Shown: in pieces, positions 1 through 63,617 of the stretch
Numbering within the stretch: the first letter of the stretch is position 1
How the letters are laid out: the number at the start of each line of letters is the position of its first letter
Assembly: GCA_002288455.1 (NCBI GenBank)
Contig: NEUS01000006.1
Span: 1 to 63,617, forward strand
From: Opitutia bacterium Tous-C1TDCM
GTDB taxonomy: Bacteria > Verrucomicrobiota > Verrucomicrobiia > Opitutales > Opitutaceae
Length of the DNA: 63,617 nucleotides
Direction: 5' to 3'
The notes under the pieces: model-generated
Seen by the model: only the letters and a program-made list of their open reading frames with translations
The model's database searches: none
What the model was told of the DNA's origin: nothing
Made by a program: the position numbers and the translations under genes

Positions 1-61
1 CACCACCACTCAGCCCCGTTTTGACCGCTTCGCCCTCTTCTTTGCTCTCTGGCTTCCGAAA

Positions 62-104
62 AAAAACGCCGCCGCTCCCACGCGGGGACCAGCGGCGCGT
101 TTTT
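62..104. terminator. Probable bidirectional intrinsic terminator
   Basis: A run of A (62-66) is followed by a GC-rich arm (67-76), a 14-nt loop and the matching arm (91-99), then a T run (100-104). The arms pair with one bulged base. The T run on one strand and the A run on the other mean that the hairpin could end transcription from both sides. It lies about 210 bp beyond the 3' end of the M42 peptidase gene, which reads towards it. Confidence 0.6.
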
Positions 105-317
105 CAGAGGCTCCTTGAGAGATCGGTCCGGCGAGTTTCGCACCACGTAGGCAGAGCGCGACCGGTGGGAAACCGGGCGGCTCTTGCGCTCAACTCTCAA
201 GCCAGCTTGCCCAACGGCGTACGTACGGCCGAGGCGGGGTCTCGTTCGGTGCAGTGCGCCAGGTAAACGTTTGAGCCTGTTGCCGCCACGCCAGCGGCGC
301 GGCGGAATGCTCCCGGG
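105..317. other. Non-coding stretch at window start with degenerate heptamer repeat
   Basis: I see no convincing gene in 1-317; the short open frames here lack codon structure or homology that I recognise. The stretch holds the terminator at 62-104, a solitary TTGAGAG at 115-121 and its inverted partner CTCAACTCTCAA at 189-200. This resembles a decayed copy of the heptamer inverted repeat at 49101-49194. A CGTACGTACG palindrome lies near 219. Confidence 0.5.
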
Positions 318-1385
318 TTACCAGTGCCCGTAGTCGCCGGGCTGAAGACTCTTGGCGAACTCGACGAGCAACTGCACGCAGCGCTCCACGTCCTCGAGAT
401 CGACGACTTCGCTCGGCGTGTGCATGTAGCGCAGCGGCACGCTGACCAAGCCGGTGGCGATTCCGCCGCGGCCCATCTGGATCGCGCGGGCGTCGGTGCC
501 GGTGGGGCGCGGATCGGCTTCGATCTGGAACGGGATCTTCAGTTTCCGCGCAGCCTTGAGCAGGCGGTCGTAGACCTTGGGATTGATGTTGGCGCCGCGG
601 CAAAGGATGGGGCCGCCGCCGAGTTTCGTTTCGCCGAATTTCCGGTTGTCGCAATCCGGGTGGTCGGTGGCGTGGGCGACGTCGACCGCGATCGCGAGGT
701 GCGGATTCACGAGGTAGGCAGCGGTGGTCGCGCCGCGGACGCCGATTTCTTCCTGGGCGGTGGCGACGCTGACGACCTTGGCGGAGAGTTTTTTCCGTTC
801 CTTCGCGAGGCGGATGAGGGCTTCGCCGACGATGTAGGCGCCGACCTTGTTGTCGAAGGCGCGCGCGGTGCCGATGCTGCCGCGGATCAACTCGAGTTCG
901 TGATCGTAGGTGGCGACGTCGCCGATTGACACATACTCGAGCGCCTCGGCTTTGGAGCGGACGCCGATGTCGATCCAGATCTCGTGCTTCTTCGGGACCT
1001 TTTTCCGGTCCTCCTCATCCATGAGGTGGATGGCGCGTTTCCCGGTGACGCCTTTGACGGGGCCGTTGGCGGTCCGGATAATCACGCGGCGGCCGGAAAT
1101 CACGCTGAGGTCGTGGCCGCCGATGGTGTCGAAATAGATGAAGCCGTCCTTGTTGATGTAGGTGATCATCAACCCGAGTTCGTCCATGTGGCCGGCGAAC
1201 ATCAGCACGGGGTCGCCGGACGGGTTGAGCGTGGCGAGCCGGTTGCCGAGCGCGTCCTTGTCGTAGGCGTCGGCGGCGGGGCCGACGTAGTGATCGAAGA
1301 CGGTCTGCGCTTCGTTTTCGTAACCCGAGGGCGAGCGGGCATGGAGCAGATCCGCGAGAAAAGGAGGCACAGCGTAGGACGGCAT
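318..1385 (-). CDS. M42 family metallo-aminopeptidase
   Basis: A 355-residue cytosolic dinuclear-metal aminopeptidase of the FrvX/PepA-like M42 family, which forms large tetrahedral particles that trim short peptides. The family's metal and catalytic residues are visible: His66 and Asp68 in 'AGHMDELG', Asp178 in 'AFDNKVGAY', the Glu212-Glu213 pair in 'AQEEIGVRG', Asp235 in 'AVDVAHATD' and His322 in 'MHTPSE'. Length is normal for the family. The ATG at 1385 is preferred because upstream codons in the same frame lie antisense to hisA and do not look like protein. It is divergent from hisA with 48 bp between the starts. The exact substrate is not determined. Confidence 0.93.
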   Translation of the reverse strand: MPSYAVPPFLADLLHARSPSGYENEAQTVFDHYVGPAADAYDKDALGNRLATLNPSGDPVLMFAGHMDELGLMITYINKDGFIYFDTIGGHDLSVISGRRVIIRTANGPVKGVTGKRAIHLMDEEDRKKVPKKHEIWIDIGVRSKAEALEYVSIGDVATYDHELELIRGSIGTARAFDNKVGAYIVGEALIRLAKERKKLSAKVVSVATAQEEIGVRGATTAAYLVNPHLAIAVDVAHATDHPDCDNRKFGETKLGGGPILCRGANINPKVYDRLLKAARKLKIPFQIEADPRPTGTDARAIQMGRGGIATGLVSVPLRYMHTPSEVVDLEDVERCVQLLVEFAKSLQPGDYGHW

Positions 1386-1433
1386 GGGTTTTAGTCTCGC
1401 GCCGCGCTCAGGCGGAGCAAAGCGTTTTCGCGC

Positions 1434-2159
1434 ATGACGATTTATCCAGCGATCGACATCAAGAGCGGCCGGTGCGTGCGTTTGACGCAGGGCCGGGCCG
1501 ATCAGGAAACCGTCTATGCCGAAAATCCGGCGGACGTCGCCGCCGAGTTCAAGGCGGCCGGCAGCGGCTGGGTGCACGTCGTGGATCTTGACGGGGCCTT
1601 TGCGGGTGAGCCGCAGAATCTCGCCGCCGTCCAGGCGATCGCGGCGCTCGGCATGAAGGTTCAGCTCGGCGGCGGCCTGCGCACGCGGGCGGCGGTGGAG
1701 CGGGCGCTGGGTTTCGGCGTCAGCCGCGTCGTCATCGGTACGCGGGCGGCGGAGAGCGAAACCTTTGTCGGGGAATTGGTGCAGGCCTTCGGGGAAAAAA
1801 TCGCCGTCGGCATCGACGCGAAGGATGGCAAGGTGGCGGTCAAGGGTTGGGTCGATACGACCGGCACCGGGGCCCTTGAGCTCGCACAGCGGATGGGCGC
1901 CCTCGGCGTGCGCACGATCATCTATACGGACATCGGCACCGACGGCATGCTGACGGGACCGAACTTCGCGGCCCAGGAAGCGATGCTCGCCCTCGGCACG
2001 TTCAATGTGATCGCGAGCGGCGGCGTGAGCCGGCGCGAAGACGTCGTGAAACTCGCGGAATTGGCGCGCCGTCACGCCAATCTCGACGGCGTGATCGTCG
2101 GCAAAGCGCTCTACGAGAAACGCGTTTCGTTGCCCGACCTGCTCGAACTCGCCCGCTGA
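1434..2159 (+). CDS. hisA: Phosphoribosylformimino-5-aminoimidazole carboxamide ribotide isomerase (HisA)
   Basis: A 241-residue (beta/alpha)8 isomerase of histidine biosynthesis that converts ProFAR to PRFAR by an Amadori rearrangement. The two catalytic aspartates are in place: Asp8 in 'YPAIDIKSG' and Asp128 in 'VGIDAKDG'. The phosphate-binding loops 'LGGGLRT' and 'IASGGVSR' are also present. It stands apart from other his genes, which are not in this window. Its 3' end faces the last gene of the polysaccharide cluster with only 15 bp between stops and no terminator hairpin that I can see. Confidence 0.97.
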   Translation: MTIYPAIDIKSGRCVRLTQGRADQETVYAENPADVAAEFKAAGSGWVHVVDLDGAFAGEPQNLAAVQAIAALGMKVQLGGGLRTRAAVERALGFGVSRVVIGTRAAESETFVGELVQAFGEKIAVGIDAKDGKVAVKGWVDTTGTGALELAQRMGALGVRTIIYTDIGTDGMLTGPNFAAQEAMLALGTFNVIASGGVSRREDVVKLAELARRHANLDGVIVGKALYEKRVSLPDLLELAR

Positions 2160-2174
2160 AACGGCGCCGCGGAC

Positions 2175-2948
2175 TCACGCCGGCTCGAACCAATAGTCGC
2201 CGCCGCTGCGCAGCGGCGGATTGCCCGCCGCGTCGTTCGCACCGATCTCGCGCCATCGGTAGCCCAAGGGATCGAGCACGGCCAGCATGCCTTCGGCCTC
2301 CTGCGGGCTGTGGCAGCCGATGATCAGGATCGGACGGTGGGCGGACAACGTCGCCTGCATGCCGAGCAGGGCGCGATGGGCGTGGCCCTCGACGTCGATC
2401 TTCACAAACTGCGGCGGGCGCAACGTGCCGGCGCCGACCAGATCGTCGGCGCGGACGGTTTCGACTTTCCGCTGTCCGGCGGGGGCGGCGACTTCGCCTT
2501 CGTAGGCGAGGTGGGAGGTGGTCGAGGCGAAGAGACCGGTACCGAGCAGTGCGGCGGAGCCGGTGCGGTCGGAGACGGCGACGTTGAACGATTTCAGCCA
2601 GGTGAGACGGTTCCGCCGGCGATGGAGCTCGAGCCGGGCGAAGTTTTCCGGGTTCGGTTCGAAGGCGGCGACCTCGCCGCGAGAGCCGACCCGCCGGGCG
2701 AGGCCGACGCTGTAGAGACCGAAGTGGGCGCCGAGGTCCCAGCAGCACCAGCCTTCGATCCGGCCGCCGCCGAGGGCGGCGAGCGCCGCCTGCGTGTCCG
2801 GCTCGTGGTACCCGCGCCAGTAGGACGAATAAGGATACAGGCTCCAGCGGGCGCCGGCGGCGATGCCGCGGCGGACCCGCACCGGCCAGCGGTCGAGTCC
2901 GCTGGCGCGGAGCATACGCCCGGCGAGGGCCGACCAGCGCGGGTTCAT
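2175..2948 (-). CDS. FkbM-family SAM-dependent methyltransferase
   Basis: A 257-residue protein with the FkbM fold. The SAM-binding motif is 'CWDLGAHFGLYS', the acidic ribose loop is 'AFEPNPENF', and the signature 'FVKIDVEGHAHRALLGM' lies near residue 175. FkbM enzymes are O-methyltransferases, often of sugars in surface glycans. It is the last gene of the polysaccharide cluster. Its ATG overlaps the stop of the preceding oxidoreductase by 4 bp (ATGA). The C-terminal half drifts from the family, so its substrate cannot be named. It is one of six FkbM-type genes in the cluster. Confidence 0.85.
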   Translation of the reverse strand: MNPRWSALAGRMLRASGLDRWPVRVRRGIAAGARWSLYPYSSYWRGYHEPDTQAALAALGGGRIEGWCCWDLGAHFGLYSVGLARRVGSRGEVAAFEPNPENFARLELHRRRNRLTWLKSFNVAVSDRTGSAALLGTGLFASTTSHLAYEGEVAAPAGQRKVETVRADDLVGAGTLRPPQFVKIDVEGHAHRALLGMQATLSAHRPILIIGCHSPQEAEGMLAVLDPLGYRWREIGANDAAGNPPLRSGGDYWFEPA

Positions 2949-4333
2949 GCGGGGCGGATTTGGTCCGCGAGTTCCTCGAGCGGGTAGGTGACGATCTCGG
3001 CCAGAGTGGGATGGTACCAAGGGGCGCGGAGCAGATCGAAGACCGTGGCCTTCATCGCCAGCGGGCCGCTGAAGGCGTGGATCAATTCGCCGGCGTCCTT
3101 GCCGACGATTTCGGCGCCGAGAATCCGGCCGCGCTTGGGTTCGGCGATCACCTTCACGTAACCGTAGTTGGCCTCCATCAGAATGGATTTGCCGTGGTCG
3201 TTGAACGGATAGCTGGCGGCCAGATAGTCGGTGCCCTCGGCCTTGAGGTCGGCCTCGAGGCGACCGATCGTCGCAAGCTGCGGGTCGGTGAAGACGACGT
3301 TGAGCAGGAGCGAGTAATCGACGGGTTTGAGGCGCTTCACGCCCGCGGCGTGGCGGGCGGCCAGTTCGCCCTGCTGGATCGCGATGTGGACGATTTCCGC
3401 GGGGCCGGCGCAGTCGCCACCGGCATAAATGTGGGGCACGTTGGTCTGTTGCCAGCGGTTCGTGACGATGCGGCCTTTGGCTTCCGTTTTGATCCCCGCG
3501 GCGGCGAGGTCGAGCGCGGCGGTCGCGGGCTCGCGGCCGAGGGCGTTGAAGAGATGGGCGGCACGGCGGCGGATGACGCGTCCGTGGTGCACGAAGGTGA
3601 CGCCGAACCCGCGCGCGTCCTTGGTTACCTCCTGAAATTGGGTGCCGGCGAACAGCTCGATGCCTTCGTCGACGAAGGCCTGCTGCACGACGGTCGAGGC
3701 GGCGGGCGAATGGTCGCGGAGGATGTTCGGGCTGCGTTGGACGAGGACGACGCGCGAGCCGATGCGGCGGAGAAACTGCGCGAGCTCGCAGGCGACGATG
3801 CCGCCGCCGAGGACGATGACGCTGGGTGGGACGAAATCGAGATCGAGGACGTCGTCGCTCGTCCACGCGTTCGCTTCCGCCAAGCCGGGCACGGGCGGGA
3901 CGCTGACTTTGGAACCGGTGCCGATCAGGATGTGTTTGGCGCGGATCCGGGTGCCGTCGGACAGGGCGAGAGTATGCGCATCGAGGAAGCGCGCATGGGC
4001 CCGCAGCAGTTCGAACTTGCCGGAAGTGAGCGCGCGGAGGCGGTAGTCGGCGAATTCGCCGATCAGTTTGCGCTTCCGGGCCTGCATGGCGCGCATATCG
4101 GCGGCGGCGCGCGGAATCTTCAGGCCGAAGGCCGCTCCCTTTTGGGCGAGGTGAAGGACGTCGGCCATGTAGAGGAGCGTCTTCGACGGCATGCAGCCGC
4201 GGAGGATGCAGAGACCGCCGAGATCCTTCGCGCCATCGACGATGGCGGTTTTGAGACCGATGGAAACGGCGACGCGGGCGGCATTGAACCCGGCGCTGCC
4301 GCCGCCGATGGCCACGAAATCGTACGTCTTCAT
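2945..4333 (-). CDS. FAD-dependent pyridine nucleotide-disulfide oxidoreductase (dihydrolipoamide dehydrogenase/mercuric reductase-like)
   Basis: A 462-residue class I disulfide oxidoreductase. Visible parts are the FAD Rossmann motif 'GGGSAGFNAA' near the N-terminus, the redox pair Cys42 and Cys47 in 'LCILRGCMPSK', the NAD(P)-binding motif 'VLGGGIVACELAQ' and the catalytic His441-Glu446 dyad in 'YHPTLAEIV'. It lacks both the NmerA domain and the C-terminal Cys pair of true mercuric reductases, and no 2-oxoacid dehydrogenase subunit is nearby, so the electron acceptor is unknown. Its position inside a glycan cluster, overlapping an FkbM gene by 4 bp, is odd. Confidence 0.9.
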   Translation of the reverse strand: MKTYDFVAIGGGSAGFNAARVAVSIGLKTAIVDGAKDLGGLCILRGCMPSKTLLYMADVLHLAQKGAAFGLKIPRAAADMRAMQARKRKLIGEFADYRLRALTSGKFELLRAHARFLDAHTLALSDGTRIRAKHILIGTGSKVSVPPVPGLAEANAWTSDDVLDLDFVPPSVIVLGGGIVACELAQFLRRIGSRVVLVQRSPNILRDHSPAASTVVQQAFVDEGIELFAGTQFQEVTKDARGFGVTFVHHGRVIRRRAAHLFNALGREPATAALDLAAAGIKTEAKGRIVTNRWQQTNVPHIYAGGDCAGPAEIVHIAIQQGELAARHAAGVKRLKPVDYSLLLNVVFTDPQLATIGRLEADLKAEGTDYLAASYPFNDHGKSILMEANYGYVKVIAEPKRGRILGAEIVGKDAGELIHAFSGPLAMKATVFDLLRAPWYHPTLAEIVTYPLEELADQIRPA

Positions 4334-4391
4334 GCGTGACCGCTACCGGTAGGAGGGCGGTGGCCGCGGCGCAAGGGGATCTCCGGCCGCC

Positions 4392-5849
4392 TCAGGGATT
4401 TGTCGCCGGGGGGCGCAGAAAAACCGTGTAACCCTCGACTTCCCCGGCGCGGCGGAATCCCGCGAGGGAGGTGCCGTCGTACACGGCGCCCGCCTTCGTT
4501 TCGAGGAGGAGCCCCGCGAAATAGCCGGAGGCAATCAGGCCGCCGACGCCGCCGTCGGCGAAGGTCTTCCCGGCCGCCCGGTCGAGACTGTAGTTGAACG
4601 CGAGCACGGCCGGCGTGGAACGAGGATTCAACCACGGCAGGTTGAGGCGCAGGTCGGAACTGAAGCGGGGCTCGGGCAATTGCCGGAACTGCGACCAGCG
4701 TTGGGCCAACTGCGCCGCCTGCGGGCCGAGATCGATCCGGCCGGCGACGCCGGCCAGCAGGCCGGCTTGCAGGGCGCAGATTCCCGCGAGAGCGGCGATG
4801 GCCAAGACCGGACGCGGGCGGCCGGCGAAGGTGCCCGCGGCCGCAAGCGTCAGCAGCGGAATCAGGGAGAAATAGTAGTTCGTGGTGGCGCCCATTTTGC
4901 AGGAGCCGGCAAACGCGAGCCCGGCGGCCGGCAGCAAACCGACCCGGGCCAGGCGCAGGGCATCGCCGGCGAGGAAATTTGCGCCGGCCGGCGGCGGCCG
5001 GACCAAGCCGGGAGCGGCAAGCAGCAACAGGGGGGCAAGCTTGAGCATCGCGACCGGGAATTGGTCGAGGCCCGAAGCGAGGTAGAAACGATTGGTGACG
5101 GCGGTGCCGAACAGCACCGAGCGGTAGCCGGGGCCGCCGGCGAGGAGGGTCAGTGCCACCGCGGCCGCCAGGATCCCGAGCAGGCCGGCGGCGAACCGAA
5201 AGCGCCGTTGAACCAACAGGAAGAGCAAGAAGGCGCCGAGTCCGAGAAAGTAGGTCGGTTTGAAAGCCCACGCCGTGTAGAATCCGCCTGCGGCGCAGGC
5301 GAGCGCGAGAAGCGGGCGGGAGCGGAACCAATAGAGCCCGCCCGCCAACGCCGCGGATTCGGCGGCGAGGGCCCAGACGTCGGGCCGGACCGTGTGGGCC
5401 CACCAGCCGACCAGCGGACCGGCGAAGGCGAAAACCGCGAGCGCCGAAGCCAAGCCGCGCCGGCCCGGCAGGAGCCGCCCGAGCAGGGCCGCCAGCACCG
5501 CCGCGCCCGCGACGGCGCCGGCGGCGGTGACCAGCCGCCCGAAGCGCGGGATGACGGCGCCGTCGGCCAGCGGCGCCCAGGGGCGCATCGCCAGGCTGTA
5601 GCTCCCGTAGAAGGCCCAGTTGAAATAGGCGGAAGCGAAAGGCCGCTGCAGCGGATCGAGGTAGACCGGCTCGCCGCGGACCGCGCGCCAGACGGCGAAA
5701 AAACTTTCCTCTTCGTATCCGGAAGTCACGGACGTACCCGGCGCGACCGCGGCCGCCGCGTAGGCGGCCGCAGCCCGCTGCAGGAAGAGCCCCGCGCTCA
5801 GCAACAGCGCGGCCGCGGCCAGACAGGAGAGCGCGGACGGAAGTCTCAC
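4392..5849 (-). CDS. Polytopic membrane protein, probable GT-C-fold glycosyltransferase
   Basis: A 485-residue integral membrane protein with many hydrophobic segments. The first begins at the N-terminus and could act as a signal anchor. Acidic and Arg-rich loops follow, such as 'SGYEEESFFAVWRAVRGEP' and 'AHTVRPDVW'. This layout fits lipid-linked-sugar-dependent GT-C enzymes (GT39/ArnT/PMT-like), which act on the periplasmic face, but I see no decisive motif. The start is GTG at 5849, since no in-frame ATG is well placed. It sits between the oxidoreductase and the sugar transferase of the polysaccharide cluster. Confidence 0.6.
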   Translation of the reverse strand: MRLPSALSCLAAAALLLSAGLFLQRAAAAYAAAAVAPGTSVTSGYEEESFFAVWRAVRGEPVYLDPLQRPFASAYFNWAFYGSYSLAMRPWAPLADGAVIPRFGRLVTAAGAVAGAAVLAALLGRLLPGRRGLASALAVFAFAGPLVGWWAHTVRPDVWALAAESAALAGGLYWFRSRPLLALACAAGGFYTAWAFKPTYFLGLGAFLLFLLVQRRFRFAAGLLGILAAAVALTLLAGGPGYRSVLFGTAVTNRFYLASGLDQFPVAMLKLAPLLLLAAPGLVRPPPAGANFLAGDALRLARVGLLPAAGLAFAGSCKMGATTNYYFSLIPLLTLAAAGTFAGRPRPVLAIAALAGICALQAGLLAGVAGRIDLGPQAAQLAQRWSQFRQLPEPRFSSDLRLNLPWLNPRSTPAVLAFNYSLDRAAGKTFADGGVGGLIASGYFAGLLLETKAGAVYDGTSLAGFRRAGEVEGYTVFLRPPATNP

Positions 5850-5864
5850 CTCGGGGGCCGGCGA

Positions 5865-7241
5865 TCAGCGGCCTTTGCCAAACAGCATGATGTGGATCGT
5901 TTTCACGACGATGCTGGCATCGAGCAGGAACGAGAAGTGCCGGATGTAGTAGAGGTCGTATTCCAGTTTCCGGAGCGTGTCCTCGAGGTTGGCGCCGTAG
6001 GGGTAGTTGACCTGGGCCCAACCGGTGATGCCCGGCCGGACCAAGTGCCGGAAATGGTAGCAGGGGATTTCCCTTTCGTAGTTCTCGACGAGCCGGTCCC
6101 ATTCGGCGCGCGGGCCGATCAGGCTCATTTCCCCGCGGAGCACGTTCCAGAGCTGGGGCAGTTCGTCGATGCGGCTCTGCCGCAGCAGGCCTCCGATTTT
6201 CGTGATGCGCGGGTCGGCGGTCTGCGTGTAGAGCTCGTCCGTCTTGCCGGCGGAAGGCCGCATGGTGCGGATCTTCAGCAGGCGGAACGGCACGTGGTTG
6301 CGGCCGATGCGCTGCTGGGAAAAAAAGCCGGAGCCGCGGTCTTCCAGCCAGACCGCGATGCCGGCCGCGGCGATGACCGGGGCGGCGACGATCAGGCCGG
6401 TGAGCGAAAGCACGATATCGGTCGCGCGTTTCAGGCGCTCGAAAACGGGCTCGCGGGCGATCTCGAACCCTTCCTGAAACAGCCAGACCTGGTTGAGCCG
6501 GTAGAGCGGGATCTTGCGCCAGTAGAGCTGGTGGAAGAGCTCGAGCGTATAGGTGGGGACGCCGGCGAAATAGAGGCGGACCAGGCGCGGGGGGATCTCG
6601 ACGGGCAATTCGCGGTAGGATTCCCGCAGAATGATCGCCTCCACGGCCATTCGGCCGGACTCGATGTCGTCGAGCACATCGTTGATCGGGCGCGACTCGG
6701 CCGCGGTATCGCCGAAGGGGGCGCGGGAGGCGTCGCGGCTGACGGCGAAGACCAACGGCTGCGTGGTCCCGAGCCGCTGGCATTCCGCGGCGAAGCCCCG
6801 GCTGCTCGCCGGATCGCCGATGAACACGAGACTCCGGGTCTCGCGCCGGCGGAGCAGCGAAAGGTACAGCGTGCGCCGGTAGAACAAAGTCAGCGGCGCG
6901 AGGGCCAGGAAACTGAGCGCGATCACCGCGCGGCTCCCTTGCAGTTCGTAGCCGGCGGGAATCAACGCGTACGTCACCAGCAACGTGGTCAGCATCGCGC
7001 CCACGACCGCGATCGCGTGCTGGCTCAGGTAGTCGACGCTGAGCATATCGGTCTGCGAACTGTAGCCGTCGATCAGGTAGATCGCGAAGACGAGCGCCGC
7101 CATCGGCATGAGCAGGGGCGCGAAGTACAGGTTGCCCGCGGGGCTCAGGCCGCGCAGCTGGATCACGGCATTGAAGACCGCGAGCGTGAACCCCAGATCG
7201 AGGCCAAGCAGGGCGAACTTAAGGGCACGGATGCGTTTCAT
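5865..7241 (-). CDS. Polyprenyl-phosphate sugar-1-phosphate transferase (exopolysaccharide initiating enzyme)
   Basis: A 458-residue initiating phosphoglycosyltransferase of the WbaP/WcaJ-like family. It would transfer a sugar-1-phosphate to undecaprenyl phosphate at the cytosolic membrane face. The N-terminal third holds about four membrane segments, followed by a CoA-binding-like middle domain (roughly 135-235). The catalytic bacterial sugar transferase domain runs from 'KRATD' (271-275) to the end, with 'SRIDELPQLW' and 'GEMSLIGPR' (356-378), 'RPGITGWAQV' (402-411) and the 'DLYYI' region near 429. This gene implies that at least one glycan of the cluster is built on undecaprenyl pyrophosphate. 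The sugar donor is not determined. Confidence 0.93.
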   Translation of the reverse strand: MKRIRALKFALLGLDLGFTLAVFNAVIQLRGLSPAGNLYFAPLLMPMAALVFAIYLIDGYSSQTDMLSVDYLSQHAIAVVGAMLTTLLVTYALIPAGYELQGSRAVIALSFLALAPLTLFYRRTLYLSLLRRRETRSLVFIGDPASSRGFAAECQRLGTTQPLVFAVSRDASRAPFGDTAAESRPINDVLDDIESGRMAVEAIILRESYRELPVEIPPRLVRLYFAGVPTYTLELFHQLYWRKIPLYRLNQVWLFQEGFEIAREPVFERLKRATDIVLSLTGLIVAAPVIAAAGIAVWLEDRGSGFFSQQRIGRNHVPFRLLKIRTMRPSAGKTDELYTQTADPRITKIGGLLRQSRIDELPQLWNVLRGEMSLIGPRAEWDRLVENYEREIPCYHFRHLVRPGITGWAQVNYPYGANLEDTLRKLEYDLYYIRHFSFLLDASIVVKTIHIMLFGKGR

Positions 7242-7256
7242 GCAGCGGTGCCGTGG

Positions 7257-8459
7257 CTACCGGCCGGGCGGAGATGCGGCAAGCTGCAAGGCGGGCAGCC
7301 GCCGCCAGCGCGCCGTCGCGGCGACCAGGTCTTGGTCCGCGGCGAAGGCGAGCGCCGCCGTGCCGTGGCGGGCGAGGGCGGCGGGGTCGTCGGCCAGCCG
7401 GCCGATCGCGGCCGCGATTTCGGCGATCCGCGCGCGCGGGAAAGCGAGGCCCAGATTTTTTTCCCGGACTTGCACCGCAACATCGCAGTCGGCCGGGCCG
7501 ATGAAGAGGACGGGGCGGCCGACGGCGGCGGCGCCGTAGAGCTTGCTGGGGAAAACCAGGGCTTCGCAGCCCGGGAGCAGCGTGACGAGATGCAGGTCCC
7601 CGGCCCCGAGCGCGGCGGCGAGGCGCGCACGGGGTTGGCGCGCGCGAAACACGACGTTGGCCAACCCGCGGGCCTGCGCGGCCCGGGCGAGGACGTCGGC
7701 TTGGGCGCCGCCGCCGACGAAGAGAAACACGATCCGGGAATCCGCGACCGCGGCGGCGATATCGAGCACCGGCTCGAGATCGTGCACACGCCCGAGATTG
7801 CCGGAATAGGCCACGACGAACTTTCCGGCCAAGCCCCACTCGGCGCGCACGGCGGCGACTTCCGTGGCAGCCGGCGGCCCGAGTCCGGCGGGAGCCCAGT
7901 TGGGAATCACCGCGAGCTTGGCCGGCGAGACCCCCGCGCGCGCGAGCACGCCGGCCATATCGCGACCGAGGGTCACGCAGCCGTCGGCGCGGCGCCACGC
8001 GAGGTCGCGCAGCGGCCGCACGAGGCGGAGCCAGGTTTGGCCGGCGAGCACGATTGCCAGTTCGGGATAGATGTCCTGCACCCAGTGGACGATGCGGGCG
8101 CCGCGGAGCCGGGCCGCGAACCAGACGGCGAGGCCGAAGAGCGGCGGATCGGTGAGCGAGACGAGGCAATCGCCGCGCCGGGCAGAGCGCAGCACGCGGA
8201 ACCAGGCCCGCAGCTGGAAGCTCGCGAACGCGAGCGCCTTGCCGGCGAGTGAATTCTCCCGCCCGCGCGCCGAGCGGACCCGGAAAATGCGCACGCCGCC
8301 GCGGACCTCCGTATCCGGAACGTCGATATCGCCCGGGTGGCTGGCGACGACCGTGACGTCCGCCCCAGCCCGGGCCAGCGCCTCCGCGAGGTCGTGCAGC
8401 AACTGGGCGGTGGCGGGCTCGTCGGGCCAGTAGAAGCGGTTGACGAAGATCAGCCGCAT
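7257..8459 (-). CDS. GT4 family glycosyltransferase
   Basis: A 400-residue GT-B enzyme with the N-terminal 'VNRFYWPDEPATAQLLHDLA' acceptor-domain motif common in WbuB-like transferases. A nucleotide-sugar-binding C-terminal domain follows ('VAYSGNLGRVHDL', then the 'FPSKLYGAAAVGRPVLFIG' region). The canonical E-x7-E is replaced here by the SKLYGAAA-type variant seen in some GT4 subgroups. The ATG at 8459 was chosen because it starts the typical beta-strand 'MRLIFVNRF'. It lies 2 bp after the stop of the GT2 gene upstream, so the two are probably translated together. Confidence 0.88.
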   Translation of the reverse strand: MRLIFVNRFYWPDEPATAQLLHDLAEALARAGADVTVVASHPGDIDVPDTEVRGGVRIFRVRSARGRENSLAGKALAFASFQLRAWFRVLRSARRGDCLVSLTDPPLFGLAVWFAARLRGARIVHWVQDIYPELAIVLAGQTWLRLVRPLRDLAWRRADGCVTLGRDMAGVLARAGVSPAKLAVIPNWAPAGLGPPAATEVAAVRAEWGLAGKFVVAYSGNLGRVHDLEPVLDIAAAVADSRIVFLFVGGGAQADVLARAAQARGLANVVFRARQPRARLAAALGAGDLHLVTLLPGCEALVFPSKLYGAAAVGRPVLFIGPADCDVAVQVREKNLGLAFPRARIAEIAAAIGRLADDPAALARHGTAALAFAADQDLVAATARWRRLPALQLAASPPGR

Positions 8460-8461
8460 CT

Positions 8462-9322
8462 TCAGGCGCGTCCCGACCGGCGCAGCTCGGCCGCCTTGGC
8501 GGTGCTGAGAAATTCGTAGAAGCCCATGAGCCGGCAGAAGACGAAACCGCGGTAGCCGTCGAGGAAACCGCGGCGCAGCACGTAGTGGTAGAAGAACCGC
8601 AGGGTCGGGCGGAACGGCAGCCGGGCCGCGAGGACCTTGAGGCGGCGTTTGCGGGCGAGCGACGGATCGAGCGGGGCAGTGTTGGCGGCATCCGCACCCG
8701 CCGGCGAGGCGAGGAGTCTGGCCTCCCAATTGGCGTAGCGGTTGTGCTTTTCCACCCAGATATCGATGGTCGGGAAAGCGAAATGGTCCATGTCGTGCCG
8801 CAGCCGGCCCAGTTTGCCGGTGAAGACCACGTGTTCATGGACTTCGTTGTCGCCCGAGCCCGAGGCGTCGGCGCCGGAAAACTGTTCGAACCGGCCGAGG
8901 CGGTGACGGAAAAAACGGATATTCCAGCTCGGATAGTAGCCGCTGTGTTTCAGCCAGCCGTCGATGAACCAGAAGCGCCGGTTCACGAAGTAGCCGTCGT
9001 GCTCCGGTGCCGCGACCGTGCGCCGGAGTTCCTCCGCCAGTTCGGGTGTGATGCGTTCGTCGGCATCGAGAATGAAAACCCATTCGTGCCGCCACGGCAC
9101 GTGGGCGAGGGCCCAGTTTTTCTTTTTCGGGAAACGGCCGTCCCACTTGAAGTCCACGACTGTCGCGCCGAATTCGCGGGCGATGTCCGGGGTGCCGTCG
9201 GTGCTGCCGGAATCCACGACCACGACTTCGGCGGCGAAGCGGCACGACTCGAGGCAGGCCCGCAGGTTGGCGCGTTCGTTCCTGGCCGGGATGAGAATCG
9301 AGATGGGGCAGGCGGCGGACAT
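8462..9322 (-). CDS. GT2 family glycosyltransferase (WaaE/KdtX-like)
   Basis: A 286-residue GT-A enzyme. It opens with 'PISILIPARNERANL', has the 'VVVDSGSTDGTPDIAREFGA' strand-loop and the metal-binding 'FILDADERITPEL' (DAD) motif. The 'KKKNWAL' stretch and a His-rich C-terminal half resemble the WaaE/KdtX group that adds glucose to the LPS core. This makes a core or early-repeat sugar addition plausible but not proven. No membrane segment is evident. It lies 11 bp downstream of the ligase-like gene. Confidence 0.88.
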   Translation of the reverse strand: MSAACPISILIPARNERANLRACLESCRFAAEVVVVDSGSTDGTPDIAREFGATVVDFKWDGRFPKKKNWALAHVPWRHEWVFILDADERITPELAEELRRTVAAPEHDGYFVNRRFWFIDGWLKHSGYYPSWNIRFFRHRLGRFEQFSGADASGSGDNEVHEHVVFTGKLGRLRHDMDHFAFPTIDIWVEKHNRYANWEARLLASPAGADAANTAPLDPSLARKRRLKVLAARLPFRPTLRFFYHYVLRRGFLDGYRGFVFCRLMGFYEFLSTAKAAELRRSGRA

Positions 9323-9333
9323 GGCGGGGCCGG

Positions 9334-10821
9334 TCACTTCGTCGGGGTCGGCGCCTCGCGATCCTGCAGACGCGCGTAGTGGAGCGCGGCGAAGAAGCAC
9401 AACCACCAGCCGAGGACGACGGCGAGATTGCCGAACGGGAACTCGACCCAGGCATAGACGAGCAGGAGCAGGCAACCGAGCAGCAGGTAGCGGGTGAGGG
9501 CGCCGCGCAAACGGGCCGGGCCGAGGTGGAACACCGGCACGAGTGCGCACAGGGCCAGCAGCGCGACGCCCACGTAGCCGTGTTCCGCGAAAGCCTGCAG
9601 CCAGTCGCTGTGCGCATCGCGGTAAAAGCTCACGAGCCGGTCGACCTTCGGGGGCTGCGTGTTGAAGAGCGTGAACACATGCGGGTAGGACGCCATGCCC
9701 CAGCCGAAAAACGGTTTCGCCTGCGCCATGCGCCAGGTGTCTTCGTAGAGCCGCACGCGGTCGCCGATCCCGCCCTGGCTGATCATCGCCTCGACCTGCG
9801 TGCGGGTGAGTTCCGAACGCACCAGAATCGTATCCCGCGCAACCCACCAGATTCCGGCCGCCCCGAGGACCACCGCGGCGGCCGCGCCGAGGAGCGGCGG
9901 CGCGACCGACTCGCGCATGCGCCGGCGTTGGCGGACGGTGCGATAGACCCAGTGTCCGAAAGCGACCGTGAACAGCAGGCCGGCCAGGAGCGTGCTCGAA
10001 CGCGAACCGCTGAGCGGCACCGTGGCGGCGATGAAGAAGATCGCGATCAGGCTGCCGAAGGCGGGGGAGTGGAAAAAATTCCGCGCCTCGTAGCGGCGCC
10101 CGAAGTGCCAGGCGAGACCGAGGCAGACCACGAGCATCAGGAGGGTGAAGGCGCCCCAATGGTTGTGGTAGATGAAGGACGCGAAGAAGTAGGGTTGGCG
10201 CGTCTCGACGGCGCCGAAATACGGCCCCTTGGCACCGGCAAATTTCTGGATCGTGCCGAAAACCGAAAGCGCGAGGGCGTTGCCGGCCGCGAGCAGGAGC
10301 AGGCCGCGCAGCGCCCGCCGTTGCCGGATCAGCAATGCGAGGTTGAAGCAGCTGATCCAGATCGCATCGAACATCCAGAGCGCCTGGAGCGCGGACTCCG
10401 GCCGGGCCGAACTCGGCAAGGCCGCGTGGGCGCCGCGATGGACGAACACGATATCGTTGTCGAACTTCAGCGTTTGGAAACTGGGATTGAAGGTCGCGAG
10501 CACGACGTACGCGTTGAATGCCGCCAGCGGGATCAGCCAAACGAGCGGCTTCATCCAACCCTCGCGCCACGCCTCCCGGTCCTGCAAAGCCGTGAGCGTG
10601 ATCAAGGCGCCGAGACTGCCCCACCAGGCGAGGTAGGTGCGCATCCCTTCGGCGCCGCCGCCGAAACCCCAGGTGATCCAGACGAGAAAGATCCCGACGT
10701 GGACGAGCGTCACCCATTCGAGGGGGCGCAGGGGCCGTTGCGACGGCGGCACGCGCGCCGCGACGCCGCGGGCATACTTGAGGTCGTCCGGGGACGAGGC
10801 GGCGGATACGCGTGAACTCAT
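9334..10821 (-). CDS. O-antigen ligase/polymerase family membrane protein
   Basis: A 495-residue polytopic protein with about ten to twelve hydrophobic segments. Its large periplasmic loop holds 'GWGMASYPHVFTLFN' and 'FYRDAHSDWLQAFAEHG', the Wzy_C (WaaL/RfaL-like) hallmark with the conserved His of 'HSDWLQ'. It would join an undecaprenyl-linked glycan to an acceptor or polymerise repeats on the periplasmic face. A second, unrelated polymerase-like gene lies at 14920-16473, so this one may be the ligase. Its start overlaps the stop of the GT4 gene upstream in an ATGA arrangement. Confidence 0.85.
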   Translation of the reverse strand: MSSRVSAASSPDDLKYARGVAARVPPSQRPLRPLEWVTLVHVGIFLVWITWGFGGGAEGMRTYLAWWGSLGALITLTALQDREAWREGWMKPLVWLIPLAAFNAYVVLATFNPSFQTLKFDNDIVFVHRGAHAALPSSARPESALQALWMFDAIWISCFNLALLIRQRRALRGLLLLAAGNALALSVFGTIQKFAGAKGPYFGAVETRQPYFFASFIYHNHWGAFTLLMLVVCLGLAWHFGRRYEARNFFHSPAFGSLIAIFFIAATVPLSGSRSSTLLAGLLFTVAFGHWVYRTVRQRRRMRESVAPPLLGAAAAVVLGAAGIWWVARDTILVRSELTRTQVEAMISQGGIGDRVRLYEDTWRMAQAKPFFGWGMASYPHVFTLFNTQPPKVDRLVSFYRDAHSDWLQAFAEHGYVGVALLALCALVPVFHLGPARLRGALTRYLLLGCLLLLVYAWVEFPFGNLAVVLGWWLCFFAALHYARLQDREAPTPTK

Positions 10822-11951
10822 CGGGGGGCAGTGTGCAACTGCTCGTAGAAGGCCGACAAGCGTTTGGCGGCGCCATGCCACGAATACTCGCGCAGCACCC
10901 AGGCCGAGGCGGCGGCCCCGCGGGCGGCCAGCGCCGCGGCGGTTTCGGCGGTGGCCGCGGCGAGGGCCGCGGGATAGTCCGCCCAAGGCACGCACCAGCC
11001 GAGACCGAGATCGTTGAGTTCGCGCCACGGGGTGCCGTCGGTGACGACCACGGGCACGCCGTGGGCCATGGCTTCCGCGATCACGAGGCCGAAGTTTTCG
11101 TTGTGGGAAGGCAGCAGAAAAACCGACGCCACCGCGTAGGGCGGCGGCCGGCCTTGGCCCGAGAAAACCGCGACGCGGTCCTGGCCCGATTGCCGGTGCA
11201 CGTAGTCCGAGAGGCCGGCGGCATCGTAGTCTTCGGGAATGCCGACCAGCAGCAGGAGCCAATCTTTGGGACCGCGTTCCAGCCAAAGGTCGATCAGCTC
11301 GATCACGCGTTTTTTCCGGTGGAACCGCGAATAGAAGAGGGCAACCGGGCGCCGGCGCGTGTCGGGGCAGGCTTCCTGCCAATGCTGTTTGGCGGCGGCG
11401 AGTTCCCCCGGAGCGGCGGCGCCGACGCCGTTCGGTGCGACGCAGACCGGCTGCGTGAAGCCAAGCGCGCGGATCTCCGCGGCTTCTTCTTGGCTGGTGG
11501 CATGCCAGCCGGCCGCGGCTTCGAAAGCTCCCGGATGCAGGCAGTGGCGCGCCAGTTGTTTCCGCAGCCGGTGATGGTTCCAGGCCCACGTGCTCATCAT
11601 CCCGCGCGGCGAGATCACCAGTTTTGCGCCGGAGCGACGCGCTGCGCGCCGCGCGTAGTGCAACGTGAGCAACCAGAGTCCGTGATGATGGATCACGTCG
11701 GCGACGCCGTTTTGCAGCGCGCGTTGCAATCCGGCGGAACGGCAGATCGCGGCCGGCCAATCCCGGCGGAAGACCCGTATCGGCAAGCCGGATTCGTGGC
11801 GGTCCCAGCCGCCGGCCGGGGCCTGGCTGTCCGTGCTCAGCAGTTCGACGGAATCGCCGGCCGCCGCGGCCGCCGCCGCCAGCGCGCGGACCGATTTGCT
11901 GGGCCCGCCGTGCTGGGCTTCGAGGCTGGGGACAATGTGGCGGACCTTCAT
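10818..11951 (-). CDS. GT4 family glycosyltransferase
   Basis: A 377-residue GT-B enzyme. The N-terminal domain begins 'IVPSLEAQHGGPSKSVRAL' (Gly-rich acceptor loop) and includes 'VIHHHGLW'. The C-terminal donor domain has 'FYSRFHRKKRVIELIDLW' and 'PSHNENFGLVIAEAMAHGVP' with the E-x7-E motif of retaining GT4 enzymes. The substrate cannot be read from sequence. It overlaps the ligase gene downstream and the acetyltransferase upstream by 4 bp each, placing all three in one translationally coupled unit. Confidence 0.92.
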   Translation of the reverse strand: MKVRHIVPSLEAQHGGPSKSVRALAAAAAAAGDSVELLSTDSQAPAGGWDRHESGLPIRVFRRDWPAAICRSAGLQRALQNGVADVIHHHGLWLLTLHYARRAARRSGAKLVISPRGMMSTWAWNHHRLRKQLARHCLHPGAFEAAAGWHATSQEEAAEIRALGFTQPVCVAPNGVGAAAPGELAAAKQHWQEACPDTRRRPVALFYSRFHRKKRVIELIDLWLERGPKDWLLLLVGIPEDYDAAGLSDYVHRQSGQDRVAVFSGQGRPPPYAVASVFLLPSHNENFGLVIAEAMAHGVPVVVTDGTPWRELNDLGLGWCVPWADYPAALAAATAETAAALAARGAAASAWVLREYSWHGAAKRLSAFYEQLHTAPR

Positions 11952-12517
11952 CCGGCGGCGGGCGCGGTGCGGTCCTTGACCGGCCGGCAGGGGTGGCCGA
12001 CGCAGATTTTCCGCGGCGGCAGATCGCGCACGACCACCGACCGGGCGCCGACGACACAGAGTTCGCCGATGGTGACGCCGGGCCCGACAAAGACATCCGC
12101 CGCGAGCCAGGCGTTTTCGCCGATGACGATCGGGGCGGTGACCAGCGGCATGCTCCAGCGGTTGAAGTCGTGCGAGCCGGCGCAAAGGTGGCAGTTCTGG
12201 CTCAGATTGGCGCCGCGCCGCAGCGTGATGCGTCCCAAATTGTAGAGGGTCACGTTTCGGCCGACCATCGAACGGGGTTCGAGGGTCAGGAATTCGGGAA
12301 ACGTGATCCTCGCCGTCGGAAACACGACGACTTGATCGGGGGCGGCGATGTCCGCGCCCCACCAGCGCAGCAAACACGCCCTGAACCCGTGCCAGGGCCG
12401 CGGACTCCAGCGGAAAACCGTCGCCTGCACGATGCTCCACAGCGCGCGCCTGACGATGACGCGGCGCGGGTAGGGCGTAATGCAGTTTTGGCCGAGAAAC
12501 GGCGCCTCTTCGGGCAT
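11948..12517 (-). CDS. WcaF-like hexapeptide-repeat O-acetyltransferase
   Basis: A 189-residue left-handed beta-helix acyltransferase. Hexapeptide turns are seen through 'PIVIGENAWLAADVFVGPG' and 'VTIGELCVVGARSVV', and the His of 'AGSHDFNRW' is the likely catalytic base. It closely follows the WcaF layout (colanic acid acetyltransferase), which O-acetylates a sugar from acetyl-CoA in the cytosol. The ATG at 12517 is chosen because sequence upstream in frame is antisense to the next gene. A 40-bp gap separates it from that GT4 gene. Confidence 0.88.
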   Translation of the reverse strand: MPEEAPFLGQNCITPYPRRVIVRRALWSIVQATVFRWSPRPWHGFRACLLRWWGADIAAPDQVVVFPTARITFPEFLTLEPRSMVGRNVTLYNLGRITLRRGANLSQNCHLCAGSHDFNRWSMPLVTAPIVIGENAWLAADVFVGPGVTIGELCVVGARSVVVRDLPPRKICVGHPCRPVKDRTAPAAG

Positions 12518-12557
12518 GGCGGGAGCGTGGCGGGGCCGCCGGTCGACGCAATGGCGA

Positions 12558-13718
12558 TCAAATTCCCGGTCCCGGATTCGGCCCGGTGCAGCGCGCGAGC
12601 GTGGCCAGAATGTCCCGGGCGCTCGCCGCGTAGTCGTACCGTGCGACGTGACTTTGGGCCGCGTCGGCCAACTCGGCCCGGAGGGCACTGTCCTGCAGCA
12701 GCAACGCGAGCCGGTGGGCGAGCCGCGTTTCCGCATCGGGGGCCTCGTGATCGTAGACGAGGCCGGTGCGGCCGGGGTTCACCAGTTCGGCGAAGCAGGG
12801 CAGATTGGAAACAACCACGGCCGTCCGCGCCGCCATCGCCTCGGCGACGGCGACGCCGAAGGTTTCGCCGCGATCCCGGCTGGGGTAGCAGAAGAGATCG
12901 AGCGCGGCATAGCGGTCCGCCAGTCTGGCCGGATCGAACTCGGGGCCGGCGAAGCGCAGGCGGGGGCCAAGGATGCCGCCGAATTCGCGCTCGAGCTCCG
13001 TGCGAAAGGCTTCGCCGCCGCCGCCCTCGGGCACGGCCCAAGGCCCGGTCAGTTCCAGCCGCCAGTCCGGCAGGCCCCGGTGCCCGACGAGCGCGGCGCA
13101 GGCGGCGACCAATTGGCGGATGCCCTTGTCCGGATGGATGCGGCCGACGTAGCCGATGGTGAGCGTCGGGCCGGCCGGGGCGGCTTGCCGGCGCGCGCGG
13201 ACGTGGAGCTCGTAGTCGATCGGGTAGGGAAACGGCGCGAGGCGCGGGGCGAGGGCGGCGTTTTCCGCCTTCAGCTGTTCGGCGACGCGGGCGCTGAGCG
13301 CCAGCAGCAGATCGACCCGGCCGTAGGCGCGGCCGTGGCCCTTGGGCATGCGCGCGAGCACGGCGACCACCTTGCCGGCCGCCGGCTTCACCGCCCGGAG
13401 CCACACCGGCAGCGTCACGGTGTTGCAGATCACGGCGTCGCCGGGCGGCAGGACCCGGGCCACCCGCAGGCCCCAGCGCAGGTCGTGCCAGAGGTTCGCG
13501 GCGAGCGACCGGGAATGGTCCGTACCCGGAATCCGGATATGCGTGACCCCGGCGGACGTTTCCCGGTCGGGCAGGCCCGGCCAGCGCCGGGAAACAAAGG
13601 TGACGGCGTGGCCCGCCCGCGCGAATTCGCCGGCGAGCCGATGCCAGATCTTTTCCGTCGAGCCGCCGCGCAACGGCGGCACCGGCAGGAAAAATCCCGT
13701 GACGATGGTGATTCTCAT
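12558..13718 (-). CDS. GT4 family glycosyltransferase
   Basis: A 386-residue GT-B transferase. The N-terminal domain carries 'TGFFLPVPPLRGGSTEKIW', a glycine loop typical of GT4. The C-terminal domain has 'IGYVGRIHPDKGIRQLV' and 'PSRDRGETFGVAVAEAMAAR', where the E-x7-E pair positions the sugar nucleotide. It lies in the polysaccharide cluster and shares a 4-bp overlap with the GT4 gene upstream. The donor and linkage cannot be deduced. Confidence 0.92.
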   Translation of the reverse strand: MRITIVTGFFLPVPPLRGGSTEKIWHRLAGEFARAGHAVTFVSRRWPGLPDRETSAGVTHIRIPGTDHSRSLAANLWHDLRWGLRVARVLPPGDAVICNTVTLPVWLRAVKPAAGKVVAVLARMPKGHGRAYGRVDLLLALSARVAEQLKAENAALAPRLAPFPYPIDYELHVRARRQAAPAGPTLTIGYVGRIHPDKGIRQLVAACAALVGHRGLPDWRLELTGPWAVPEGGGGEAFRTELEREFGGILGPRLRFAGPEFDPARLADRYAALDLFCYPSRDRGETFGVAVAEAMAARTAVVVSNLPCFAELVNPGRTGLVYDHEAPDAETRLAHRLALLLQDSALRAELADAAQSHVARYDYAASARDILATLARCTGPNPGPGI

Positions 13719-14947
13719 CGGCGCGGGAGGGCGGCGAGCGCGGCCGCCAGGCCGGCGGTCGTCTGCGCAAAGGTGTAGCCGGCGATGCGCGCGCGCGCGG
13801 CGGCGCGGAAACGGTCGCGGCCACCCGGAGCGGCGACGGCGGCGAGCGCGCGGGCGAGCGCCGCGGCCAGACCGCCGGAATCTTCCGCCGGGAAAACCCA
13901 GCCGGTGACGCCCTCCTCGACCAAGTCCTGCTGGCAGCCCACGCGGTCGCTGACGAGCGGCGGCGTGCCGAGGTGCATCGCTTCGTTCACCGCGAGGCCC
14001 CAGGTCTCGTAGAGCCCGCGCGAGGGCAGCGCGAAAACATCGGCGAGCAGGTAGCGGGCGGGCATTTCGCTCTGGTTGGCGAAGGGCAGAAGATGGACGG
14101 AGCCGGGAGGGGCGGTGCGGGCCGCGGCCTCGAGCGCGGGGCGTTCCGGACCGTCGCCGACGATGACCAGGGCGGAGTCCGGCGGGCGCACCGCGAGGTA
14201 GGCGGCGAGCAATTCCCGCGGTTGCTTGGCCGGGATCAATTTGCCGGCGAAGAGGACCACGCGGGTTGCCGGTGCGAGTCCGAGGTCCTGCCGCAGCGCC
14301 GCCGCCTGGTCGAGGAGCGCGGGGTCCGCGGGATCGAAGCGCGTCGCATCGACGGCATGCGGGGCATGAAAGAGGCGGTGCTCCGGCACGCCGAGGGCGG
14401 AGAAGTAGGCGCGGTTGGCGCGGCCCACGCAGAGAAAGGCGGCGAATTGCCGGTAAAGGAACGCCAGCGGCCAGCGCCGCGGCCACCCCGGCGGCCCGCG
14501 GCCGAGAAAATGCGAATCGCCGCGGAACAGCAGCGGACAGCCGGTCCGCCGCGCCCAGAGGATCGCCCGCAGGTGCGACTCCCATTTGTATCCGAAAAGC
14601 AACAACGCTTCCGGCCGCCACGCCGCGAGGCGCGCGGCCAGATCCGGGTTGCGCAGCCCGTGGAAATGGTGGGTGCCGGGCTCGGTTGCCGTGTTCGGGA
14701 CGAATTCGTGGTCGTAGCCGGAGCGGAGGTCGACGTCCCAGGCAAAAGTCCGGCCGAACTGCGGATCGCGGGTCGGCACGACGCCGAATTCCCAGAGGTA
14801 GAAGACCCGCGGTTGCACGTCCGGGCAACGGGCTTGGAGCCAACGGAACCAAGGGCTGTAGTATTGCGTCGGGTGCGAGAGCACCACGGCGAGCCGGCGG
14901 GGCCTGGGGGCCGGGGCGATCAAGCGGCGGAGGGACGTTCGAGCCAT
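13715..14947 (-). CDS. GT4 family glycosyltransferase
   Basis: A 410-residue protein. The N-terminal half has 'VVLSHPTQYYSPWFRWL' and 'LLFGYKWESHLRAILWAR', a pattern seen in GT4-like enzymes that act on lipid-linked or membrane substrates. The C-terminal half is a clear donor domain ('VVLFAGKLIPAKQPRELLAA', then 'PSRGLYETWGLAVNEAM' with E-x7-E). The ATG at 14947 overlaps the 3' end of the membrane polymerase gene by 28 bp, longer than the usual 4-bp overlaps here. A later start would lose the first beta strand, so I keep it. Confidence 0.88.
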   Translation of the reverse strand: MARTSLRRLIAPAPRPRRLAVVLSHPTQYYSPWFRWLQARCPDVQPRVFYLWEFGVVPTRDPQFGRTFAWDVDLRSGYDHEFVPNTATEPGTHHFHGLRNPDLAARLAAWRPEALLLFGYKWESHLRAILWARRTGCPLLFRGDSHFLGRGPPGWPRRWPLAFLYRQFAAFLCVGRANRAYFSALGVPEHRLFHAPHAVDATRFDPADPALLDQAAALRQDLGLAPATRVVLFAGKLIPAKQPRELLAAYLAVRPPDSALVIVGDGPERPALEAAARTAPPGSVHLLPFANQSEMPARYLLADVFALPSRGLYETWGLAVNEAMHLGTPPLVSDRVGCQQDLVEEGVTGWVFPAEDSGGLAAALARALAAVAAPGGRDRFRAAARARIAGYTFAQTTAGLAAALAALPRR

Positions 14948-16473
14948 TTCCGCTGCACGAAGGGCGCGCAGGCCGCGATCACCGGGATCAGGGATTGGAA
15001 AATGGCGGTGACGGCCACGCTGGCGACGGCCTCGTACGAATTGGCCAGGCCCAGGAAAATGGCGAACGCCACGAGCCCTTCCGTCGACAGCAGCGGCTTC
15101 CGCGAGGTGAACGCCTCGCCCCAGGCGAAGAAGATGCCCATGGCGAGGCCGACCAAGAGCGCGCCCTTGATCGAGCCGAAGTTGCCGTAGGCTTCGGCCA
15201 GCATGCCCCAGGCGATGTAGGTCGTGAGCGTCGATTGCAGATCCTGGCGGCCGAAATGCACGTTGAGCAGAATCTGGCCCTCGTGGGTCCGCGGTTTGCC
15301 GGGCCAGAGGATCCGGGGCACGAGCAGCGGCGGAATGATGGCGTAGGTCTTGCCGCCGAGCGGCGGGACTTTCCCGACCTCGGTCGCGTCGATCACGAAG
15401 AGAAGATTCTGCAGATTGTTCAGCCGGTCGAAGAGGCTCTGGTCGCCTTTGGCGCTGCGCCCTTGGCGCGCGGCAGCGGTGGCGGGGTCGTCGTCGTCCG
15501 GGGATCCGGCCAGCGACTGGATCCCGGCCTGGGTCCACTCGGCGTAGAAAGTCGGCAGGTGCGCCAGGCCCGCCGAGGGCGGGGTCTCTTCGTCGGGCGT
15601 TTGCCAGTACTTTCCCCGCATCGCGTATTTGCCCGAATTGAAGAACGACAGGATCACCATCATCACGACGATGAAGCGCCACGGCAGTTGGCCGCGGCTC
15701 CAGAACAGACCGATGATCACCGACGCGATGACGACGGCCGCGGACGACAGCAACAGGCTCGACGCGCTGATCATGCAGTTCAGCGCCATGATCGACCAGA
15801 ACATCGAGCGGGCCACCGGGGTCATTGCCCCCGAGCCCATGATCATCGAAAGCAGGAAAAAACCGGAGGCGCTCGCAGCCGCGGTCACGGCGCCGACGAT
15901 CGGGTACGAGCCGCTGGGCAGGAGTTCGAAAATGAAGGTCGTGAGGTCGAGACTTTGCAGCACCAGGAAAAGCGTCGCGCCTCCGACCAGGCCGAAACCA
16001 AGCCGGCTCAGGCCGGAAATGCCGTCGCGGTCGATGCCCACCAGGACGTAGGCCCGGCCGTCCGCCGGCTGCAAAATCTGCAGGGCCACTCTCCACCCCG
16101 CGATCAGCGCGAGCGCAAACACGAGGACCTGCAGGCCGGCGGAGTTGAGAAACTCGACCGGATACTGTTGCAGGATGTCGTGGCCGTTCAAAATCGGCAG
16201 GCCGTTGATCACGAGTTGCTGCACCAGAATCATCGGGAGCAGCGGCACACCGATCGCGAGGCCGGCCCAGATCCGCAGGGCGACCGCGGTGCCCCCGGCG
16301 ATGTAGGCAAAGGCGAGGGCACCGGGACTGCCCGTGAAAAACAGGTAGGCGACGGCGATCCCCAGCAGGACGGCAAACTTGAAGAACAGCCGGCGGATCA
16401 TCGTTTTCACGTTCTCCGTGAGGTCGCCCATCAAGGTGTAGCGGTCGAGCGACGGGGCGGCGGCGTGGGACAT
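14920..16473 (-). CDS. Wzy-like polysaccharide polymerase, polytopic membrane protein
   Basis: A 517-residue membrane protein with about twelve hydrophobic segments. A hydrophilic periplasmic stretch (roughly 285-375) is rich in Asp and contains 'AGSPDDDDPATA'. The segment 'PRILWPGKPRTHEGQ' followed by 'GMLAEAYGNFG' matches the 'RxxWxxKP...E.Y.NFG' pattern found in O-antigen and exopolysaccharide polymerases of the Wzy/EpsG type. It would link repeat units on undecaprenyl pyrophosphate in the periplasm. No Wzx flippase was found beside it, which is unusual for a Wzy system. Confidence 0.7.
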   Translation of the reverse strand: MSHAAAPSLDRYTLMGDLTENVKTMIRRLFFKFAVLLGIAVAYLFFTGSPGALAFAYIAGGTAVALRIWAGLAIGVPLLPMILVQQLVINGLPILNGHDILQQYPVEFLNSAGLQVLVFALALIAGWRVALQILQPADGRAYVLVGIDRDGISGLSRLGFGLVGGATLFLVLQSLDLTTFIFELLPSGSYPIVGAVTAAASASGFFLLSMIMGSGAMTPVARSMFWSIMALNCMISASSLLLSSAAVVIASVIIGLFWSRGQLPWRFIVVMMVILSFFNSGKYAMRGKYWQTPDEETPPSAGLAHLPTFYAEWTQAGIQSLAGSPDDDDPATAAARQGRSAKGDQSLFDRLNNLQNLLFVIDATEVGKVPPLGGKTYAIIPPLLVPRILWPGKPRTHEGQILLNVHFGRQDLQSTLTTYIAWGMLAEAYGNFGSIKGALLVGLAMGIFFAWGEAFTSRKPLLSTEGLVAFAIFLGLANSYEAVASVAVTAIFQSLIPVIAACAPFVQRKWLERPSAA

Positions 16474-16499
16474 CGGGAAACGGTTCGGGTCGGATCGAG

Positions 16500-17603
16500 T
16501 CAGCGCAATGCGGCGCGCCGGGCAAACCGATTAGCTTCGGCGCGGCGTTCGACCGCGACATAGAAGAACCGGCCGGCCGCCACCGCCGCGGCGACCCCGG
16601 CCAGCCACACCAGCGCAAAGAGGGGAGCCTCGGCCGCGACGAAACGGCGGCCGAGATTCAGTATACGGGTGAGCACGGGGACGTGAACGAGGTAGAGCGA
16701 AAACGAGAACAGGCCGATCCAGCCCAGCCAGCGAACCGGCGCGGCGGCCGCCAGGCGGTTTTCCCAAGGTTGCAACAGGACGAGCAGCCACGCGAAACCC
16801 AGCGCCGACACCCGGGCCGTACCGGCGTAGGATCCGACCGAGCCCGCGGCCAGGAATGACATTGCGGCGAGCAAACCCAACGCGATCCCTGCTCCGCGGC
16901 GGTCGCCGCGGCTCCGGCTTTGCGCGGCTGCCGCCACACACATGCCGGCGAAAAATTCCGGCCACGCCGCCAGCAGCGCGAGCGGACCGGCGGCCGCCGC
17001 GGATATTCCGATGCCCGGCAGGGCCGCCGTGCCGGCGAGCAGGAGCAGCGCCTGCGGTCCGAGCTGCAGCAACCGGCAAACCGCCAGCACGCCGCCGGCG
17101 AGCAGATAAAAGCCGACCTCGAGGGCGAGCGTCCAACTGACCAGCAGATACGGCGTCGTGCCGGCGAACAGGTGGGTCAGTGTCAGGTCCGCCGCGGCGG
17201 CGGCTGCGTTGTCGGGCAGCACGCCCACGGTGGCGCCGGGCGAAAAAATCCGCGTCAGGCCGTTCAGCGCCGCCGCCGCGAGCAGCGCGATCCAGTAGGT
17301 CGGATAGATCCGCCGCGCCCGGTCCAGCCAGAACGCCGGCACGCTTTCGCCGGTCCGCAACGCGCGCGTCAGCCGGGCGCAGATGCAGTAACCGCTGATC
17401 ACGAAAAAGACGTGCAAGCCGAGCCACCCCCACGCCGCGACCGCGCGCACGGGCACGAGCGGGCCCCAGAGCGGCGCTTGGTAGAATGCCCCGAAACTGT
17501 GGAACAGCACCACGGCCAGCGCCGCGACGCCCCGCCATGCCCCGAGCAAAGGGGAATGGTCCGGGCTGGCGGTCGGCACCGGTGCGGCGGCCTTCAAACC
17601 CAA
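16500..17603 (-). CDS. Acyltransferase 3 family membrane protein
   Basis: A 367-residue integral membrane O-acyltransferase of the OafA/NodX type with about ten hydrophobic segments. The family motif 'AWRGVAALAVVLFHSFG' (conserved Arg and His) lies near residue 22. 'VFFVISGYC' and 'FWLDRARRIYPTYW' follow. Such proteins transfer acetyl or other acyl groups to periplasm-facing glycans. No in-frame ATG precedes the motif. TTG at 17603 gives the full N-terminus and overlaps the FkbM gene by 10 bp; TTG at 17597 is an alternative, so the start is uncertain. Confidence 0.88.
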   Translation of the reverse strand: MGLKAAAPVPTASPDHSPLLGAWRGVAALAVVLFHSFGAFYQAPLWGPLVPVRAVAAWGWLGLHVFFVISGYCICARLTRALRTGESVPAFWLDRARRIYPTYWIALLAAAALNGLTRIFSPGATVGVLPDNAAAAAADLTLTHLFAGTTPYLLVSWTLALEVGFYLLAGGVLAVCRLLQLGPQALLLLAGTAALPGIGISAAAAGPLALLAAWPEFFAGMCVAAAAQSRSRGDRRGAGIALGLLAAMSFLAAGSVGSYAGTARVSALGFAWLLVLLQPWENRLAAAAPVRWLGWIGLFSFSLYLVHVPVLTRILNLGRRFVAAEAPLFALVWLAGVAAAVAAGRFFYVAVERRAEANRFARRAALR

Positions 17604-18385
17604 TGGATCTCCACTTGGGTGAAATCCCGGACGTCGGGCTGTCCGATTTCGCTCCCGCCCAACCGTTGCAACCGGATTCCGGATACCGCGCGGATCCGGG
17701 CCAGATTGCCGGCCGGATCGCCCATGCCGTTGAAACCCTGCGGATGCAGCTCGATCACCGCCGCGGAACCGGCGGGCAACGCCAGCGCCAGCAGCGCGGG
17801 CAAGAGTTCGGTTTCGAACCCTTCGATATCGATCTTGATGAGGAGCGGGTCGGGGCCGCCCCGCGCCGCGGCCCGGACCAAATCCCGCAGCGGCCGCGCG
17901 GCCACGGCGGTGCCGCCGGCTGAAACATGGCCCATGACCGAGCCGGTGCCGTCGTAGCGCAGGGTCGTTTCCGCGACCGAGGCAGCCACCGGGGCGACCT
18001 CGACGCGGTCGCCGAGTCGGTTGCGCCGGATCGAGCGGCGGAGCAGGTCGGCCGCTTCCGCTCCCGGCTCGACGGCGACGGCGGTGACTTGCGGATTCCG
18101 CAGGAGCAACGAGAGCGTCATCACGCCGACGTTGGCGCCGACGTCGAGAAACCGCGGCCGTGTGGCGGCCAGTTCGAGCAGGCGATCCTGAATGTGCCGG
18201 TCGAAAGTTTCGTAGCTGCGGCCGCCGGTCCAGGCCCAGGAGTGGGTCACGGCGTTAAAGGCGATCCGCCCGCCGTGGAAAGGCTGCGTCAGCACGAGGT
18301 GTTGCGCCCAACGTTTGGCGAACCGCCGCAGCCGGGGGCTGCGGTGGAGGCGGTCGGTGACACGGCGGAAGAGCGAATGCGACAT
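17594..18385 (-). CDS. FkbM-family SAM-dependent methyltransferase
   Basis: A 263-residue methyltransferase with a textbook FkbM core. It has 'FLDVGANVGVMTLSLLLR' (SAM motif I, near residue 85), 'AVAVEPGAEAADLLRRSIRR' and 'LLIKIDIEGFETELLPALL' (near 195). It probably O-methylates a glycan or its lipid-linked precursor in the cytosol. ATG at 18385 is 4 bp downstream of the GT4 stop at 18390. The six FkbM proteins in this cluster differ outside their core motifs, so they are not simple recent duplicates. Confidence 0.92.
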   Translation of the reverse strand: MSHSLFRRVTDRLHRSPRLRRFAKRWAQHLVLTQPFHGGRIAFNAVTHSWAWTGGRSYETFDRHIQDRLLELAATRPRFLDVGANVGVMTLSLLLRNPQVTAVAVEPGAEAADLLRRSIRRNRLGDRVEVAPVAASVAETTLRYDGTGSVMGHVSAGGTAVAARPLRDLVRAAARGGPDPLLIKIDIEGFETELLPALLALALPAGSAAVIELHPQGFNGMGDPAGNLARIRAVSGIRLQRLGGSEIGQPDVRDFTQVEIHWV

Positions 18386-18389
18386 GGGT

Positions 18390-19436
18390 TCAGGCGCCGG
18401 CGGCCGCGTCGATCCGGGAGCGGTAGAGCGAGAGGTACTGTTCGGCGCAGCCCCGGGCCCCGTAGTGGGACTCGGCGCGGCGGCGGCACGCGGTGCGATC
18501 GAGATTCCCCAGCCCGGCGACGGCGGCCGCGCCCTCCGCCACCGTGGCGAAGAAGAGCCCGGTTTTTCCCGGTTCGACAATCTCCGGGGCCGCGCCCCGC
18601 GCGCAGGTCAGAATCGGCGTGCCGCAGGCCAGGGCCTCGGCAAAGACGATGCCGAACGGTTCGTCCCATTGGATCGGCAACAGCAACGCGGCCGCTTGCC
18701 CGAGGAGCGCATTTTTCTGCGCGTCGTTGACTTCGCCGATCCATTCGACCCCCGGCCGGCCGAGATGCGGGGCGACTTCGCGGTCGAAGTACGCCGCATC
18801 GGTCCCGCCGACGGGCCGGTTGCCCGCGAGGATCAGTTTCCGGCCGCTCGCGCGGGCGACCGCGATCGCGAGGTGCGGACCCTTGATCGCATCCAGACGG
18901 CTCAGGAAAACGAGCGGCGCATCCGGCGCGACCTGCGGGGCGAACGTGTAGACGCGGAGATCGACGAAGTTGGGAATGGCGGTCCATTCGCCGCCGGACT
19001 GCGCGCCCAGCGCGCGGATGAAATCGCTGCAACCGGTGAAGTGCAACGTGCCGGGCCGCGCGAGCCGCACGGCCCATCGGACGGTCGAAGGACCGACATG
19101 CCGCTGGTACGACATGATCTTGGGCCGCCCGCTGCGCTGGATCGCCGTCAGATAGGCGAGCCGGGCGAAACTGTGGACGACGTCGGGCCGGAACTGCGCG
19201 GTCGCGCGGCGCAGGGCGAAGGCGTTTCGCAGGGTGTCGAGCCGTCCGGCGACGTTGTCCCCGGGCCAGGGAAAAAACGCATCCACCGGGGCCGGGGATC
19301 CGCGTTTGCCGATCAGCCCGACGGTGTGTCCGCGGTCCCGGAATTCCGCGATCAAGGTCGCCACGATCCGCTCGATCCCGCCGTAGCCGGCGGGCGGGAC
19401 GGGCAGAATCGGATCGGCGGCGAGCAGAATGCGCAT
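18390..19436 (-). CDS. GT4 family glycosyltransferase
   Basis: A 348-residue GT-B enzyme. The start 'ILPVPPAGYGGIERIVATL' carries the GGIER acceptor loop typical of GT4. The donor side shows 'LVFLSRLDAIKGPHLAIAVA' and 'PIQWDEPFGIVFAEALACG' with the E-x7-E signature. The length is compact but complete. It follows the membrane protein at 19454 with a 17-bp gap. The role in the glycan is unknown beyond retaining transfer from a nucleotide sugar. Confidence 0.92.
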   Translation of the reverse strand: MRILLAADPILPVPPAGYGGIERIVATLIAEFRDRGHTVGLIGKRGSPAPVDAFFPWPGDNVAGRLDTLRNAFALRRATAQFRPDVVHSFARLAYLTAIQRSGRPKIMSYQRHVGPSTVRWAVRLARPGTLHFTGCSDFIRALGAQSGGEWTAIPNFVDLRVYTFAPQVAPDAPLVFLSRLDAIKGPHLAIAVARASGRKLILAGNRPVGGTDAAYFDREVAPHLGRPGVEWIGEVNDAQKNALLGQAAALLLPIQWDEPFGIVFAEALACGTPILTCARGAAPEIVEPGKTGLFFATVAEGAAAVAGLGNLDRTACRRRAESHYGARGCAEQYLSLYRSRIDAAAGA

Positions 19437-19453
19437 GGCGATCGCGGAGCCTG

Positions 19454-21112
19454 TCAGGGCCGGCCGGCGGATGGCGAGGGCGTCATCGTGGCCGACCATA
19501 GGACCAATCCCTCGGGCAACGGCGTTGCCAGCCAAGGACCGACCCCGCGCAGGGTGGTGGTCCATCCGGGCGGGACGACGGCGGCTCCGCCGAAGGTCCG
19601 CAGGCTCACCGGCCGGCGGGTTGCCCAATGCGCCAGCGAGGCGGGCGGGCGGTAGATGTTGGCCAGATCCTCGGCGACGGAGCGGCCGGCGTTGCGGTCG
19701 ATCACCCGTCCGGGCAGTCCGAGGGCAAGCTCCGGGTTCTCGACGATCCAGACGGTATCCGCATCGGCATGACGGGCGAGTTCCCGGTAAACCGCGGCCT
19801 GGTCGCGGACCCCGAGCGCCGGCAGCACCAGGCCGTGCGGGGGCGGGATCGCCCCGGAGCCGCGCCAAATCTTCAGACCGGCCAACGCGACCCCCGCTCC
19901 CGCCGGCAGAACCAAGTAGACCAATGCGCCCGCGGCCAGCGCGCCCCGCATCCCCGGGCCCGCGGCCGGCCAGGCGCCCCGGGCGCACGCGAGAAGAGCG
20001 GGGAGGGCCGCCAGACCGGGAGCGACGAAGAACCGGGTGTCGCGCGCGACGTTGGAGGTGAGCCAGAGTCCGGCCATCAGGAGCGTAAAGCCCGCCAGCC
20101 CGCCGAGTGCGAGCAAAGCCGGGAGCGGGGTGTCCGCGGGCCGGAAACGCCGCGCGCAAAGCCAGCCGAGCAAAACGCTGCCGGGCAGGCCGACCAACGC
20201 GACCGCGGAGGCGGGAAAGACCCCGGGGCCGAAGATCCCGGGATAGACGAGCAGGGCGAACCAGGCGCCGCCGGCATCCGCCAAACCCAGCACCGGATTC
20301 GCGAGGACAAAGAGCAACAGGCCCGGCCCGGTGGCGCCGCCGTCCGGCGCTCCGGTGGGATCGGCGGCGCCGATCGCGGTGTGGTACCACCGCAGCGCCA
20401 GGGGGACGGCCGCCAGTCCCAGCGCGATCGCCAGCCCCGCGCGCAGGGCAACTCCGGCCCCGATCCGCCGCCGCCGCCACAGGGCGCAGCCGGCTCCCGC
20501 GAGCGCCCCGAGCACCACGACGAACAGACTGTATTTGAAAAAATAAGACAGGCCGCCGAGGGCGCCGACGGCCGGCGCGACGAGCCCGAGCCGACCGGAC
20601 TCCAGCCGTTCCGCCAGGGCGAGCGCACCCAGATAAGCCCAGGGGGCGGCGCCGAAGACAAACGCCTCGCCGGAAAACCGGAACAGCGGTCCGGTGGCAT
20701 AGGGCAGCCAGGGCAGCGCGGCCGCGGCCGCCCCGAGCCACCGGGACGGCAATTCGAAACGCCGCCACCAAAGCATCCAGCCGAGACAACCGGCGGCGCT
20801 GCCGGCGAGCGCGACCGCCCGCAGGGCTTCGCCGTAGCCGAGTCCGAGCTTGCCGAGGGCGGCGGCGAGCACCGGGATTGCCGGCGGCCACCAGCCGATC
20901 GGCTCGGGCAGATCCTGCGAGAGGTCGCGGGGATCGACCCGGAGCCGTACGTTCCAAGCCGGCGATTCGCCCCGCGCATGCTGGTCGAGCGCCTGCAGTT
21001 GGACGACGGGGTCGTAATAGTGGAGCCCCTGCGGTACGGCGGCGGAAAAGCCTGCCAACAGGAGCCAAGAACAGGCGCAGATCAGGAAAGGACGCAGGGT
21101 TGCGCCGATCAT
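19454..21112 (-). CDS. Polytopic membrane protein, GT39/ArnT-like glycosyltransferase candidate
   Basis: A 552-residue membrane protein. An N-terminal hydrophobic segment leads into 'HYYDPVVQLQALDQHARGES', placing an acidic residue in the first periplasmic loop. GT-C enzymes of the ArnT/PMT type hold their catalytic Asp there. About ten further hydrophobic segments and a soluble C-terminal tail follow. The ATG at 21112 is chosen because it forms an ATGA overlap with the gene upstream and starts at the membrane anchor. Function as a lipid-sugar-dependent transferase is inferred. Confidence 0.62.
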   Translation of the reverse strand: MIGATLRPFLICACSWLLLAGFSAAVPQGLHYYDPVVQLQALDQHARGESPAWNVRLRVDPRDLSQDLPEPIGWWPPAIPVLAAALGKLGLGYGEALRAVALAGSAAGCLGWMLWWRRFELPSRWLGAAAAALPWLPYATGPLFRFSGEAFVFGAAPWAYLGALALAERLESGRLGLVAPAVGALGGLSYFFKYSLFVVVLGALAGAGCALWRRRRIGAGVALRAGLAIALGLAAVPLALRWYHTAIGAADPTGAPDGGATGPGLLLFVLANPVLGLADAGGAWFALLVYPGIFGPGVFPASAVALVGLPGSVLLGWLCARRFRPADTPLPALLALGGLAGFTLLMAGLWLTSNVARDTRFFVAPGLAALPALLACARGAWPAAGPGMRGALAAGALVYLVLPAGAGVALAGLKIWRGSGAIPPPHGLVLPALGVRDQAAVYRELARHADADTVWIVENPELALGLPGRVIDRNAGRSVAEDLANIYRPPASLAHWATRRPVSLRTFGGAAVVPPGWTTTLRGVGPWLATPLPEGLVLWSATMTPSPSAGRP

Positions 21113-22092
21113 GACGCGGGTGTTTCGCCGAGCCAGGCTTGCCACGCGGGAAGATCGAAATCGCTCAAGCCCCGCTGGGTCTCGGGCACCTGCCCGGCCG
21201 CCACCGCGGCGAGGATCCGGGGCAGCAGCGCGAGATATACGGCCGACTTTGCCGTCGGGTGCAGGAGCCAGGCGCGCTCGTCGGCCAGATTGAGGCGCCG
21301 CACGCCGCGCGGGCCGAGGACCTGGTGCAGCAAGGTTTCCGGTCCCGGCGGATAGCCGCGGTCCAGCACGCGGCGCAGCCGGTAGTTCAACGCCCGTGCC
21401 GTTCCGACCAGCGGCAGATGGGGAGCGAGGCGTTCACGGTCGACCAGCAGGCAGCGGGTGCTGAACCAGTCGTTGAGCCAGCCCGCCGGAACGCGTTCGG
21501 CCGGTCTCGCCTCGTGGCGGGACGGGGCGTCTTCGCCGGGTCGGCGGGCGAAGCCGGGCGGCGAAATCCGGGGCGTCGCCATTGCGGCGGCGGGGACGTC
21601 CGCCCACCGTTCCAGCGTGTGGCGGACCCAGCTGAATCCGGGAGCCTGATACAGGCACATGTCCGCGTCGTAGTGGACGGTGAAGCGGGTGCGGGGCAGG
21701 TCCAGCGCGGCCCAGTAGCCCATGAAGGCGCAGCCGCCATAGTCGTGAGTTTCGCGCATCCAGGGCCGGACGTAACGGGCGGCCCAAGCGCCGAAGCGTT
21801 CGTCGCCCGGTTCCAGGTACTCGACCCGGTCGAAACACCCGGCCCGCCGCAGGGCTCCGGCGATCTCCCTGATCCGCGCCAGCCGCGGGGCAAACGATGC
21901 CACCGGCAAACGTCGGTCGGGATCGAAGATCCGGGTGCGTTGCGGCCGGCAGCAGTCGACGACGGCCAGGCGTTCCGCGGCATCGGGATGGGCCCGGACC
22001 AGCGCGGGCACGGTCGACTCCGCGTATGCGGCGTCTCCGGCAGAGAGGTTGATCTGCAGCGTGTACCGACCGGTCTCGTCCGGCGAAATCAT
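21109..22092 (-). CDS. Putative GT-A-fold glycosyltransferase
   Basis: A 327-residue soluble protein that I do not assign to a named family. Its beginning, 'YTLQINLSAGDAAYAESTVP', and the motif 'FTVHYDADMCLYQAPG' near residue 140 (a DxD-type metal site) resemble GT-A transferases. The central Trp- and Arg-rich part could form the acceptor site. It overlaps its neighbours by 4 bp on both sides. The call rests on the DxD motif and cluster context, so function is tentative. Confidence 0.55.
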   Translation of the reverse strand: MISPDETGRYTLQINLSAGDAAYAESTVPALVRAHPDAAERLAVVDCCRPQRTRIFDPDRRLPVASFAPRLARIREIAGALRRAGCFDRVEYLEPGDERFGAWAARYVRPWMRETHDYGGCAFMGYWAALDLPRTRFTVHYDADMCLYQAPGFSWVRHTLERWADVPAAAMATPRISPPGFARRPGEDAPSRHEARPAERVPAGWLNDWFSTRCLLVDRERLAPHLPLVGTARALNYRLRRVLDRGYPPGPETLLHQVLGPRGVRRLNLADERAWLLHPTAKSAVYLALLPRILAAVAAGQVPETQRGLSDFDLPAWQAWLGETPAS

Positions 22093-23342
22093 GCCGGAGA
22101 AGACGGCCCGAGCCCGATCCGTTCCAGCCCGTCGAGGAGGCGCACCTGTTCTACTTCCCAGCAAAACCGCCGCTGCCCGAGACTCCACGCCTCGCGGCGG
22201 GCGGCCACGACGCCGTCGGGATTCCCGAACCAGCGGTCGAGCAACGCCGCGGTGGCCGCGGTTTCCACGATCCGGGCAAGCAGGGCGGCCGCGCCGAGTT
22301 CCGGCGCCAGGGCCTCCTGGGCGGCGGTGGCCGACAACAGCTGCGGCACTCCGGCCAAGAGATAGGCGAAGACCTTGTTGGTGAGGCAGAGATCGCGGTT
22401 GGGCGGAGTGCGTTGTTCCAGCGACAGGCCGAGATCCATGTCGGCCGCGAATCGGACCATCTCGCGCGGCGGTCCGGGCGGGAGAAAGCGGAGGCGGCCG
22501 GCACAACCGGCCGCGCCGGCCCGGGCGTTCAGTTCGTCCCGGTAGCTGTCCGTCACAAAGCCGCGCAGATGCAATTCGGCCGGTGTGCGCATACGCCCGA
22601 CCACGGCGACGATCTCCTCGAGGCCGCGCCCGGGCCCCACCGTCTGGGAAAACCAGTACAACCGCACGGGCTGCCGCGGATCGTCCCGGGTTCGCGTCAC
22701 CGGGGAAGCCGGGGCTTCGGCGCGCGGAAAGGCGTTGAGCAACACGTCCGGCCGCCGCCCGTAGTTCGCCGCGTAGCGTTCGGCCATCAGGGGCGCGGCC
22801 GTCGTGAACAGGGCGCAAGCGGGCAGGCCGTGGGCTTGGATCGCGCGGCGGGCTTTCTGTTCGGCCGAGGTGAAATCCCCTTCCAGATCGTGGAAGTCCT
22901 CCGCATCGAAGCCGTAGCGGACGCCCCGGGTTGCGGCGGCCGCGGCGGCGGCCGGCAAGCCGGCGAGGCAGTGGCCGAAATACAGATCCGCCGGAACATC
23001 AGCGGCGATCCGGCCGAGATGGAGCGCATCGGCATGATGGGCGCGGGCGGCGGCGGCCGGCGGCACCGTATCGAAACGTAAGATACGCCGCCGCGCGAAT
23101 TCCCGCCGGAAGCGCCGCACCAGTCCGGGCAGGGAACGGCCGAGGTCCACCCGGGTGCAGCGCCATGGCGCGGCGGCGAGTACCGTGGCGTCCAGCGCAT
23201 CGGCGGGAGGGAAGTGGCGGCCCGCGACGACGTGGACCTCGTAGCCGGCGGCCGCGAGGGCGTCGGCATTCTTCACCAGCCGCGGCGTCGACGCCACGTG
23301 GCCGGGCGTGATCAGGCAAATCCGGCGGGCCGGCGGTTTCAC
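22089..23342 (-). CDS. GT4-like glycosyltransferase
   Basis: A 417-residue GT-B protein. The N-terminus 'ICLITPGHVASTPRLVKNAD' is typical of GT4-like enzymes. The centre has 'YGFDAEDFHDLEGDF', and the C-terminal donor domain has 'RLYWFSQTVGPGRGLEEIV' followed by 'LTNKVFAYLLAGVPQLLS', a variant lacking the classical E-x7-E. Start is GTG at 23342, sharing a GTGA overlap with the upstream stop. No in-frame ATG exists at this end. The substrate is unknown. Confidence 0.82.
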   Translation of the reverse strand: MKPPARRICLITPGHVASTPRLVKNADALAAAGYEVHVVAGRHFPPADALDATVLAAAPWRCTRVDLGRSLPGLVRRFRREFARRRILRFDTVPPAAAARAHHADALHLGRIAADVPADLYFGHCLAGLPAAAAAAATRGVRYGFDAEDFHDLEGDFTSAEQKARRAIQAHGLPACALFTTAAPLMAERYAANYGRRPDVLLNAFPRAEAPASPVTRTRDDPRQPVRLYWFSQTVGPGRGLEEIVAVVGRMRTPAELHLRGFVTDSYRDELNARAGAAGCAGRLRFLPPGPPREMVRFAADMDLGLSLEQRTPPNRDLCLTNKVFAYLLAGVPQLLSATAAQEALAPELGAAALLARIVETAATAALLDRWFGNPDGVVAARREAWSLGQRRFCWEVEQVRLLDGLERIGLGPSSPA

Positions 23343-24607
23343 GACGAAAGCGGAGGGTTGAAGAAGCCGGCTTCGCGCAGCACGCCGGCGAGTGCCTGCC
23401 GGTAGTCCTGCCATTGCCACCCGGCGGCGGTGCGTCGGGCGGCGAAGCGCATTGCGGCAAGTTCGCGGCGATGCTCGACGCACCACCCGACCGCGGCGGC
23501 GATCGCGGCGCTGTCCCCCGCGGGAACAACCAAGCCGTTTTCCCCCGCGCGCAGCAGATCGGCGGCGCCGGCGCGATCCGTCGTGATGACGGGTACGCCT
23601 TGGGACCACGCCTCCGTGACCACCATGCCGAAGCCGTCGCAGAGGGTCGGGAAAAGCAGGGCGTCGGCGCGGCCGTACTCCGGCATCAATTCCGCGCGTG
23701 GAATGGACCCGCGGAGCTCGATGCCCTCGGGCAGCGGCCGCAGCACGCGCTCGGGCAGCGTCACGGCCCCGAAGACGCGCAAGGTGGCGTGCCGGCCGAG
23801 TCCGGACCGCCGCCACGCCTCGACGACGTAGTGCGCGCCTTTCCGGATACTGAAGGTCCCGGCCCAGATCAGGTTGAGCTTTCCATCGCTCGTTCCGGCC
23901 GTGGGCGCGGCGTCGGCGGGCGGCGGGGCGCCGTACGGCACGATCCGGGCTTTGGCGGGATCGAGTCCGGCCCGAAGGTAGCTGTCGCGGGTGAAGCGCG
24001 AAGCCGCGATCACGAGATCGGCCGTGCGCAGTTCCTCGCGCCGCCGCTCCAGCCGGCGCGCCTCGCGTACCGCCGTGTGGCGCTGGTAGGCGGTCTGCAG
24101 CTCCGGAAACATCGCGGTTTCCCGGGCCAGCAAGTCGTGGACGAAGGCCGACTCGGGCGCCGGCACGTCGTAGGCCGACTTCAAGCCGAGTTCCCGCGCC
24201 CGGCGAAACGTGAACAGCGAGCTGTGCTCGAAGCCGTAGACTCCGGTCAGGCCGCGATCGAGCCGGCGGCTCACGCGGCGGTCGAATCCGAGTTCGCTCC
24301 ATTCCCAGACGAGATCGGTGGCGCGGCCGCCGCGGTCGACCGCTCCGACCGCCAGCCGGAGGAGCTCGCCCCACGGATCGGACCGAACTTTGCCGGCCGG
24401 CAATTCCGTGACGGCGCGGCGCCGAAACTGCGCGGCGAGATCCTTGCCCGCCAGGCGGGCGAGGGCGTCGGCGCCGCGCCGGTACCAGCGGTCCGGTTCG
24501 TCGCACACGGTCGTCGCGAAGTGGTCGAGCCGGCCGGCTTCGTGCACGGCCCGCGCGGCCTGCTGGACGAACGGCGCCACGCTCGGATGGAAGACCACGA
24601 GGCTCAT
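23339..24607 (-). CDS. GT4 family glycosyltransferase
   Basis: A 422-residue GT-B enzyme. Its N-terminal domain contains 'VYGFEHSSLFTFRRARELG', and the donor domain has 'NLIWAGTFSIRKGAHYVVEA' and 'LCDGFGMVVTEAWSQGVPV', a 'DGFGxxxxE' form of the GT4 nucleotide-sugar motif. ATG at 24607 overlaps the upstream stop by 4 bp. It is the second of two GT-B genes placed in tandem, and their divergence suggests different linkages rather than duplication. Confidence 0.88.
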   Translation of the reverse strand: MSLVVFHPSVAPFVQQAARAVHEAGRLDHFATTVCDEPDRWYRRGADALARLAGKDLAAQFRRRAVTELPAGKVRSDPWGELLRLAVGAVDRGGRATDLVWEWSELGFDRRVSRRLDRGLTGVYGFEHSSLFTFRRARELGLKSAYDVPAPESAFVHDLLARETAMFPELQTAYQRHTAVREARRLERRREELRTADLVIAASRFTRDSYLRAGLDPAKARIVPYGAPPPADAAPTAGTSDGKLNLIWAGTFSIRKGAHYVVEAWRRSGLGRHATLRVFGAVTLPERVLRPLPEGIELRGSIPRAELMPEYGRADALLFPTLCDGFGMVVTEAWSQGVPVITTDRAGAADLLRAGENGLVVPAGDSAAIAAAVGWCVEHRRELAAMRFAARRTAAGWQWQDYRQALAGVLREAGFFNPPLSS

Positions 24608-25554
24608 CGGCGCAGCGCCCGCTGCAGGCGGCGGGCAAGTTTCCAACCCGTGATCCGCGCGAGGCGCTCGAACCCCGGGCCGGCCGGCGGGCGCGCGACC
24701 GAGGGATCGAGTTCGCCGGCGCGCCGCAGCGCGAGGGCGGTGACGTCACAGCCTTCCGGATACGCGGCAAACGCGAGCCGCTGCCAATAGAGCGCGCAGG
24801 CCCGGCGGGTGCGCGGCGAGGTTTCGAGGTCGAGGAGCGTCGCGGTGCTGCGGCGGCAGACTTCCGCGGCGGAACGCCAGGCGGCCGGACTCCGGCGGCC
24901 GCTCAGGCTGCCGTCCAGATTGGACCGGTACCACGCGAGGGAATCGGGGCAGAAGCGGACGCCGGCGCTCGCGGCGACGGCGCGGGTGAAGTATTCGCCG
25001 TCGTCGTCGAGCGAGAGCGATTCCAACCACGGACCGGTGCGTTCCGCGACGGCCCGCGGGAGCAGCCACGCGGCCGGATGCATCATGCCGCCCGCGGCGA
25101 ACGTGGCGACAAGGTAGTCGGCCGGCGCGAAGTCGCCCCAATTGGATTCGGGTGCGGCCCGGAAGGCGGCAGCCTCGTCGCGTGCGCCGGCGAACCGGAC
25201 CCAACGGGCCGAGGCGATATGGCGGTCGCCTTCGGCGCGCAGACGCGCGATCTGGCACGCGATCTTTTCCGGATGCAGGAGGTCGTCGGCATCCAGATAC
25301 TGCAGGTAGGCGCCGCGGGCCGCCGTCAAGGCGCGCTGCCGCGCGGCGGCGGCGCCGCGGTTTTCCTGCCGGATCACGGTCAGATCCGGGCCGGCCTGGG
25401 CTTCGAGGATCGCGCCGCAGCCGTCGGTCGACCCGTCGTCGACGACGATGATCTCGCACCGGGGCCAAGTCTGGGCGCGCACCGAGGCGAGCGTCGCCGC
25501 GAGCCACGGCGCGGCGTTGTGGCAGGGGATCAGGACTGAAACCAAGTCGGTCAT
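24604..25554 (-). CDS. GT2 family glycosyltransferase
   Basis: A 316-residue GT-A inverting transferase. It begins 'VSVLIPCHNAAPWLAATLAS', followed by 'EIIVVDDGSTDG' and the metal site 'YLQYLDADDLLHPEK'. The middle includes 'LDDDGEYFTRAVAASAGVRF', the usual catalytic-base region. It is soluble with no membrane segment. It overlaps the FkbM gene upstream and the GT4 gene downstream by 4 bp, so expression should be tightly linked. Confidence 0.92.
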   Translation of the reverse strand: MTDLVSVLIPCHNAAPWLAATLASVRAQTWPRCEIIVVDDGSTDGCGAILEAQAGPDLTVIRQENRGAAAARQRALTAARGAYLQYLDADDLLHPEKIACQIARLRAEGDRHIASARWVRFAGARDEAAAFRAAPESNWGDFAPADYLVATFAAGGMMHPAAWLLPRAVAERTGPWLESLSLDDDGEYFTRAVAASAGVRFCPDSLAWYRSNLDGSLSGRRSPAAWRSAAEVCRRSTATLLDLETSPRTRRACALYWQRLAFAAYPEGCDVTALALRRAGELDPSVARPPAGPGFERLARITGWKLARRLQRALRR

Positions 25555-26363
25555 GCCGGGGTGCACCACCAGTGTTCCTCGTGATCGGTCGCAATCCATT
25601 CGCTGCGGTAGCCGGCTTCGCGCAGGTATGCGTGCAACGCCTCGGGGCTGGTGCCGAGGCGGCCGTGGAATTGCGGGTGGGCGCTGAGCAAAACGGCGGG
25701 ACGCAACCGCCGGAGCACCGTGGCGGCGCCGCGCAGAACGGAAAGTTCGAAACCCTCGACATCGATCTTGAGCAAGCGCGGCCGCGTCGGGTCCGCGGCT
25801 TCGAGCAAACCGTCGAGACTGTGGCGCGGCACGGCGGCAAATCCCGGGTCGGTGATTTCGCGGTAGCCGATCGCCTCCGTGATCTCGGAAACGGACGGGT
25901 CGTCCAGCGCCGCCGACGTCGCGGCCGCGGCGGCGGCGAGCGACACGGCACTGAAGTGGACGGGGTCGAGAAAACCGTGGACCAACCGCAGCCGTTCCGG
26001 CGCAGGGACGAGCGCGCAAAGCCGGCGGGTGCATTTCAGGCTCACGAGATCGGGATCGATGCCGAGCGCGGCGGAGGCGGGAAAGAGCGAGAGCGCGATC
26101 AGGCTGTAGACGGACAGCGAGCAGCCGCAGTCCACCAGTTCGCCGCCGGGATGTTCCGCGAGCCAGCGGATCATGCGCGCTACCGCGGGATTCTCGTAGT
26201 CGGCCCGGCCGCCGCCGCGGAAATAGGCCGGCACGCGTACGGTTTGCCCGCTGATCACCGCCGGGGAGCCGACTTCGAAAGGGTCGAGCACACGGGCGCG
26301 GATTTCCCGGTAAAGAATCTTGGCCGGAGGCGGCAGCTGCAGCCGAAGGGTGTGCCAGTTCAT
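25551..26363 (-). CDS. FkbM-family SAM-dependent methyltransferase
   Basis: A 270-residue protein with an FkbM core. 'LVDCGCSLSVYSLIALSLF' fills the SAM-binding position, but with Cys residues where DVGAN is usual. 'RLLKIDVEGFELSVLRGAA' lies near residue 205, and a C-terminal 'HPQFHGRLG' is seen in many FkbM proteins. The altered motif I could weaken or tune SAM binding. It overlaps the genes on both sides by 4 bp. It presumably O-methylates a sugar of the cluster's glycan. Confidence 0.85.
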   Translation of the reverse strand: MNWHTLRLQLPPPAKILYREIRARVLDPFEVGSPAVISGQTVRVPAYFRGGGRADYENPAVARMIRWLAEHPGGELVDCGCSLSVYSLIALSLFPASAALGIDPDLVSLKCTRRLCALVPAPERLRLVHGFLDPVHFSAVSLAAAAAATSAALDDPSVSEITEAIGYREITDPGFAAVPRHSLDGLLEAADPTRPRLLKIDVEGFELSVLRGAATVLRRLRPAVLLSAHPQFHGRLGTSPEALHAYLREAGYRSEWIATDHEEHWWCTPA

Positions 26364-27379
26364 GCGCGAGCGGGCAGTTTCGCGAGGACTTGGCGCCAGC
26401 CGTAGCGCATCATCGTCAGCTGGGAGCGGTCGACGTAGTGGAGGGCCGTGTGCTCGGCGCGGCGGGCCTGTTCCGGCGTGGGATAAACGAGGTAGTCGGA
26501 GCCCAGGGCTTTGGCGCCGAAGCGGCCCATCAGCACGGCCATCAATGCCTGTTCGAGATAGTAGGAGAAACCGTGGCGGAAAAGCAGGACGCGGGCGCAG
26601 TGCTCGACGAAGTCCCAGTCGATGTCCGTGGACCGGACGTGGCAGAGGCCGACGTTGATCTGCGGATGCACCGGGGCGCCGGCGAGGGCGGCCAGGGTTT
26701 CCAGCGGGGCGCCGTAGGACTGCATGCAATCCTGCATGAAGCACCATTTCTCCGCGGCCATGAAGTCGAGCAATTGGGTTGGCGGCCGGAAAAAAAAGAC
26801 ATCCGAATCGAGCACCAGCCGCCAACCGGGGCCGGCGGTCTGGATATCGGTCAGCTTGCGCAGGTGGATGTAGCCGAGCCGGATTCGGCGGAGGAACGGG
26901 AAACGGCTTTCGGGAAGGTGGCGTTCCAGATTTGCCGCCACGGTTTCCTTGGCGATCACCTCGGCCCGCGGAAAAATCCGGTGCAGGGTCGCGAGGTCGT
27001 CCGCGGCAAGCGAGCCATCGTCGCAGAGCACGGGTTGCACGGGCCGGCCGGTCTGGTGCTGGAGGGAGAGTGCGGAAATCAGCGTCAGCGGCAGGTAGCG
27101 TTTGCCCGTGAGGTAGTGGACCGGCAGGACGGGGCCGGCCGGGACCGGCGGGGCGGCGAGGCCGGCGATGGCCGCCGCCATATCGTTGCGCCCGCGCCAC
27201 AGATGCCAGTGCCAGACCGCGCCGTCGCGCGCGACCTGCTGCGGGTAATGCCACAGCAGATACACGATGCGGCCGGGCGTGAGCGGCGGACGCCGGCGTT
27301 TCGGCGCCGGGATGCGGGCGGCCGCGACGGCGAGGTCGGCCGCGGAGAGGGGCAGGGGAAACGGTTCGGAAAGGCTCAC
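26360..27379 (-). CDS. Putative GT-A glycosyltransferase (GT8-like)
   Basis: A 339-residue soluble protein. 'LPVHYLTGKRYLPLTLISAL' and the clear metal site 'RLVLDSDVFFFRPP' (DSD, near residue 190) indicate a GT-A nucleotide-sugar transferase of the type that includes GT8. The following 'PQINVGLCHVRS' resembles the acceptor loop in such enzymes. The start is GTG at 27379, overlapping the upstream stop as GTGA. The first about 40 residues are not conserved-looking, so a shorter protein is possible. Confidence 0.65.
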   Translation of the reverse strand: MSLSEPFPLPLSAADLAVAAARIPAPKRRRPPLTPGRIVYLLWHYPQQVARDGAVWHWHLWRGRNDMAAAIAGLAAPPVPAGPVLPVHYLTGKRYLPLTLISALSLQHQTGRPVQPVLCDDGSLAADDLATLHRIFPRAEVIAKETVAANLERHLPESRFPFLRRIRLGYIHLRKLTDIQTAGPGWRLVLDSDVFFFRPPTQLLDFMAAEKWCFMQDCMQSYGAPLETLAALAGAPVHPQINVGLCHVRSTDIDWDFVEHCARVLLFRHGFSYYLEQALMAVLMGRFGAKALGSDYLVYPTPEQARRAEHTALHYVDRSQLTMMRYGWRQVLAKLPARA

Positions 27380-28176
27380 GGGGCGGGGACAGGGCGGCGC
27401 AGCGCGAGCAGGGCGTAGGGCAAGTCCGCGGCCGGCCGCAGCGTGCGGGCATCGTAGAAATCGAGACCGTGCCGGCGGAGAAATGCGGCGACTTCCGCGC
27501 CGTCGGCGGCGCCGTCGAGAAAGACCGCGCGGACTCTCCCCGCCGCGAACAGGCCGGCGGCGCCCTGCAGCACGGCGAGTTCCTGGCCTTCGACGTCGAT
27601 TTTCAAAACGAGGTTCCGGCCGACGAGGCCGACGGCGTCGAGGGGACGGCACCGGACCTTGAAGGTTTCGTCGAGTTGGTAGCGGGTCGCCAAATCGCGC
27701 CGGGTCGAGACGTGCGAGACGGCGCCGCGCGCAAACTCGAGTTCCGTCTCGCGGTCGCCGACCGCATGGGCGAAGAGCTCGACTTTGGTGCCGGCCAGCG
27801 TGACGGCGAGGCGGCGGGCCGTATCCGGATCGGCTTCGAAGGCGTAGAAGCGCAGGTCGGGATGGATGGCGGCGAAGCGATGGAGGATCTTGGAATAGAT
27901 GCCGACATTGGCGCCCACGTCGACGAAGGCGTCGGCCTCCGGCAACAGGCCGGCGATCGCGAGCAGCGCGGAGACCTCGTCGTTGAGAAACGAACTGCGG
28001 GCGATCATGCGCGAGGCGCGCAGGTAGCCGTGCTCGCGGATCGTGTTCACATGGACCGGAGTGTGGAGAAGCGAGACGTCGGTGTCGCGATCGCCCTCCA
28101 GCAAGCGGGTGAGCCAGCGGCGCACCCGCGGCTGCTTGAGCAGCAGGCGATCGACGAGCCAGCCGCGGAGACTCAT
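27376..28176 (-). CDS. FkbM-family SAM-dependent methyltransferase
   Basis: A 266-residue FkbM methyltransferase. 'FVDVGANVGIYSKILHRFAA' is the SAM-binding motif (near residue 92), 'FYAFEADPDTARRLAV' the acidic loop, and 'LVLKIDVEGQELAVLQGAAG' lies near 205. The N-terminal helical region 'TPVHVNTIREHGYL' is common in this family. Start is ATG at 28176, and 49 bp without a gene separate it from the GT2 gene upstream. Probable O-methylation of a surface glycan sugar. Confidence 0.92.
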   Translation of the reverse strand: MSLRGWLVDRLLLKQPRVRRWLTRLLEGDRDTDVSLLHTPVHVNTIREHGYLRASRMIARSSFLNDEVSALLAIAGLLPEADAFVDVGANVGIYSKILHRFAAIHPDLRFYAFEADPDTARRLAVTLAGTKVELFAHAVGDRETELEFARGAVSHVSTRRDLATRYQLDETFKVRCRPLDAVGLVGRNLVLKIDVEGQELAVLQGAAGLFAAGRVRAVFLDGAADGAEVAAFLRRHGLDFYDARTLRPAADLPYALLALRRPVPAP

Positions 28177-28225
28177 GCGGTGACGCGCGGCGGCGTCGGG
28201 ACGGGGGCGGAGGCGGAGCGGGGCA

Positions 28226-29236
28226 TCAGAGTTTGGCGACGAAGGCCGCGTAACCCGCGTCGTCGAAGGTGCGGCAGGAAGCGTAGGTGTGGCCGCGCCA
28301 ACGGCGGAGCAGACGGGCGGCATTCTCCGCCCCGACCAGCGCGACGAGGCGGACGAAATTGCGTTCGCCGAGCCGGGAGACCGGGCCCTTGGGCGCGCGG
28401 CGCCACAGGGCGAGGAGACGGGCGCCGAATTGCGGCGCGAAATCGCGCGGCAGTTTCCGCCAGCTCACAAAGGCGCATTCGCCGACGGCCGCGCGGACCG
28501 CGACGGTGGCGGGCGTGGCGGGGCAGGCGGCGAGGAAATCCTCCATCAGGCGCAACGAGGCGTAGCCGAGATTTTCCCAATGGCCGCTGTAGCGGCCCTC
28601 GTCGTGCAGGCCGATGGCGGTGAGCGGGGCGTGGACCTTGACCACGCGGGCCGGATGCAGGAGCAGATTGAAATAGATCCAGACATCGCCGACCGGATCG
28701 TACTCGCGGCGCAGCGGCACGAGCGGCGAGACGAGGTGCCGGAGCAGGTAGTCGCGGCGGTAGATCGGATTGTGGGGCGCGGGCTGGACGCGGAGGAAGA
28801 AGTCCACCGCGTTGGGTGCGGCGGCCATCGTGGCGCCGGGGGAAAACTCGGGTTCGCCCTCGGCGCCGAGGCGGTAACCGGCCATGTCCGAATAGGAAAT
28901 CTCGGCGCCGGCGGCGCGCATCGCGTCCGTCTGGCGGACGAGTTTGGCGGGATGGATGATGTCGTCGGAATCGAGAAACAGCACGTAGTCGCCGCGGGCT
29001 GCGAGCAGGCCCGTGTGGCGGGCGACCATGGAACCGGCGTTGGGCTGCCGCAGCCAAACGACGGGAAACGCGAGCTCGGATGCGAGCAGGTCGCGCAGCG
29101 GCGGCGAGGAGCCGTCGTCCACCACGATGATCTCGGCGGGCAGCGCGGCGGCGGCGCGCGCGGCGGTGCGGAGCGTCAGCCGGAGCGGGCCGATCCGGTT
29201 GAAGGCCGGGATGACAATGGAAACGAGCGGGGTCAT
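28226..29236 (-). CDS. GT2 family glycosyltransferase
   Basis: A 336-residue GT-A transferase. 'VSIVIPAFNRIGPLRLTLR', 'EIIVVDDGSSPPLRDLL' and 'YVLFLDSDDIIHPAK' give the nucleotide-binding and DxD metal motifs of GT2. The C-terminal part contains 'EYDPVGDVWIYFNLLLHP', a plausible acceptor region. It overlaps the neighbouring GT2 gene by 4 bp, and the two differ in sequence, consistent with consecutive sugar additions. Confidence 0.92.
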   Translation of the reverse strand: MTPLVSIVIPAFNRIGPLRLTLRTAARAAAALPAEIIVVDDGSSPPLRDLLASELAFPVVWLRQPNAGSMVARHTGLLAARGDYVLFLDSDDIIHPAKLVRQTDAMRAAGAEISYSDMAGYRLGAEGEPEFSPGATMAAAPNAVDFFLRVQPAPHNPIYRRDYLLRHLVSPLVPLRREYDPVGDVWIYFNLLLHPARVVKVHAPLTAIGLHDEGRYSGHWENLGYASLRLMEDFLAACPATPATVAVRAAVGECAFVSWRKLPRDFAPQFGARLLALWRRAPKGPVSRLGERNFVRLVALVGAENAARLLRRWRGHTYASCRTFDDAGYAAFVAKL

Positions 29237-30159
29237 GCGGCGCGGCCCTCGAAGTGGCCGCAGGCGCCTTGCCAGCGGATGCGCGCGGCCGGCGAGGACC
29301 AGGCCCGATAGGTTGCCCATGCCTTGGCCTGGCGGAGCGGCACGGTCCACGCCGGCACGGGCGGCCAGGGGTTGGCGCGGTGCCGGCGAAGGACCTGCAT
29401 CCAAGATTTCTGGATACCGCGGTTCAGCCGCGCGAGGTAGGCGGGCGCGAGCCGGCCCGCCGGAATCAGGTGCGTCAGGCGCAACGCCGGAACGTAGGCG
29501 ACGTCCCAGCCGGAACCGAGGAGGGTGAGGACGATGTCGTTGTCGCCGCCGGAGGTGAGTTCGGCGCCGCGGCGGTCGGGCAGGGCGGGATCCGCCGCGT
29601 CGAGCCACGGGCGGGCGGCCGCGAGCCGCAGCACCATACCGGCACCGACGGGAGCGGCGGCCGCGGGATAGCTTCGCGGGGCGTCGCCGGGACCGAACGG
29701 CGGGGCGACGACGGCTTCGTCTCCGGGATCGCGGAGGGCGAGCAGCGGCAGAAACTCTTCCTGCCACGGGGCGGGAGGCACCTCGAATTCCGGCACACAG
29801 CGGCCGCCGGCGGCGCCGACCCGCGGATTGGCCCGCATGAATTCCGCGGCGGTCGCGAGGTAGCCGGGGTCGAGGACGTTGTCGTCGTCGACGAACACCG
29901 CGAGATCGCCGGCGGCGGCGGCGAGGCCGCGGCGGCGGGCGGCGGTCAGGCCCGGTTCCGGCGCCGCGACGAGGCGGGTTGAGGCCGGGCGGACCGGCGG
30001 CAAATCCGCCAAGCGCAGCGGCGGCGAGGAGGCGTTGTCGACCACGAGCGTTTCCCAAAGATCGGCCGGCAAGGTTTGCGCCGCCAGGCCCGCGAGCGTG
30101 CGCCGCAACCTTTCGGGATGCGGATTGAGCGTCGGGATCAGGACGGACAGCACGGGCAT
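29233..30159 (-). CDS. GT2 family glycosyltransferase
   Basis: A 308-residue GT-A enzyme. 'LSVLIPTLNPHPERLRRTL' opens the nucleotide-binding domain, 'LAVFVDDDNVLDPGYLA' carries the metal-binding DDD, and 'GGDNDIVLTLLGSGWDVAYV' is the catalytic-base region seen in GT2 rhamnosyl- or galactofuranosyl-type transferases. The ATG at 30159 fits the first strand. Nineteen bp separate it from the chimeric gene upstream. Confidence 0.9.
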   Translation of the reverse strand: MPVLSVLIPTLNPHPERLRRTLAGLAAQTLPADLWETLVVDNASSPPLRLADLPPVRPASTRLVAAPEPGLTAARRRGLAAAAGDLAVFVDDDNVLDPGYLATAAEFMRANPRVGAAGGRCVPEFEVPPAPWQEEFLPLLALRDPGDEAVVAPPFGPGDAPRSYPAAAAPVGAGMVLRLAAARPWLDAADPALPDRRGAELTSGGDNDIVLTLLGSGWDVAYVPALRLTHLIPAGRLAPAYLARLNRGIQKSWMQVLRRHRANPWPPVPAWTVPLRQAKAWATYRAWSSPAARIRWQGACGHFEGRAA

Positions 30160-30178
30160 CGGGCGGGACTGGTGAGCC

Positions 30179-30580
30179 TCAACTCGAAGGGGGTGCAGAG
30201 CCGGGCTGGCGGGTGCCGACAATCCGCGCAGGTACGCCGCCGGCGATGGAGCCGGGCGGCAGGTCGGGGGTGACGACGTCGCCGATCACGTAGCCGTCGC
30301 CGAAGATGATCACTCCGAGCTCGGTCGTATGGGCACCGATCCAGACATCGTGGCCGCCGCTTTGCGCAAGGGCCGTAAAGATCGGGAGGGGCGAAATGGC
30401 GTTCGCCATACCGACTTCGACGACGAGTCCGGGCCGGCGGGTTTGGACTTGCCGGAAGAGCGCTTCGGCCGAGGTGCCGTCCAGGGGCGAGTTGGGCACT
30501 ACCGAATCGCCGTTGCCGGCGATGGTTTTACCGCCGGAGAGGATTTCGCGGAGGACGCGATCGCCTTCGAGAAGAGTCAC
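30179..30580 (-). pseudogene. In-frame chimera: methyltransferase N-terminus joined to hexapeptide acyltransferase C-terminus
   Basis: A 133-codon open frame with two unrelated halves. Residues 1-76 look like the beginning of a class I SAM methyltransferase, with 'TSAEALFRQVQTRRPGLVVE' leading into SAM motif I 'VEVGMANAIS', but everything after that motif is missing. Residues 77-126 instead read like the end of a hexapeptide-repeat acetyltransferase ('HDVWIGAHTTELGVIIFGDG', 'LPPGSIAGGVPARIVG'). One hexapeptide turn is shortened ('VIGDVVTPD' instead of VIGAGSVVTPD-like). The joint is near 30352. Neither half can be a complete enzyme. I read it as a deletion remnant, possibly still translated from GTG 30580, 5 bp after the upstream stop. 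Confidence 0.7.
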
Positions 30581-30585
30581 GGGAT

Positions 30586-31698
30586 TCAGGAAATGAGCCG
30601 ACGAAAGTCGTCCGGACGGTAGTGCTGTCCGGCATACGCGGCCGCCGCGCTGCCGAGTACGGACCAGTCGGCGCGCCGGGCCAAGGCCGCGCGCAGGGTG
30701 GCGACCAGCAACGGTACGGTCGGGGCCGGGACGAGGAAGCCGGTTTGGCCCGGTACGATCCAGTCCTCCGCGCCGCCGACACAGGTGGCGAGCACGGGCC
30801 GGCCGCAGAGCATGGCTTCGGGGATGGTCATCGGCACGCCGTCGTCGATCGCCGGGGAGCAGAGCAATTCATTTTGCGCCCAGATGTCGCGCAGGCCCGG
30901 CACGTAGCCCGCAAAGTCAACGCGGTCCGCGAGGCCGAGGTGGGCGACCGTTTCGCGGAGCGGGTTTTCGTACTCGCCTTGGCCGTGGATGCGGAGGGTC
31001 CAGGCTTCGGCGCGAAGCTCGGCGAGGGCGTGCAGCAGCAATTGGATGCCCTTGCCGAAATCGAGCCGCGAAACGGTGGCGAGGCGCGGGACGGCGGAGT
31101 GCGGCCACGGGGCGACATCCGTCGGTTGCCAGCGCAACGGGTTGTGCACGACGGCGGCGTTGGGCAAGGGCCGCAGCAAGTGCCGGCGCGTGACGTCGAG
31201 ATTGCGTTGCGACACGAAGCAGACGGCTTCGGCGGCGGCAAAAACCGCGCGCATGGCCGCGAGGTCGGCGGGGACGAGCCGGGGATGTTCGGCCTGCCAG
31301 TTGGCGATGATCCGGCAACGGGGCCGGCGCGCGGCGAGCCAGTCGCGCCAGCCGGGTTCGAGCACGAGATCGTAGGTGCCGCTGAAACTGAAAATCACGA
31401 GGTCCGGGGCGAAGGCATCGAGCGCGGTCAGGAGCGGATCGTGTTCGCCGGCCAGCCGGGAAAGTCTGCGGACCGCCCGGGCGGCTAGGCCGGTGGCGGG
31501 CACCGGCGGTTCGCGCAGTACGGTCTTGGCGCCGCGGGCGACGAGCGCGGCGATGCGGGGGTGCGCGGCGACCGTGGGAGAAACGGACAGCAGGAGCGTA
31601 TCGCCCCGGTCGGCGGCGGCTTCGGCCGCTTTGGTCCAGAGTGTATCCGCCCCGCCCCAGGGGAAAAGAAGGCCTGTCGAGATGAACGCGATTTTGAT
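30586..31698 (-). CDS. GT4 family glycosyltransferase with apparent ATC start codon
   Basis: A 370-residue GT-B enzyme if read from 31698. Codons there give I-KIAFISTGLLFPWGGADT, a perfect GT4 N-terminal strand and glycine loop, so the usual Met codon reads ATC. No in-frame ATG, GTG or TTG lies between it and GTG 31503, and that later start would delete the N-terminal domain's first 65 residues. The donor domain is intact: 'LATVSRLDFGKGIQLLLHAL' and 'SPAIDDGVPMTIPEAMLCGR' (E at the end of the GT4 motif). Spacing to the FkbM stop at 31712 is 13 bp. The gene either uses a rare non-AUG start or carries a start-codon mutation. Confidence 0.8.
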   Translation of the reverse strand: MKIAFISTGLLFPWGGADTLWTKAAEAAADRGDTLLLSVSPTVAAHPRIAALVARGAKTVLREPPVPATGLAARAVRRLSRLAGEHDPLLTALDAFAPDLVIFSFSGTYDLVLEPGWRDWLAARRPRCRIIANWQAEHPRLVPADLAAMRAVFAAAEAVCFVSQRNLDVTRRHLLRPLPNAAVVHNPLRWQPTDVAPWPHSAVPRLATVSRLDFGKGIQLLLHALAELRAEAWTLRIHGQGEYENPLRETVAHLGLADRVDFAGYVPGLRDIWAQNELLCSPAIDDGVPMTIPEAMLCGRPVLATCVGGAEDWIVPGQTGFLVPAPTVPLLVATLRAALARRADWSVLGSAAAAYAGQHYRPDDFRRLIS

Positions 31699-31711
31699 GG
31701 CGGAAAGGGGT

Positions 31712-32452
31712 TCAGGTTGCGGCCGGGTCGGGGCGCCAAGCGGTGGTGTCGGGGCCTTCCGTGGCGATCTCGTAGCCGAGTCGGCGGAGTTCGCGGTGCA
31801 TCGCGGCCTGCTCGGATTCGGGGGCGCAGGCGTGTTCGAAATGAACCACCCGGGGCGAGAAGTCGCCGAGACCGGCGGAACGCAGCAGCGGTAGATCGAA
31901 TCCTTCGGTGTCGAGGACGAGGAGGTCGCAGCCGCCGGGGCCGAGCCTGAGCCGCACTTCGTCCCACGTCACCGTGGCGATTTGCCGGCTGGCGATCGCG
32001 GAATCCGGCAGGCCGAGTTCGCGGGCCGCGGCTTCCAAACGGCCGCGGTCGAGGCTGGCGAGGCCGTGGGTCCAATCCGGCAGTCCGGTGCAGTCGGCAA
32101 GGTGGTAGATCGCCCGCGTGCCTTGGGTCGCATCGAGGGCGGCCGGCAGCAAGGTCAGTCCGGGCTGGGCGCCGTAGCGGTTTTGCAGGGCGGCGAAGTA
32201 CGCGGGCATCGGCTCGAGCATCACGCCTTGCCAACCGTGCCGGGCGATGAATGCGGCGAGGGGGTCGTAGCGTTGGCCGTCGTTGGCGCCGATTTGGATG
32301 AAACGCAGGCCCTGCAAATCGGCGAAGCAACGGAGCAGAATGACGTCGAACATCGAGCGCGGCGGATGGTCGAGGTAGCGGGCGGCGATGTTTTCGGCCG
32401 CGACGGCGCGGATTCCGGTGCGGGCCAGCAGCTGTTTCGCCAGAGTCTTCAC
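31712..32452 (-). CDS. FkbM-family SAM-dependent methyltransferase
   Basis: A 246-residue FkbM-type protein. 'RFIQIGANDGQRYDPLAAFI' is SAM motif I, 'GVMLEPMPAYFAALQNRYG' the acidic loop, and 'LLVLDTEGFDLPLLRSA' replaces KIDVEG in the way typical of the IGANDG subgroup. Start is GTG at 32452, 6 bp after the fucosyltransferase stop. It probably methylates a sugar or a lipid-linked intermediate. It belongs to a distinct subfamily from the DVGAN-type FkbM genes in the cluster. Confidence 0.88.
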   Translation of the reverse strand: MKTLAKQLLARTGIRAVAAENIAARYLDHPPRSMFDVILLRCFADLQGLRFIQIGANDGQRYDPLAAFIARHGWQGVMLEPMPAYFAALQNRYGAQPGLTLLPAALDATQGTRAIYHLADCTGLPDWTHGLASLDRGRLEAAARELGLPDSAIASRQIATVTWDEVRLRLGPGGCDLLVLDTEGFDLPLLRSAGLGDFSPRVVHFEHACAPESEQAAMHRELRRLGYEIATEGPDTTAWRPDPAAT

Positions 32453-32458
32453 GTCGGC

Positions 32459-33385
32459 TCAGGAACGGAGGGCCGGCAGGCGCGTCCACCCGGCGGGAAC
32501 AAGGTCCCGGGAATCGTGCGGGCTGCGGGCGAACCAAGGGTCGGGGGCGAGGACGAGTTTGTCCGGCGAGGGATTCAGCCAGGCGGCCCACCAGGAGAAC
32601 GTGCTGTTCGCGATCGCGAGGTGATCGCAGAGCGACATGAAGCGGATCTTGTCGAAGGCATGCCAAGGCCGCACGCAGCGCACGAATTCGTGCGGGCCTT
32701 CGGGCCGGAATTCCTGCGCCACGGCCTCGATGTCGTCCGAGAAGATGTAGAGTTTGGCGGCCGGACTTTTCGCCCGCAGGGCGCGGACGGCCTGCGCATA
32801 GTAGTCGGGGCCGAGCACGCCGATCTCGGCGGCGAATCGGGGATTGCGGGTGTAGTCGCCGCGCCGGAAATGGACGGCGGCCGAAGGGCCGGAGCGGATG
32901 CGGGCCGCGACGGCCTCGACTTCGGGTTGCGGCGGGTAGCGGAAAGAGAAATGCAGCCGCAGCAGATCGGAAACGGGGGCGAAGAATTTTTCGGACTGGA
33001 ACATGCCGTCGAGGCAGGTGCCGTCGGGCTGGGCGAAAAATTCCGGGTAGAACGCGAAGGTCGGCGGCCGGTGGAAATTGGCGGCCGGGCCGTGCCGGCG
33101 GGCGTAGCGGTGGAACCGCAGGGCGCGCGCGACGGCGACGGACCAGCGTTCGGTCGTGGTGAGCGCGAGGCCGCGGGCGCGCGCGACCTCTTCCTCGTCG
33201 GCGAACTGCTCCGTGACGTTGAAGCAGGAGAGCGCGTAGCGGTTGTGCCCCTCGAAGTCGGCGTATTCGCGGAACCACGACACGTCCAGTTTGAGGACGG
33301 TGCGGCGGGCCTCGGCGAGCGCGAGGCCGGCCGCATACTGGAACATCTGGTTGCCGAGACCGCCGGTGAGCCGGGTGATGATCAT
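32459..33385 (-). CDS. GT11 alpha-1,2-fucosyltransferase
   Basis: A 308-residue GDP-fucose-dependent transferase of family GT11. The three family motifs are all present: 'LTGGLGNQMFQYAAG' at residues 6-20, 'AAVHFRRGDY' (the GDP-binding HxRRxD motif) in the centre and 'ANSTFSWWAAWLN' near residue 272. It would add L-fucose (or a similar 6-deoxysugar) in alpha-1,2 linkage to galactose-like residues. No GDP-fucose synthesis genes (gmd, fcl) lie in this window, so the donor must come from elsewhere. It overlaps the FkbM gene upstream by 4 bp. Confidence 0.93.
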   Translation of the reverse strand: MIITRLTGGLGNQMFQYAAGLALAEARRTVLKLDVSWFREYADFEGHNRYALSCFNVTEQFADEEEVARARGLALTTTERWSVAVARALRFHRYARRHGPAANFHRPPTFAFYPEFFAQPDGTCLDGMFQSEKFFAPVSDLLRLHFSFRYPPQPEVEAVAARIRSGPSAAVHFRRGDYTRNPRFAAEIGVLGPDYYAQAVRALRAKSPAAKLYIFSDDIEAVAQEFRPEGPHEFVRCVRPWHAFDKIRFMSLCDHLAIANSTFSWWAAWLNPSPDKLVLAPDPWFARSPHDSRDLVPAGWTRLPALRS

Positions 33386-34233
33386 GGGGCGGAGGGAGGA
33401 CGAGGGCCGAGGAGGCGGTGCTTCCAGCGGCCGGCGGCCATGCGGGCGCGGCGGGCGGCGGCGGCCCCGCGGCGCCGGGCGAGATAAAGCCAGGCCCGCG
33501 GGTGCCGGAGGTTGACGTAGAAGTGGTCGCCTTCGCCGGTGTCGCTGCCGAGGCTGACGGTGTGGCCGAGGGCGAAACCCTGCGCGCGCATGAAGCGGGT
33601 CAGATCGCGGTCGAGGGCTTGGCCGCGGTAGAGCTCGACGGCGGCGACTTCGAGCCAGACTCCGGCGGTGCGCGGCAACATGCGGGTCGCGCCGTTGAGC
33701 ACCAGTTGCTCGGCGCCCTGCACGTCGAGATGGATCAAGTCGATGCGGCCGATCCCGCGCCGGGCGCAGAACGCGTCGAGGGTATCGGTCGTCACGGCGA
33801 TCTCCTCCTTGAACTCGATCCAACCGTGCATCGGGCCGTTGCCGGCGGCGGGGAGCAGCGAACTGGATTTGTTGCCGTAGTTCCAGTTTTGCCCGGCGAA
33901 GAGTTCCGGGGGGCGGCCGGAGGAAACGTGAAACGTCGCGGTGCCGGCGCGATCGGAAAGGGCGAGCGGAACGAGCTCCGCGTTGGCGGCGGCGTAGCGG
34001 GAAAAATTGGCCCGCACGAGCGCTTGGTTCGACGGCAACGGTTCGAAAGCAAAGATCCGGGCGCGGGGGAAGCAGCGGGCGAAACGCACCGAATCCTCGC
34101 CCTCGCAGGCGCCGATATCGCAGACCGTGCGCACCGCGGCGGGGCGGAACAGGCACCGGAACTCGGTTTCCGCCGGGGTGGGGGCGGCGAGGTACGCGGT
34201 GATGTCGGCGGGACGGGACGGAGGCAGGGACAT
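33382..34233 (-). CDS. FkbM-family SAM-dependent methyltransferase, coupled to Wzt
   Basis: A 283-residue FkbM protein. 'TVCDIGACEGEDSVRFARCF' is SAM motif I, 'IFAFEPLPSNQALVRANFS' follows, and 'IDLIHLDVQGAEQLVLNGAT' is the LDVQGAE subgroup signature. Its ATG shares one base with the stop of the transporter ATPase (TGATG). In E. coli O8/O9 systems a methyl cap on the chain end is read by the Wzt C-terminal domain. The tight coupling here makes a capping role possible, but that is inference. Confidence 0.88.
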   Translation of the reverse strand: MSLPPSRPADITAYLAAPTPAETEFRCLFRPAAVRTVCDIGACEGEDSVRFARCFPRARIFAFEPLPSNQALVRANFSRYAAANAELVPLALSDRAGTATFHVSSGRPPELFAGQNWNYGNKSSSLLPAAGNGPMHGWIEFKEEIAVTTDTLDAFCARRGIGRIDLIHLDVQGAEQLVLNGATRMLPRTAGVWLEVAAVELYRGQALDRDLTRFMRAQGFALGHTVSLGSDTGEGDHFYVNLRHPRAWLYLARRRGAAAARRARMAAGRWKHRLLGPRPPSAP

Positions 34234-35468
34234 CAGAGGCGTTCGAGACTGCTCTGCATCGAGTTCAACACGATGCCGACACCGGAGGTGGCCGGGAACT
34301 GGTCGCCGGCGTTTTCGCCGGTGAGATCGAAACGGGCGGCCTCGAACTGCTGCAGGTGGCGGTCGTTTTCGGTCAGGCCGACGAGCAGGGAATAGGAACC
34401 GCCTTCCAGGTTCACGCGGTCCTGAGTGAACACGGCCTCGTAGTCGCCGGGCGCGAGATCCTGCGGCGGCAGCCACGAGGTTTGGACGGCGATGCCGTCG
34501 GCGGACTTGATGCCGACGGCGGCGACGAAGCGGCGCTGGGGTTGGCGGACGCGGATGGAAATACGGATTTTCCACGGTACGCCGACGGGGATGACGGCAG
34601 GTTGGCGGCCGTCGAGGGTTTCCAGTTTTACCGCGGTGACGTAGGCGCGTTCGGCGATTTCTGGTCCCGGTTTCGGCACCGTGACCGGGGCGCCGGCGGT
34701 GAGTCCGCGCTGGTATTGTTCAAGGACCGGACCGCAACCGCCGGCGGCCTCGAGGCGACCTGCCGAAAGGAGGAGGGCGGAGCGGCAGAGTTGGCGGATC
34801 GACGGCAGGTTGTGGCTGACGAAGAGCACGGTGCGGCCCTCGCTGCGCGCGACATCCTGCATCTTGCCCAGGCATTTTTTCTGGAAGGCGGCGTCGCCGA
34901 CGGCGAGGACCTCGTCGACGATCAGGATCTCGGGCTCGAGATGCGCGGCGACGGCGAAGGCGAGGCGCACGTACATGCCGCTCGAGTAGTGCTTCACCCG
35001 CATGTCGAGGAAGCGTTCCACTTCCGCGAAGGCGACGATCTCGTCGAACTTGCGGCGGATTTCCGCGCGGGACATGCCGAGAATGGCGCCGTTGAGGTAG
35101 ATGTTGTCGCGGCCGGTGAGCTCGGGGTGAAAGCCGGTGCCGACCTCGAGCAGACTGGCGACGCGGCCGCGGATCCGGATTTCGCCGGCGGTCGGTTCGG
35201 TGATGCGCGAAAGAATCTTGAGCAGGGTCGATTTGCCGGCGCCGTTGCGGCCGATGATGCCGACGACATCGCCGCGGGCGATTTCGAAGGACAGGTCGCG
35301 CAGGGCCCAGAATTCCTCCTCGGAGCCGTGGTTTTCGCGGCCGGCGAGACGGGCACCGAGCGCGCGCAACTTGGCGGTGAACGCATCGCGCAGGGTGTCG
35401 GCGCGGGTGCGCTGGCTGAGCCAGTAGCGTTTGCCGAGACCGGAGACGGAGATGGCGGCGGCACCCAT
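34233..35468 (-). CDS. Polysaccharide ABC transporter ATP-binding protein with C-terminal glycan-recognition domain (Wzt-like)
   Basis: A 411-residue ATPase. Walker A 'GRNGAGKS' is at 73-80, the signature 'HYSSGMYVRLAF' follows, and Walker B is 'ILIVDEVLAVGD'. The first 250 residues match the polysaccharide/teichoic acid exporter ATPases. The extra C-terminal beta-rich domain (about 265-411) corresponds to Wzt-C, which in E. coli O8/O9 binds the modified chain terminus before export. With the permease upstream it would move an undecaprenyl-linked glycan across the inner membrane. Confidence 0.93.
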   Translation of the reverse strand: MGAAAISVSGLGKRYWLSQRTRADTLRDAFTAKLRALGARLAGRENHGSEEEFWALRDLSFEIARGDVVGIIGRNGAGKSTLLKILSRITEPTAGEIRIRGRVASLLEVGTGFHPELTGRDNIYLNGAILGMSRAEIRRKFDEIVAFAEVERFLDMRVKHYSSGMYVRLAFAVAAHLEPEILIVDEVLAVGDAAFQKKCLGKMQDVARSEGRTVLFVSHNLPSIRQLCRSALLLSAGRLEAAGGCGPVLEQYQRGLTAGAPVTVPKPGPEIAERAYVTAVKLETLDGRQPAVIPVGVPWKIRISIRVRQPQRRFVAAVGIKSADGIAVQTSWLPPQDLAPGDYEAVFTQDRVNLEGGSYSLLVGLTENDRHLQQFEAARFDLTGENAGDQFPATSGVGIVLNSMQSSLERL

Positions 35469-35469
35469 G

Positions 35470-36321
35470 TCAGATGATGTCGGCGAACGAACGTTCGGTC
35501 CGGCGGAAGTACCAGATGCCGGTCGCGAGGAGCAGCAGGCTGACGACGATACCGTTGATCAGGCCCGGGACATGCACGGTGTGGGTGCCGCCGAGCAGGC
35601 ACCAACGGAAACCGTCGATCACGCCGACCATGGGATTGAGGGCGAAGATTTCGCGCCAGTTGGGCACGTTGCCGGTGCTGAAACCGACCGGGGTAAGGAA
35701 GAGGCCCACCTGCAGCAGAAAGGGCACGATGAATCGGAAATCCCGATACCGCACCGTCAACGCGGAGAGCCAGAGGCCGGCGCCGAAGGCGGCGAGGAGC
35801 GCGAGCAGCACGAACAAGGGCAGGAAAACAATTTCCGGTCCGGGGAGAACGCCGTACCAGGCAAACATCGCGGCGGTGAGCACCGCGACGATGCCAAAGT
35901 CGACGAGGGCGACGGCGACCGATGAGAGCGGCACGAGCAGGCGCGGAAAGTAGACCTTGGAGATAAGGTGGGTGTTGCTCACGAGACTGCTGCCGGTGCC
36001 CGAGAGGGTGTTGGCGAACAGTTGCCAGGGGAGCAGGCCGGCCATGACGAGCAGCGGATACGGCACGTCGCCGGACGGCATCTGCGCGAGTTTGCCGAAG
36101 ATGAAGGTGAACACCGCGAGCGTCACCGCCGGCTGGAAGATCGCCCACCCGGCGCCGAGCACGGATTGCTTGTAGCGCACGGCGACATCGCGCCACGCGA
36201 GAAACCCCATGAGCTCGCGGTAGCGCCAGATGTCGCGCCAGTAGTTCGATTCGCCCCGGCCGGCGGCGATCAGCATGATTCCCGGTTCGGCGGCGGGAAG
36301 GGAATCGGCAGCGGGTGGCAT
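35470..36321 (-). CDS. Polysaccharide ABC transporter permease (Wzm-like)
   Basis: A 283-residue ABC-2-type permease. A cytosolic N-terminal segment ('WRYRELMGFLAWRDVAVRYK') is the amphipathic gate region typical of Wzm/TagG. Six hydrophobic segments follow, with the loop 'YFPRLLVPLSSVAVALVDFG' and 'NPMVGVIDGFRW' near the last third. It pairs with the ATPase 1 bp downstream. The two form a one-step exporter for a fully assembled chain, in contrast to the Wzy-like polymerase later in the cluster. Confidence 0.93.
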   Translation of the reverse strand: MPPAADSLPAAEPGIMLIAAGRGESNYWRDIWRYRELMGFLAWRDVAVRYKQSVLGAGWAIFQPAVTLAVFTFIFGKLAQMPSGDVPYPLLVMAGLLPWQLFANTLSGTGSSLVSNTHLISKVYFPRLLVPLSSVAVALVDFGIVAVLTAAMFAWYGVLPGPEIVFLPLFVLLALLAAFGAGLWLSALTVRYRDFRFIVPFLLQVGLFLTPVGFSTGNVPNWREIFALNPMVGVIDGFRWCLLGGTHTVHVPGLINGIVVSLLLLATGIWYFRRTERSFADII

Positions 36322-36341
36322 GGTCGGAGGGAAAGCGGAAG

Positions 36342-39300
36342 TCAGACGGAGACGGGTGCGCGCGACAAGGCCTCCCCGAGGCGTTGCTGGAAACGGGTGA
36401 AAGAGAAATGCGCGGCGCGCGCGAGGATCGCGTCTTCGTCCCATGTCTGCCGCAGCGCCGAGACGGCGCCTGCGGCGATGGCGGCGAGGTCGCCGTACGG
36501 CACGAGGACACCGGAGGAGGCGTCGATCACTTCGGGGACTCCGCCGGCCTCCGCGCCGAGGCAAGGGCGGCTGCTGGCCATGGCTTCGAGGAACACGAGG
36601 CCGAAGCCTTCCTTCTTGCTCGGGAGGGCGAAGAGACGGCAGCGGCGGATTTCCTCGCGCAGCGTGTCGTCGTCGACGAAGCCGAGAAACGCCACCGCGT
36701 CGGCGCAGCCGGCGCCGGCCGCGACGGCGCGCAGACGCTCCACATCGTCGCCGCGGCCGACGATGCGCAGTTGGGCGCCGGGCATTTCGCGCCGGATCGC
36801 GGGCAGGGCGGCGATCAGGTCCTCGACGCCCTTGTAGCGGTCGGCAAAGGTCAGGCGCGTCACCGTCAAAATCACCGGCGCGCACTCCGCCAGCGGCACG
36901 CCGCGCGCGATCGGGAAACCGGCATCGAGGGCGTTGGGGAGCACGACGGCGCGGCCGGCCGGCAGCGGGCAGTGGCGCAGGAGCTCGCGGCGGGTGTAGT
37001 CGCTCACGCAGAAAATCCGTTCGGCCCCGCGCAGCGCGAGGCGTTCCGGGGCGGTGAACGGCCGCCAGACCTCGATGCCGTGGGCAACCAGATAGTAGCG
37101 CAGACGGGGGTTCAGCCGGCGGGCGAGCCAAGCCACGGGCAACTGGGCAACGTGGCCGCAGACGAGGTCGGGGCAGCCGCGGCTGAGGCGCAGGGCGGCG
37201 CGGATGAAATCCGATTTCCGCCGGTTGCAGCCGACGGCGAGCTTGGTGGCGGGGCTGCCGTGGAGGGCGAGATCGGCGGGGTTGATGGCCGGATCGTTGA
37301 GGGAAACGAGACGGACCTCCGCGGGCGTGGCGGCGAGGGCCCGGAGGTAGCTCTGCAGAATGCGCGGGATGCCGCCTTCGGACGAAAAAATCTCGGGCGC
37401 GAGCAGCAGGATTTTGCCCGCGGGAATCCGGGCGGGAGCGGAAGCAACCGAGACCGCCGGGGCGGAGCGGGCCAGAGCCGGGGGGGCGTGGCGGTTGGCG
37501 AATTGCACGAGCATCGCGATGCTCCAGACGCGGGACCACTTGCGGTTGTCGTCGCCGGCGACGAAGCCCTGCCAGAGCTGACCGACCGCGGCGCGTTGGA
37601 AGAGCCCGCTGCGGTCGACGCTGGCGGCCGCGAAGGTGTCCTCGAGGAAGGGCCGCAGTTCGCGTTTCATCCACACGGCGAGAGGCAAGGTGAACCCGCG
37701 TTTGCGGCGGTGCTCGAGGCTGGACGGGACGAGGTCGCGGACGGCGGCGTAGAGCGAGGCTTTGGGTTCGCCGCGGCCCGCTTTCCAGGCGGCGGGTTGC
37801 TGCCAGAGCCACTGCAGAAGCACGCGGTCGACGAAGGGCACGCGGAGCTCCAGGGAATGCCGCATGCTCATGACGTCGCTGTCGCGCAGCAGCACGTCGG
37901 TCATGTAGGTGCGGAGTTCCCAGGCGCTGGCGATTTCGAAAAGCCGGTCGCCCGGGACCTCGGCCGCGATTTCGGCGAGGGCGGGGTGGAACGTCCCGGA
38001 CGAAGCGGCGGCGGCTTCCGGCGCGAGGAGCGAGCGCGCGGCGGTGGAAGGAAACACGCGGCGCTGGAGCGCGCCGATCTCGTGGGCGTTGCGGGCCGAG
38101 CCGAGCAGGTCGGCGAGTTTGCGGCGGCGCGTATCGCCGCGCTCGAGCCAGCCGACGGCGCTGCGCCGGAGGCTTTCCGGCAGACTGCGCCAGACCGGCA
38201 AGAGGCGGGCGAGCCGCGGGATGTCACGGAAAGACGGATACCCGCCGAAGAGTTCGTCGCCGCCGAGGCCCGAGAGCGCCACGGTCACCCCGCCGGCGCG
38301 GGCGGCGGCGCTCGCGTACCAGGTGTTGAGGCCGTCGCCGGTCGGTTGGTCGAAGGCCGCGCAAATCTTGCCGAGGTCGCGGGCCACCCGGGCGCCGGTG
38401 AGTTCGAACTCCGTGTGCGCGGTGCCGAAATACCTGGCCGCCTCGGCGGCTTCGGGGGCCTCGGAGTAGCCGGCGTCGGGGAACGTGACGGCGAAGGTCC
38501 GCAATTGGTCCGCGCCCGTGTGGCGCATGAGGCCGACGACGCTCGCGGAATCGAGCCCGCCGGAGAGGAAGGCGCCGACGGGGACATCCGCCGCGCCGTG
38601 GGCACGGATTGTGTCCTCGAGTTTCTCCCGCAGCGCGGCGGTGAATTCGGTTGCGTCGCGGCAGACGGCCGCGGGATTCGCGGCCGGGAAACGCCAGGCG
38701 CGGCGCAGGGTCAGGCGGCCTTGGCGAAAGGTGGCGCATTCGCCGGGGCGCAGGCTGATCACGCCGCGGTAGATCGTGCGGGGGGCGGGCACCGCCAGCC
38801 AACCGAGGAAATCGGCGGCCGCACCGGGATCGATTTCCGCCGCGAAAGTGCCGCCGGCGACGAGGGCGTTGAGTTCCGAAGCGAAGACCAGGGCGCCATT
38901 GGCTTCGCGGCAGTACAGCGGTTTGATGCCGAACGGATCGCGGGCCAGAAACAGCGAATTTTCGCGCCGGTCCGAGATCGCGAAGGCGAACATGCCGCGG
39001 AAGCGGGCGAGGCAGGCTTCGCCCCAGTGCACGTAGGCGGCGAGCAGGACTTCGGTGTCGCACCGGGTGCGGAAACTCCAACCGGCGGCGGCCAACTCCC
39101 GCCGCAGGTCCGGGTGATTGTAGATCGCACCGTTGAAAACCAGGGTGTAGCGGCTGTCCGGGGAGCGCAGCGGTTGCTGGCCGTTTGCCGGATCGAAGAT
39201 CGCGAGCCGCCGCATGCCCAAGGCCATGCCTATGCCAAGGTCGATGCCGCCATCGTCGGGTCCGCGGTGGACCATCGCATCGCACATGCGTTGCACCCCC

Positions 39301-39356
39301 GCCCGGAGTACGTCCGGATGGACCTGTGGATCAATCCAACCGGCGATGCCGCACAT
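36342..39356 (-). CDS. Fusion protein: AsnB-type glutamine amidotransferase and GT4 glycosyltransferase
   Basis: A 1004-residue two-part protein and the first gene of the polysaccharide cluster. Residues 1-622 form an asparagine synthetase B-like enzyme. Cys2 is the glutaminase nucleophile ('MCGIAGW'), followed by 'FNGAIYNH' (75-81, with Ala77 where AsnB has Glu), Asp100, the ATP pyrophosphatase loop 'SGGLDSAS' (265-272) and 'GLGGDELFGGY' (363-373). After a Pro/Ala/Ser linker (about 623-646), residues 647-1004 form a complete GT4 transferase ('VTRLTFADRYKGVEDLIAAL', 'SKKEGFGLVFLEAM' with E-x7-E). In glycan loci AsnB-like enzymes are thought to amidate uronic acids. Here the amidation and transfer steps would be physically joined. 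No stop or frameshift separates the halves. Confidence 0.92.
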   Translation of the reverse strand: MCGIAGWIDPQVHPDVLRAGVQRMCDAMVHRGPDDGGIDLGIGMALGMRRLAIFDPANGQQPLRSPDSRYTLVFNGAIYNHPDLRRELAAAGWSFRTRCDTEVLLAAYVHWGEACLARFRGMFAFAISDRRENSLFLARDPFGIKPLYCREANGALVFASELNALVAGGTFAAEIDPGAAADFLGWLAVPAPRTIYRGVISLRPGECATFRQGRLTLRRAWRFPAANPAAVCRDATEFTAALREKLEDTIRAHGAADVPVGAFLSGGLDSASVVGLMRHTGADQLRTFAVTFPDAGYSEAPEAAEAARYFGTAHTEFELTGARVARDLGKICAAFDQPTGDGLNTWYASAAARAGGVTVALSGLGGDELFGGYPSFRDIPRLARLLPVWRSLPESLRRSAVGWLERGDTRRRKLADLLGSARNAHEIGALQRRVFPSTAARSLLAPEAAAASSGTFHPALAEIAAEVPGDRLFEIASAWELRTYMTDVLLRDSDVMSMRHSLELRVPFVDRVLLQWLWQQPAAWKAGRGEPKASLYAAVRDLVPSSLEHRRKRGFTLPLAVWMKRELRPFLEDTFAAASVDRSGLFQRAAVGQLWQGFVAGDDNRKWSRVWSIAMLVQFANRHAPPALARSAPAVSVASAPARIPAGKILLLAPEIFSSEGGIPRILQSYLRALAATPAEVRLVSLNDPAINPADLALHGSPATKLAVGCNRRKSDFIRAALRLSRGCPDLVCGHVAQLPVAWLARRLNPRLRYYLVAHGIEVWRPFTAPERLALRGAERIFCVSDYTRRELLRHCPLPAGRAVVLPNALDAGFPIARGVPLAECAPVILTVTRLTFADRYKGVEDLIAALPAIRREMPGAQLRIVGRGDDVERLRAVAAGAGCADAVAFLGFVDDDTLREEIRRCRLFALPSKKEGFGLVFLEAMASSRPCLGAEAGGVPEVIDASSGVLVPYGDLAAIAAGAVSALRQTWDEDAILARAAHFSFTRFQQRLGEALSRAPVSV

Positions 39357-39365
39357 GGAAATTTT

Positions 39366-39379
39366 CCCGGAAGTCCGGG
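39366..39379. promoter_or_regulatory. Short inverted repeat in the 5' leader of the polysaccharide cluster
   Basis: CCCGGA-AG-TCCGGG is a perfect 6-bp inverted repeat whose edge lies 10 bp upstream of the first ATG of the cluster (39356). In RNA it could only form with some opening of the tight centre. As DNA it could be a binding site. Its place across the ribosome-binding region suggests control of initiation, but that is inferred. Confidence 0.3.
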
Positions 39380-39457
39380 ACCTGACATGGCTTCGCCCCG
39401 TCGCTTCCGAAAATGCGACCGGGCCGTTGGCGATAAGGATACAAGCTGACCGAAAAA

Positions 39458-39478
39458 CCCTAGGGTGAGTCCCTTAGG
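39458..39478. promoter_or_regulatory. Candidate operator upstream of the polysaccharide cluster
   Basis: Read on the minus strand, CCTAAGGG-ACTCA-CCCTAGGG forms an imperfect inverted repeat with a 5-nt centre. It lies about 100 bp upstream of the AsnB-GT4 start, in the only sizeable upstream gap (39357-39529) of the 37-kb cluster. The promoter of the whole locus is expected in this gap. I could not pick a convincing -35/-10 pair. A dimeric regulator site is the simplest reading. Confidence 0.35.
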
Positions 39479-39504
39479 TAACGGAAGCTAATTCCCGGAC
39501 TTGA

Positions 39505-39516
39505 GCCCGATCGGGC
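39505..39516. repeat. 12-bp perfect palindrome between DJ-1 gene and polysaccharide cluster
   Basis: GCCCGATCGGGC reads the same on both strands. It lies 13 bp beyond the stop of the DJ-1-family gene and upstream of the cluster leader. No T run follows, so a terminator is unlikely. It may be a protein site or chance in GC-rich DNA. Confidence 0.3.
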
Positions 39517-39529
39517 GAACACCGGTGGA

Positions 39530-40069
39530 CTACCAACCGATGGAGTGGGCGATTTCGGCGGACTTTTCGGGGCCGAACAAGTGGGTCACCAGGGCCAGGC
39601 CGAATTCCAAGGCGGTGCCGGCGCCGCGGGACGTCACCAGGCGGCCATCGACGACCACGCGTTCGGTGCCGAGGCGCGCGGGCAATTCGGCGGCGACGCT
39701 GGCGTGGGCGGTGTAACGGCGGTTCGCGAGCAGGCCGGCGTCGAGGAGAACGGTGGGCGCGGCGCAGATGGCGGCGAGCCAGCGGCCGGCGGCGGCCTGG
39801 CGTTGCAGGGCGGTGCGCAGGCCGAGATCGGCACGGAGGTGTTTCACTCCGGGACCGCCGGGGAGGAGAATGCAGTCGAAGGCGTCGGCGAGACGGTCGG
39901 TCAGCAGAGCGTCGGCGACGAGGACGAGACCGTTGCGGCCGGTGACGGTGCGATCCGGACCGAGGGCGGCGACGACGACCTCGGCGCCGGCACGGCGGAG
40001 CACGTCGACGGGCGCGACGGTTTCCAGTTCTTCAAAGCCGGCGGGCAGGGGCACGAGCACGGAAGGCAT
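39530..40069 (-). CDS. DJ-1/PfpI family protein
   Basis: A 179-residue DJ-1 superfamily protein of the YajL/ThiJ branch, whose members are proposed chaperones or deglycases. The nucleophile-elbow Cys102 lies in 'AAICAAPTVLLDAG', and the partner Glu in 'PAGFEELE' near residue 13. 'LLPGGPGVKHLR' and 'VVVDGRLVTSRG' are family landmarks. It is divergent from the epimerase gene with 81 bp between the starts. It reads towards the polysaccharide cluster, but a 173-bp gap makes it a separate unit. The specific activity is unknown. Confidence 0.93.
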   Translation of the reverse strand: MPSVLVPLPAGFEELETVAPVDVLRRAGAEVVVAALGPDRTVTGRNGLVLVADALLTDRLADAFDCILLPGGPGVKHLRADLGLRTALQRQAAAGRWLAAICAAPTVLLDAGLLANRRYTAHASVAAELPARLGTERVVVDGRLVTSRGAGTALEFGLALVTHLFGPEKSAEIAHSIGW

Positions 40070-40150
40070 GGCCGGAGAGTCGGCGGGGAGCGGCGGCGAA
40101 GACAGCTTTTTTCCATCGCCGAACCGGCCGCGCTGGCGCTGCCTGCTGGG

Positions 40151-41068
40151 ATGAATGCGTCCGCTTCCGCTTCGGCCCGCGCGGCCGGCCCCCGGCTCGT
40201 CGTCTTCGGCTGCGGCTATGTGGGGGCGGCAACGGCGGCGTGGGCGCAGGCGCGCGGGGCGACGGTGACGGCGTTGACGCGGAATCCGGCGACGGCGGCG
40301 GCGTTGCGGGCCGCGGGGATCGAGGTGGTCGTGGCCGATTTGGCGGGGAGCGATTGGCACGCGGCGATTCCCGGCGGGGCGGAGTGGGTTTTGAACAGCG
40401 TGAGTTCCGGCGGCGGCGGGATCGACGGCTACCGGCGGAGTTATGTCGAAGGCACGCGTTCGGTCGTGGCGTGGGCGCGGTCCGCGGGCGGAATCGGGAC
40501 GCTGGTGTACACGGGGAGCACGTCGGTTTATCCGCAGGGCGACGGCGCGGCGGTCGACGAAACGGCGCCGACGGATGCGGCCGGGGAACGGCCCGGGCTG
40601 TTGTTGGCGGCGGAGGCGGCGGTGCGGGGGGCGGAGGCGGAGGCCGGGTGCCGGCGGAGCTTCGTGTTGCGGTTGGCGGGGATTTACGGGCCGGGGCGGC
40701 ACCATGTGCTGGACCAATTGCGGAGCGGGGCGGGGGAAATTGCCGGTGCGGGATCGCACCGGCTGAACCTGGTGCATCGCGACGACATCGTCGGGGCGAT
40801 TGCGGCGTGTTTTCTGGCGCGACCGGAGCAAGGGGGCGGAATTTTCAATGTGGCGGACGACGCGCCGGCGCCGAAAGCCGAGGTGGTCGCGTGGCTGGCA
40901 GGGCGGTTGGGCGTGCCGGTGCCGCGTTTCACGGGCGAGCCGGCGGGCGGGCGGCGGGCGGTGACGCCGGACCGCATCATCGTGAACCGGCGCGCCCGCG
41001 AGGTGCTGGGGTGGGTGCCGCGGTACCCTTCGTATCGCGAAGGCTACGCGAAATTGTTGTCGCATTGA
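40151..41068 (+). CDS. NAD(P)-dependent epimerase/dehydratase family protein
   Basis: A 305-residue extended short-chain dehydrogenase. The nucleotide-binding motif 'VFGCGYVGAATAAWA' is at the N-terminus. The active-site region reads 'VYTGSTSVYPQGDG', where the Tyr belongs to a SVYP rather than YxxxK motif. 'RLAGIYGPGR' and 'NLVHRDDIVGAIAA' are typical of the YeeZ/WcaG-like atypical SDR5 group. Because it lacks the classical lysine, catalytic function is uncertain. ATG 40151 is the first codon before the Rossmann fold. It is divergent from the DJ-1 gene and is followed by the ebfC-recR pair. Confidence 0.85.
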   Translation: MNASASASARAAGPRLVVFGCGYVGAATAAWAQARGATVTALTRNPATAAALRAAGIEVVVADLAGSDWHAAIPGGAEWVLNSVSSGGGGIDGYRRSYVEGTRSVVAWARSAGGIGTLVYTGSTSVYPQGDGAAVDETAPTDAAGERPGLLLAAEAAVRGAEAEAGCRRSFVLRLAGIYGPGRHHVLDQLRSGAGEIAGAGSHRLNLVHRDDIVGAIAACFLARPEQGGGIFNVADDAPAPKAEVVAWLAGRLGVPVPRFTGEPAGGRRAVTPDRIIVNRRAREVLGWVPRYPSYREGYAKLLSH

Positions 41069-41097
41069 GCGGCGGCGCCGGGCCTGCTTTGCGCTCG

Positions 41098-41115
41098 GCT
41101 CCGTGTCCACGGAGC
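41098..41115. promoter_or_regulatory. Perfect 8-bp inverted repeat upstream of ebfC
   Basis: GCTCCGTG-TC-CACGGAGC is a perfect inverted repeat centred 28 bp upstream of the ebfC start and 38 bp after the epimerase stop. No T run follows (AAACTAAC comes next). It is better explained as an operator or an mRNA-end stabilising hairpin than as an intrinsic terminator. Confidence 0.35.
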
Positions 41116-41134
41116 AAACTAACTCCCTTCCACT

Positions 41135-41443
41135 ATGGCCGGACTTGGCAAACTCGTTAAACAGGCGGAAAAGATGAAACGCGGCATCGAGGCGTTGCAG
41201 ACGCAGCTCGAGGCCAAGGAAATCGACGTCACGAGCGGCGGCGGCGCCGTGAAACTCAAGGTGAACGGCACCGGCAAGTTTCTCGGGCTGGTGCTCGATC
41301 CCGAATTCCTGAAGGAAGATCCGAAGCTCATCGCCGACACCGTGCTGGCCGCGGTGCAGGATGCGGCGAAGCAAGCGAAGGAATACCACGAAGCCGAGAT
41401 GGCGAAGGTGACCGGCGCGTTCCAGCTGCCGGGAATGTTCTGA
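41135..41443 (+). CDS. ebfC: YbaB/EbfC family nucleoid-associated protein
   Basis: A 102-residue small DNA-binding protein that dimerises and coats DNA. The family pattern is clear: an N-terminal amphipathic helix ('GKLVKQAEKMKRGIEALQTQ'), the conserved 'GGGAVKLKVNGTGKFLGLVL' sheet, and the C-terminal helix ending in 'MAKVTGAFQLPGMF'. The ebfC-recR pairing is widespread in bacteria (often with dnaX), and recR follows here with a repeat element between. dnaX is not in the window. Confidence 0.95.
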   Translation: MAGLGKLVKQAEKMKRGIEALQTQLEAKEIDVTSGGGAVKLKVNGTGKFLGLVLDPEFLKEDPKLIADTVLAAVQDAAKQAKEYHEAEMAKVTGAFQLPGMF

Positions 41444-41533
41444 ATTGCGGAGGGCGGATCGGGGATTGCGGATTTTTCAGCCGCGGCTGCCGCGGCGCCT
41501 GCAATCCGCGATTCGCAATTCGCGATCCGCAAT
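41444..41533. repeat. Inverted repeat with heptamer-built arms (ebfC-recR spacer)
   Basis: The left arm (41444-41471) consists of four 7-bp units: ATTGCGG, AGGGCGG, ATCGGGG, ATTGCGG. The right arm (41506-41533), read on the opposite strand, is again four units: ATTGCGG, ATCGCGA, ATTGCGA, ATCGCGG. The arms enclose 34 bp including two GCCGCGGC-like palindromes. The element fills the whole gap, and its edge is 4 bp from the recR start. The same 4x7 architecture recurs at 49101-49194 with a different heptamer. Confidence 0.7.
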
Positions 41534-41537
41534 CGCC

Positions 41538-42134
41538 ATGACGCCTGCGTTCGAGCAGCTGCAGAAGCAGTTGAAGCAGTTGCCGGGGCTGGGATTCCGT
41601 TCGGCGGAGCGGATCGCGTTGCACCTCTTGGTCGAGAAGCCGGGCAGGCTGCCGGAATTGGTGGCGGCGTTGCAGGCGGCGGCGGGTTCGGTGCGGCGCT
41701 GCGCCCGGTGCGGCAACCTGGCGGAAGGGGAAAGCTGCGGGATCTGCGCGGACGAGCGCCGGGACCGGGCCTGCGTGTGCGTGGTCGAGCAGGTGCCGGA
41801 CCTCGTGGCGATCGAGCGGAGCGGGGCGTTTCGCGGGACCTACCATGTGTTGCACGGGAAGCTGTCGCCGATCCACGGCGTGCGGCCGGAGGATCTCAAC
41901 TTGGCGGCCTTGCTGGAACGGCTCCGCGGCGGGGAGATCGCGGAATTGATTCTGGCGCTGCCCAACGACGTGGAGGCGGAGGCGACCTGCCATTACCTGA
42001 CCGAGCATTTGCCGCCCGGGGGCGAGGTGAAGGTGTCGCGGATCGGGTTCGGGCTGCCCAGCGGCGGCGGGGTGCTGTACGCCGATGCGGTGACGCTGAA
42101 GAGCGCGCTCGAAGGCCGGCGCGGGTACAAGTAA
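41538..42134 (+). CDS. recR: Recombination mediator RecR
   Basis: A 198-residue RecR of the RecFOR pathway, which loads RecA at gapped DNA. Domain order is standard: an N-terminal helix-hairpin-helix ('LKQLPGLGFRSAERIALHLL'), a C4 zinc finger ('CARCGNLAEGESCGICADER'), the Toprim domain with 'VVEQVPDLVAIERSG' and 'ALPNDVEAEATCHYL', and the C-terminal 'SRIGFGLPSGGGVLYAD'. The ATG at 41538 gives the normal N-terminus. A 31-residue extension in the same frame would be encoded by the heptamer repeat and is rejected. Confidence 0.97.
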   Translation: MTPAFEQLQKQLKQLPGLGFRSAERIALHLLVEKPGRLPELVAALQAAAGSVRRCARCGNLAEGESCGICADERRDRACVCVVEQVPDLVAIERSGAFRGTYHVLHGKLSPIHGVRPEDLNLAALLERLRGGEIAELILALPNDVEAEATCHYLTEHLPPGGEVKVSRIGFGLPSGGGVLYADAVTLKSALEGRRGYK

Positions 42135-42209
42135 CCGGACGGGACACCGGTCGCGCCGGATTTTCACTTGCGGCAACGGGGCGGTCCGCCAGCATCGCGA
42201 GGTCCTAAT

Positions 42210-42284
42210 GCGGGCGTAGTATATCGGCTATTATGTGTGCTTCCCAAGCATGAGAGGAGGGTTCGACTCCCTCCGCCCGCACCA
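42210..42284 (+). tRNA. tRNA-Gly (anticodon CCC), CCA encoded
   Basis: A 75-nt cloverleaf. Acceptor GCGGGCG (42210-42216) pairs with CGCCCGC (42274-42280), followed by discriminator A and an encoded CCA. The anticodon loop TTCCCAA (42241-42247) places CCC at 42243-42245, reading GGG glycine codons, which suits this GC-rich genome. GTTCGACTC forms the T loop. It lies 75 bp after recR and 24 bp before the small Cys-rich protein. Confidence 0.95.
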
Positions 42285-42308
42285 ATCCTCGGTCCCCCAA
42301 TACAACAA

Positions 42309-42545
42309 ATGAAGAAGTCCACCCAATCGTTTATCGCCATCGCCGTCCTCGCGCTCGCCAGCGCCGGCTTTGCTTTCGCCGCCGACAAGGCCGAGAGCAA
42401 GCCCGGCAAGTGCTGCGTGGCGGCCGCCAAAGACGGCAAGTCGTGCGCGCATGCCTGCTGCGTTGCCGCCAACAAGGAAGGCAACAACTGCACGAAGTGC
42501 GGCGGCGCCGGCAAGCTCGCGACCAAGGCCGAAGCCAAGAAGTAA
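42309..42545 (+). CDS. Small secreted Cys-rich repeat protein
   Basis: A 78-residue hypothetical protein. Residues 1-24 are a signal peptide (KK, hydrophobic core, cleavage after 'AFA'). The mature part holds seven Cys in two tandem units: 'CVAAAKDGKSCAHAC' (36-50) and 'CVAANKEGNNCTKC' (51-64), preceded by Cys35. Spacing C-x9-C-x3-C and C-x9-C-x2-C suggests a metal site or disulfides in the periplasm. I recognise no named family. It starts 24 bp after tRNA-Gly and ends just before a strong terminator, so it may share a transcript with the tRNA. Confidence 0.75.
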   Translation: MKKSTQSFIAIAVLALASAGFAFAADKAESKPGKCCVAAAKDGKSCAHACCVAANKEGNNCTKCGGAGKLATKAEAKK

Positions 42546-42564
42546 GCCGTCGTTTCCCTTTGCG

Positions 42565-42595
42565 AACCGCGCCCTTTGTCGGGCGCGGTTTTTTT
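42565..42595 (+). terminator. Strong intrinsic terminator
   Basis: A perfect 10-bp stem (AACCGCGCCC at 42565-42574 with GGGCGCGGTT at 42581-42590) encloses a 6-nt loop and runs into TTTTT. It lies 20 bp after the stop of the small Cys-rich protein and ends the recR/tRNA-Gly/small-protein side before the oppositely directed dxs gene. Confidence 0.93.
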
Positions 42596-42645
42596 GCGGG
42601 CGGGTGGCGGTGGGTGGCGGCGGCGCGAGTGGGGTGGCTGGGATG

Positions 42646-42690
42646 GGACCTATAGGACCTATAGGTCCTATGGGACGGATGGGACGGATA
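42646..42690. repeat. Tandem nonamer repeat with embedded 20-bp palindrome
   Basis: Five consecutive 9-bp units: GGACCTATA twice, GGTCCTATG, GGACGGATG, GGACGGATA. Units 1-3 contain a perfect 20-bp palindrome at 42652-42671. The element lies in the convergent gap between the terminator at 42595 and the 3' end of dxs (42766). It is an intergenic simple repeat and a possible variable-number locus. Confidence 0.8.
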
Positions 42691-42765
42691 TCAGCCGTGA
42701 ATGGCCCTGAACTCCGGGGCGCGCGCGGCGATCCCGGTGAACCAACGCCGCGGCGGAATCCGGGA

Positions 42766-44703
42766 TCACACGTTGGCCGAGACCGATTCCTGAAGATTCT
42801 TCCAGCGGGCGAGCACACGGCGGTGGATGTCGTCCGGCGCGAGCCCGTAGGCGGCGCGGAGGATTTCCTGATTCGTGCCGTGTTCGACGAATTTGTCGGG
42901 CCAGCCGATGCGCTCGACCGCGGTGGGGCAGTCGCCGTCGTGCAGGGCCTCGAGCACCGCGCTGCCGAAACCGCCGGCGAGCACGTGGTCCTCCATCGTC
43001 ACCAAAAGGGGGATACAGGCGGCGTGGCTGAGGAGGAGGGCGCGGTCGAGGGGTTTGACGAAGCGGGCGTTGACGACGCCGACGGAGAGGCGTTCCTCGG
43101 CCGCGAGACGTTCCGCCAGTTTCAACGCGTCCTGCACCATGGAGCCGAGGGCCCAGATCATGATGTTGGAGCCTTCGCGCAGGACCTCGGCATGGCCGAT
43201 GGGCAGCGCGGCGGGGCGATCCTTGATCTGCACGCCGGTGCCGGCGCCGCGCGGGTAGCGGATGAAGCCGGGGCCCTTGAGCTGCAGGCTGGTGTGCAGC
43301 ATGTCGACGAGTTCGTCCTCGTCCTTCGGCTGCATGACGACGGCATTGGGCACGCAGCGCAGGTACGAGAGATCGAAGAGACCGTGGTGGGTCGGTCCGT
43401 CGCTGGGCGAGAGGCCGGCGCGATCCATGCAGAACGTGACGGGCAGGTTCTGGAGGGCGACGTCGTGGATGACCTGGTCGTAGGCGCGCTGGAGGAAGGT
43501 CGAGTAAATCGCGCAGACGGGGCGGAAGCCCTTGGTGGCGAGACCGGCGGCGAAGAGCACGGCGTGTTCCTCGGCGATGCCGACATCGAAGAACTGCGTC
43601 GGCACGGCGGCGGCGAGGTGGGAGAGGCCGGTGCCGCTGGGCATGGCGCCGGTGATGCCGAGGACCTTGGCGTCGGCGCGGGCGAAACGCGTCAGGGCCT
43701 GGCCGAAGACATCCTGGTAATTCGGGGGCGTGCCGGGGGCGGATTTTTTGTTTTCGCCGGTGACAGGATCGAACGGGGCGGCGCCGTGGAATTTTTCCGG
43801 GTGCGCGATGGCGGCTTCGAGGCCTTTGCCCTTCTTGGTGAGCACGTGGATGAGCACGGGCACGTCGCAGTGTTTCGCGAATTCCAGATTCTTGATCAGG
43901 CCGTCGAGGTCGTGGCCGTCGACGGGGCCGAGGTAGCGCAGGCCGAATTTCTCGAAGAGGGACGACTCGACGAAGAAGTCCTTCGTCTCGCGTTTCCACT
44001 TCATGTAGACGCGGTTCATCTCCACGCCGGCGGGGAAGCTCTTGAAGAATTCCTCCACGTTGTGGTGGAGCCTGTTGTAGGTGCGGCTGGTGCTGATCCG
44101 GTTGAGGTAGCTCGAGATGGCGCCGACGTTTTTGGCGATGGACCACTCGTTGTCGTTGAGAATGACGATGAGGCGCTTGGTCGAGCCGACGACGTTGTTG
44201 AGGGCCTCGAGGGTGATGCCGCAGGTGAAGGCGGCGTCGCCGCAGACGGCGACGACATGTTCGGACGAACCGCGGAGGTCGCGGGCGGTGGCCATGCCGA
44301 GGGCGGCGGAGAGGGCGGTGCCGGCGTGGCCGGCGCCGAAGGCATCGTGCGGGCTCTCGCTGCGGTAGAGGAAGCCGCTGGCGCCGCCGGTCTGGCGGAG
44401 TTTGCGGAAGAACTCGCCGCCGCGGCCGGTGAGGAGTTTGTGCACGTAGCCCTGGTGGGCGACGTCGAAGACGAACTGGTCGGCGGGCGAATCGAAGACG
44501 CGGTGGAGGGCGACGGTGAGCTCGACGACGCCGAGGTTGGGGCCGATGTGGCCGCCGTTGCGGGCGGTGACGGCGATGAGTTCCGCGCGGATTTCCTGGG
44601 CGAGCTGCGGCAGCTGGGCGGGCGCGAGGGCCTTGAGATCGGCAGGGCCGCGGAGGCCGGGAAGCAAAGGCTTGGGAGCGGGAGACGGGGACGATGAAGG
44701 CAT
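42766..44703 (-). CDS. dxs: 1-deoxy-D-xylulose-5-phosphate synthase
   Basis: A 645-residue thiamine diphosphate enzyme that condenses pyruvate and glyceraldehyde-3-phosphate, the first step of the MEP isoprenoid pathway. The N-terminal TPP domain shows 'GGHIGPNLGVVELTVALH' and 'VCGDAAFTCGITLEALNN' (GDA...N metal motif). The pyrimidine-binding domain has 'DVGIAEEHAVLFAAGLA' with the catalytic Glu. The C-terminal transketolase domain is 'VVNARFVKPLD'. Undecaprenyl phosphate for the glycan cluster depends on this pathway. It follows xseB with a 21-bp gap; the usual ispA between them is absent. Confidence 0.97.
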   Translation of the reverse strand: MPSSSPSPAPKPLLPGLRGPADLKALAPAQLPQLAQEIRAELIAVTARNGGHIGPNLGVVELTVALHRVFDSPADQFVFDVAHQGYVHKLLTGRGGEFFRKLRQTGGASGFLYRSESPHDAFGAGHAGTALSAALGMATARDLRGSSEHVVAVCGDAAFTCGITLEALNNVVGSTKRLIVILNDNEWSIAKNVGAISSYLNRISTSRTYNRLHHNVEEFFKSFPAGVEMNRVYMKWKRETKDFFVESSLFEKFGLRYLGPVDGHDLDGLIKNLEFAKHCDVPVLIHVLTKKGKGLEAAIAHPEKFHGAAPFDPVTGENKKSAPGTPPNYQDVFGQALTRFARADAKVLGITGAMPSGTGLSHLAAAVPTQFFDVGIAEEHAVLFAAGLATKGFRPVCAIYSTFLQRAYDQVIHDVALQNLPVTFCMDRAGLSPSDGPTHHGLFDLSYLRCVPNAVVMQPKDEDELVDMLHTSLQLKGPGFIRYPRGAGTGVQIKDRPAALPIGHAEVLREGSNIMIWALGSMVQDALKLAERLAAEERLSVGVVNARFVKPLDRALLLSHAACIPLLVTMEDHVLAGGFGSAVLEALHDGDCPTAVERIGWPDKFVEHGTNQEILRAAYGLAPDDIHRRVLARWKNLQESVSANV

Positions 44704-44726
44704 CTGGTACGGGGGGAGCGCGGGGC

Positions 44727-45005
44727 TCAGGCGTCGTCGCGCACGGCGGCGAATTTCTCGAAGGCGAGCGAGCCGTCCTTCTGTTTCTTCAATTGTTCGA
44801 TCTTGAGTTCCGCGTCCTTCAGCCGGGTTTCGCAGACCTTGAGCAACCGGGTGCCGGCCTCGAACTTCGCGAGCAGATCGGCCAGCGGGACATCGCCGGA
44901 TTCCATCGTTTCCACGATGGACTCGAGTTGGCCGAGGGCGGCTTCGAAGGTGAGTTGGGCATCGGATGCTTCCACGCCGGACACCTTGCGGAGCAGGGCG
45001 GTCAT
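44727..45005 (-). CDS. xseB: Exodeoxyribonuclease VII small subunit
   Basis: A 92-residue helical subunit of the single-strand-specific exonuclease VII. The family signature 'FEAALGQLESIVETMESGDV' followed by 'LADLLAKFEAGTRLLKVCE' (two antiparallel helices) is complete. The large subunit xseA is not in this window. It lies upstream of dxs on the same strand, a common bacterial arrangement, and is divergent from the M48 protease gene. Confidence 0.95.
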   Translation of the reverse strand: MTALLRKVSGVEASDAQLTFEAALGQLESIVETMESGDVPLADLLAKFEAGTRLLKVCETRLKDAELKIEQLKKQKDGSLAFEKFAAVRDDA

Positions 45006-45118
45006 TTCAAATCATCTTTGCCGCCGGTCCGGGCGGCGCGATGCGAACGGTTGGCGGCGGCCGGGGATTCGGGCGAATTTGGGCTGGCGGCGCGGGCGAT
45101 TCCGCATGGATTGGGCCA

Positions 45119-46363
45119 ATGGTCTCCGTCCTCACGGTCACGGCGGCGCTCATGGCGCTGCGCCTGATCGCCGAACTTGTCCTCTCCGCCCTGAATCGCG
45201 CCGAAGTGCGGCGTCATGCCGACGTGCCGCCCGCGGCCGTGGGCGCGATCATGGACGGGCCCACGTACCGGAAGGCGGCGGCCTACACGCTGGAGAAATC
45301 GCGGTTCGGCGATTTGAGCGGGATCTTCGACACGCTGGTGCTGGCGCTGGTGCTGTTCGGCGGCGTGCTGCCGCACCTGTATTCGGAGATTGTGACGTGG
45401 GGCGGGCCGGAGACGGTGTGGACGCGGGTGGCGTTCATCCTGATCGCGATGCTGCTGCTGTCGTTGCCGGCGCTGCCGTTCGAGTGGTGGGAGCAATTCC
45501 GGCTCGAGGAGAAATTCGGTTTCAACAAGAGCACGGCGGGGCTGTGGATCGCGGACAAGCTCAAGGGCACGCTGGTGATGCTGGCGATCGGGTTTCCGCT
45601 GCTGTGGGTGCTGCTGTCGCTGGTGAACTGGGCGGGGCCGACGTGGTGGATCTGGGGTTTCGCGGTGATGTTCGGTTTCCAGATCCTGATGCTGATCCTT
45701 TATCCGAAGGTGATTTTGCCGCTGTTCAACAAGCTCACGCCGTTGCCGGAAGGGGAATTGCGGACGCGGCTGCTGGCGCTCGGGGACCGCACGGGTTTCA
45801 AGGCGAGCACGATCGAGGTGATCGACGGCTCGAAACGGTCGGGGCACTCGAACGCCTATTTCACCGGCTTCGGCCGGTTCCGCCGGATCGTGCTGTTCGA
45901 CACCCTGATCGCGCAGCTGACGCCGGAGGAACTCGAGGCCGTGCTGGCGCACGAGATCGGGCATTACCGCCGCGGCCATATCCCGAAGCTGATCGGAATG
46001 TCGGCGCTGATGCTGTTCGGCGGGTTCGCGGCGATCGCGTGGCTGACGCGGAGCCTGTGGTTCAACGCCGCGTTCGGCTTTCCGCCGGGCGAGATCGCGC
46101 CGTCGTTTCTGCTCTTCGGGCTGCTGAGCGGGCTGGTGACGTTCTGGTTCGGGCCGCTGGGCAACGTGCTGTCGCGGAAATACGAATACGAGGCGGACGC
46201 CTTTGCCCGCGAGGCGATGGGCGGGCCGGCGGCGATGGTCGGGGCGCTGCGCAAATTGGCGCAGAAGAATCTGACGAACCTGACGCCGCACCGCTGGTTC
46301 AGCGGTTTCTACTATTCGCATCCGACTTTGGTGGAGCGCGAAGCGGCGCTGGCCCGGGGTTGA
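45119..46363 (+). CDS. M48 family membrane metalloprotease (Ste24/CAAX-like)
   Basis: A 414-residue polytopic zinc protease. Five to seven hydrophobic segments surround the site. The zinc motif is 'LAHEIGHYRRGH' (HExxH), and the third ligand Glu is in 'YEYEADAFA'. 'GHSNAYFTGFG' and 'VLFDTLI' are typical of the Ste24 (M48A) branch, larger than HtpX. It probably degrades or processes membrane proteins at the inner membrane. ATG 45119 is preferred because the preceding in-frame stretch is Gly-rich and lies beside the xseB start. It is divergent from xseB. Confidence 0.92.
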   Translation: MVSVLTVTAALMALRLIAELVLSALNRAEVRRHADVPPAAVGAIMDGPTYRKAAAYTLEKSRFGDLSGIFDTLVLALVLFGGVLPHLYSEIVTWGGPETVWTRVAFILIAMLLLSLPALPFEWWEQFRLEEKFGFNKSTAGLWIADKLKGTLVMLAIGFPLLWVLLSLVNWAGPTWWIWGFAVMFGFQILMLILYPKVILPLFNKLTPLPEGELRTRLLALGDRTGFKASTIEVIDGSKRSGHSNAYFTGFGRFRRIVLFDTLIAQLTPEELEAVLAHEIGHYRRGHIPKLIGMSALMLFGGFAAIAWLTRSLWFNAAFGFPPGEIAPSFLLFGLLSGLVTFWFGPLGNVLSRKYEYEADAFAREAMGGPAAMVGALRKLAQKNLTNLTPHRWFSGFYYSHPTLVEREAALARG

Positions 46364-46385
46364 GGCCGGGACGGCCGCCGTGGCG

Positions 46386-47291
46386 ATGCGCGCGCGGTTC
46401 CGATGCTGGCTGCTGGCGGCGGCCGTCTGGGCGGCTCCGGCGGCGGCGGCGGAGACGCTGCGCATCGCGACGTACAATCCCGAGAATTACGGGCCGGCGG
46501 ACCGGATGACCGAGGCGGGCTACCGGAGGGATTATCCGAAACCCGAGGCGGAGAAGGCGGCATTGCGCGAGGTGATCCGCGGGTTGGCGGCGGACGTGCT
46601 CGTGCTGCAGGAAATCGGCGGCGCGGCCTACCTCGAGGAATTGCGCCGCGACCTGCGGGCCGAGGGTTGCGACTACCCGTTTGCCGCGACGGCGGAGGCG
46701 GCGGATCCGGAGCGGCGGATCGCGATCTTGGCGCGGCGGGAATTGCGCGCCGTGGTCACGCATACGGATTTGGATTTTCCGTATTTCGGCCGCCGCGAGA
46801 CGGTGAAGCGCGGCTTGCTGGAGGCGACGGTGGCGGCGCCGGGCGGGGACGTGACGCTGTTTGCGGTGCACCTGAAGAGCCGGTTCACGGCCCGGCCCGA
46901 CGATCCGGGATCGGCATTGCGGCGGGCCGGGGAAGCGGCGGCGGTGCGGGACCGGGTGCTGCGGCGATTTCCGGATCCGGCGGCGGCGCGATTCCTGATT
47001 TTGGGCGATTGCAACGACGGCCGCACGAGCCGGCCGTTGGCGGCGTTGCAGCGGCGCGGGAAAACGGAAATCGCGGTGCTGCTCGGCGGCGGCGATTCGC
47101 GCGGCGAGACGTGGACGCACTCGTTCCGGCGCGAGGAAACGTATTCGCGCGTCGACCACATCTTGGTTTCGCCGGGGCTGCGGCCGGCGGTCCAGGGCGG
47201 CGGCCTGGCGATCTACGACGGCGACGAAGTGCGGGCGGCGAGCGACCACCGGCCGGTGTATGTTGTGCTCGCGGCCGCGGCGGCGCGGTGA
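46386..47291 (+). CDS. Secreted endonuclease/exonuclease/phosphatase family protein
   Basis: A 301-residue EEP-fold hydrolase. Residues 1-22 form a signal peptide ('CWLLAAAVWAAPAAA'). The metal and catalytic landmarks are 'ATYNPENYG', 'VLQEIGG' (Glu), 'LFAVHLKSRF' (His), 'ILGDCND' (Asp-Asn) and 'SDHRPVYV' (terminal DH). The family cleaves phosphodiesters in DNA, lipids or nucleotides, and export points to a periplasmic or extracellular role such as phosphate or nucleotide scavenging. ATG 46386 is chosen over GTG 46380. It lies 22 bp after the protease gene, possibly in the same operon. Confidence 0.88.
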   Translation: MRARFRCWLLAAAVWAAPAAAAETLRIATYNPENYGPADRMTEAGYRRDYPKPEAEKAALREVIRGLAADVLVLQEIGGAAYLEELRRDLRAEGCDYPFAATAEAADPERRIAILARRELRAVVTHTDLDFPYFGRRETVKRGLLEATVAAPGGDVTLFAVHLKSRFTARPDDPGSALRRAGEAAAVRDRVLRRFPDPAAARFLILGDCNDGRTSRPLAALQRRGKTEIAVLLGGGDSRGETWTHSFRREETYSRVDHILVSPGLRPAVQGGGLAIYDGDEVRAASDHRPVYVVLAAAAAR

Positions 47292-47313
47292 GGCCGCGGG
47301 ACCGCTCACCCGC

Positions 47314-47802
47314 TCAGGCCGGCTTCGGCGCGTAGGCGGCGGCGAGGGCGGCGGCGACGTTGGGCGGGACGAAGTGCTTCACGTCGCCGCCGAACTTCGC
47401 GACCTGTTTCACCAGGCTCGAACTCGTGTAGGAGAATTGCTCGTTCGGCATGACGAAGAGCGTCTCGAGCTCGGGTTCGAGGTGGCGGTTCATCAGCGCC
47501 ATGTTGAATTCGAATTCGAAGTCGGAGAGGGCGCGCAGGCCGCGGATGATGGCGTCGGCCTGCTGGGCCATGCAGAACTCGACGAGCAGGCCGCTGAAGG
47601 TGACGACGGTGACGTTGGGCAGATTCGCGACGTTGGGCCGGACCATTTCGAGCCGTTCCTCGGCGCTGAACAGGGGGCCCTTGCCGCCGCTGACGGCGAT
47701 CGCGACCGTCACGCGGTTGAAGAGTTTCGCGGCCCGGGAGAGGACATCGAGGTGACCGTACGTGATCGGATCGAACGTACCGGGGTAGATGCAGTGGCGC
47801 AT
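47314..47802 (-). CDS. coaD: Phosphopantetheine adenylyltransferase
   Basis: A 162-residue hexameric enzyme that makes dephospho-CoA from 4'-phosphopantetheine and ATP, the fourth step of CoA synthesis. The nucleotidyltransferase motif 'YPGTFDPITYGHLDV' (T/HxGH, with His17) is at the N-terminus, and 'AIIRGLRALSDFEFEFNMAL' and 'NEQFSYTSSSLVKQVAKFG' complete the family. ATG 47802 is used; a GTG two codons upstream is possible. It is divergent from pgsA across a 143-bp gap and converges with the nuclease gene. Confidence 0.97.
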   Translation of the reverse strand: MRHCIYPGTFDPITYGHLDVLSRAAKLFNRVTVAIAVSGGKGPLFSAEERLEMVRPNVANLPNVTVVTFSGLLVEFCMAQQADAIIRGLRALSDFEFEFNMALMNRHLEPELETLFVMPNEQFSYTSSSLVKQVAKFGGDVKHFVPPNVAAALAAAYAPKPA

Positions 47803-47945
47803 GGGCACGGGGCGAAGAAGAACGCGGCGCCGCCGCGAGGCGACAGCGTTTTTGCGGAACGTGACGGCCGGGTGACGCCCGCGGCCGGCGGGTCCGCGCT
47901 TGCGTAACGCGGGAGCAAACTGATTGCCTGAAAACCAATGGCCGC

Positions 47946-48542
47946 ATGAATCTCCCGAACCTGCTCACCATCTCGCGGATTCCACTGATGTTCATCGTGG
48001 TCGCGCTGATGTACGCGCAATTCCAATGGGCGGCGACAGCGGCGTTCTGGCTTTTCATCGCGGCGGCGCTGACGGATTGGCTCGACGGCAAGATCGCCCG
48101 GGAGCGGGGCCTGGTTTCCGCTTTCGGCCGGTTCATGGACTCGGTCATCGACAAGGTGCTCGTGATCGGGGTGATGATCGCGCTGGTGAACGGCGACTAT
48201 TTCGGCGGCTACAACATCGTCGCGATGATGCTGCTGCTCTGCATCCTGTGCCGCGAATTCGCGATTTCGGGCCTGCGCATGGCGGCGGCGACGAAGGGCC
48301 AGATCGTGGAGGCCGATGCGGGCGGCAAGGTGAAGACCTTCGTGCAGCTCAACGCGATCGGCTGGCTGATCGGGGCGCGGATGTTTTCGCACGACTTTCC
48401 GGAATTGTTCACCGGGGCGGGCGGCACCTGGGTCGTCGGCGTGCGCGTGATCGGGATGGCGCTCTTTGCGCTGTCGGCCGTGCTGACGATCACCTCGGGC
48501 TGGTCCTATTTCCGCCGGCACGGCCACGTGCTGATGAGCTGA
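47946..48542 (+). CDS. pgsA: CDP-diacylglycerol-glycerol-3-phosphate 3-phosphatidyltransferase
   Basis: A 198-residue membrane enzyme with about four to six hydrophobic segments that makes phosphatidylglycerol phosphate. The CDP-alcohol phosphatidyltransferase motif D-x2-DG-x2-AR-x8-G-x3-D-x3-D is complete in 'DWLDGKIARERGLVSAFGRF' plus 'MDSVIDK'. Its product is the substrate of PgpA, whose gene follows 34 bp downstream, so the two steps of phosphatidylglycerol synthesis are encoded together. Confidence 0.96.
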   Translation: MNLPNLLTISRIPLMFIVVALMYAQFQWAATAAFWLFIAAALTDWLDGKIARERGLVSAFGRFMDSVIDKVLVIGVMIALVNGDYFGGYNIVAMMLLLCILCREFAISGLRMAAATKGQIVEADAGGKVKTFVQLNAIGWLIGARMFSHDFPELFTGAGGTWVVGVRVIGMALFALSAVLTITSGWSYFRRHGHVLMS

Positions 48543-48576
48543 GCGGCGGGGGCCGCCGCGGTTTCGGTTTTCGCGC

Positions 48577-49092
48577 ATGACGTTTCGCCAACCGTTCTGG
48601 TCCCGGTATCTGCCGACGGGGTTCGTCGTCGGGGTCGCGACGCTCGGCCCGCTCGGGCAACGGCTGCCGGCGCCGGGGACCTGGGGCTCGCTGGCGGGCC
48701 TGCTGCTGTTTGCGGTTTTCCTGCGCGATGCGGGCGCGGGCGCGATTCTGGCGGTTTCGGCGATCGCGGCGTACCTCGCGGTCGGGTTTTGCGGCGAGGC
48801 GGAGTTGCGGCTGAAGGAGAAGGATCCCGGGAAGGTGGTGCTCGATGAAGTCGTCGTGATGCCGCTTTGCTTTCTCGGCTGGCAGGCGCTGCCGGCGTTG
48901 GCGCCGCCGTGGGTGGCGCTGCTGGCGGGTTTCGCGCTGTTCCGGCTGTTCGATATTCTGAAACCGTTCGGGATCGCCCGGCTGCAGCATTTGCCCGGCG
49001 GCTGGGGCGTGGTGGCGGACGATTGCGCGGCGGCTCTGGCGGCGGCGGCGTCCTTGCATACCGGATACTGGCTCTGGGCGCGGTTCGGGTGA
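48577..49092 (+). CDS. pgpA: Phosphatidylglycerophosphatase A
   Basis: A 171-residue inner-membrane phosphatase that removes phosphate from phosphatidylglycerol phosphate. PgpA marks are the N-terminal 'GTWGSLAGLLLF', the acidic 'KVVLDEVVVMPLCFLGW' and the 'ALFRLFDILKPFGIARLQ' stretch (FRxFDxxKPxxI). Helices are spaced as in the family. It follows pgsA directly. Downstream lies the heptamer inverted repeat at 49101-49194, then the convergent NusG-like gene. Confidence 0.95.
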   Translation: MTFRQPFWSRYLPTGFVVGVATLGPLGQRLPAPGTWGSLAGLLLFAVFLRDAGAGAILAVSAIAAYLAVGFCGEAELRLKEKDPGKVVLDEVVVMPLCFLGWQALPALAPPWVALLAGFALFRLFDILKPFGIARLQHLPGGWGVVADDCAAALAAAASLHTGYWLWARFG

Positions 49093-49100
49093 GAGAAGAG

Positions 49101-49194
49101 TTGAGAGATGAGAGTTGAGGGTTGAGAGCTCGAACCGAGCCGCGGCGCGCAAGCCCGGTGGTTTTGCTCTCAACTCTCAGCTCTCAACTCTCAA
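49101..49194. repeat. Inverted repeat with heptamer-built arms (pgpA/NusG-like convergent gap)
   Basis: The left arm 49101-49128 is four units (TTGAGAG, ATGAGAG, TTGAGGG, TTGAGAG). The right arm 49167-49194 is the reverse complement of TTGAGAG, TTGAGAG, CTGAGAG, TTGAGAG. The arms match at 25 of 28 positions and enclose 38 bp that include GCCGCGGCGCG. Between convergent genes it would form a long hairpin in RNA from either strand and may serve as a factor-independent or mixed terminator. Degenerate relatives lie at 115-200 and 55692-55715. Confidence 0.75.
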
Positions 49195-49209
49195 CTGCAG
49201 CTCGCGCGC

Positions 49210-49701
49210 TCACGGCAGGGGATCGAGCTGCCCGGCGGGCACGCGCACGTGGAGGCCGCGCTGGAGGACGTCGACGGAGACGACGATGCCCTGCGGGTCG
49301 GCGGGATTGTCGACCAGGCCCTCGAGGCCGTGGAGGGCGCCGCCGAGGATCTTGACGCGGCGGCCGCGGCGCAGGAGCGGCATCACGCTGAGTTCGAGGC
49401 CGGAGGCGACGATGCGTTTCACCTCTTCCATCTGGACAAGGAAACGCGGGACGTCCTCGACCGGAATGGCGCGGGCGACGTTGTCCTGCTGGTAGATCCG
49501 CGGCTTCAATTCCGGGTCGACCTGGGCGAAGACATAGCCCGGGAAGAGCGGTTTGGTGAAGCGCTTGGTGCCGTCGTGGTAGCGCCGGACGCTGAGGATC
49601 AGCGGCAGGTAGTGCTCGATGCGTTCAGCCGTCAGGACGGCGGCGAGTTTCTTTTCGCAGCGCGGGCGGGTGTGGCAGACGAACCAGGGGCGGTCGGCCA
49701 T
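49210..49701 (-). CDS. NusG-family specialised elongation factor (RfaH/UpxY-like)
   Basis: A 163-residue protein. The NGN domain starts 'WFVCHTRPRCEKKLAAVL' and has 'TKPLFPGYVFAQVD'. A C-terminal KOW domain follows ('RRGRRVKILGGALHGLEGLV'). It is shorter than housekeeping NusG and lacks the secE-nusG-rplKA context. The 'HxRPRxEKKxA' opening is typical of RfaH/UpxY/LoaP paralogues, which keep RNA polymerase going through long polysaccharide operons. It is the last gene of nif3-aroQ-this gene, about 10 kb from the 37-kb glycan cluster. That cluster as its target is an inference. Confidence 0.88.
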   Translation of the reverse strand: MADRPWFVCHTRPRCEKKLAAVLTAERIEHYLPLILSVRRYHDGTKRFTKPLFPGYVFAQVDPELKPRIYQQDNVARAIPVEDVPRFLVQMEEVKRIVASGLELSVMPLLRRGRRVKILGGALHGLEGLVDNPADPQGIVVSVDVLQRGLHVRVPAGQLDPLP

Positions 49702-49705
49702 CGCG

Positions 49706-50134
49706 TCAGCGCTTCAGCAGGAACCGGATGGCGGCGTGGTAGCCTTCGAGGCCGAGGCCGGTGATGACGGCGAGGCAGGCGGGGGCGGTGAGCGAGACGT
49801 GGCGGAATTCCTCGCGCTTGTAGATATTGGAGATGTGCACCTCGACCGTCGGCAGGTGCGCGCCGAGCAGGGCGTCGCGCAGGGCGACGCTGGTGTGGGT
49901 GAAGGCGCCGCCGTTGATCACGATGCCGTCGAACTTCGCGTCGGTGAGCGCGGCGATTTTGTCGATGAGGGCGCCCTCGTGGTTCGACTGGAAGCACTCG
50001 AGCTGGGCGACGGCGCCGAACTCGGCGCGCAGGGCGGCTTCGAGGTCGGCGAGCGTGGCGCGGCCGTAGATCTCGGGTTCGCGTTTGCCGAGGCGGTCGA
50101 GGTTGGGCCCGTTGAGGACGGCGATTTTCTTCAT
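49706..50134 (-). CDS. aroQ: Type II 3-dehydroquinate dehydratase
   Basis: A 142-residue dodecameric enzyme that dehydrates 3-dehydroquinate to 3-dehydroshikimate (shikimate pathway). The family residues are visible: '[18 protein letters not shown]' with the catalytic Arg and Tyr, '[13 protein letters not shown]', '[17 protein letters not shown]' with Asn/His, and '[18 protein letters not shown]'. Complete at normal length. It sits 4 bp upstream of the NusG-like gene and 123 bp after the Nif3 gene. Confidence 0.97.
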
Positions 50135-50198
50135 CGGTGGGTGGCGGAGGAAACGCGAAAGGGGGCAGGGAAGCCAATCCCGTTTTCCGGAGGCAGGG

Positions 50199-50228
50199 GG
50201 AGCTTACAGCTGCAAGCTCCGAGCCATC
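50199..50228. repeat. Hairpin made of heptamer-like units between nif3 and aroQ
   Basis: GGAGCTT (50199-50205) pairs with AAGCTCC (50214-50220) around an 8-nt loop. The same stretch also reads as period-7 units AGCTTAC, AGCTGCA, AGCTCCG, AGCCATC (50201-50228). It lies in the 123-bp gap between the two minus-strand genes. No T run follows on the minus strand, so a processing or attenuation site is more likely than a terminator. Confidence 0.4.
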
Positions 50229-50257
50229 GGCCCTTGGTCGCGGCGGTGGCGAGGCGA

Positions 50258-51019
50258 TCAGAGCGGATTTTCCGTGGCGACGAATTCCCAGGGCAGGCCG
50301 AATTTGCGGGCGAGCTCGGCGGCGAGGGCGCGGACGCCGTGGACTTCCGTCGCGTAGTGCCCGCACAGGTACAGGTTGAGTTTCTCTTCCTGGGCGCGGT
50401 TGAACCATTCCTCGCGCAGTTCGCCGGTGACGAGCGTGTCGGCGCCCGCGGCCGCGAGTTCGGGAATCGCGCTGTTGCCGGAGCCGCTGCAGAACGCGAC
50501 GGCGCGCGGATGGGCGGAACCGTATTCGATCGCGATCACGCGGCCGTACTGGGCCTCGAGTTGGCGGCGGAGCGCGGCGCGGGTGGCGGCATGGGCGGCG
50601 ATCCAGCCGACGGGGGTGCCGTCGCGCACGAGGAAGGGCCGCGTCGGCTTGAGGCCGAGTTGGCGGGCGAGCAGGGCGTTGTTGCCGAGCTGCGGGTGGC
50701 CGTCGAGGGGCAGGTGGCTCGAGTAGAGCGCGCAGTTGCCGTGCACGAGGGTCGCGACGCGGGCGAAGGCCGGGCCGACGAGGGGGCGGGGCATGTCCCA
50801 GTAGAGACCGTGGTGGACGATGAGGAAATCGATGCCGGCGGCGACGGCTTGGCGGAAGGGCACGACGCCGGCGTCGACCGCGGCGCCGATCTTGGCGACG
50901 TGGCCGTTGTTCGCGACCTGAAGGCCGTTCCAGGCGCCGGGGGCGTCTTTGTAGGCGGTGCGGCGGGTGCGGGTGTCGCAGTAGGCGACGAGGCGGTCGA
51001 GCGGGACGGAGGTGGGCAT
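50258..51019 (-). CDS. Nif3-like dinuclear metal centre protein
   Basis: A 253-residue protein of the Nif3/YbgI/DUF34 family, which forms hexameric rings with a two-metal site. Metal ligands are seen in 'DFLIVHHGLYW' (HH), 'LYSSHLPLDGHPQLG' and the C-terminal 'CGHYATEVHGVRAL' (H...E). The family has a proposed link to GTP cyclohydrolase I-type chemistry, but the true activity is unknown. It is divergent from the dCMP deaminase gene across a 110-bp gap and heads the run towards aroQ. Confidence 0.93.
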   Translation of the reverse strand: MPTSVPLDRLVAYCDTRTRRTAYKDAPGAWNGLQVANNGHVAKIGAAVDAGVVPFRQAVAAGIDFLIVHHGLYWDMPRPLVGPAFARVATLVHGNCALYSSHLPLDGHPQLGNNALLARQLGLKPTRPFLVRDGTPVGWIAAHAATRAALRRQLEAQYGRVIAIEYGSAHPRAVAFCSGSGNSAIPELAAAGADTLVTGELREEWFNRAQEEKLNLYLCGHYATEVHGVRALAAELARKFGLPWEFVATENPL

Positions 51020-51129
51020 GGCGAGGATGTAGCGGGCCGCGGGGGCGGTAGGCCAGTCCGCAACGGCGGACTTTTCGCAGGGCGGGATTGCCGGCGCGCG
51101 CCGAGGTGTCCAAGGTGCGCGCCTGCTGC

Positions 51130-51642
51130 ATGAGCGCCGCCCCCCAACCCGTTTCCTCCTCCTCCGCGCCGGCGGACGAAGTCCGGCCCGTCGATTTGAT
51201 CGCGGCCGCGGCGGAACAGTTTCCGCACCGTCCCTCGTGGGACGAATACTTCATGGCCACGGCCGTGCTGATGTCGTCGCGCTCGAACTGCGAGCGGCTG
51301 CATGTCGGCTGCGTGATCGTGACCGGCGGCGAGCGGAAAAACCGGCTCGTGGCCGCGGGCTACAACGGCTTTTTGCCGGGCACGCCGCATGTCTCGCGGG
51401 TGCGCGAAGGGCACGAGCAGGCGACGGTGCACGCGGAGCAGAACGCGGTCGCCGATGCGGCGCGGCGCGGCAGTTCGGTCGAGGGCTGCGTGGCCTACGT
51501 GACCCATTTCCCGTGCATCAATTGCGCGAAGATCCTCGCGGCGGCCGGCATCGCGGAAATCCGGTACCGGCTGGATTACTCGAACGATCCGCTGGTGACG
51601 CCGTTGCTCGCGGATGCGGGCGTGAAGATTCTGAAACTCTGA
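51130..51642 (+). CDS. Deoxycytidylate (dCMP) deaminase family protein
   Basis: A 170-residue zinc deaminase converting dCMP to dUMP, which supplies thymidylate synthesis. The zinc and catalytic motif is 'VHAEQNAVADAA' (His101, Glu103) with 'HFPCINCAK' (Cys129, Cys132). The 'CxRxHVGCVIV' opening and 'GYNGFLPG' are typical of dCMP deaminases. The about 30-residue N-terminal tail rich in Ser/Pro/Ala is low complexity, so a shorter start is possible. The YqgE gene follows 25 bp downstream. Confidence 0.93.
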   Translation: MSAAPQPVSSSSAPADEVRPVDLIAAAAEQFPHRPSWDEYFMATAVLMSSRSNCERLHVGCVIVTGGERKNRLVAAGYNGFLPGTPHVSRVREGHEQATVHAEQNAVADAARRGSSVEGCVAYVTHFPCINCAKILAAAGIAEIRYRLDYSNDPLVTPLLADAGVKILKL

Positions 51643-51667
51643 CGCCGTCGGCCGCCGTTTCCCCGCC

Positions 51668-52228
51668 ATGCACGAACGCAGCTCCGCTTCGCAGGACAGC
51701 GAAACGCTCGGGGGCTCGTTGCTGCTGGCGCATCCGGGGATGAAGGATCCGAATTTCCGGCGCAGCGTGATTCTGATGTCGTTGCACAATGCCGAAGGCG
51801 CGATGGGCGTGGTGCTCAACCGGCCGCTCGGCAAACGGCTCGGCGAACTGAGCGGCGACTTCGCGTTCGGGCCCTTGGCGGGCGTGCCGTTGTTTGCCGG
51901 CGGGCCGGTGCAGACGGAGCAAGTCGTGCTCGCGGCGTGGCAGCAGCGCGACGACGGCTTCCGCCTCCACTTCGGCGTGGAGCCCGAGAAGGCGATCCAG
52001 TTGCTCGGCGAGGACGGCACGCATGTCCGCGCCTTCATGGGGTATTCCGGCTGGTCCGCGGGGCAGCTGGAAAACGAGATGAAGCACCGGACCTGGGTGG
52101 TGGCCGATGTGCCCGAGGACCTTTTGCTGCATCCGCAGGACGAAACGCTGTGGCGGACGGTGCTCGGCCGCGAAGGCGCGGAGTGGCGATTGTTGGCGGG
52201 CGAGCCCGAGGATCCGGAGCGGAATTGA
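51668..52228 (+). CDS. YqgE/AlgH family protein
   Basis: A 186-residue protein of the UPF0301 (YqgE/AlgH) family. Family marks are 'LGGSLLLAHPGMKDPNFRRS', 'AMGVVLNRPLGKRL', 'LFAGGPVQTEQVVLAA' and 'AFMGYSGWSAGQLENE'. AlgH was once linked to alginate regulation in Pseudomonas, but biochemical function is not settled, so no role in the glycan cluster is claimed. It is probably co-transcribed with the deaminase gene. Confidence 0.95.
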   Translation: MHERSSASQDSETLGGSLLLAHPGMKDPNFRRSVILMSLHNAEGAMGVVLNRPLGKRLGELSGDFAFGPLAGVPLFAGGPVQTEQVVLAAWQQRDDGFRLHFGVEPEKAIQLLGEDGTHVRAFMGYSGWSAGQLENEMKHRTWVVADVPEDLLLHPQDETLWRTVLGREGAEWRLLAGEPEDPERN

Positions 52229-52273
52229 AACTCCGGCAACGGCGCGCGGCGCGGGCATAGTTTTCCCTTGCCG

Positions 52274-52300
52274 TTGACTTTCGGTGCCCCCTAGTAACGT
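52274..52300 (+). promoter_or_regulatory. Candidate promoter for tRNA-Cys
   Basis: TTGACT at 52274-52279 resembles a -35 box. TAACGT (52295-52300) at 15-bp spacing, or TAGTAA (52292-52297) paired with TTGCCG at 52268, could serve as -10. It lies about 46 bp upstream of the tRNA. The match is moderate. Confidence 0.4.
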
Positions 52301-52312
52301 CCCTCCTGCCGG

Positions 52313-52331
52313 TTCGGGAGCGATTCCCGAA
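52313..52331 (+). other. Hairpin in the 5' leader of tRNA-Cys
   Basis: TTCGGGA (52313-52319) and TCCCGAA (52325-52331) form a perfect 7-bp stem with a 5-nt loop, flanked by CCG and CGG that can extend it. It ends 14 nt before the mature tRNA-Cys and may guide 5' processing or stabilise the precursor. Confidence 0.5.
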
Positions 52332-52345
52332 ACGGCAATCAGCAA

Positions 52346-52420
52346 GGCGCGGTAGCCAAGTGGTAAGGCCGAGGTCTGCAAAACCTCTATGCGCCGGTTC
52401 AATTCCGGCCCGCGCCTCCA
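52346..52420 (+). tRNA. tRNA-Cys (anticodon GCA), CCA encoded
   Basis: A 75-nt cloverleaf. Acceptor GGCGCGG (52346-52352) pairs with CCGCGCC (52410-52416), the discriminator is U as expected for tRNA-Cys, and CCA follows. The anticodon GCA occupies 52378-52380 in loop CTGCAAA. GGTTCAATTCC is the T arm. Transcribed towards the TonB receptor gene 194 bp downstream. Confidence 0.95.
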
Positions 52421-52614
52421 ATTTCAATTCTCCATCCCGGGTGGATTGCGGCGCAGCCGGGCAGGAAAGTTCCGCGGCTGCGATCGCCGGCCCGGCCTCC
52501 GCCGCCGGATCAAGATCGGATTGCCAATGGATCGGGCGGGTACGGGCTCGTTTTTCGCTGCCGCCCTGTCAGTTCTTGGCGGCGAGTCGTTCTGTTTCCC
52601 CAATACCCCCCTCT

Positions 52615-55600
52615 ATGGCCAAGCTACCAACCCGCTCCCCCCTCGTGCCGCGCGCCCTGTTCCAATGGCTTGCGGCCCTCTGTCTTTTGCTCGGAGTTTT
52701 CGGCGCCCGCGCCGGGGCCGCCGAGGCCACCGGGATCGTGACGGGGCGGGTCTTCAATCCTGCCACCGGCAGCTACGTGGACAGTGCCGAAGTGCGCATC
52801 GCGGACACGGACCTGCTCGCCGCCACCGAGTCCAACGGGTTCTTCCGCCTGACCGGGGTTCCCGCGGGCTCCCGGCGCCTGATCGTCACCTACACGGGGG
52901 CCCGCAAAGCGGATCTTCCGGTCGACGTGCGGCCCGGGGAAACCGTCGTCCGCGACGTGGATCTTGTCTCCGCCACCGGGGCGGGCGAGGCCGTCAAACT
53001 CGATGCCTTCGTCGTCGGCTCCGCGCGCGAGGGCAACGCCAAGGCCATCATGGAGCAGCGGCGCTCCATGAATCTCACGAACAGCCTGTCCTCGGATTTC
53101 TTCGGCGATGTCGCGGAAGGCAGCGTCGGCGAATTCCTGAAGAATGTGCCCGGGGTCGATGTCGACTACGTCGGCCCGGATGCCCGCGGGCCGCGCTTGC
53201 GCGGCCTCGATCCCCAATACGTGGGCGTGACGGTCGACGGCATGGGCCTCGCGAGTGCCGACGGTTTGCAGGGTACCGGAGGCGGCGCCCGGTCGTTCAG
53301 CTTCGATCAGGTTTCGGTCAACAGCGTCGATCGCATCGAGGTGAACTACACGACCGCCGCGGACCAGAATGCCGACGCCCCCGCGGGGACGATCAACCTG
53401 AAGACGAAGCGCGCCTTCGAGCGCAAGGGCCGGCGGCTTTCCTGGCAGGCCAACTTCATGGCCAACGGCGCGGATTTCACCCCGCGGAGCAGCTACGGCC
53501 CCGGCGACACCCACACCCGCAAGTTCCGGCCCGGCGGGATCCTCGAGTATTCGGATGTATTTCTGGGCAACCGGCTGGGCGTCGTGCTGAATATCAGCGA
53601 GTCGAGCCAGTATGTCGCGATGAGCCGCGTCAATCACAGCTACAACGCCACCCCGACCGTCGCCGACCCGCGTCCGCGGGTGATCACCGGGATCACCTTT
53701 CTCAGCAATCCGCGGCTCACGGAACGCTTCACGCCGACGCTGACCGTCGATTTCAAAGCGACGCCTGCGCTCGTGCTTTCGCTGACCGCGATGTACAATC
53801 TGTTCGACGCCTACATCGACCAGCGCCAGCTCGTCTTCACGACGCCGGGCGGGCGCGCGGCGATCACCGGCGACGGCTTGAACAACTTCGGCGTGATCAA
53901 CGGCGGGGGATCCCTCAACCTGACACTCAACCACAGCCACAAGTTCGTGCAGACCCGCACGGTGTCGCCGAAATTTGAATACCGCCGGGGCAGTTGGCAG
54001 GTCAACGGCGCTTTGCTTTACACCGTCTCGGGCAACCAGTACGTCGCTTTGCCGCGCGTCGGTCCGGTCTCCCTGACGACCAATGCCCTCACCGGGCTGA
54101 GCTGGAACCTGCGCCGCTCGTCGTTGCGCGACCCCGACTGGCAGGTGACGCAGACCGGGGGGCGCGACATCTCCGCCCCGGCGAATTTCACCAACCCGCG
54201 GTTCGGCGACACCGCGACCTTCGCGGAAAACGAGATCTGGCAGGGGCAGGCGGACGCGCGGTGGGTGGCGGGCTGGCGGTTGCCGACCTGGTTCAAATTC
54301 GGCGCGAAGGTCACGGAGGACGCGCGCCGCTACCGCACCCCCAACGCCTTCCTCACCTGGCGGTACGACGGTCCCGGCGGCGGTCCGACCGGCAGCTTCG
54401 CCCCGTTCGCGTTCCCCGAGAACACCTGGCGGGTCTTCAACGGGGCCAACGTCAGCTCGCTCTCGGGCGTGCCGCCGACGTTTCCCAACCGCAAGGCGAT
54501 CAGCAATATCTTCCTGGAGCGCCCGGAGTATTTCACCAATCTGGGTACCGCGGCGAATTTCTACACCGCCTTCATCGACAGCCCGAGCTACGTGAAGGAA
54601 ACGCGCGTGGCCGGCTTCGCGATGGCGAACACCCGAATCCGGCGGTTCCAGCTGCAAGCGGGTTTGCGCTGGGAGGAAAACACTCTCGCCAACCGCGAAT
54701 TCGATGCGCGCTCGCCCGCGGAGATGCGTGCCGCCGGCTACGCCGTGTCCGCCGCCAATGGCCGCGCGACCACCATCCCCGGTCTCACGTACCAATTCAT
54801 GAGCCAGCCCAAGAAGACCGTGCGGTCCGGGTACGACAACTTCTTCCCGTCCGCCAGCATCAAGTACTCCGTGGCGGAGAACCTTCAGGCGCACTTCGGC
54901 TACAGTTCCACGATCTCCCGTCCCTCGATCAGCAACCTCGGCGGCGTCTGGGTCTTCAACGAAGACAACCAGACCGTCACGGTCCCCAATCCGGAGCTGA
55001 AGCCGGAGCGCTCGAAAAACTACACCGGCCGCCTGGCCTACTACTTCGAGCCGGTGGGCAGCGTGGCGGTGACCCTGTTCCAGAACGAAGTCTTCAACAG
55101 CGTGGCGACCGAGGAGTTCTCCGCGGAGGATTTCGGGTACCAGGACGATCCCATCTATTCCGCGTACCGTTTCATTTCGGTGGGGAACCGCCCCGGCACG
55201 ACGCGCGTGCGCGGCATGACGTTTGAATACAGCCAGGCGTTGTCCTTCCTGCCCGGGGCGCTGAAGGGCCTGAACGTTTCCGCGAACTACACGCGCACCT
55301 ACGCCTCCGTCCCCAAGGCGGCCATGACTCCGCACATGATCGGTGCCACGCTGAGCTATCGTTACCGCCGCGTCGCGTTCGGCACCAGTGGCAAGTGGAC
55401 GGATACCACCCCGATGAACACCGCGGCCGTGCCGACCTATCGCCTGAGCCGCACGATGATCGATCTGAACGGCAGCTACCAAATCACCAATCGCTACAGC
55501 GTGTTTCTCCAGGTGAGAAACCTCTTCAATATCCCCGAATTCCGTTACCAGATCGATCCGAGCTACCTGACCCAACATTTGGCGGTGGGGACGTTCTACA

Positions 55601-55626
55601 CTTTCGGGATCAAGGGCGTCTTCTAG
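52615..55626 (+). CDS. TonB-dependent outer membrane receptor with N-terminal carboxypeptidase-regulatory-like domain
   Basis: A 1003-residue receptor. Residues 1-36 look like a signal peptide ('WLAALCLLLGVFGARAGA'). A beta-sandwich CarboxypepD_reg-like domain follows ('TGRVFNPATGSYVDSAEVRI', about 40-120), then the plug ('GEFLKNVPGVDVDYVGPDAR', 'VDRIEVNYTTAADQNADAPA') and a beta-barrel ending in aromatic '...YTFGIKGVF' as needed for BAM insertion. It imports a large substrate at the expense of proton motive force through TonB. No SusD partner is nearby. The start lacks a clear Shine-Dalgarno. Substrate unknown; convergent with pdxA. Confidence 0.93.
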   Translation: MAKLPTRSPLVPRALFQWLAALCLLLGVFGARAGAAEATGIVTGRVFNPATGSYVDSAEVRIADTDLLAATESNGFFRLTGVPAGSRRLIVTYTGARKADLPVDVRPGETVVRDVDLVSATGAGEAVKLDAFVVGSAREGNAKAIMEQRRSMNLTNSLSSDFFGDVAEGSVGEFLKNVPGVDVDYVGPDARGPRLRGLDPQYVGVTVDGMGLASADGLQGTGGGARSFSFDQVSVNSVDRIEVNYTTAADQNADAPAGTINLKTKRAFERKGRRLSWQANFMANGADFTPRSSYGPGDTHTRKFRPGGILEYSDVFLGNRLGVVLNISESSQYVAMSRVNHSYNATPTVADPRPRVITGITFLSNPRLTERFTPTLTVDFKATPALVLSLTAMYNLFDAYIDQRQLVFTTPGGRAAITGDGLNNFGVINGGGSLNLTLNHSHKFVQTRTVSPKFEYRRGSWQVNGALLYTVSGNQYVALPRVGPVSLTTNALTGLSWNLRRSSLRDPDWQVTQTGGRDISAPANFTNPRFGDTATFAENEIWQGQADARWVAGWRLPTWFKFGAKVTEDARRYRTPNAFLTWRYDGPGGGPTGSFAPFAFPENTWRVFNGANVSSLSGVPPTFPNRKAISNIFLERPEYFTNLGTAANFYTAFIDSPSYVKETRVAGFAMANTRIRRFQLQAGLRWEENTLANREFDARSPAEMRAAGYAVSAANGRATTIPGLTYQFMSQPKKTVRSGYDNFFPSASIKYSVAENLQAHFGYSSTISRPSISNLGGVWVFNEDNQTVTVPNPELKPERSKNYTGRLAYYFEPVGSVAVTLFQNEVFNSVATEEFSAEDFGYQDDPIYSAYRFISVGNRPGTTRVRGMTFEYSQALSFLPGALKGLNVSANYTRTYASVPKAAMTPHMIGATLSYRYRRVAFGTSGKWTDTTPMNTAAVPTYRLSRTMIDLNGSYQITNRYSVFLQVRNLFNIPEFRYQIDPSYLTQHLAVGTFYTFGIKGVF

Positions 55627-55683
55627 CCGAGGGGGTCCGCCCGCCGCGGCACGGCAAGCGCAGCCGAAACCAGCAATCTGACG

Positions 55684-55715
55684 AACCGAACGGTTTTTGC
55701 TCTCAACGCTCAGCC
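55684..55715. repeat. Degenerate heptamer repeat relic and weak terminator after TonB receptor
   Basis: GGTTTTTGCTCTCAACGCTCAGCC (55692-55715) closely matches the right half of the element at 49101-49194 (GGTTTTGCTCTCAACTCTCAG). The left arm is not seen. Just before it AACC-GAAC-GGTT followed by TTTT gives a very short stem with a T run, which may act as a weak terminator. The rest of the 245-bp convergent gap 55627-55871 shows no gene. Confidence 0.45.
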
Positions 55716-55871
55716 AAGCCCTCTCGACTGTCTGAGCTCGGCCGAGCGTGGACTCACTTGCGCAGCGGGACCGGGCCCGGTTGCGGCGGGAGAACCCGGG
55801 GAGGGAAACGGACCGAGGCCGGTTGCGGCGGCAGGTGCTTGCCCCGGAGTTCCGGCCGCTGGTTGCTTGGC

Positions 55872-56822
55872 TCAAGCGCCGGATTTCGACCGGGCGAGGG
55901 AAGCCGCGAGGAGAATCGCTTCGGTCATGGAGCGGTCGCTGGCCTTGCCCTGCCACGCGATGTCGAAGGCCGTGCCGTGGTCGACGGAGACCCGGAAGAA
56001 GGGCAGGCCGGCGGTGAGGTTCACGCCGTGGTCGAAGCCCGCCTGCTTCACGGCCACGTGGCCCTGGTCGTGGTACTGCGCCACCACGACGTCGAAATCG
56101 CCCCGCGCGCAACGGAAGAAGACCGTGTCGCCGGGCCACGGCCCGCTGGCGTCGATGCCGGCCGCGCGGGCCGCGGCGACGGCGGGAGCGATGTGCTCGA
56201 TCTCTTCGCGGCCGAAGAGTCCGCCTTCGCCGGCGTGCGGGTTCAGGCCGGCCACCGCGATCCGGGGCTGCGCGAGGCCCATCTGCCGCAGCGACCGGTG
56301 GGCCACGCGGATGACGGTGCCGATCCGCTCGCAGGTGACCCGGCGGATGGCCTCGGCGAGACTGACGTGGGTGGAGGTGTGGACGACGCGCAGCGGGCCG
56401 GCGACGAGCATCATCGTGTAGTCCCGCACCTGGGCGAGTTCGGCGAGCAACTCGGTGTGTCCCGGATAGGGAAAACCGGCGGCGGCCATGGCCGCCTTGT
56501 TCAGGGGCGCGGTGGCGATCGCATCGGCTTCGCCTGCTTGGACGAGGGCGACCGCGTGTTTGACCGCGAGGACGGCGGTGCGGCCGGCGGCCGCGGATTC
56601 CCGGCCGGGCTCGATCTCGGTCAACGGCACCGGAATGTCGTCGATCGTCGGGGCCATGGGCAGGCCAAGCCGCCGGGCGACCTCCGTTAGGATGGCCCGC
56701 GAGCCCACGACGCGCGGCGTGCACGAGGCGCGGACCTCGGGCCGGGCGATCGCTTGGAGGACGATTTCCGGGCCGATGCCGGCGGGATCGCCGGCGGAGA
56801 TGGCGACAACGGGAAGGCTCAT
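55872..56822 (-). CDS. PdxA-family 4-phosphohydroxy-acid dehydrogenase (PdxA2-like)
   Basis: A 316-residue metal- and NAD-dependent dehydrogenase. '[18 protein letters not shown]' opens it, '[13 protein letters not shown]' gives a metal/substrate His, '[15 protein letters not shown]' follows, and '[19 protein letters not shown]' plus '[12 protein letters not shown]' complete the site. PdxA oxidises 4-phosphohydroxy-L-threonine in vitamin B6 synthesis, while PdxA2 members oxidise 4-phospho-threonate/erythronate in sugar-acid catabolism. Overlap (4 bp) with a KdgT-like permease and a TonB receptor upstream favour a catabolic role. A sugar-acid kinase is not in the window. Confidence 0.85.
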
Positions 56823-57784
56823 GCCGGCGAGGCCGCGGCGGCGACGCGGCGGGCCCACCACGCGGTGACAAGCGGGGTGGTGAAGGCGGTGACGACGACG
56901 CTGGCCGAGACGAGCAGCGTGGCGGACGCGGCGGCGGGGGCGTAGGCCGGATTGGCGGCGGCGACGAGGGCGGGCACGGCGGCGGCGTTGCCCGCGGTGG
57001 AGGAGGCGGCGAGGCCGGCGACGCCGTTGCCGCCGGCGAGGCGGTCGGCCCCGAAGAGGATCGCGCCGCTGACAATCGCGACGAAGAGACCGACGCCGAG
57101 GCCGAGCAGCCCGGTTTGCCAGACGTTCGCGAGGTTGAGCGTGGTGCCGAGGGCGAAGGCGAAGAAAGGAATGAGAACCTTGGTGCCGGCGCCGAGGAAG
57201 TCGCGCATCTGCGGATCGAGATTCCCGAGTGCCATCCCGACAAGGAGGGGCAGCACCGCGCCGACCATCATCGGCAGCGGAAACGCGGCGAGGCCGGCGA
57301 CGCCGAGCGTGAGCATGGTCAGGAAGGGACCGCTTTCGAGGCACATGACGGAGTAGGCGGCGGCGTCGCGGGGGCGTCCGTACTGCGCCATGAGCGCCAT
57401 GTACAGACCGCCGTTGGTGTCGTTGATCGCGGCGACGAGCGCGAGGGTGGACAGGCCGGCGAGCGCGCCCGCGGCGACCGGGGCCTCGCCGAGCCAGCGG
57501 CCGGCGGCGAAGGCGACCAGCAGGCCGCAGGCGAACTTGGCGCCGAGCAGGACGCCGCCCTGGCGCAGAATGTGCGGGGCGGATTCGAAGCCGATCGTCG
57601 TGCCCATACAGACGTAGAAGACGGCCAGAATCGGCAGGGCGCCGGTGAAGAGGGCGCCGGTGAACGAGCCGAAATAGCGCGGCGTGCCCGGGGCGAAGTG
57701 GGCGAGGGCCGCGCCGAGCAGGAGCGGCACAAGCATGAAGCCCCCGGGGATGCGGCCGAGGGTCCGGTGGAGGGGCAAAGTCAT
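56819..57784 (-). CDS. 2-keto-3-deoxygluconate permease family transporter (KdgT-like)
   Basis: A 321-residue inner membrane protein with about ten hydrophobic segments, matching the KdgT family. Landmarks are '[15 protein letters not shown]', '[20 protein letters not shown]', '[20 protein letters not shown]' and the C-terminal '[15 protein letters not shown]'. KdgT imports 2-keto-3-deoxygluconate by proton symport, and relatives carry other sugar acids. ATG 57784 is used; an upstream extension in frame is not conserved-looking. It lies 70 bp after the TonB receptor gene and overlaps pdxA, which suggests an uptake and oxidation unit. Confidence 0.9.
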
Positions 57785-57854
57785 GGGGCGGGGGCCCGGC
57801 GGCGCGATCCGCCGGGCTCCGTATCCATCACGCCGTGACAAACGGCGGCGGGAA

Positions 57855-60800
57855 TCAGAACTCGAACGTGTTCGTGACGGCCCAGCTCCGGCCCTCGCGG
57901 ATCATGGCGCGGCGCATCGAGCCGTCGGGCTGCACGGCGGTCGCGGTCAGCTTGTCCTTCGACTGCAGGACATTGTCGAGGTTGAGCTGGATCGACCAGG
58001 TGTAGCGGTCGCGGAGCTTGCGGCGGTAGCCGAAGCTGAGGCCGACGGAGTCGAAGGCCGCGCTTTCGTAGCGCCGCGAAAGGTCGGTGACGATCCTCGT
58101 GCCTTCCAGCTTGTAGCCGTAGCCGATGGTCTTGGGGGATTCGTAGCGGTAGTTGCCGCCCACGGAGAAGCCCTTGAGCGGCCCGGTGCGGAAGCTGTAG
58201 TTGTTGACGAAGTTGAAGCGCCATTCGCTCAGCTCGGACACGCGCTGGCCGTTCTGCTGGAGCTGGACCTGGTAGGCGTCCCAGAGGCCGGCGAAGCGTT
58301 CGCGGGGGGTGTTGTTGACGCCCGGGGCGCCGTTGTTGTCGGCGAAGATCGGCACGCGGCCGACGATGGTCTGGAACTCGTCGTTCACGAAGTTGATGAC
58401 TTCCTCGAAGCGTTTGCCGGGGATGTTGTCGCGGATGGCTTCGGTGCGGGACGCGTTGAACGCGACGCGCCAGCTCGAGGTGGGATTGGCGACGAGCTCG
58501 ATTTCCCAACCCTTGGAGACCGTGTCCTCGGTGAGCACGGCGTTTTCCGGATACGACCAGCGCATGCCCGGGCTGGCGATCGAGCCGGGGAACGTGCCGC
58601 CGACGGGGAGCCAGGCGGCGACGGCGTCGGGGAAGCGCGCGGCGAAACGTTGCTCGAAATCGAGCCACGCGTTGGAAGCGGCGATGTTCTGGGGGATGTT
58701 CTGGCGCTGGAGATTGAGGCGCGTCTGTTCGGCGGCGGTGATGGTGCCGGCGGTTTCCCGGGCGACGAGGTTGGCCTGGACGGAACCGTACAACTCGGTG
58801 CGTTCGCCGAGGGTGCGGTACACACCCTGGAAGCCCTGCCAGAAGGCCTGTTCGAGGAGGAACTTTTGGCTTTGCAGCGTGGAGGTGGAGGACGCGTTCG
58901 CGACCGAGGTTTCGTACTTCGTGGCGCGGAGCGACCACTTGTTGTCTTTGGTGGAAACGACGAGGCTGTGGTCGGTGGTGCGGCCGCTGGCGCTGAGGAT
59001 CGGCTCGCGGAAAACGCCGATGCGCGACGGGTCGGGGTTGGTGTTTTCGCCGCGACCGTAGAGGTAGGTGAGCTCGACGGGGAGTTTGGGCAGGAGCCGG
59101 TTGGCGTGCAGCGCGACGCTCCAGTTGTTGGCCCGGCCGGTTTTGTCGACCGGATCGAAGCGGAAGTCCGCGCGGTTGCGGTCGAGGGCGCCGAGGCTGG
59201 TGGTCCAGGCGTAGACCCAGGAGCGGTAGTTGTCCTCGCGCCAGCCGTAGGTGCCGACGACGGCGCCGTCGAGGAACTTGCCCTGCCAGGCGAGGGCCTT
59301 GGAGTCGGTGCGTTCCTTGAAGTAGTCGCGGGCGCGGGTCAGGTATTCGCGGGACGCCTCGTCGGTGGGCGCGCCGTAGAGTTTGACGGTGCCGGTGGTC
59401 CAGCCCGCGTAGTTGGCGGGGTTCTGCGCCGCGCGGCCGAAGGCGGGATCGACGGCGGCGGGATTCACGGCGGGATTGAACTTGCGGTAGTCGGCGTCGA
59501 AGTAGCGGTACGAGTAACTGCCGGTGACGGGCGGTTCGCCGGGGCCGACGTTGCGCAGGCCGAGGTCCTGGCCGAGCTGTTTGCCGGCGAGGTTGCCGGA
59601 GATGTAGAAGTAATTGAGGGTGCGGGCCGGAGTGTTGAATTGGTTCCTCAGCGTCGGGTTCGAGGTGACGTGGCGGGTGGCGAGCCAGTCCTCGCCGACG
59701 CCGTTGGACATGTAGTCGAAGCGGCGTTGCTCGATGGACTGCTGGGAAAGGGTGCCGGTGAACATGTGCTGGCCGAGGGACTGGAGCAGCCGGCTGCCGG
59801 CGCGTTTCCGGAAGTCGTATTGGCCGAACAGGACGGCGCGCCACGCGTCGCGGTCGGCGAACTGGGCGCGGGAGCCGGTGAAGGGCGATTCGCGGATGTA
59901 GGCTTTGCCGACGTTGGGATTCGGGCGGCCGTCGGGGAGGAGTTCGCCGGCGTCGACCTCGATGGTGGAGTTGGTGCCGAGCGCGGCGTAGCGGTCGAAC
60001 TCCATCTTCTCTTTGAAGTACTGGAGATTGTAGCTGACGGCGTTGTTGAGGAACGAGTGCGTGAGATCGACGCGGCCGTTGGTCCAGTCGCGCATTTCGC
60101 GTTTGGAGCTGCCGTCGATGAGCTTCTCGTAGAAGTTGTAGATGCTCGTGTCGGTGAGCACGCGGTCCTGGTAGCGGCTGGCGAAGGGCAGGCCCTTGAG
60201 CGTGGCGTAGGCGGCGAAGCCGTTGAAGAAGACGGGCTGGACGGTGCCGGAGATCGAGGTCGCGCTGGAGCCGGCGGCGGAGGGGACGTTGATCTGGGCG
60301 AGGTTGTTGGCGAAACGGTAGCCGTTGGCGGAGTTGATTTCTTTCTCGAAGATCGAGACGGGCTGGGCGGTGCCGTCGTACACGAGGATGATCGTGCCGT
60401 TGCCCCAGGCATTCGAGATCAGCGGATTGAGGCGCTGCGCCGCCGTGCCGTAGTCGACGTAGAGCCGGCTTTCGTGCGCGGGGTTGAGCCGGTTGACCGT
60501 CTGGCCCGCGAGGCCGCCCTCGGATTGCGGCAGGAAAAAGTAGGTGAGGTTGTCGATCGGCGGCTGGGCGCGGCGGGTGTTCGACTCGACCTTGCCCTGC
60601 TCGACGAAGACCTCGACTTTGAACGTGGAGCCCGGGCGCTGGAGGAACTTCGGCGTCCACTTCGCCGTGGCGTAGATGCGTTCGTCGCGTTTGAACGCGG
60701 ACTCCTGCTTGAACTTCTGGTTGTTGTGGAGGAGGGCGACGCGCGCGCTGAGTTCGTTGCGCAGCAGGACGTGGTTGTGGTCGAGGCTGGCGCGGACGCT

Positions 60801-61433
60801 GCCGTGTTCGTCAAGGCGGAACTGGATGCGGCCCTTGTTGCGGTCGCCGGCGCGGAGGGTGGAGGCGTTGATGATGCCGGCGGGGCTGCCGAGGCCGAAG
60901 AGGATGGAATTGGCGCCGCGGATGACGTCGATGCGCTCGGTGTTGTAGCCGTCCCAGGGCGCCTCGCTCTTGAAGTAGTTGAGGGTGTTGTCGGCGGCGG
61001 CGAGGCCGCGGATGCGGGTGTTGCTGTTGCCGGCGCCGAAGTTGTCGTTCTCCTCGCCCTGGGAGTTGGCGTTGACGAAAGTGCCGCGAACGCCGCCGAC
61101 GTCGGAATTCACGGTGAAGGCGAGCAGCGTCTCGTTGTCGAAGGCGCCGAGATCCTCGAGAAATTCCTTGGTGTAGACCGAGATCGCGGAACCGACATCG
61201 GAGAGGCTCGTGCGGATGAGCGTGCCGCCGAGCGTGCTGGTGGCGACGTAGCCGTTGTTTTCGTCGGAACGCACTTCGAACGGCGAAAGCTTGAGGACCT
61301 CGGACTCGGGCTGGGCGGCGACCGGCGGGACGGCCGCCGGGATGCGGACACCGGCGGCGAGCAGTGGCAGGAGGGTGGCGACACGCAGCAGGCGCCGGTG
61401 GGTGCGGGGAAGGAACGGGCAGGGGTGCTTCAT
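57855..61433 (-). CDS. TonB-dependent outer membrane receptor (Opitutaceae-type)
   Basis: A 1192-residue receptor. A signal peptide-like start ('[19 protein letters not shown]') is followed by '[20 protein letters not shown]', a short mature N-terminus without a carboxypeptidase-like domain. The plug includes '[20 protein letters not shown]' and '[20 protein letters not shown]'. The long beta-barrel ends '[10 protein letters not shown]' with terminal Phe. It probably imports sugar-acid or oligosaccharide substrates, as judged by the KdgT and PdxA genes behind it and the two-component system in front. The 175-bp gap 61434-61608 upstream should hold its promoter. Confidence 0.94.
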
Positions 61434-61583
61434 GGTGGGAGTTGAATAGGTGGCCCGCGCCGGCGATCGGGCCGGAGGGGCGCAGCGGAGTTTGGCGGGG
61501 AAACACCAACGGTCGCCGCGGGGTTCGGGACACCGCGACAATAGGTCCGTGCGGCGGTCGCCGTCTAGGTGGCCGATGGTATA

Positions 61584-61605
61584 GCGGCCGCGGGCGCGCG
61601 GCCGC
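61584..61605. other. GC-rich hairpin between response regulator and TonB receptor genes
   Basis: GCGGCCGCG (61584-61592) pairs with CGCGGCCGC (61597-61605) around a 4-nt loop. It lies just after the response regulator stop (61609). No T run follows on the minus strand, so it may weaken but probably not fully stop read-through into the receptor gene. I see no clear -35/-10 pair in the remaining gap. Confidence 0.4.
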
Positions 61606-61608
61606 CGT

Positions 61609-62244
61609 TCAATCCAGGTGGATGATGCCGCGCTGCAGCGCGGTGGTCGCGGCTTGGGTGCGGTCGAGCACCCCGAGTTTCTCGAGGATGCGGCCGACGT
61701 GGAATTTGACCGTCACTTCCGCGAGCCCGAGGACGGCGGCGATTTCTTTGTTCGATTGGCCCCGCGCGATGCCGCGCAGCACGCTCATTTCCTTTTCGTT
61801 GAGGCGCCCGCGGACACGGCCCGATGCGAGCTTGGAGGCGATCGGCGGGGGGAACACTTCCTCGCCGCGGTGGACGGCGCGGATGGCGGCGAGAATTTCC
61901 TGCCGGGAGGCGGACTTGGGCAGGTAACCGGAGACTCCGGCCTCGACCGCGCGGGCGATGTCCTCCTCGCCCTCGTAGATCGTGAAGGAAACGATGCGCG
62001 CTCCGGCGTGCTGCCGGCGGATGGCGGCGGTGGCTTCCACCCCGCTCATGCCGGCGAGGCGCCAGTCCATCAGCACGACGTCCGGCCGGTGGCGTCCGAA
62101 GGCCTCGACCGCCTGTTCGCCGCTGCCGCACTCCGCCACGACTTCGATATCCGGCTCGAGACCAAGCGAGCCGGCGAGACCGGCGCGGACGACAAAATGG
62201 TCGTCGACCAGCATGAGGCGGATTTTCGGAACGGCGGCATCCAT
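61609..62244 (-). CDS. NarL/FixJ-type response regulator with LuxR DNA-binding domain
   Basis: A 211-residue regulator. The receiver domain (about 8-125) has the acidic pair in 'LMLVDDHFVVRAG', the phosphorylated Asp60 in 'VVLMDWRL', and the switch Thr and Lys in 'SFTIYEG' and 'YLPKSAS'. The LuxR helix-turn-helix (about 147-205) is 'LNEKEMSVLRGIARGQSNKE' to 'TVKFHVGRILEKLGV'. It lies 15 bp after the histidine kinase gene, its likely partner, and 175 bp before the TonB receptor gene, its likely target. Confidence 0.95.
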   Translation of the reverse strand: MDAAVPKIRLMLVDDHFVVRAGLAGSLGLEPDIEVVAECGSGEQAVEAFGRHRPDVVLMDWRLAGMSGVEATAAIRRQHAGARIVSFTIYEGEEDIARAVEAGVSGYLPKSASRQEILAAIRAVHRGEEVFPPPIASKLASGRVRGRLNEKEMSVLRGIARGQSNKEIAAVLGLAEVTVKFHVGRILEKLGVLDRTQAATTALQRGIIHLD

Positions 62245-62259
62245 GGTCGCAGGGGTGGA

Positions 62260-63617
62260 TCAGACGGTGGGCGGGGCGGTCTTGGCCGCGGACTGGCTTG
62301 CCTCGGGGGCGGCGGCGGGAGTGCGTACCCGTATGGCCACGCGGGTGCCGGCTCCCGGTTCGCTGCCGATCTCCAGATCGGCGCCGATGCGTTCCGCGCG
62401 CTCGCGGATCCCGAGCCAGCCGAAATGGCCCGCGGCGAGGGTCGTCGAACGGGAGGCATCGAAGCCGCAGCCGTCGTCGCGCACCTCGAGCGCCGCCGCG
62501 TGGGCCGAGAATTCGAGCCGCACATCGATGCGGCGGGCCCGGGCGTGCTTCACGGCGTTGGTCATCGCTTCGGTGGCGATGCGCAGCAGGTTGTTTTCCA
62601 TCGCTCCGGCCAGACGCCTCGGTTCTCCCGCGATCTGGACCCGGATCTCTGGTCCCCCGTCGAGATGCCGCGCGGTCGCGCGCAGCGCCGTCGCGAGATC
62701 GCCTTCGTCCAGCAGCGCCGCCCGCAGATCCCACACCGAGCGCCGCGCCTCGGTGCGCGTGTGGCGGAGGAGAGCTCGCGCGGTCGCGAGGGCGGTCGCC
62801 GCCGCCGGGGGCGATTCGGGCAGGCGGTCGCTCACGGCGTCGAGTTGCACGGCGATGCCGGTGAGTTCCTGTTCGAGGGTGTCGTGCAGTTCGCGCGCGA
62901 TGCGCGTGCGGTCCTCGTGCACGGCTTCGCGGGAGGCCTGGGCCCGGATGATTTCGGTCTGCGCGGCGACGCGGCGGCGCAGGGCCACATTCCAGCCGAG
63001 GATTGCCAGCGCCCCGACCGCGAGCGCGCCCAGCGCGGTCCAGATGCGCTCCGGGGTCCACCAGTCCGGCGCCCGCACGACGCGCAACTCGTCGGTGCCG
63101 GCGACCAGCAGCCGGAACGTCGCCCGCTGCGGGCGGACGAGCGCGTCGTAGGTGCCGGATTCGAAGGCCGCCCACATGCCGTCCGGGCGTTTGTTGAGGC
63201 AGATTCCGGTGACCTGCACCACCGAGCCGGGCTGCAGGTTGGCCAGGGCGGCGGGCGCGGTGCCGGGTGGCCACTCCGCGACAAACGTCGTGTCGGCCTG
63301 CTGCAAGACGGCGCCGGGTGTCTCGCCGCGTTCGAAGGTTTCGAGCACCGTCGCTTCGACGGTCACGCGGCGGCAGTCGAACGCCCCGCTCCGGGCCTCG
63401 GCGGCCGTGACGGCGCGCGGCGGCACCGGCGCACCAGCCGCCTCGATCCGGAAGGTAGCGTCTTTGAGCACCGGGTTCCAGGCGCCTAGCGCGGGAAAGC
63501 CCACCACGCTCGCGCGCATCCCGGGCCGCAGCGCGGCGAGGTCCTCGTCCGACTCGGCCCACACGCCGTGGTCGCCGTGCTCGAGATGGAAGCCGCGGCC
63601 GGCCGCGACGTGCGTGA
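62260..63617 (-). CDS. Sensor histidine kinase (HisKA_3/NarX-DegS type), N-terminus beyond window
   Basis: Partial; the frame stays open to the window end, so the N-terminus is missing. The visible N-terminal part (to about 63070) is beta-rich with 'PGMRASVVGFPALGAWNPVL' and 'LQPGSVVQVTGICLNKRPDG', an OB-like periplasmic sensor region. One membrane segment follows ('WTALGALAVGALAILGW', near 63000). The HisKA_3 phosphorylation site is His in 'RIARELHDTLEQELTG', and the ATPase domain shows 'NNLLRIATEAMTNAVKHARA', 'DDGCGFD' and 'GHFGWLGIRERAERI'. It pairs with the response regulator downstream. Confidence 0.94.
   Translation of the reverse strand, partial: THVAAGRGFHLEHGDHGVWAESDEDLAALRPGMRASVVGFPALGAWNPVLKDATFRIEAAGAPVPPRAVTAAEARSGAFDCRRVTVEATVLETFERGETPGAVLQQADTTFVAEWPPGTAPAALANLQPGSVVQVTGICLNKRPDGMWAAFESGTYDALVRPQRATFRLLVAGTDELRVVRAPDWWTPERIWTALGALAVGALAILGWNVALRRRVAAQTEIIRAQASREAVHEDRTRIARELHDTLEQELTGIAVQLDAVSDRLPESPPAAATALATARALLRHTRTEARRSVWDLRAALLDEGDLATALRATARHLDGGPEIRVQIAGEPRRLAGAMENNLLRIATEAMTNAVKHARARRIDVRLEFSAHAAALEVRDDGCGFDASRSTTLAAGHFGWLGIRERAERIGADLEIGSEPGAGTRVAIRVRTPAAAPEASQSAAKTAPPTV

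Follow-up and report, generated by a model that had tools for sequence, protein, structure and literature searches.

Where AsnB-like genes occur in polysaccharide loci, asparagine synthase is a common annotation for them. PGN_1234 of P. gingivalis is an example of such an annotation, and the AsnB-like WbpS is described as required for the uronamide in this species (PMC7468200). In Helicobacter pullorum, a wbpS mutant was reported to make a truncated glycan, the second sugar of which is given as HexNAcAN in the results text and as HexNAcA in the discussion (PMC6025236). The uronamide linking sugar SAGA on the P. gingivalis O-polysaccharide is further described as the attachment point for type IX cargo (PMC13086638).

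An AsnB-like amidotransferase joined to a GT4 glycosyltransferase was identified in the stretch of DNA analysed here (the window; 63,617 nucleotides from Opitutia bacterium Tous-C1TDCM). ORF analysis placed it in a single uninterrupted frame of 1004 codons, as the original prediction had claimed without naming a strand; the frame has an ATG start and lies on the minus strand, and Pfam domains of both enzymes were found on this frame; the Pfam search matched no family on the plus-strand frame across 36342-39356. It is the first gene of a glycan locus, at the head of which it had been predicted to lie, with Wzm, Wzt, glycosyltransferase and FkbM methyltransferase genes following downstream on the minus strand. 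The features are as follows:

36342-39356, minus strand: AsnB-like amidotransferase-GT4 fusion gene, 1004 amino acids (ORF, Pfam, relatives, dN/dS)
Residues 1-622 of the fusion protein, minus strand: AsnB-like amidotransferase half
38859-39212, minus strand: GATase_7 glutaminase core (residues 49-166; Pfam PF13537, E 8.5e-45)
37509-38633, minus strand: Asn_synthase (ATP-PPi) domain (residues 242-616; PF00733, E 2.4e-78)
37419-37490, minus strand: Pro/Ala/Ser linker (residues 623-646; low pLDDT, dN/dS, variability among fused relatives)
36345-37418, minus strand: GT4 glycosyltransferase half (residues 647-1004; PF13439/PF13692, GT-B structural matches)
35470-36321, minus strand: Wzm-type ABC permease, the next gene (PF01061 on 35470-36255; start at 36321 predicted from the sequence)
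34233-35468, minus strand: Wzt-type ATPase with Wzt_C glycan-binding domain (PF00005, PF14524)
33400-34242, minus strand: FkbM-type methyltransferase (PF05050, TIGR01444)
32459-33385, minus strand: GT11, fucosyltransferase-like (PF01531)
31712-32452, minus strand: second FkbM-type methyltransferase (PF05050)
30586-31503, minus strand: second GT4 (PF13692)
5865-7241, minus strand: initiating sugar-phosphate transferase, at the opposite end of the locus (PF02397)
39530-40069, minus strand: DJ-1/PfpI gene, upstream and in the same direction (PF01965; start predicted from the ORF)

The tested catalytic motifs are intact in both domains. The Cys2 and PP-loop of the original prediction were both found and are conserved in relatives: the nucleophile Cys2, which sits N-terminal to the GATase_7 core, is present in 81/81 aligned rows together with Arg50, Asn75, Gly76 and Asp100, as expected of a class II glutamine amidotransferase, and the S, G, G, D and S of the PP-loop SGGxDS (SGGLDS at 265-270) are likewise present in all 81, as in the AsnB superfamily. 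In the GT half, Glyco_transf_4 was matched at 661-812 (E 6.8e-15) and Glyco_trans_1_4 at 827-968 (E 1.7e-30), E916 and E924 of the GT4 E-x7-E motif at 916-924 (within EGFGLVFLE) are present in 81/81 rows, and a GT-B fold is indicated by structural matches, 3OKA and 3MBO among them.

The glutamate of asparagine synthetases was not found. The position of human ASNS Glu364 is Leu in 79 of the 81 rows, Val in one and Asp in one; in the human enzyme this residue is reported to contact beta-aspartyl-AMP, and E364A and E364Q to be inactive with aspartate (PMC6748925). Since Leu364 replaces a Glu required by human asparagine synthetase, the product of the AsnB half is probably not asparagine. Among the NCBIfam models, the cut-off of TIGR01536 (asparagine synthase) was passed (421.5 vs 267.1 bits), which is not decisive as the model is a general one, while TIGR03104 (N-acetylglutaminylglutamine amidotransferase) fell below its own (345.7 vs 570.1 bits). 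Ala77, in the motif NGAIYN (75-80), had prompted the suggestion that glutamine use may differ. Whether fused or split, 71/75 Opitutaceae-type proteins have Ala at residue 77, whereas the five Chitinophagaceae fusions examined have Glu; a fusion-specific change is ruled out by the same residue in fused and split proteins, and Ala77, judged by these alignments, is a trait of the subfamily that is independent of fusion and does not point to a fusion-linked change in glutamine use.

The nearest relative (L027; 82% identical, separate assembly) carries the same uninterrupted fused frame, and comparison with it gave dN/dS values of 0.18 for AsnB, 0.13 for the GT and 0.86 for the linker (just 22 aligned codons). 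Both domains are under purifying selection. Because the fused frame is shared and dN/dS is low in both domains, the frame is not a product of chance. The window derives from a MAG of 160 contigs, in which assembly or sequencing error could have welded two genes, a concern that the original prediction had itself raised; however, fused frames recur in many independent assemblies, the linker varies in-frame among relatives and purifying selection is seen on either side of the join, which together rule out an artefact in practice and leave it a negligible probability. The predicted Pro/Ala/Ser linker was confirmed, its residues 625-646 being modelled as disordered (AlphaFold, pLDDT <50). The pTM of the window-protein model was 0.62, a value that says nothing firm on domain arrangement, and the model obtained for a Chitinophagaceae fusion was of low quality (mean pLDDT 69.1, pTM 0.50, 10 sequences) and was left out of the conclusions.

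Relatives were classed as fused or split from stop-to-stop frames only, the open-frame length listed by the genome search being a poor guide to fusion (the AsnB of G175 is listed as both 1072 and 633, and L080 has a stop codon between the halves, though a length of 1011 is listed for both). A total of 106 loci carried both domains, and removal of 18 duplicates left 88. An arrangement as two separate genes, which in close relatives had been named as counting against the prediction, was found at 56/88 loci, while 32/88, the nearest relative included, are fused (48/106 before deduplication), so that this objection is half borne out; by group, fusions account for 26/81 Opitutaceae-type, 6/6 Chitinophagaceae and 0/1 other loci. 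A wider search of Chitinophagaceae (Bacteroidota) gave 9 fused and 11 split among 20 loci examined. The fused AsnB+GT4 architecture thus occurs in many related bacteria and in two phyla, whereas in other relatives two genes lie side by side. Fusion is not a requirement, given the number of split loci and the 4-nt overlap between the genes in 34/55 Opitutaceae-type split pairs, and appears to have arisen from a conserved gene pair and to be reversible in part. The suggested channelling between the domains found no support either, as the linker is variable in length (approximately 19-127 amino acids between matched domains in Opitutaceae-type fusions), nearly unconstrained over the 22 codons and modelled as disordered. 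The GT4 half alone was matched in two genomes (G003 and G020) at E 1e-60, and a GT4 of this kind may therefore occur without the AsnB. No paper title describing an AsnB-GT4 fusion was found in the open-access literature searched, a search of titles and abstract starts that does not prove that none exists.

Over 54 loci, pairwise distances gave values of 0.66, 0.69 and 0.77 for the thirds of AsnB against the GT, and of 0.03-0.09 for Wzm against AsnB or the GT. AsnB and GT4 thus appear to be largely co-inherited, with the Wzm behind them exchanged. Co-inheritance is not strict, because the AsnB and GT trees conflict over the fused group. A single clade for Opitutaceae-type fusions is accepted by the GT data (p-AU 0.86; constrained tree 27 log units above the free one), and a single origin for both halves is rejected by the AsnB data (p-AU 2.9e-05), in tests that used quick trees and a group named after the trees were seen, with the split loci L011 and L114 added according to the GT tree.

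An ABC-2 permease and a Wzt_C ATPase among GT genes mark this as a locus of the Wzm/Wzt ABC-exporter O-antigen type. Wzm lies behind the pair in 61/75 full-length Opitutaceae-type loci and in 4/6 fused Chitinophagaceae loci, the remaining two of which end at the pair; no Wzm match was found within 6.8-8 kb downstream in six loci (L026, L046, L053, L054, L077 and L085). DJ-1/PfpI is a frequent left neighbour of the AsnB-GT4 locus in relatives. The unit probably illustrates how a constant enzyme pair can persist at the edge of an O-antigen locus that is exchanged.

The explanation we favour, at somewhat better than even, is that the fusion is a uronic-acid-amidating AsnB-GT4 unit of Wzm/Wzt surface-polysaccharide synthesis, the GT4 of which transfers or extends that sugar in a constant part of the glycan. 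The AsnB-like domain would hydrolyse glutamine and, at the cost of ATP, convert a carboxylate to its amide, the C6 of a nucleotide- or lipid-linked uronic acid being the likeliest target; uronic acid amidation is the best guess for this half. The GT4 would then either transfer the amidated sugar or extend the glycan only after amidation of that sugar, the latter modelled on PglJ behind WbpS, as proposed for H. pullorum. Such a use of the amidated sugar as acceptor had not been spelled out in the original prediction. Because the unit persists while the Wzm behind it is exchanged, the amidated step would probably belong to the constant part of otherwise variable glycans (adaptor, linker or cap). 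Fusion would have made one protein of a translationally coupled gene pair, with the partners held at 1:1. A UDP-sugar dehydrogenase was not matched in the window, a single copy being found on another contig. This enzyme family is present in 40/40 genomes of a panel hand-picked within the bacterial family (28 with this AsnB, of which 25 also had a detected GT4 half, the exceptions being G001, G064 and G164, and 12 without a match at E 1e-60), so its presence, with or without the unit, is uninformative for the uronic-acid model.

Fusion may also be near-neutral, a stop and the frame having been lost between coupled genes whose enzymes work equally well apart, and we regard this as a serious possibility, if short of an even chance. 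Both fused and split loci are found in close relatives, even within the genus of the window (G122 and G182 fused; G139, G154 and G168 split), L011 and L114 are splits within the fused group of the GT tree, and the linker properties given above point the same way; fused forms in two phyla and several genera, however, suggest at least tolerance and perhaps benefit. A near-neutral fusion fits the same chemistry as the favoured explanation and denies only a gain from fusion. For the AsnB half, formation of another amide-type bond (hydroxamate, lactam, or amino acid/amine-sugar) in place of a simple uronamide seems unlikely: TsnB9 (7YLZ), a hydroxyamidotransferase, is the top PDB match by sequence and fold, lactam synthetases have the same fold and Leu364 implies an altered pocket for the carboxylate substrate, but 7YLZ retains Glu where Leu stands here. 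Moreover, since Cys2 and the tested glutaminase residues except Glu76 are retained, glutamine-derived ammonia is the likely nucleophile, which it is not known to be in beta-lactam synthetases.

That the AsnB half is a housekeeping asparagine synthetase, attached to a GT4 by accident, is a weakened reading, to which we give roughly a one-in-ten standing. Beyond the TIGR01536 score, it is the sole full-length Asn_synthase match in its own MAG (completeness 86%), which has AsnRS and no detected GatB, and is likewise the sole match in 7/10 other AsnB-bearing genomes searched (G004, G049, G071, G113, G015, G026 and G164). Apart from Leu364, the 14 genomes searched speak against it: GatB is present in 13/14, G004 and G026 (with the unit) and G164 (with at least the AsnB half) lack AsnRS over the cut-off, and G013 and G048 have AsnRS yet no Asn_synthase match. 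By analogy with SAGA, the unit could build an amidated linking or cap sugar that stays invariant on otherwise variable O-polysaccharides and anchors exosortase-sorted surface proteins; this we consider very unlikely. If true, it would account for the pairing of a constant unit with exchanged exporters and for the exosortases in 39/40 genomes, but these occur in 28/28 genomes with this AsnB and 11/12 without, a co-occurrence that is uninformative; G005, G013 and G048, without the unit, have exosortases and no full-length Asn_synthase match, and the reading is countered further because no exosortase was matched in the window.

A pair that two phyla retain, each with fused forms, would link amidation to a specific glycosyltransferase, and makes it possible to ask directly in vitro whether sugar transfer precedes or follows amidation.

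Compared with known systems, the window protein resembles asparagine synthetase B (1CT9) and human ASNS (6GQ3) in domain order, Cys2, PP-loop and fold, and differs from them in Leu364 for Glu, Ala77 for Glu76 and the C-terminal GT4. Unlike the window protein, TsnB9 retains the Glu and has no GT. TsnB9 acts in a different pathway. The XrtA/PEP-CTERM amidotransferase model TIGR03108, by name tied to a PEP-CTERM/exopolysaccharide system, gave a near-equal best score (420 bits), but the cut-off, 816.9 bits, lies far above this, and no exosortase was matched in the window. The modules named for the ABC-exporter-dependent O-antigens of Klebsiella O4 and O7 are GT, kinase and methyltransferase, with no AsnB-like module mentioned in the abstract; as here, catalytic modules are described there as spread variably over single and multimodule proteins (PMC11231755). 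WbpS-type proteins (P. gingivalis PGN_1234; H. pullorum and P. aeruginosa WbpS) are described as products of stand-alone genes, with no GT fusion mentioned in those descriptions. Compared by description, they and the window protein are AsnB-like members of a glycan pathway that are expected to amidate a sugar carboxylate with glutamine; for H. pullorum WbpS, further glycan extension is proposed to depend on this step.

An AsnB-like amidotransferase and a GT4 glycosyltransferase are fused in a gene which heads an O-antigen-type, ABC-exporter locus as its first gene, since it lies behind a codirectional DJ-1 gene and is followed, all on the minus strand, by Wzm, Wzt, then FkbM methyltransferases, GT11, and GT2 and GT4 enzymes. 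The same run continues with an acyltransferase and a Wzy_C/O-antigen-ligase-type protein, and at a much greater distance downstream it includes a PF02397 initiating transferase. The features identified were:

36342-39356, minus strand, single ORF of 1004 codons (ORF scan)
Residues 49-166 of its product, class II glutaminase domain (Pfam)
Residues 242-616, Asn_synthase domain (Pfam)
Residues 661-812 and 827-968, both halves of a GT4 glycosyltransferase (Pfam)
33400-34242, minus strand, FkbM-type methyltransferase
31712-32452, minus strand, FkbM-type methyltransferase
27376-28323, minus strand, FkbM-type methyltransferase
17594-18580, minus strand, FkbM-type methyltransferase (weak match, 26.1 bits against a cut-off of 22.7)
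42210-42284, plus strand, tRNA-Gly(ccc)
52346-52420, plus strand, tRNA-Cys(gca)

The presence of four such FkbM-type genes together suggests a methylated glycan. A 1044-codon open frame lies antisense to the entire fusion gene (36315-39449, plus strand); it probably just reflects high GC content, because the plus-strand reading of 36342-39356 gave no Pfam match. The host genome is a draft assembly (4.15 Mb, 160 contigs, estimated 86% complete); its nearest named records are MAGs of Opitutaceae and other Opitutae (Verrucomicrobiota). Elsewhere in this assembly an exosortase match, in an open frame listed at 1009 aa, was seen to adjoin a GT4-like match (G000:C107:17991-18749 and 18920-19267). 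The component enzymes and their genomic setting are of known kinds; among the papers listed by an open-access literature search, none had an AsnB-GT4 fusion as its subject.

Both domains were found at 106 loci (48 fused, 58 split), of which 18 were dropped as repeats of a contig from another collection. Of the remaining 88 loci 32 were fused (26 of 81 Opitutaceae-type and 6 of 6 Chitinophagaceae), while the sole Pseudomonadota-labelled locus (L080) was split. The nearest relative (L027, 82% identity) was among the fused loci, and the fusion, originally predicted from one uninterrupted frame, is therefore real. In comparison with L027, dN/dS was 0.18 over AsnB and 0.13 over GT; the linker gave 0.86, a value from 22 codons only. 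By the original prediction, close relatives with two separate genes would have counted against the fusion, and such relatives exist alongside fused ones: in the window's own genus the genes are adjacent but separate in G139, G154 and G168, and fused in G122 and G182 (loci L020 and L101 are one contig of G182).

Linkers varied greatly among fused relatives; in the Opitutaceae type they were Pro/Ala rich and separated the matched domains by approximately 19 to 127 residues. Among 55 Opitutaceae-type split pairs the GT start overlapped the AsnB stop by 4 nt in 34, a sign of translational coupling, and lay at most 40 nt away in 8 and farther in 13. Approximately 0.8 kb separated AsnB stop and GT4 start in two split relatives (L045, ~4064-4899; L062, ~9881-10748). 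At G045:C30:66841-70113 the open frames listed for the two halves were equally long (1119 aa), with a 267-nt gap between the halves, which may indicate a fusion joined by a long linker. In other Verrucomicrobiota (G272, G376, G424, G397, G252), AsnB-like matches whose open frames were listed at 1022-1464 aa are possibly further AsnB fusions; listed open-frame lengths misled in two cases (G175 and the genome of L080).

Quick trees were built for each half. For the 75 Opitutaceae-type rows, the GT half was compatible with a single 26-member clade (24 fused rows and the two split ones, L011 and L114; p-AU 0.86), a group picked after the trees were seen, and the tree held to this clade scored 27 log units above the free tree; the AsnB half rejected the same clade (p-AU 2.9e-05). 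A simple reading is that the GT lineage fused once and AsnB parts were later exchanged, so that co-inheritance of the halves would not be strict. Fission seems to occur too, because L011 (a TAG within a fused-type linker) and L114 (a stop, then a -4 GTG restart) fall among fused members in the GT tree. In Chitinophagaceae (Bacteroidota) 119 of the family's 244 genomes matched the fused query at E values up to 1e-70, in many cases via an AsnB-like protein alone; the best 20 loci comprised 9 fused and 11 split. Fused Chitinophagaceae proteins shared only ~30% identity with the window protein, making a separate fusion event likely.

Of 81 full-length loci, 65 had a Wzm match of at least 200 aa (among the 75 of Opitutaceae type, 61 did) and 58 had a DJ-1 match of at least 150 aa. 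Wzm usually lay a few hundred bases away (1-6 kb in L010, L012 and L019); none was found in the 6.8-8 kb downstream at L026, L046, L053, L054, L077 and L085. It came next in four of six fused Chitinophagaceae loci, the other two ending at the AsnB-GT4 pair. Pairwise distances were compared across the 54 loci that had every gene: those of the three AsnB thirds correlated with those of GT (0.66, 0.69, 0.77) and less with those of DJ-1 (0.47, 0.44, 0.42); GT against DJ-1 gave 0.32, and Wzm was uncorrelated with all three (0.03-0.09). Wzm identity to the window's in Opitutaceae-type fused loci was 38-42% (10 loci) or 60-72% (11 loci), with L027 outside both classes (93%). Judged by these correlations and Wzm classes, AsnB and GT4 largely travel together while the exporter permease behind them is exchanged, and we infer that the unit acts on a part of the glycans that stays constant while the rest varies. 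GT4 may also occur without this AsnB, because G003 and G020 matched only by the GT4 half (E 1e-60).

Cys2 (the nucleophile), Arg50, Asn75, Gly76, Asp100, the PP-loop residues and the GT4 E-x7-E glutamates were kept in all 81 rows. Residue 77 was Ala in 71 of 75 Opitutaceae-type rows (Ser in 1, Cys in 3) and Glu in the five Chitinophagaceae rows and L080. Ala77, originally taken as a hint at different glutamine use, is on this distribution a subfamily trait; it stands where human ASNS has Glu76, a glutamate which is not known from other class II amidotransferases. In human ASNS, Glu76 is one of six glutamine-recognition network residues, and Glu364 is required, E364A and E364Q being inactive with aspartate and ammonium (PMC6748925). 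The aligned position is Glu in E. coli AsnB, human ASNS and the hydroxyamidotransferase TsnB9, and Leu in 79 of 81 rows of the unit's AsnB; the product is therefore probably not asparagine.

This bears on whether the AsnB half is a housekeeping asparagine synthetase, for which 14 genomes were searched for Asn_synthase, AsnRS and GatB. The unit's AsnB was the sole full-length Asn_synthase match in eight (the window's own, G004, G049, G071, G113, G015, G026, G164), as expected of such a role, but G064, G175 and G040 had others; G013 and G048 had no match and G005 short ones only (the unit was represented in G164 and G064 by its AsnB half only). AsnRS was above cut-off in 10 of 14 (not in G004, G164, G026 or G005), and AsnB presence did not track it, which makes a housekeeping role less likely. 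GatB was above cut-off in 13 of 14 genomes but not detected in the window's own, perhaps through mere incompleteness.

An AlphaFold model of the fusion protein (mean pLDDT 83.6, pTM 0.62) best matched TsnB9 and AsnB in its N-terminal part and GT-B enzymes, e.g. PimB' and BshA, in its C-terminal part. The linker (625-646) was disordered, and residues 364-374, around the Leu364 loop, also had pLDDT below 50. The model showed no sign that the domains are held in a fixed arrangement or share a channel, and so lends nothing to the earlier idea that the amidated sugar is channelled to the attached transferase.

A uronic acid is the favoured candidate for the carboxylate that the AsnB half would amidate. 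A UDP-sugar dehydrogenase is encoded on another contig of the genome, so uronic acid supply is possible, yet all 40 family genomes examined carry one and its presence does not discriminate. In P. gingivalis, the uronamide of the linking sugar requires the AsnB-like WbpS (PGN_1234; PMC7468200). An H. pullorum wbpS mutant makes a truncated disaccharide, HexNAc-HexNAcA in the discussion and printed with HexNAcAN in the results text; its authors propose in the discussion that without amidation the sugar cannot be extended by the transferase PglJ (PMC6025236). Two candidate mechanisms follow by analogy: the window's enzyme would either amidate a donor sugar and then transfer it, or amidate an acceptor sugar and then extend it.
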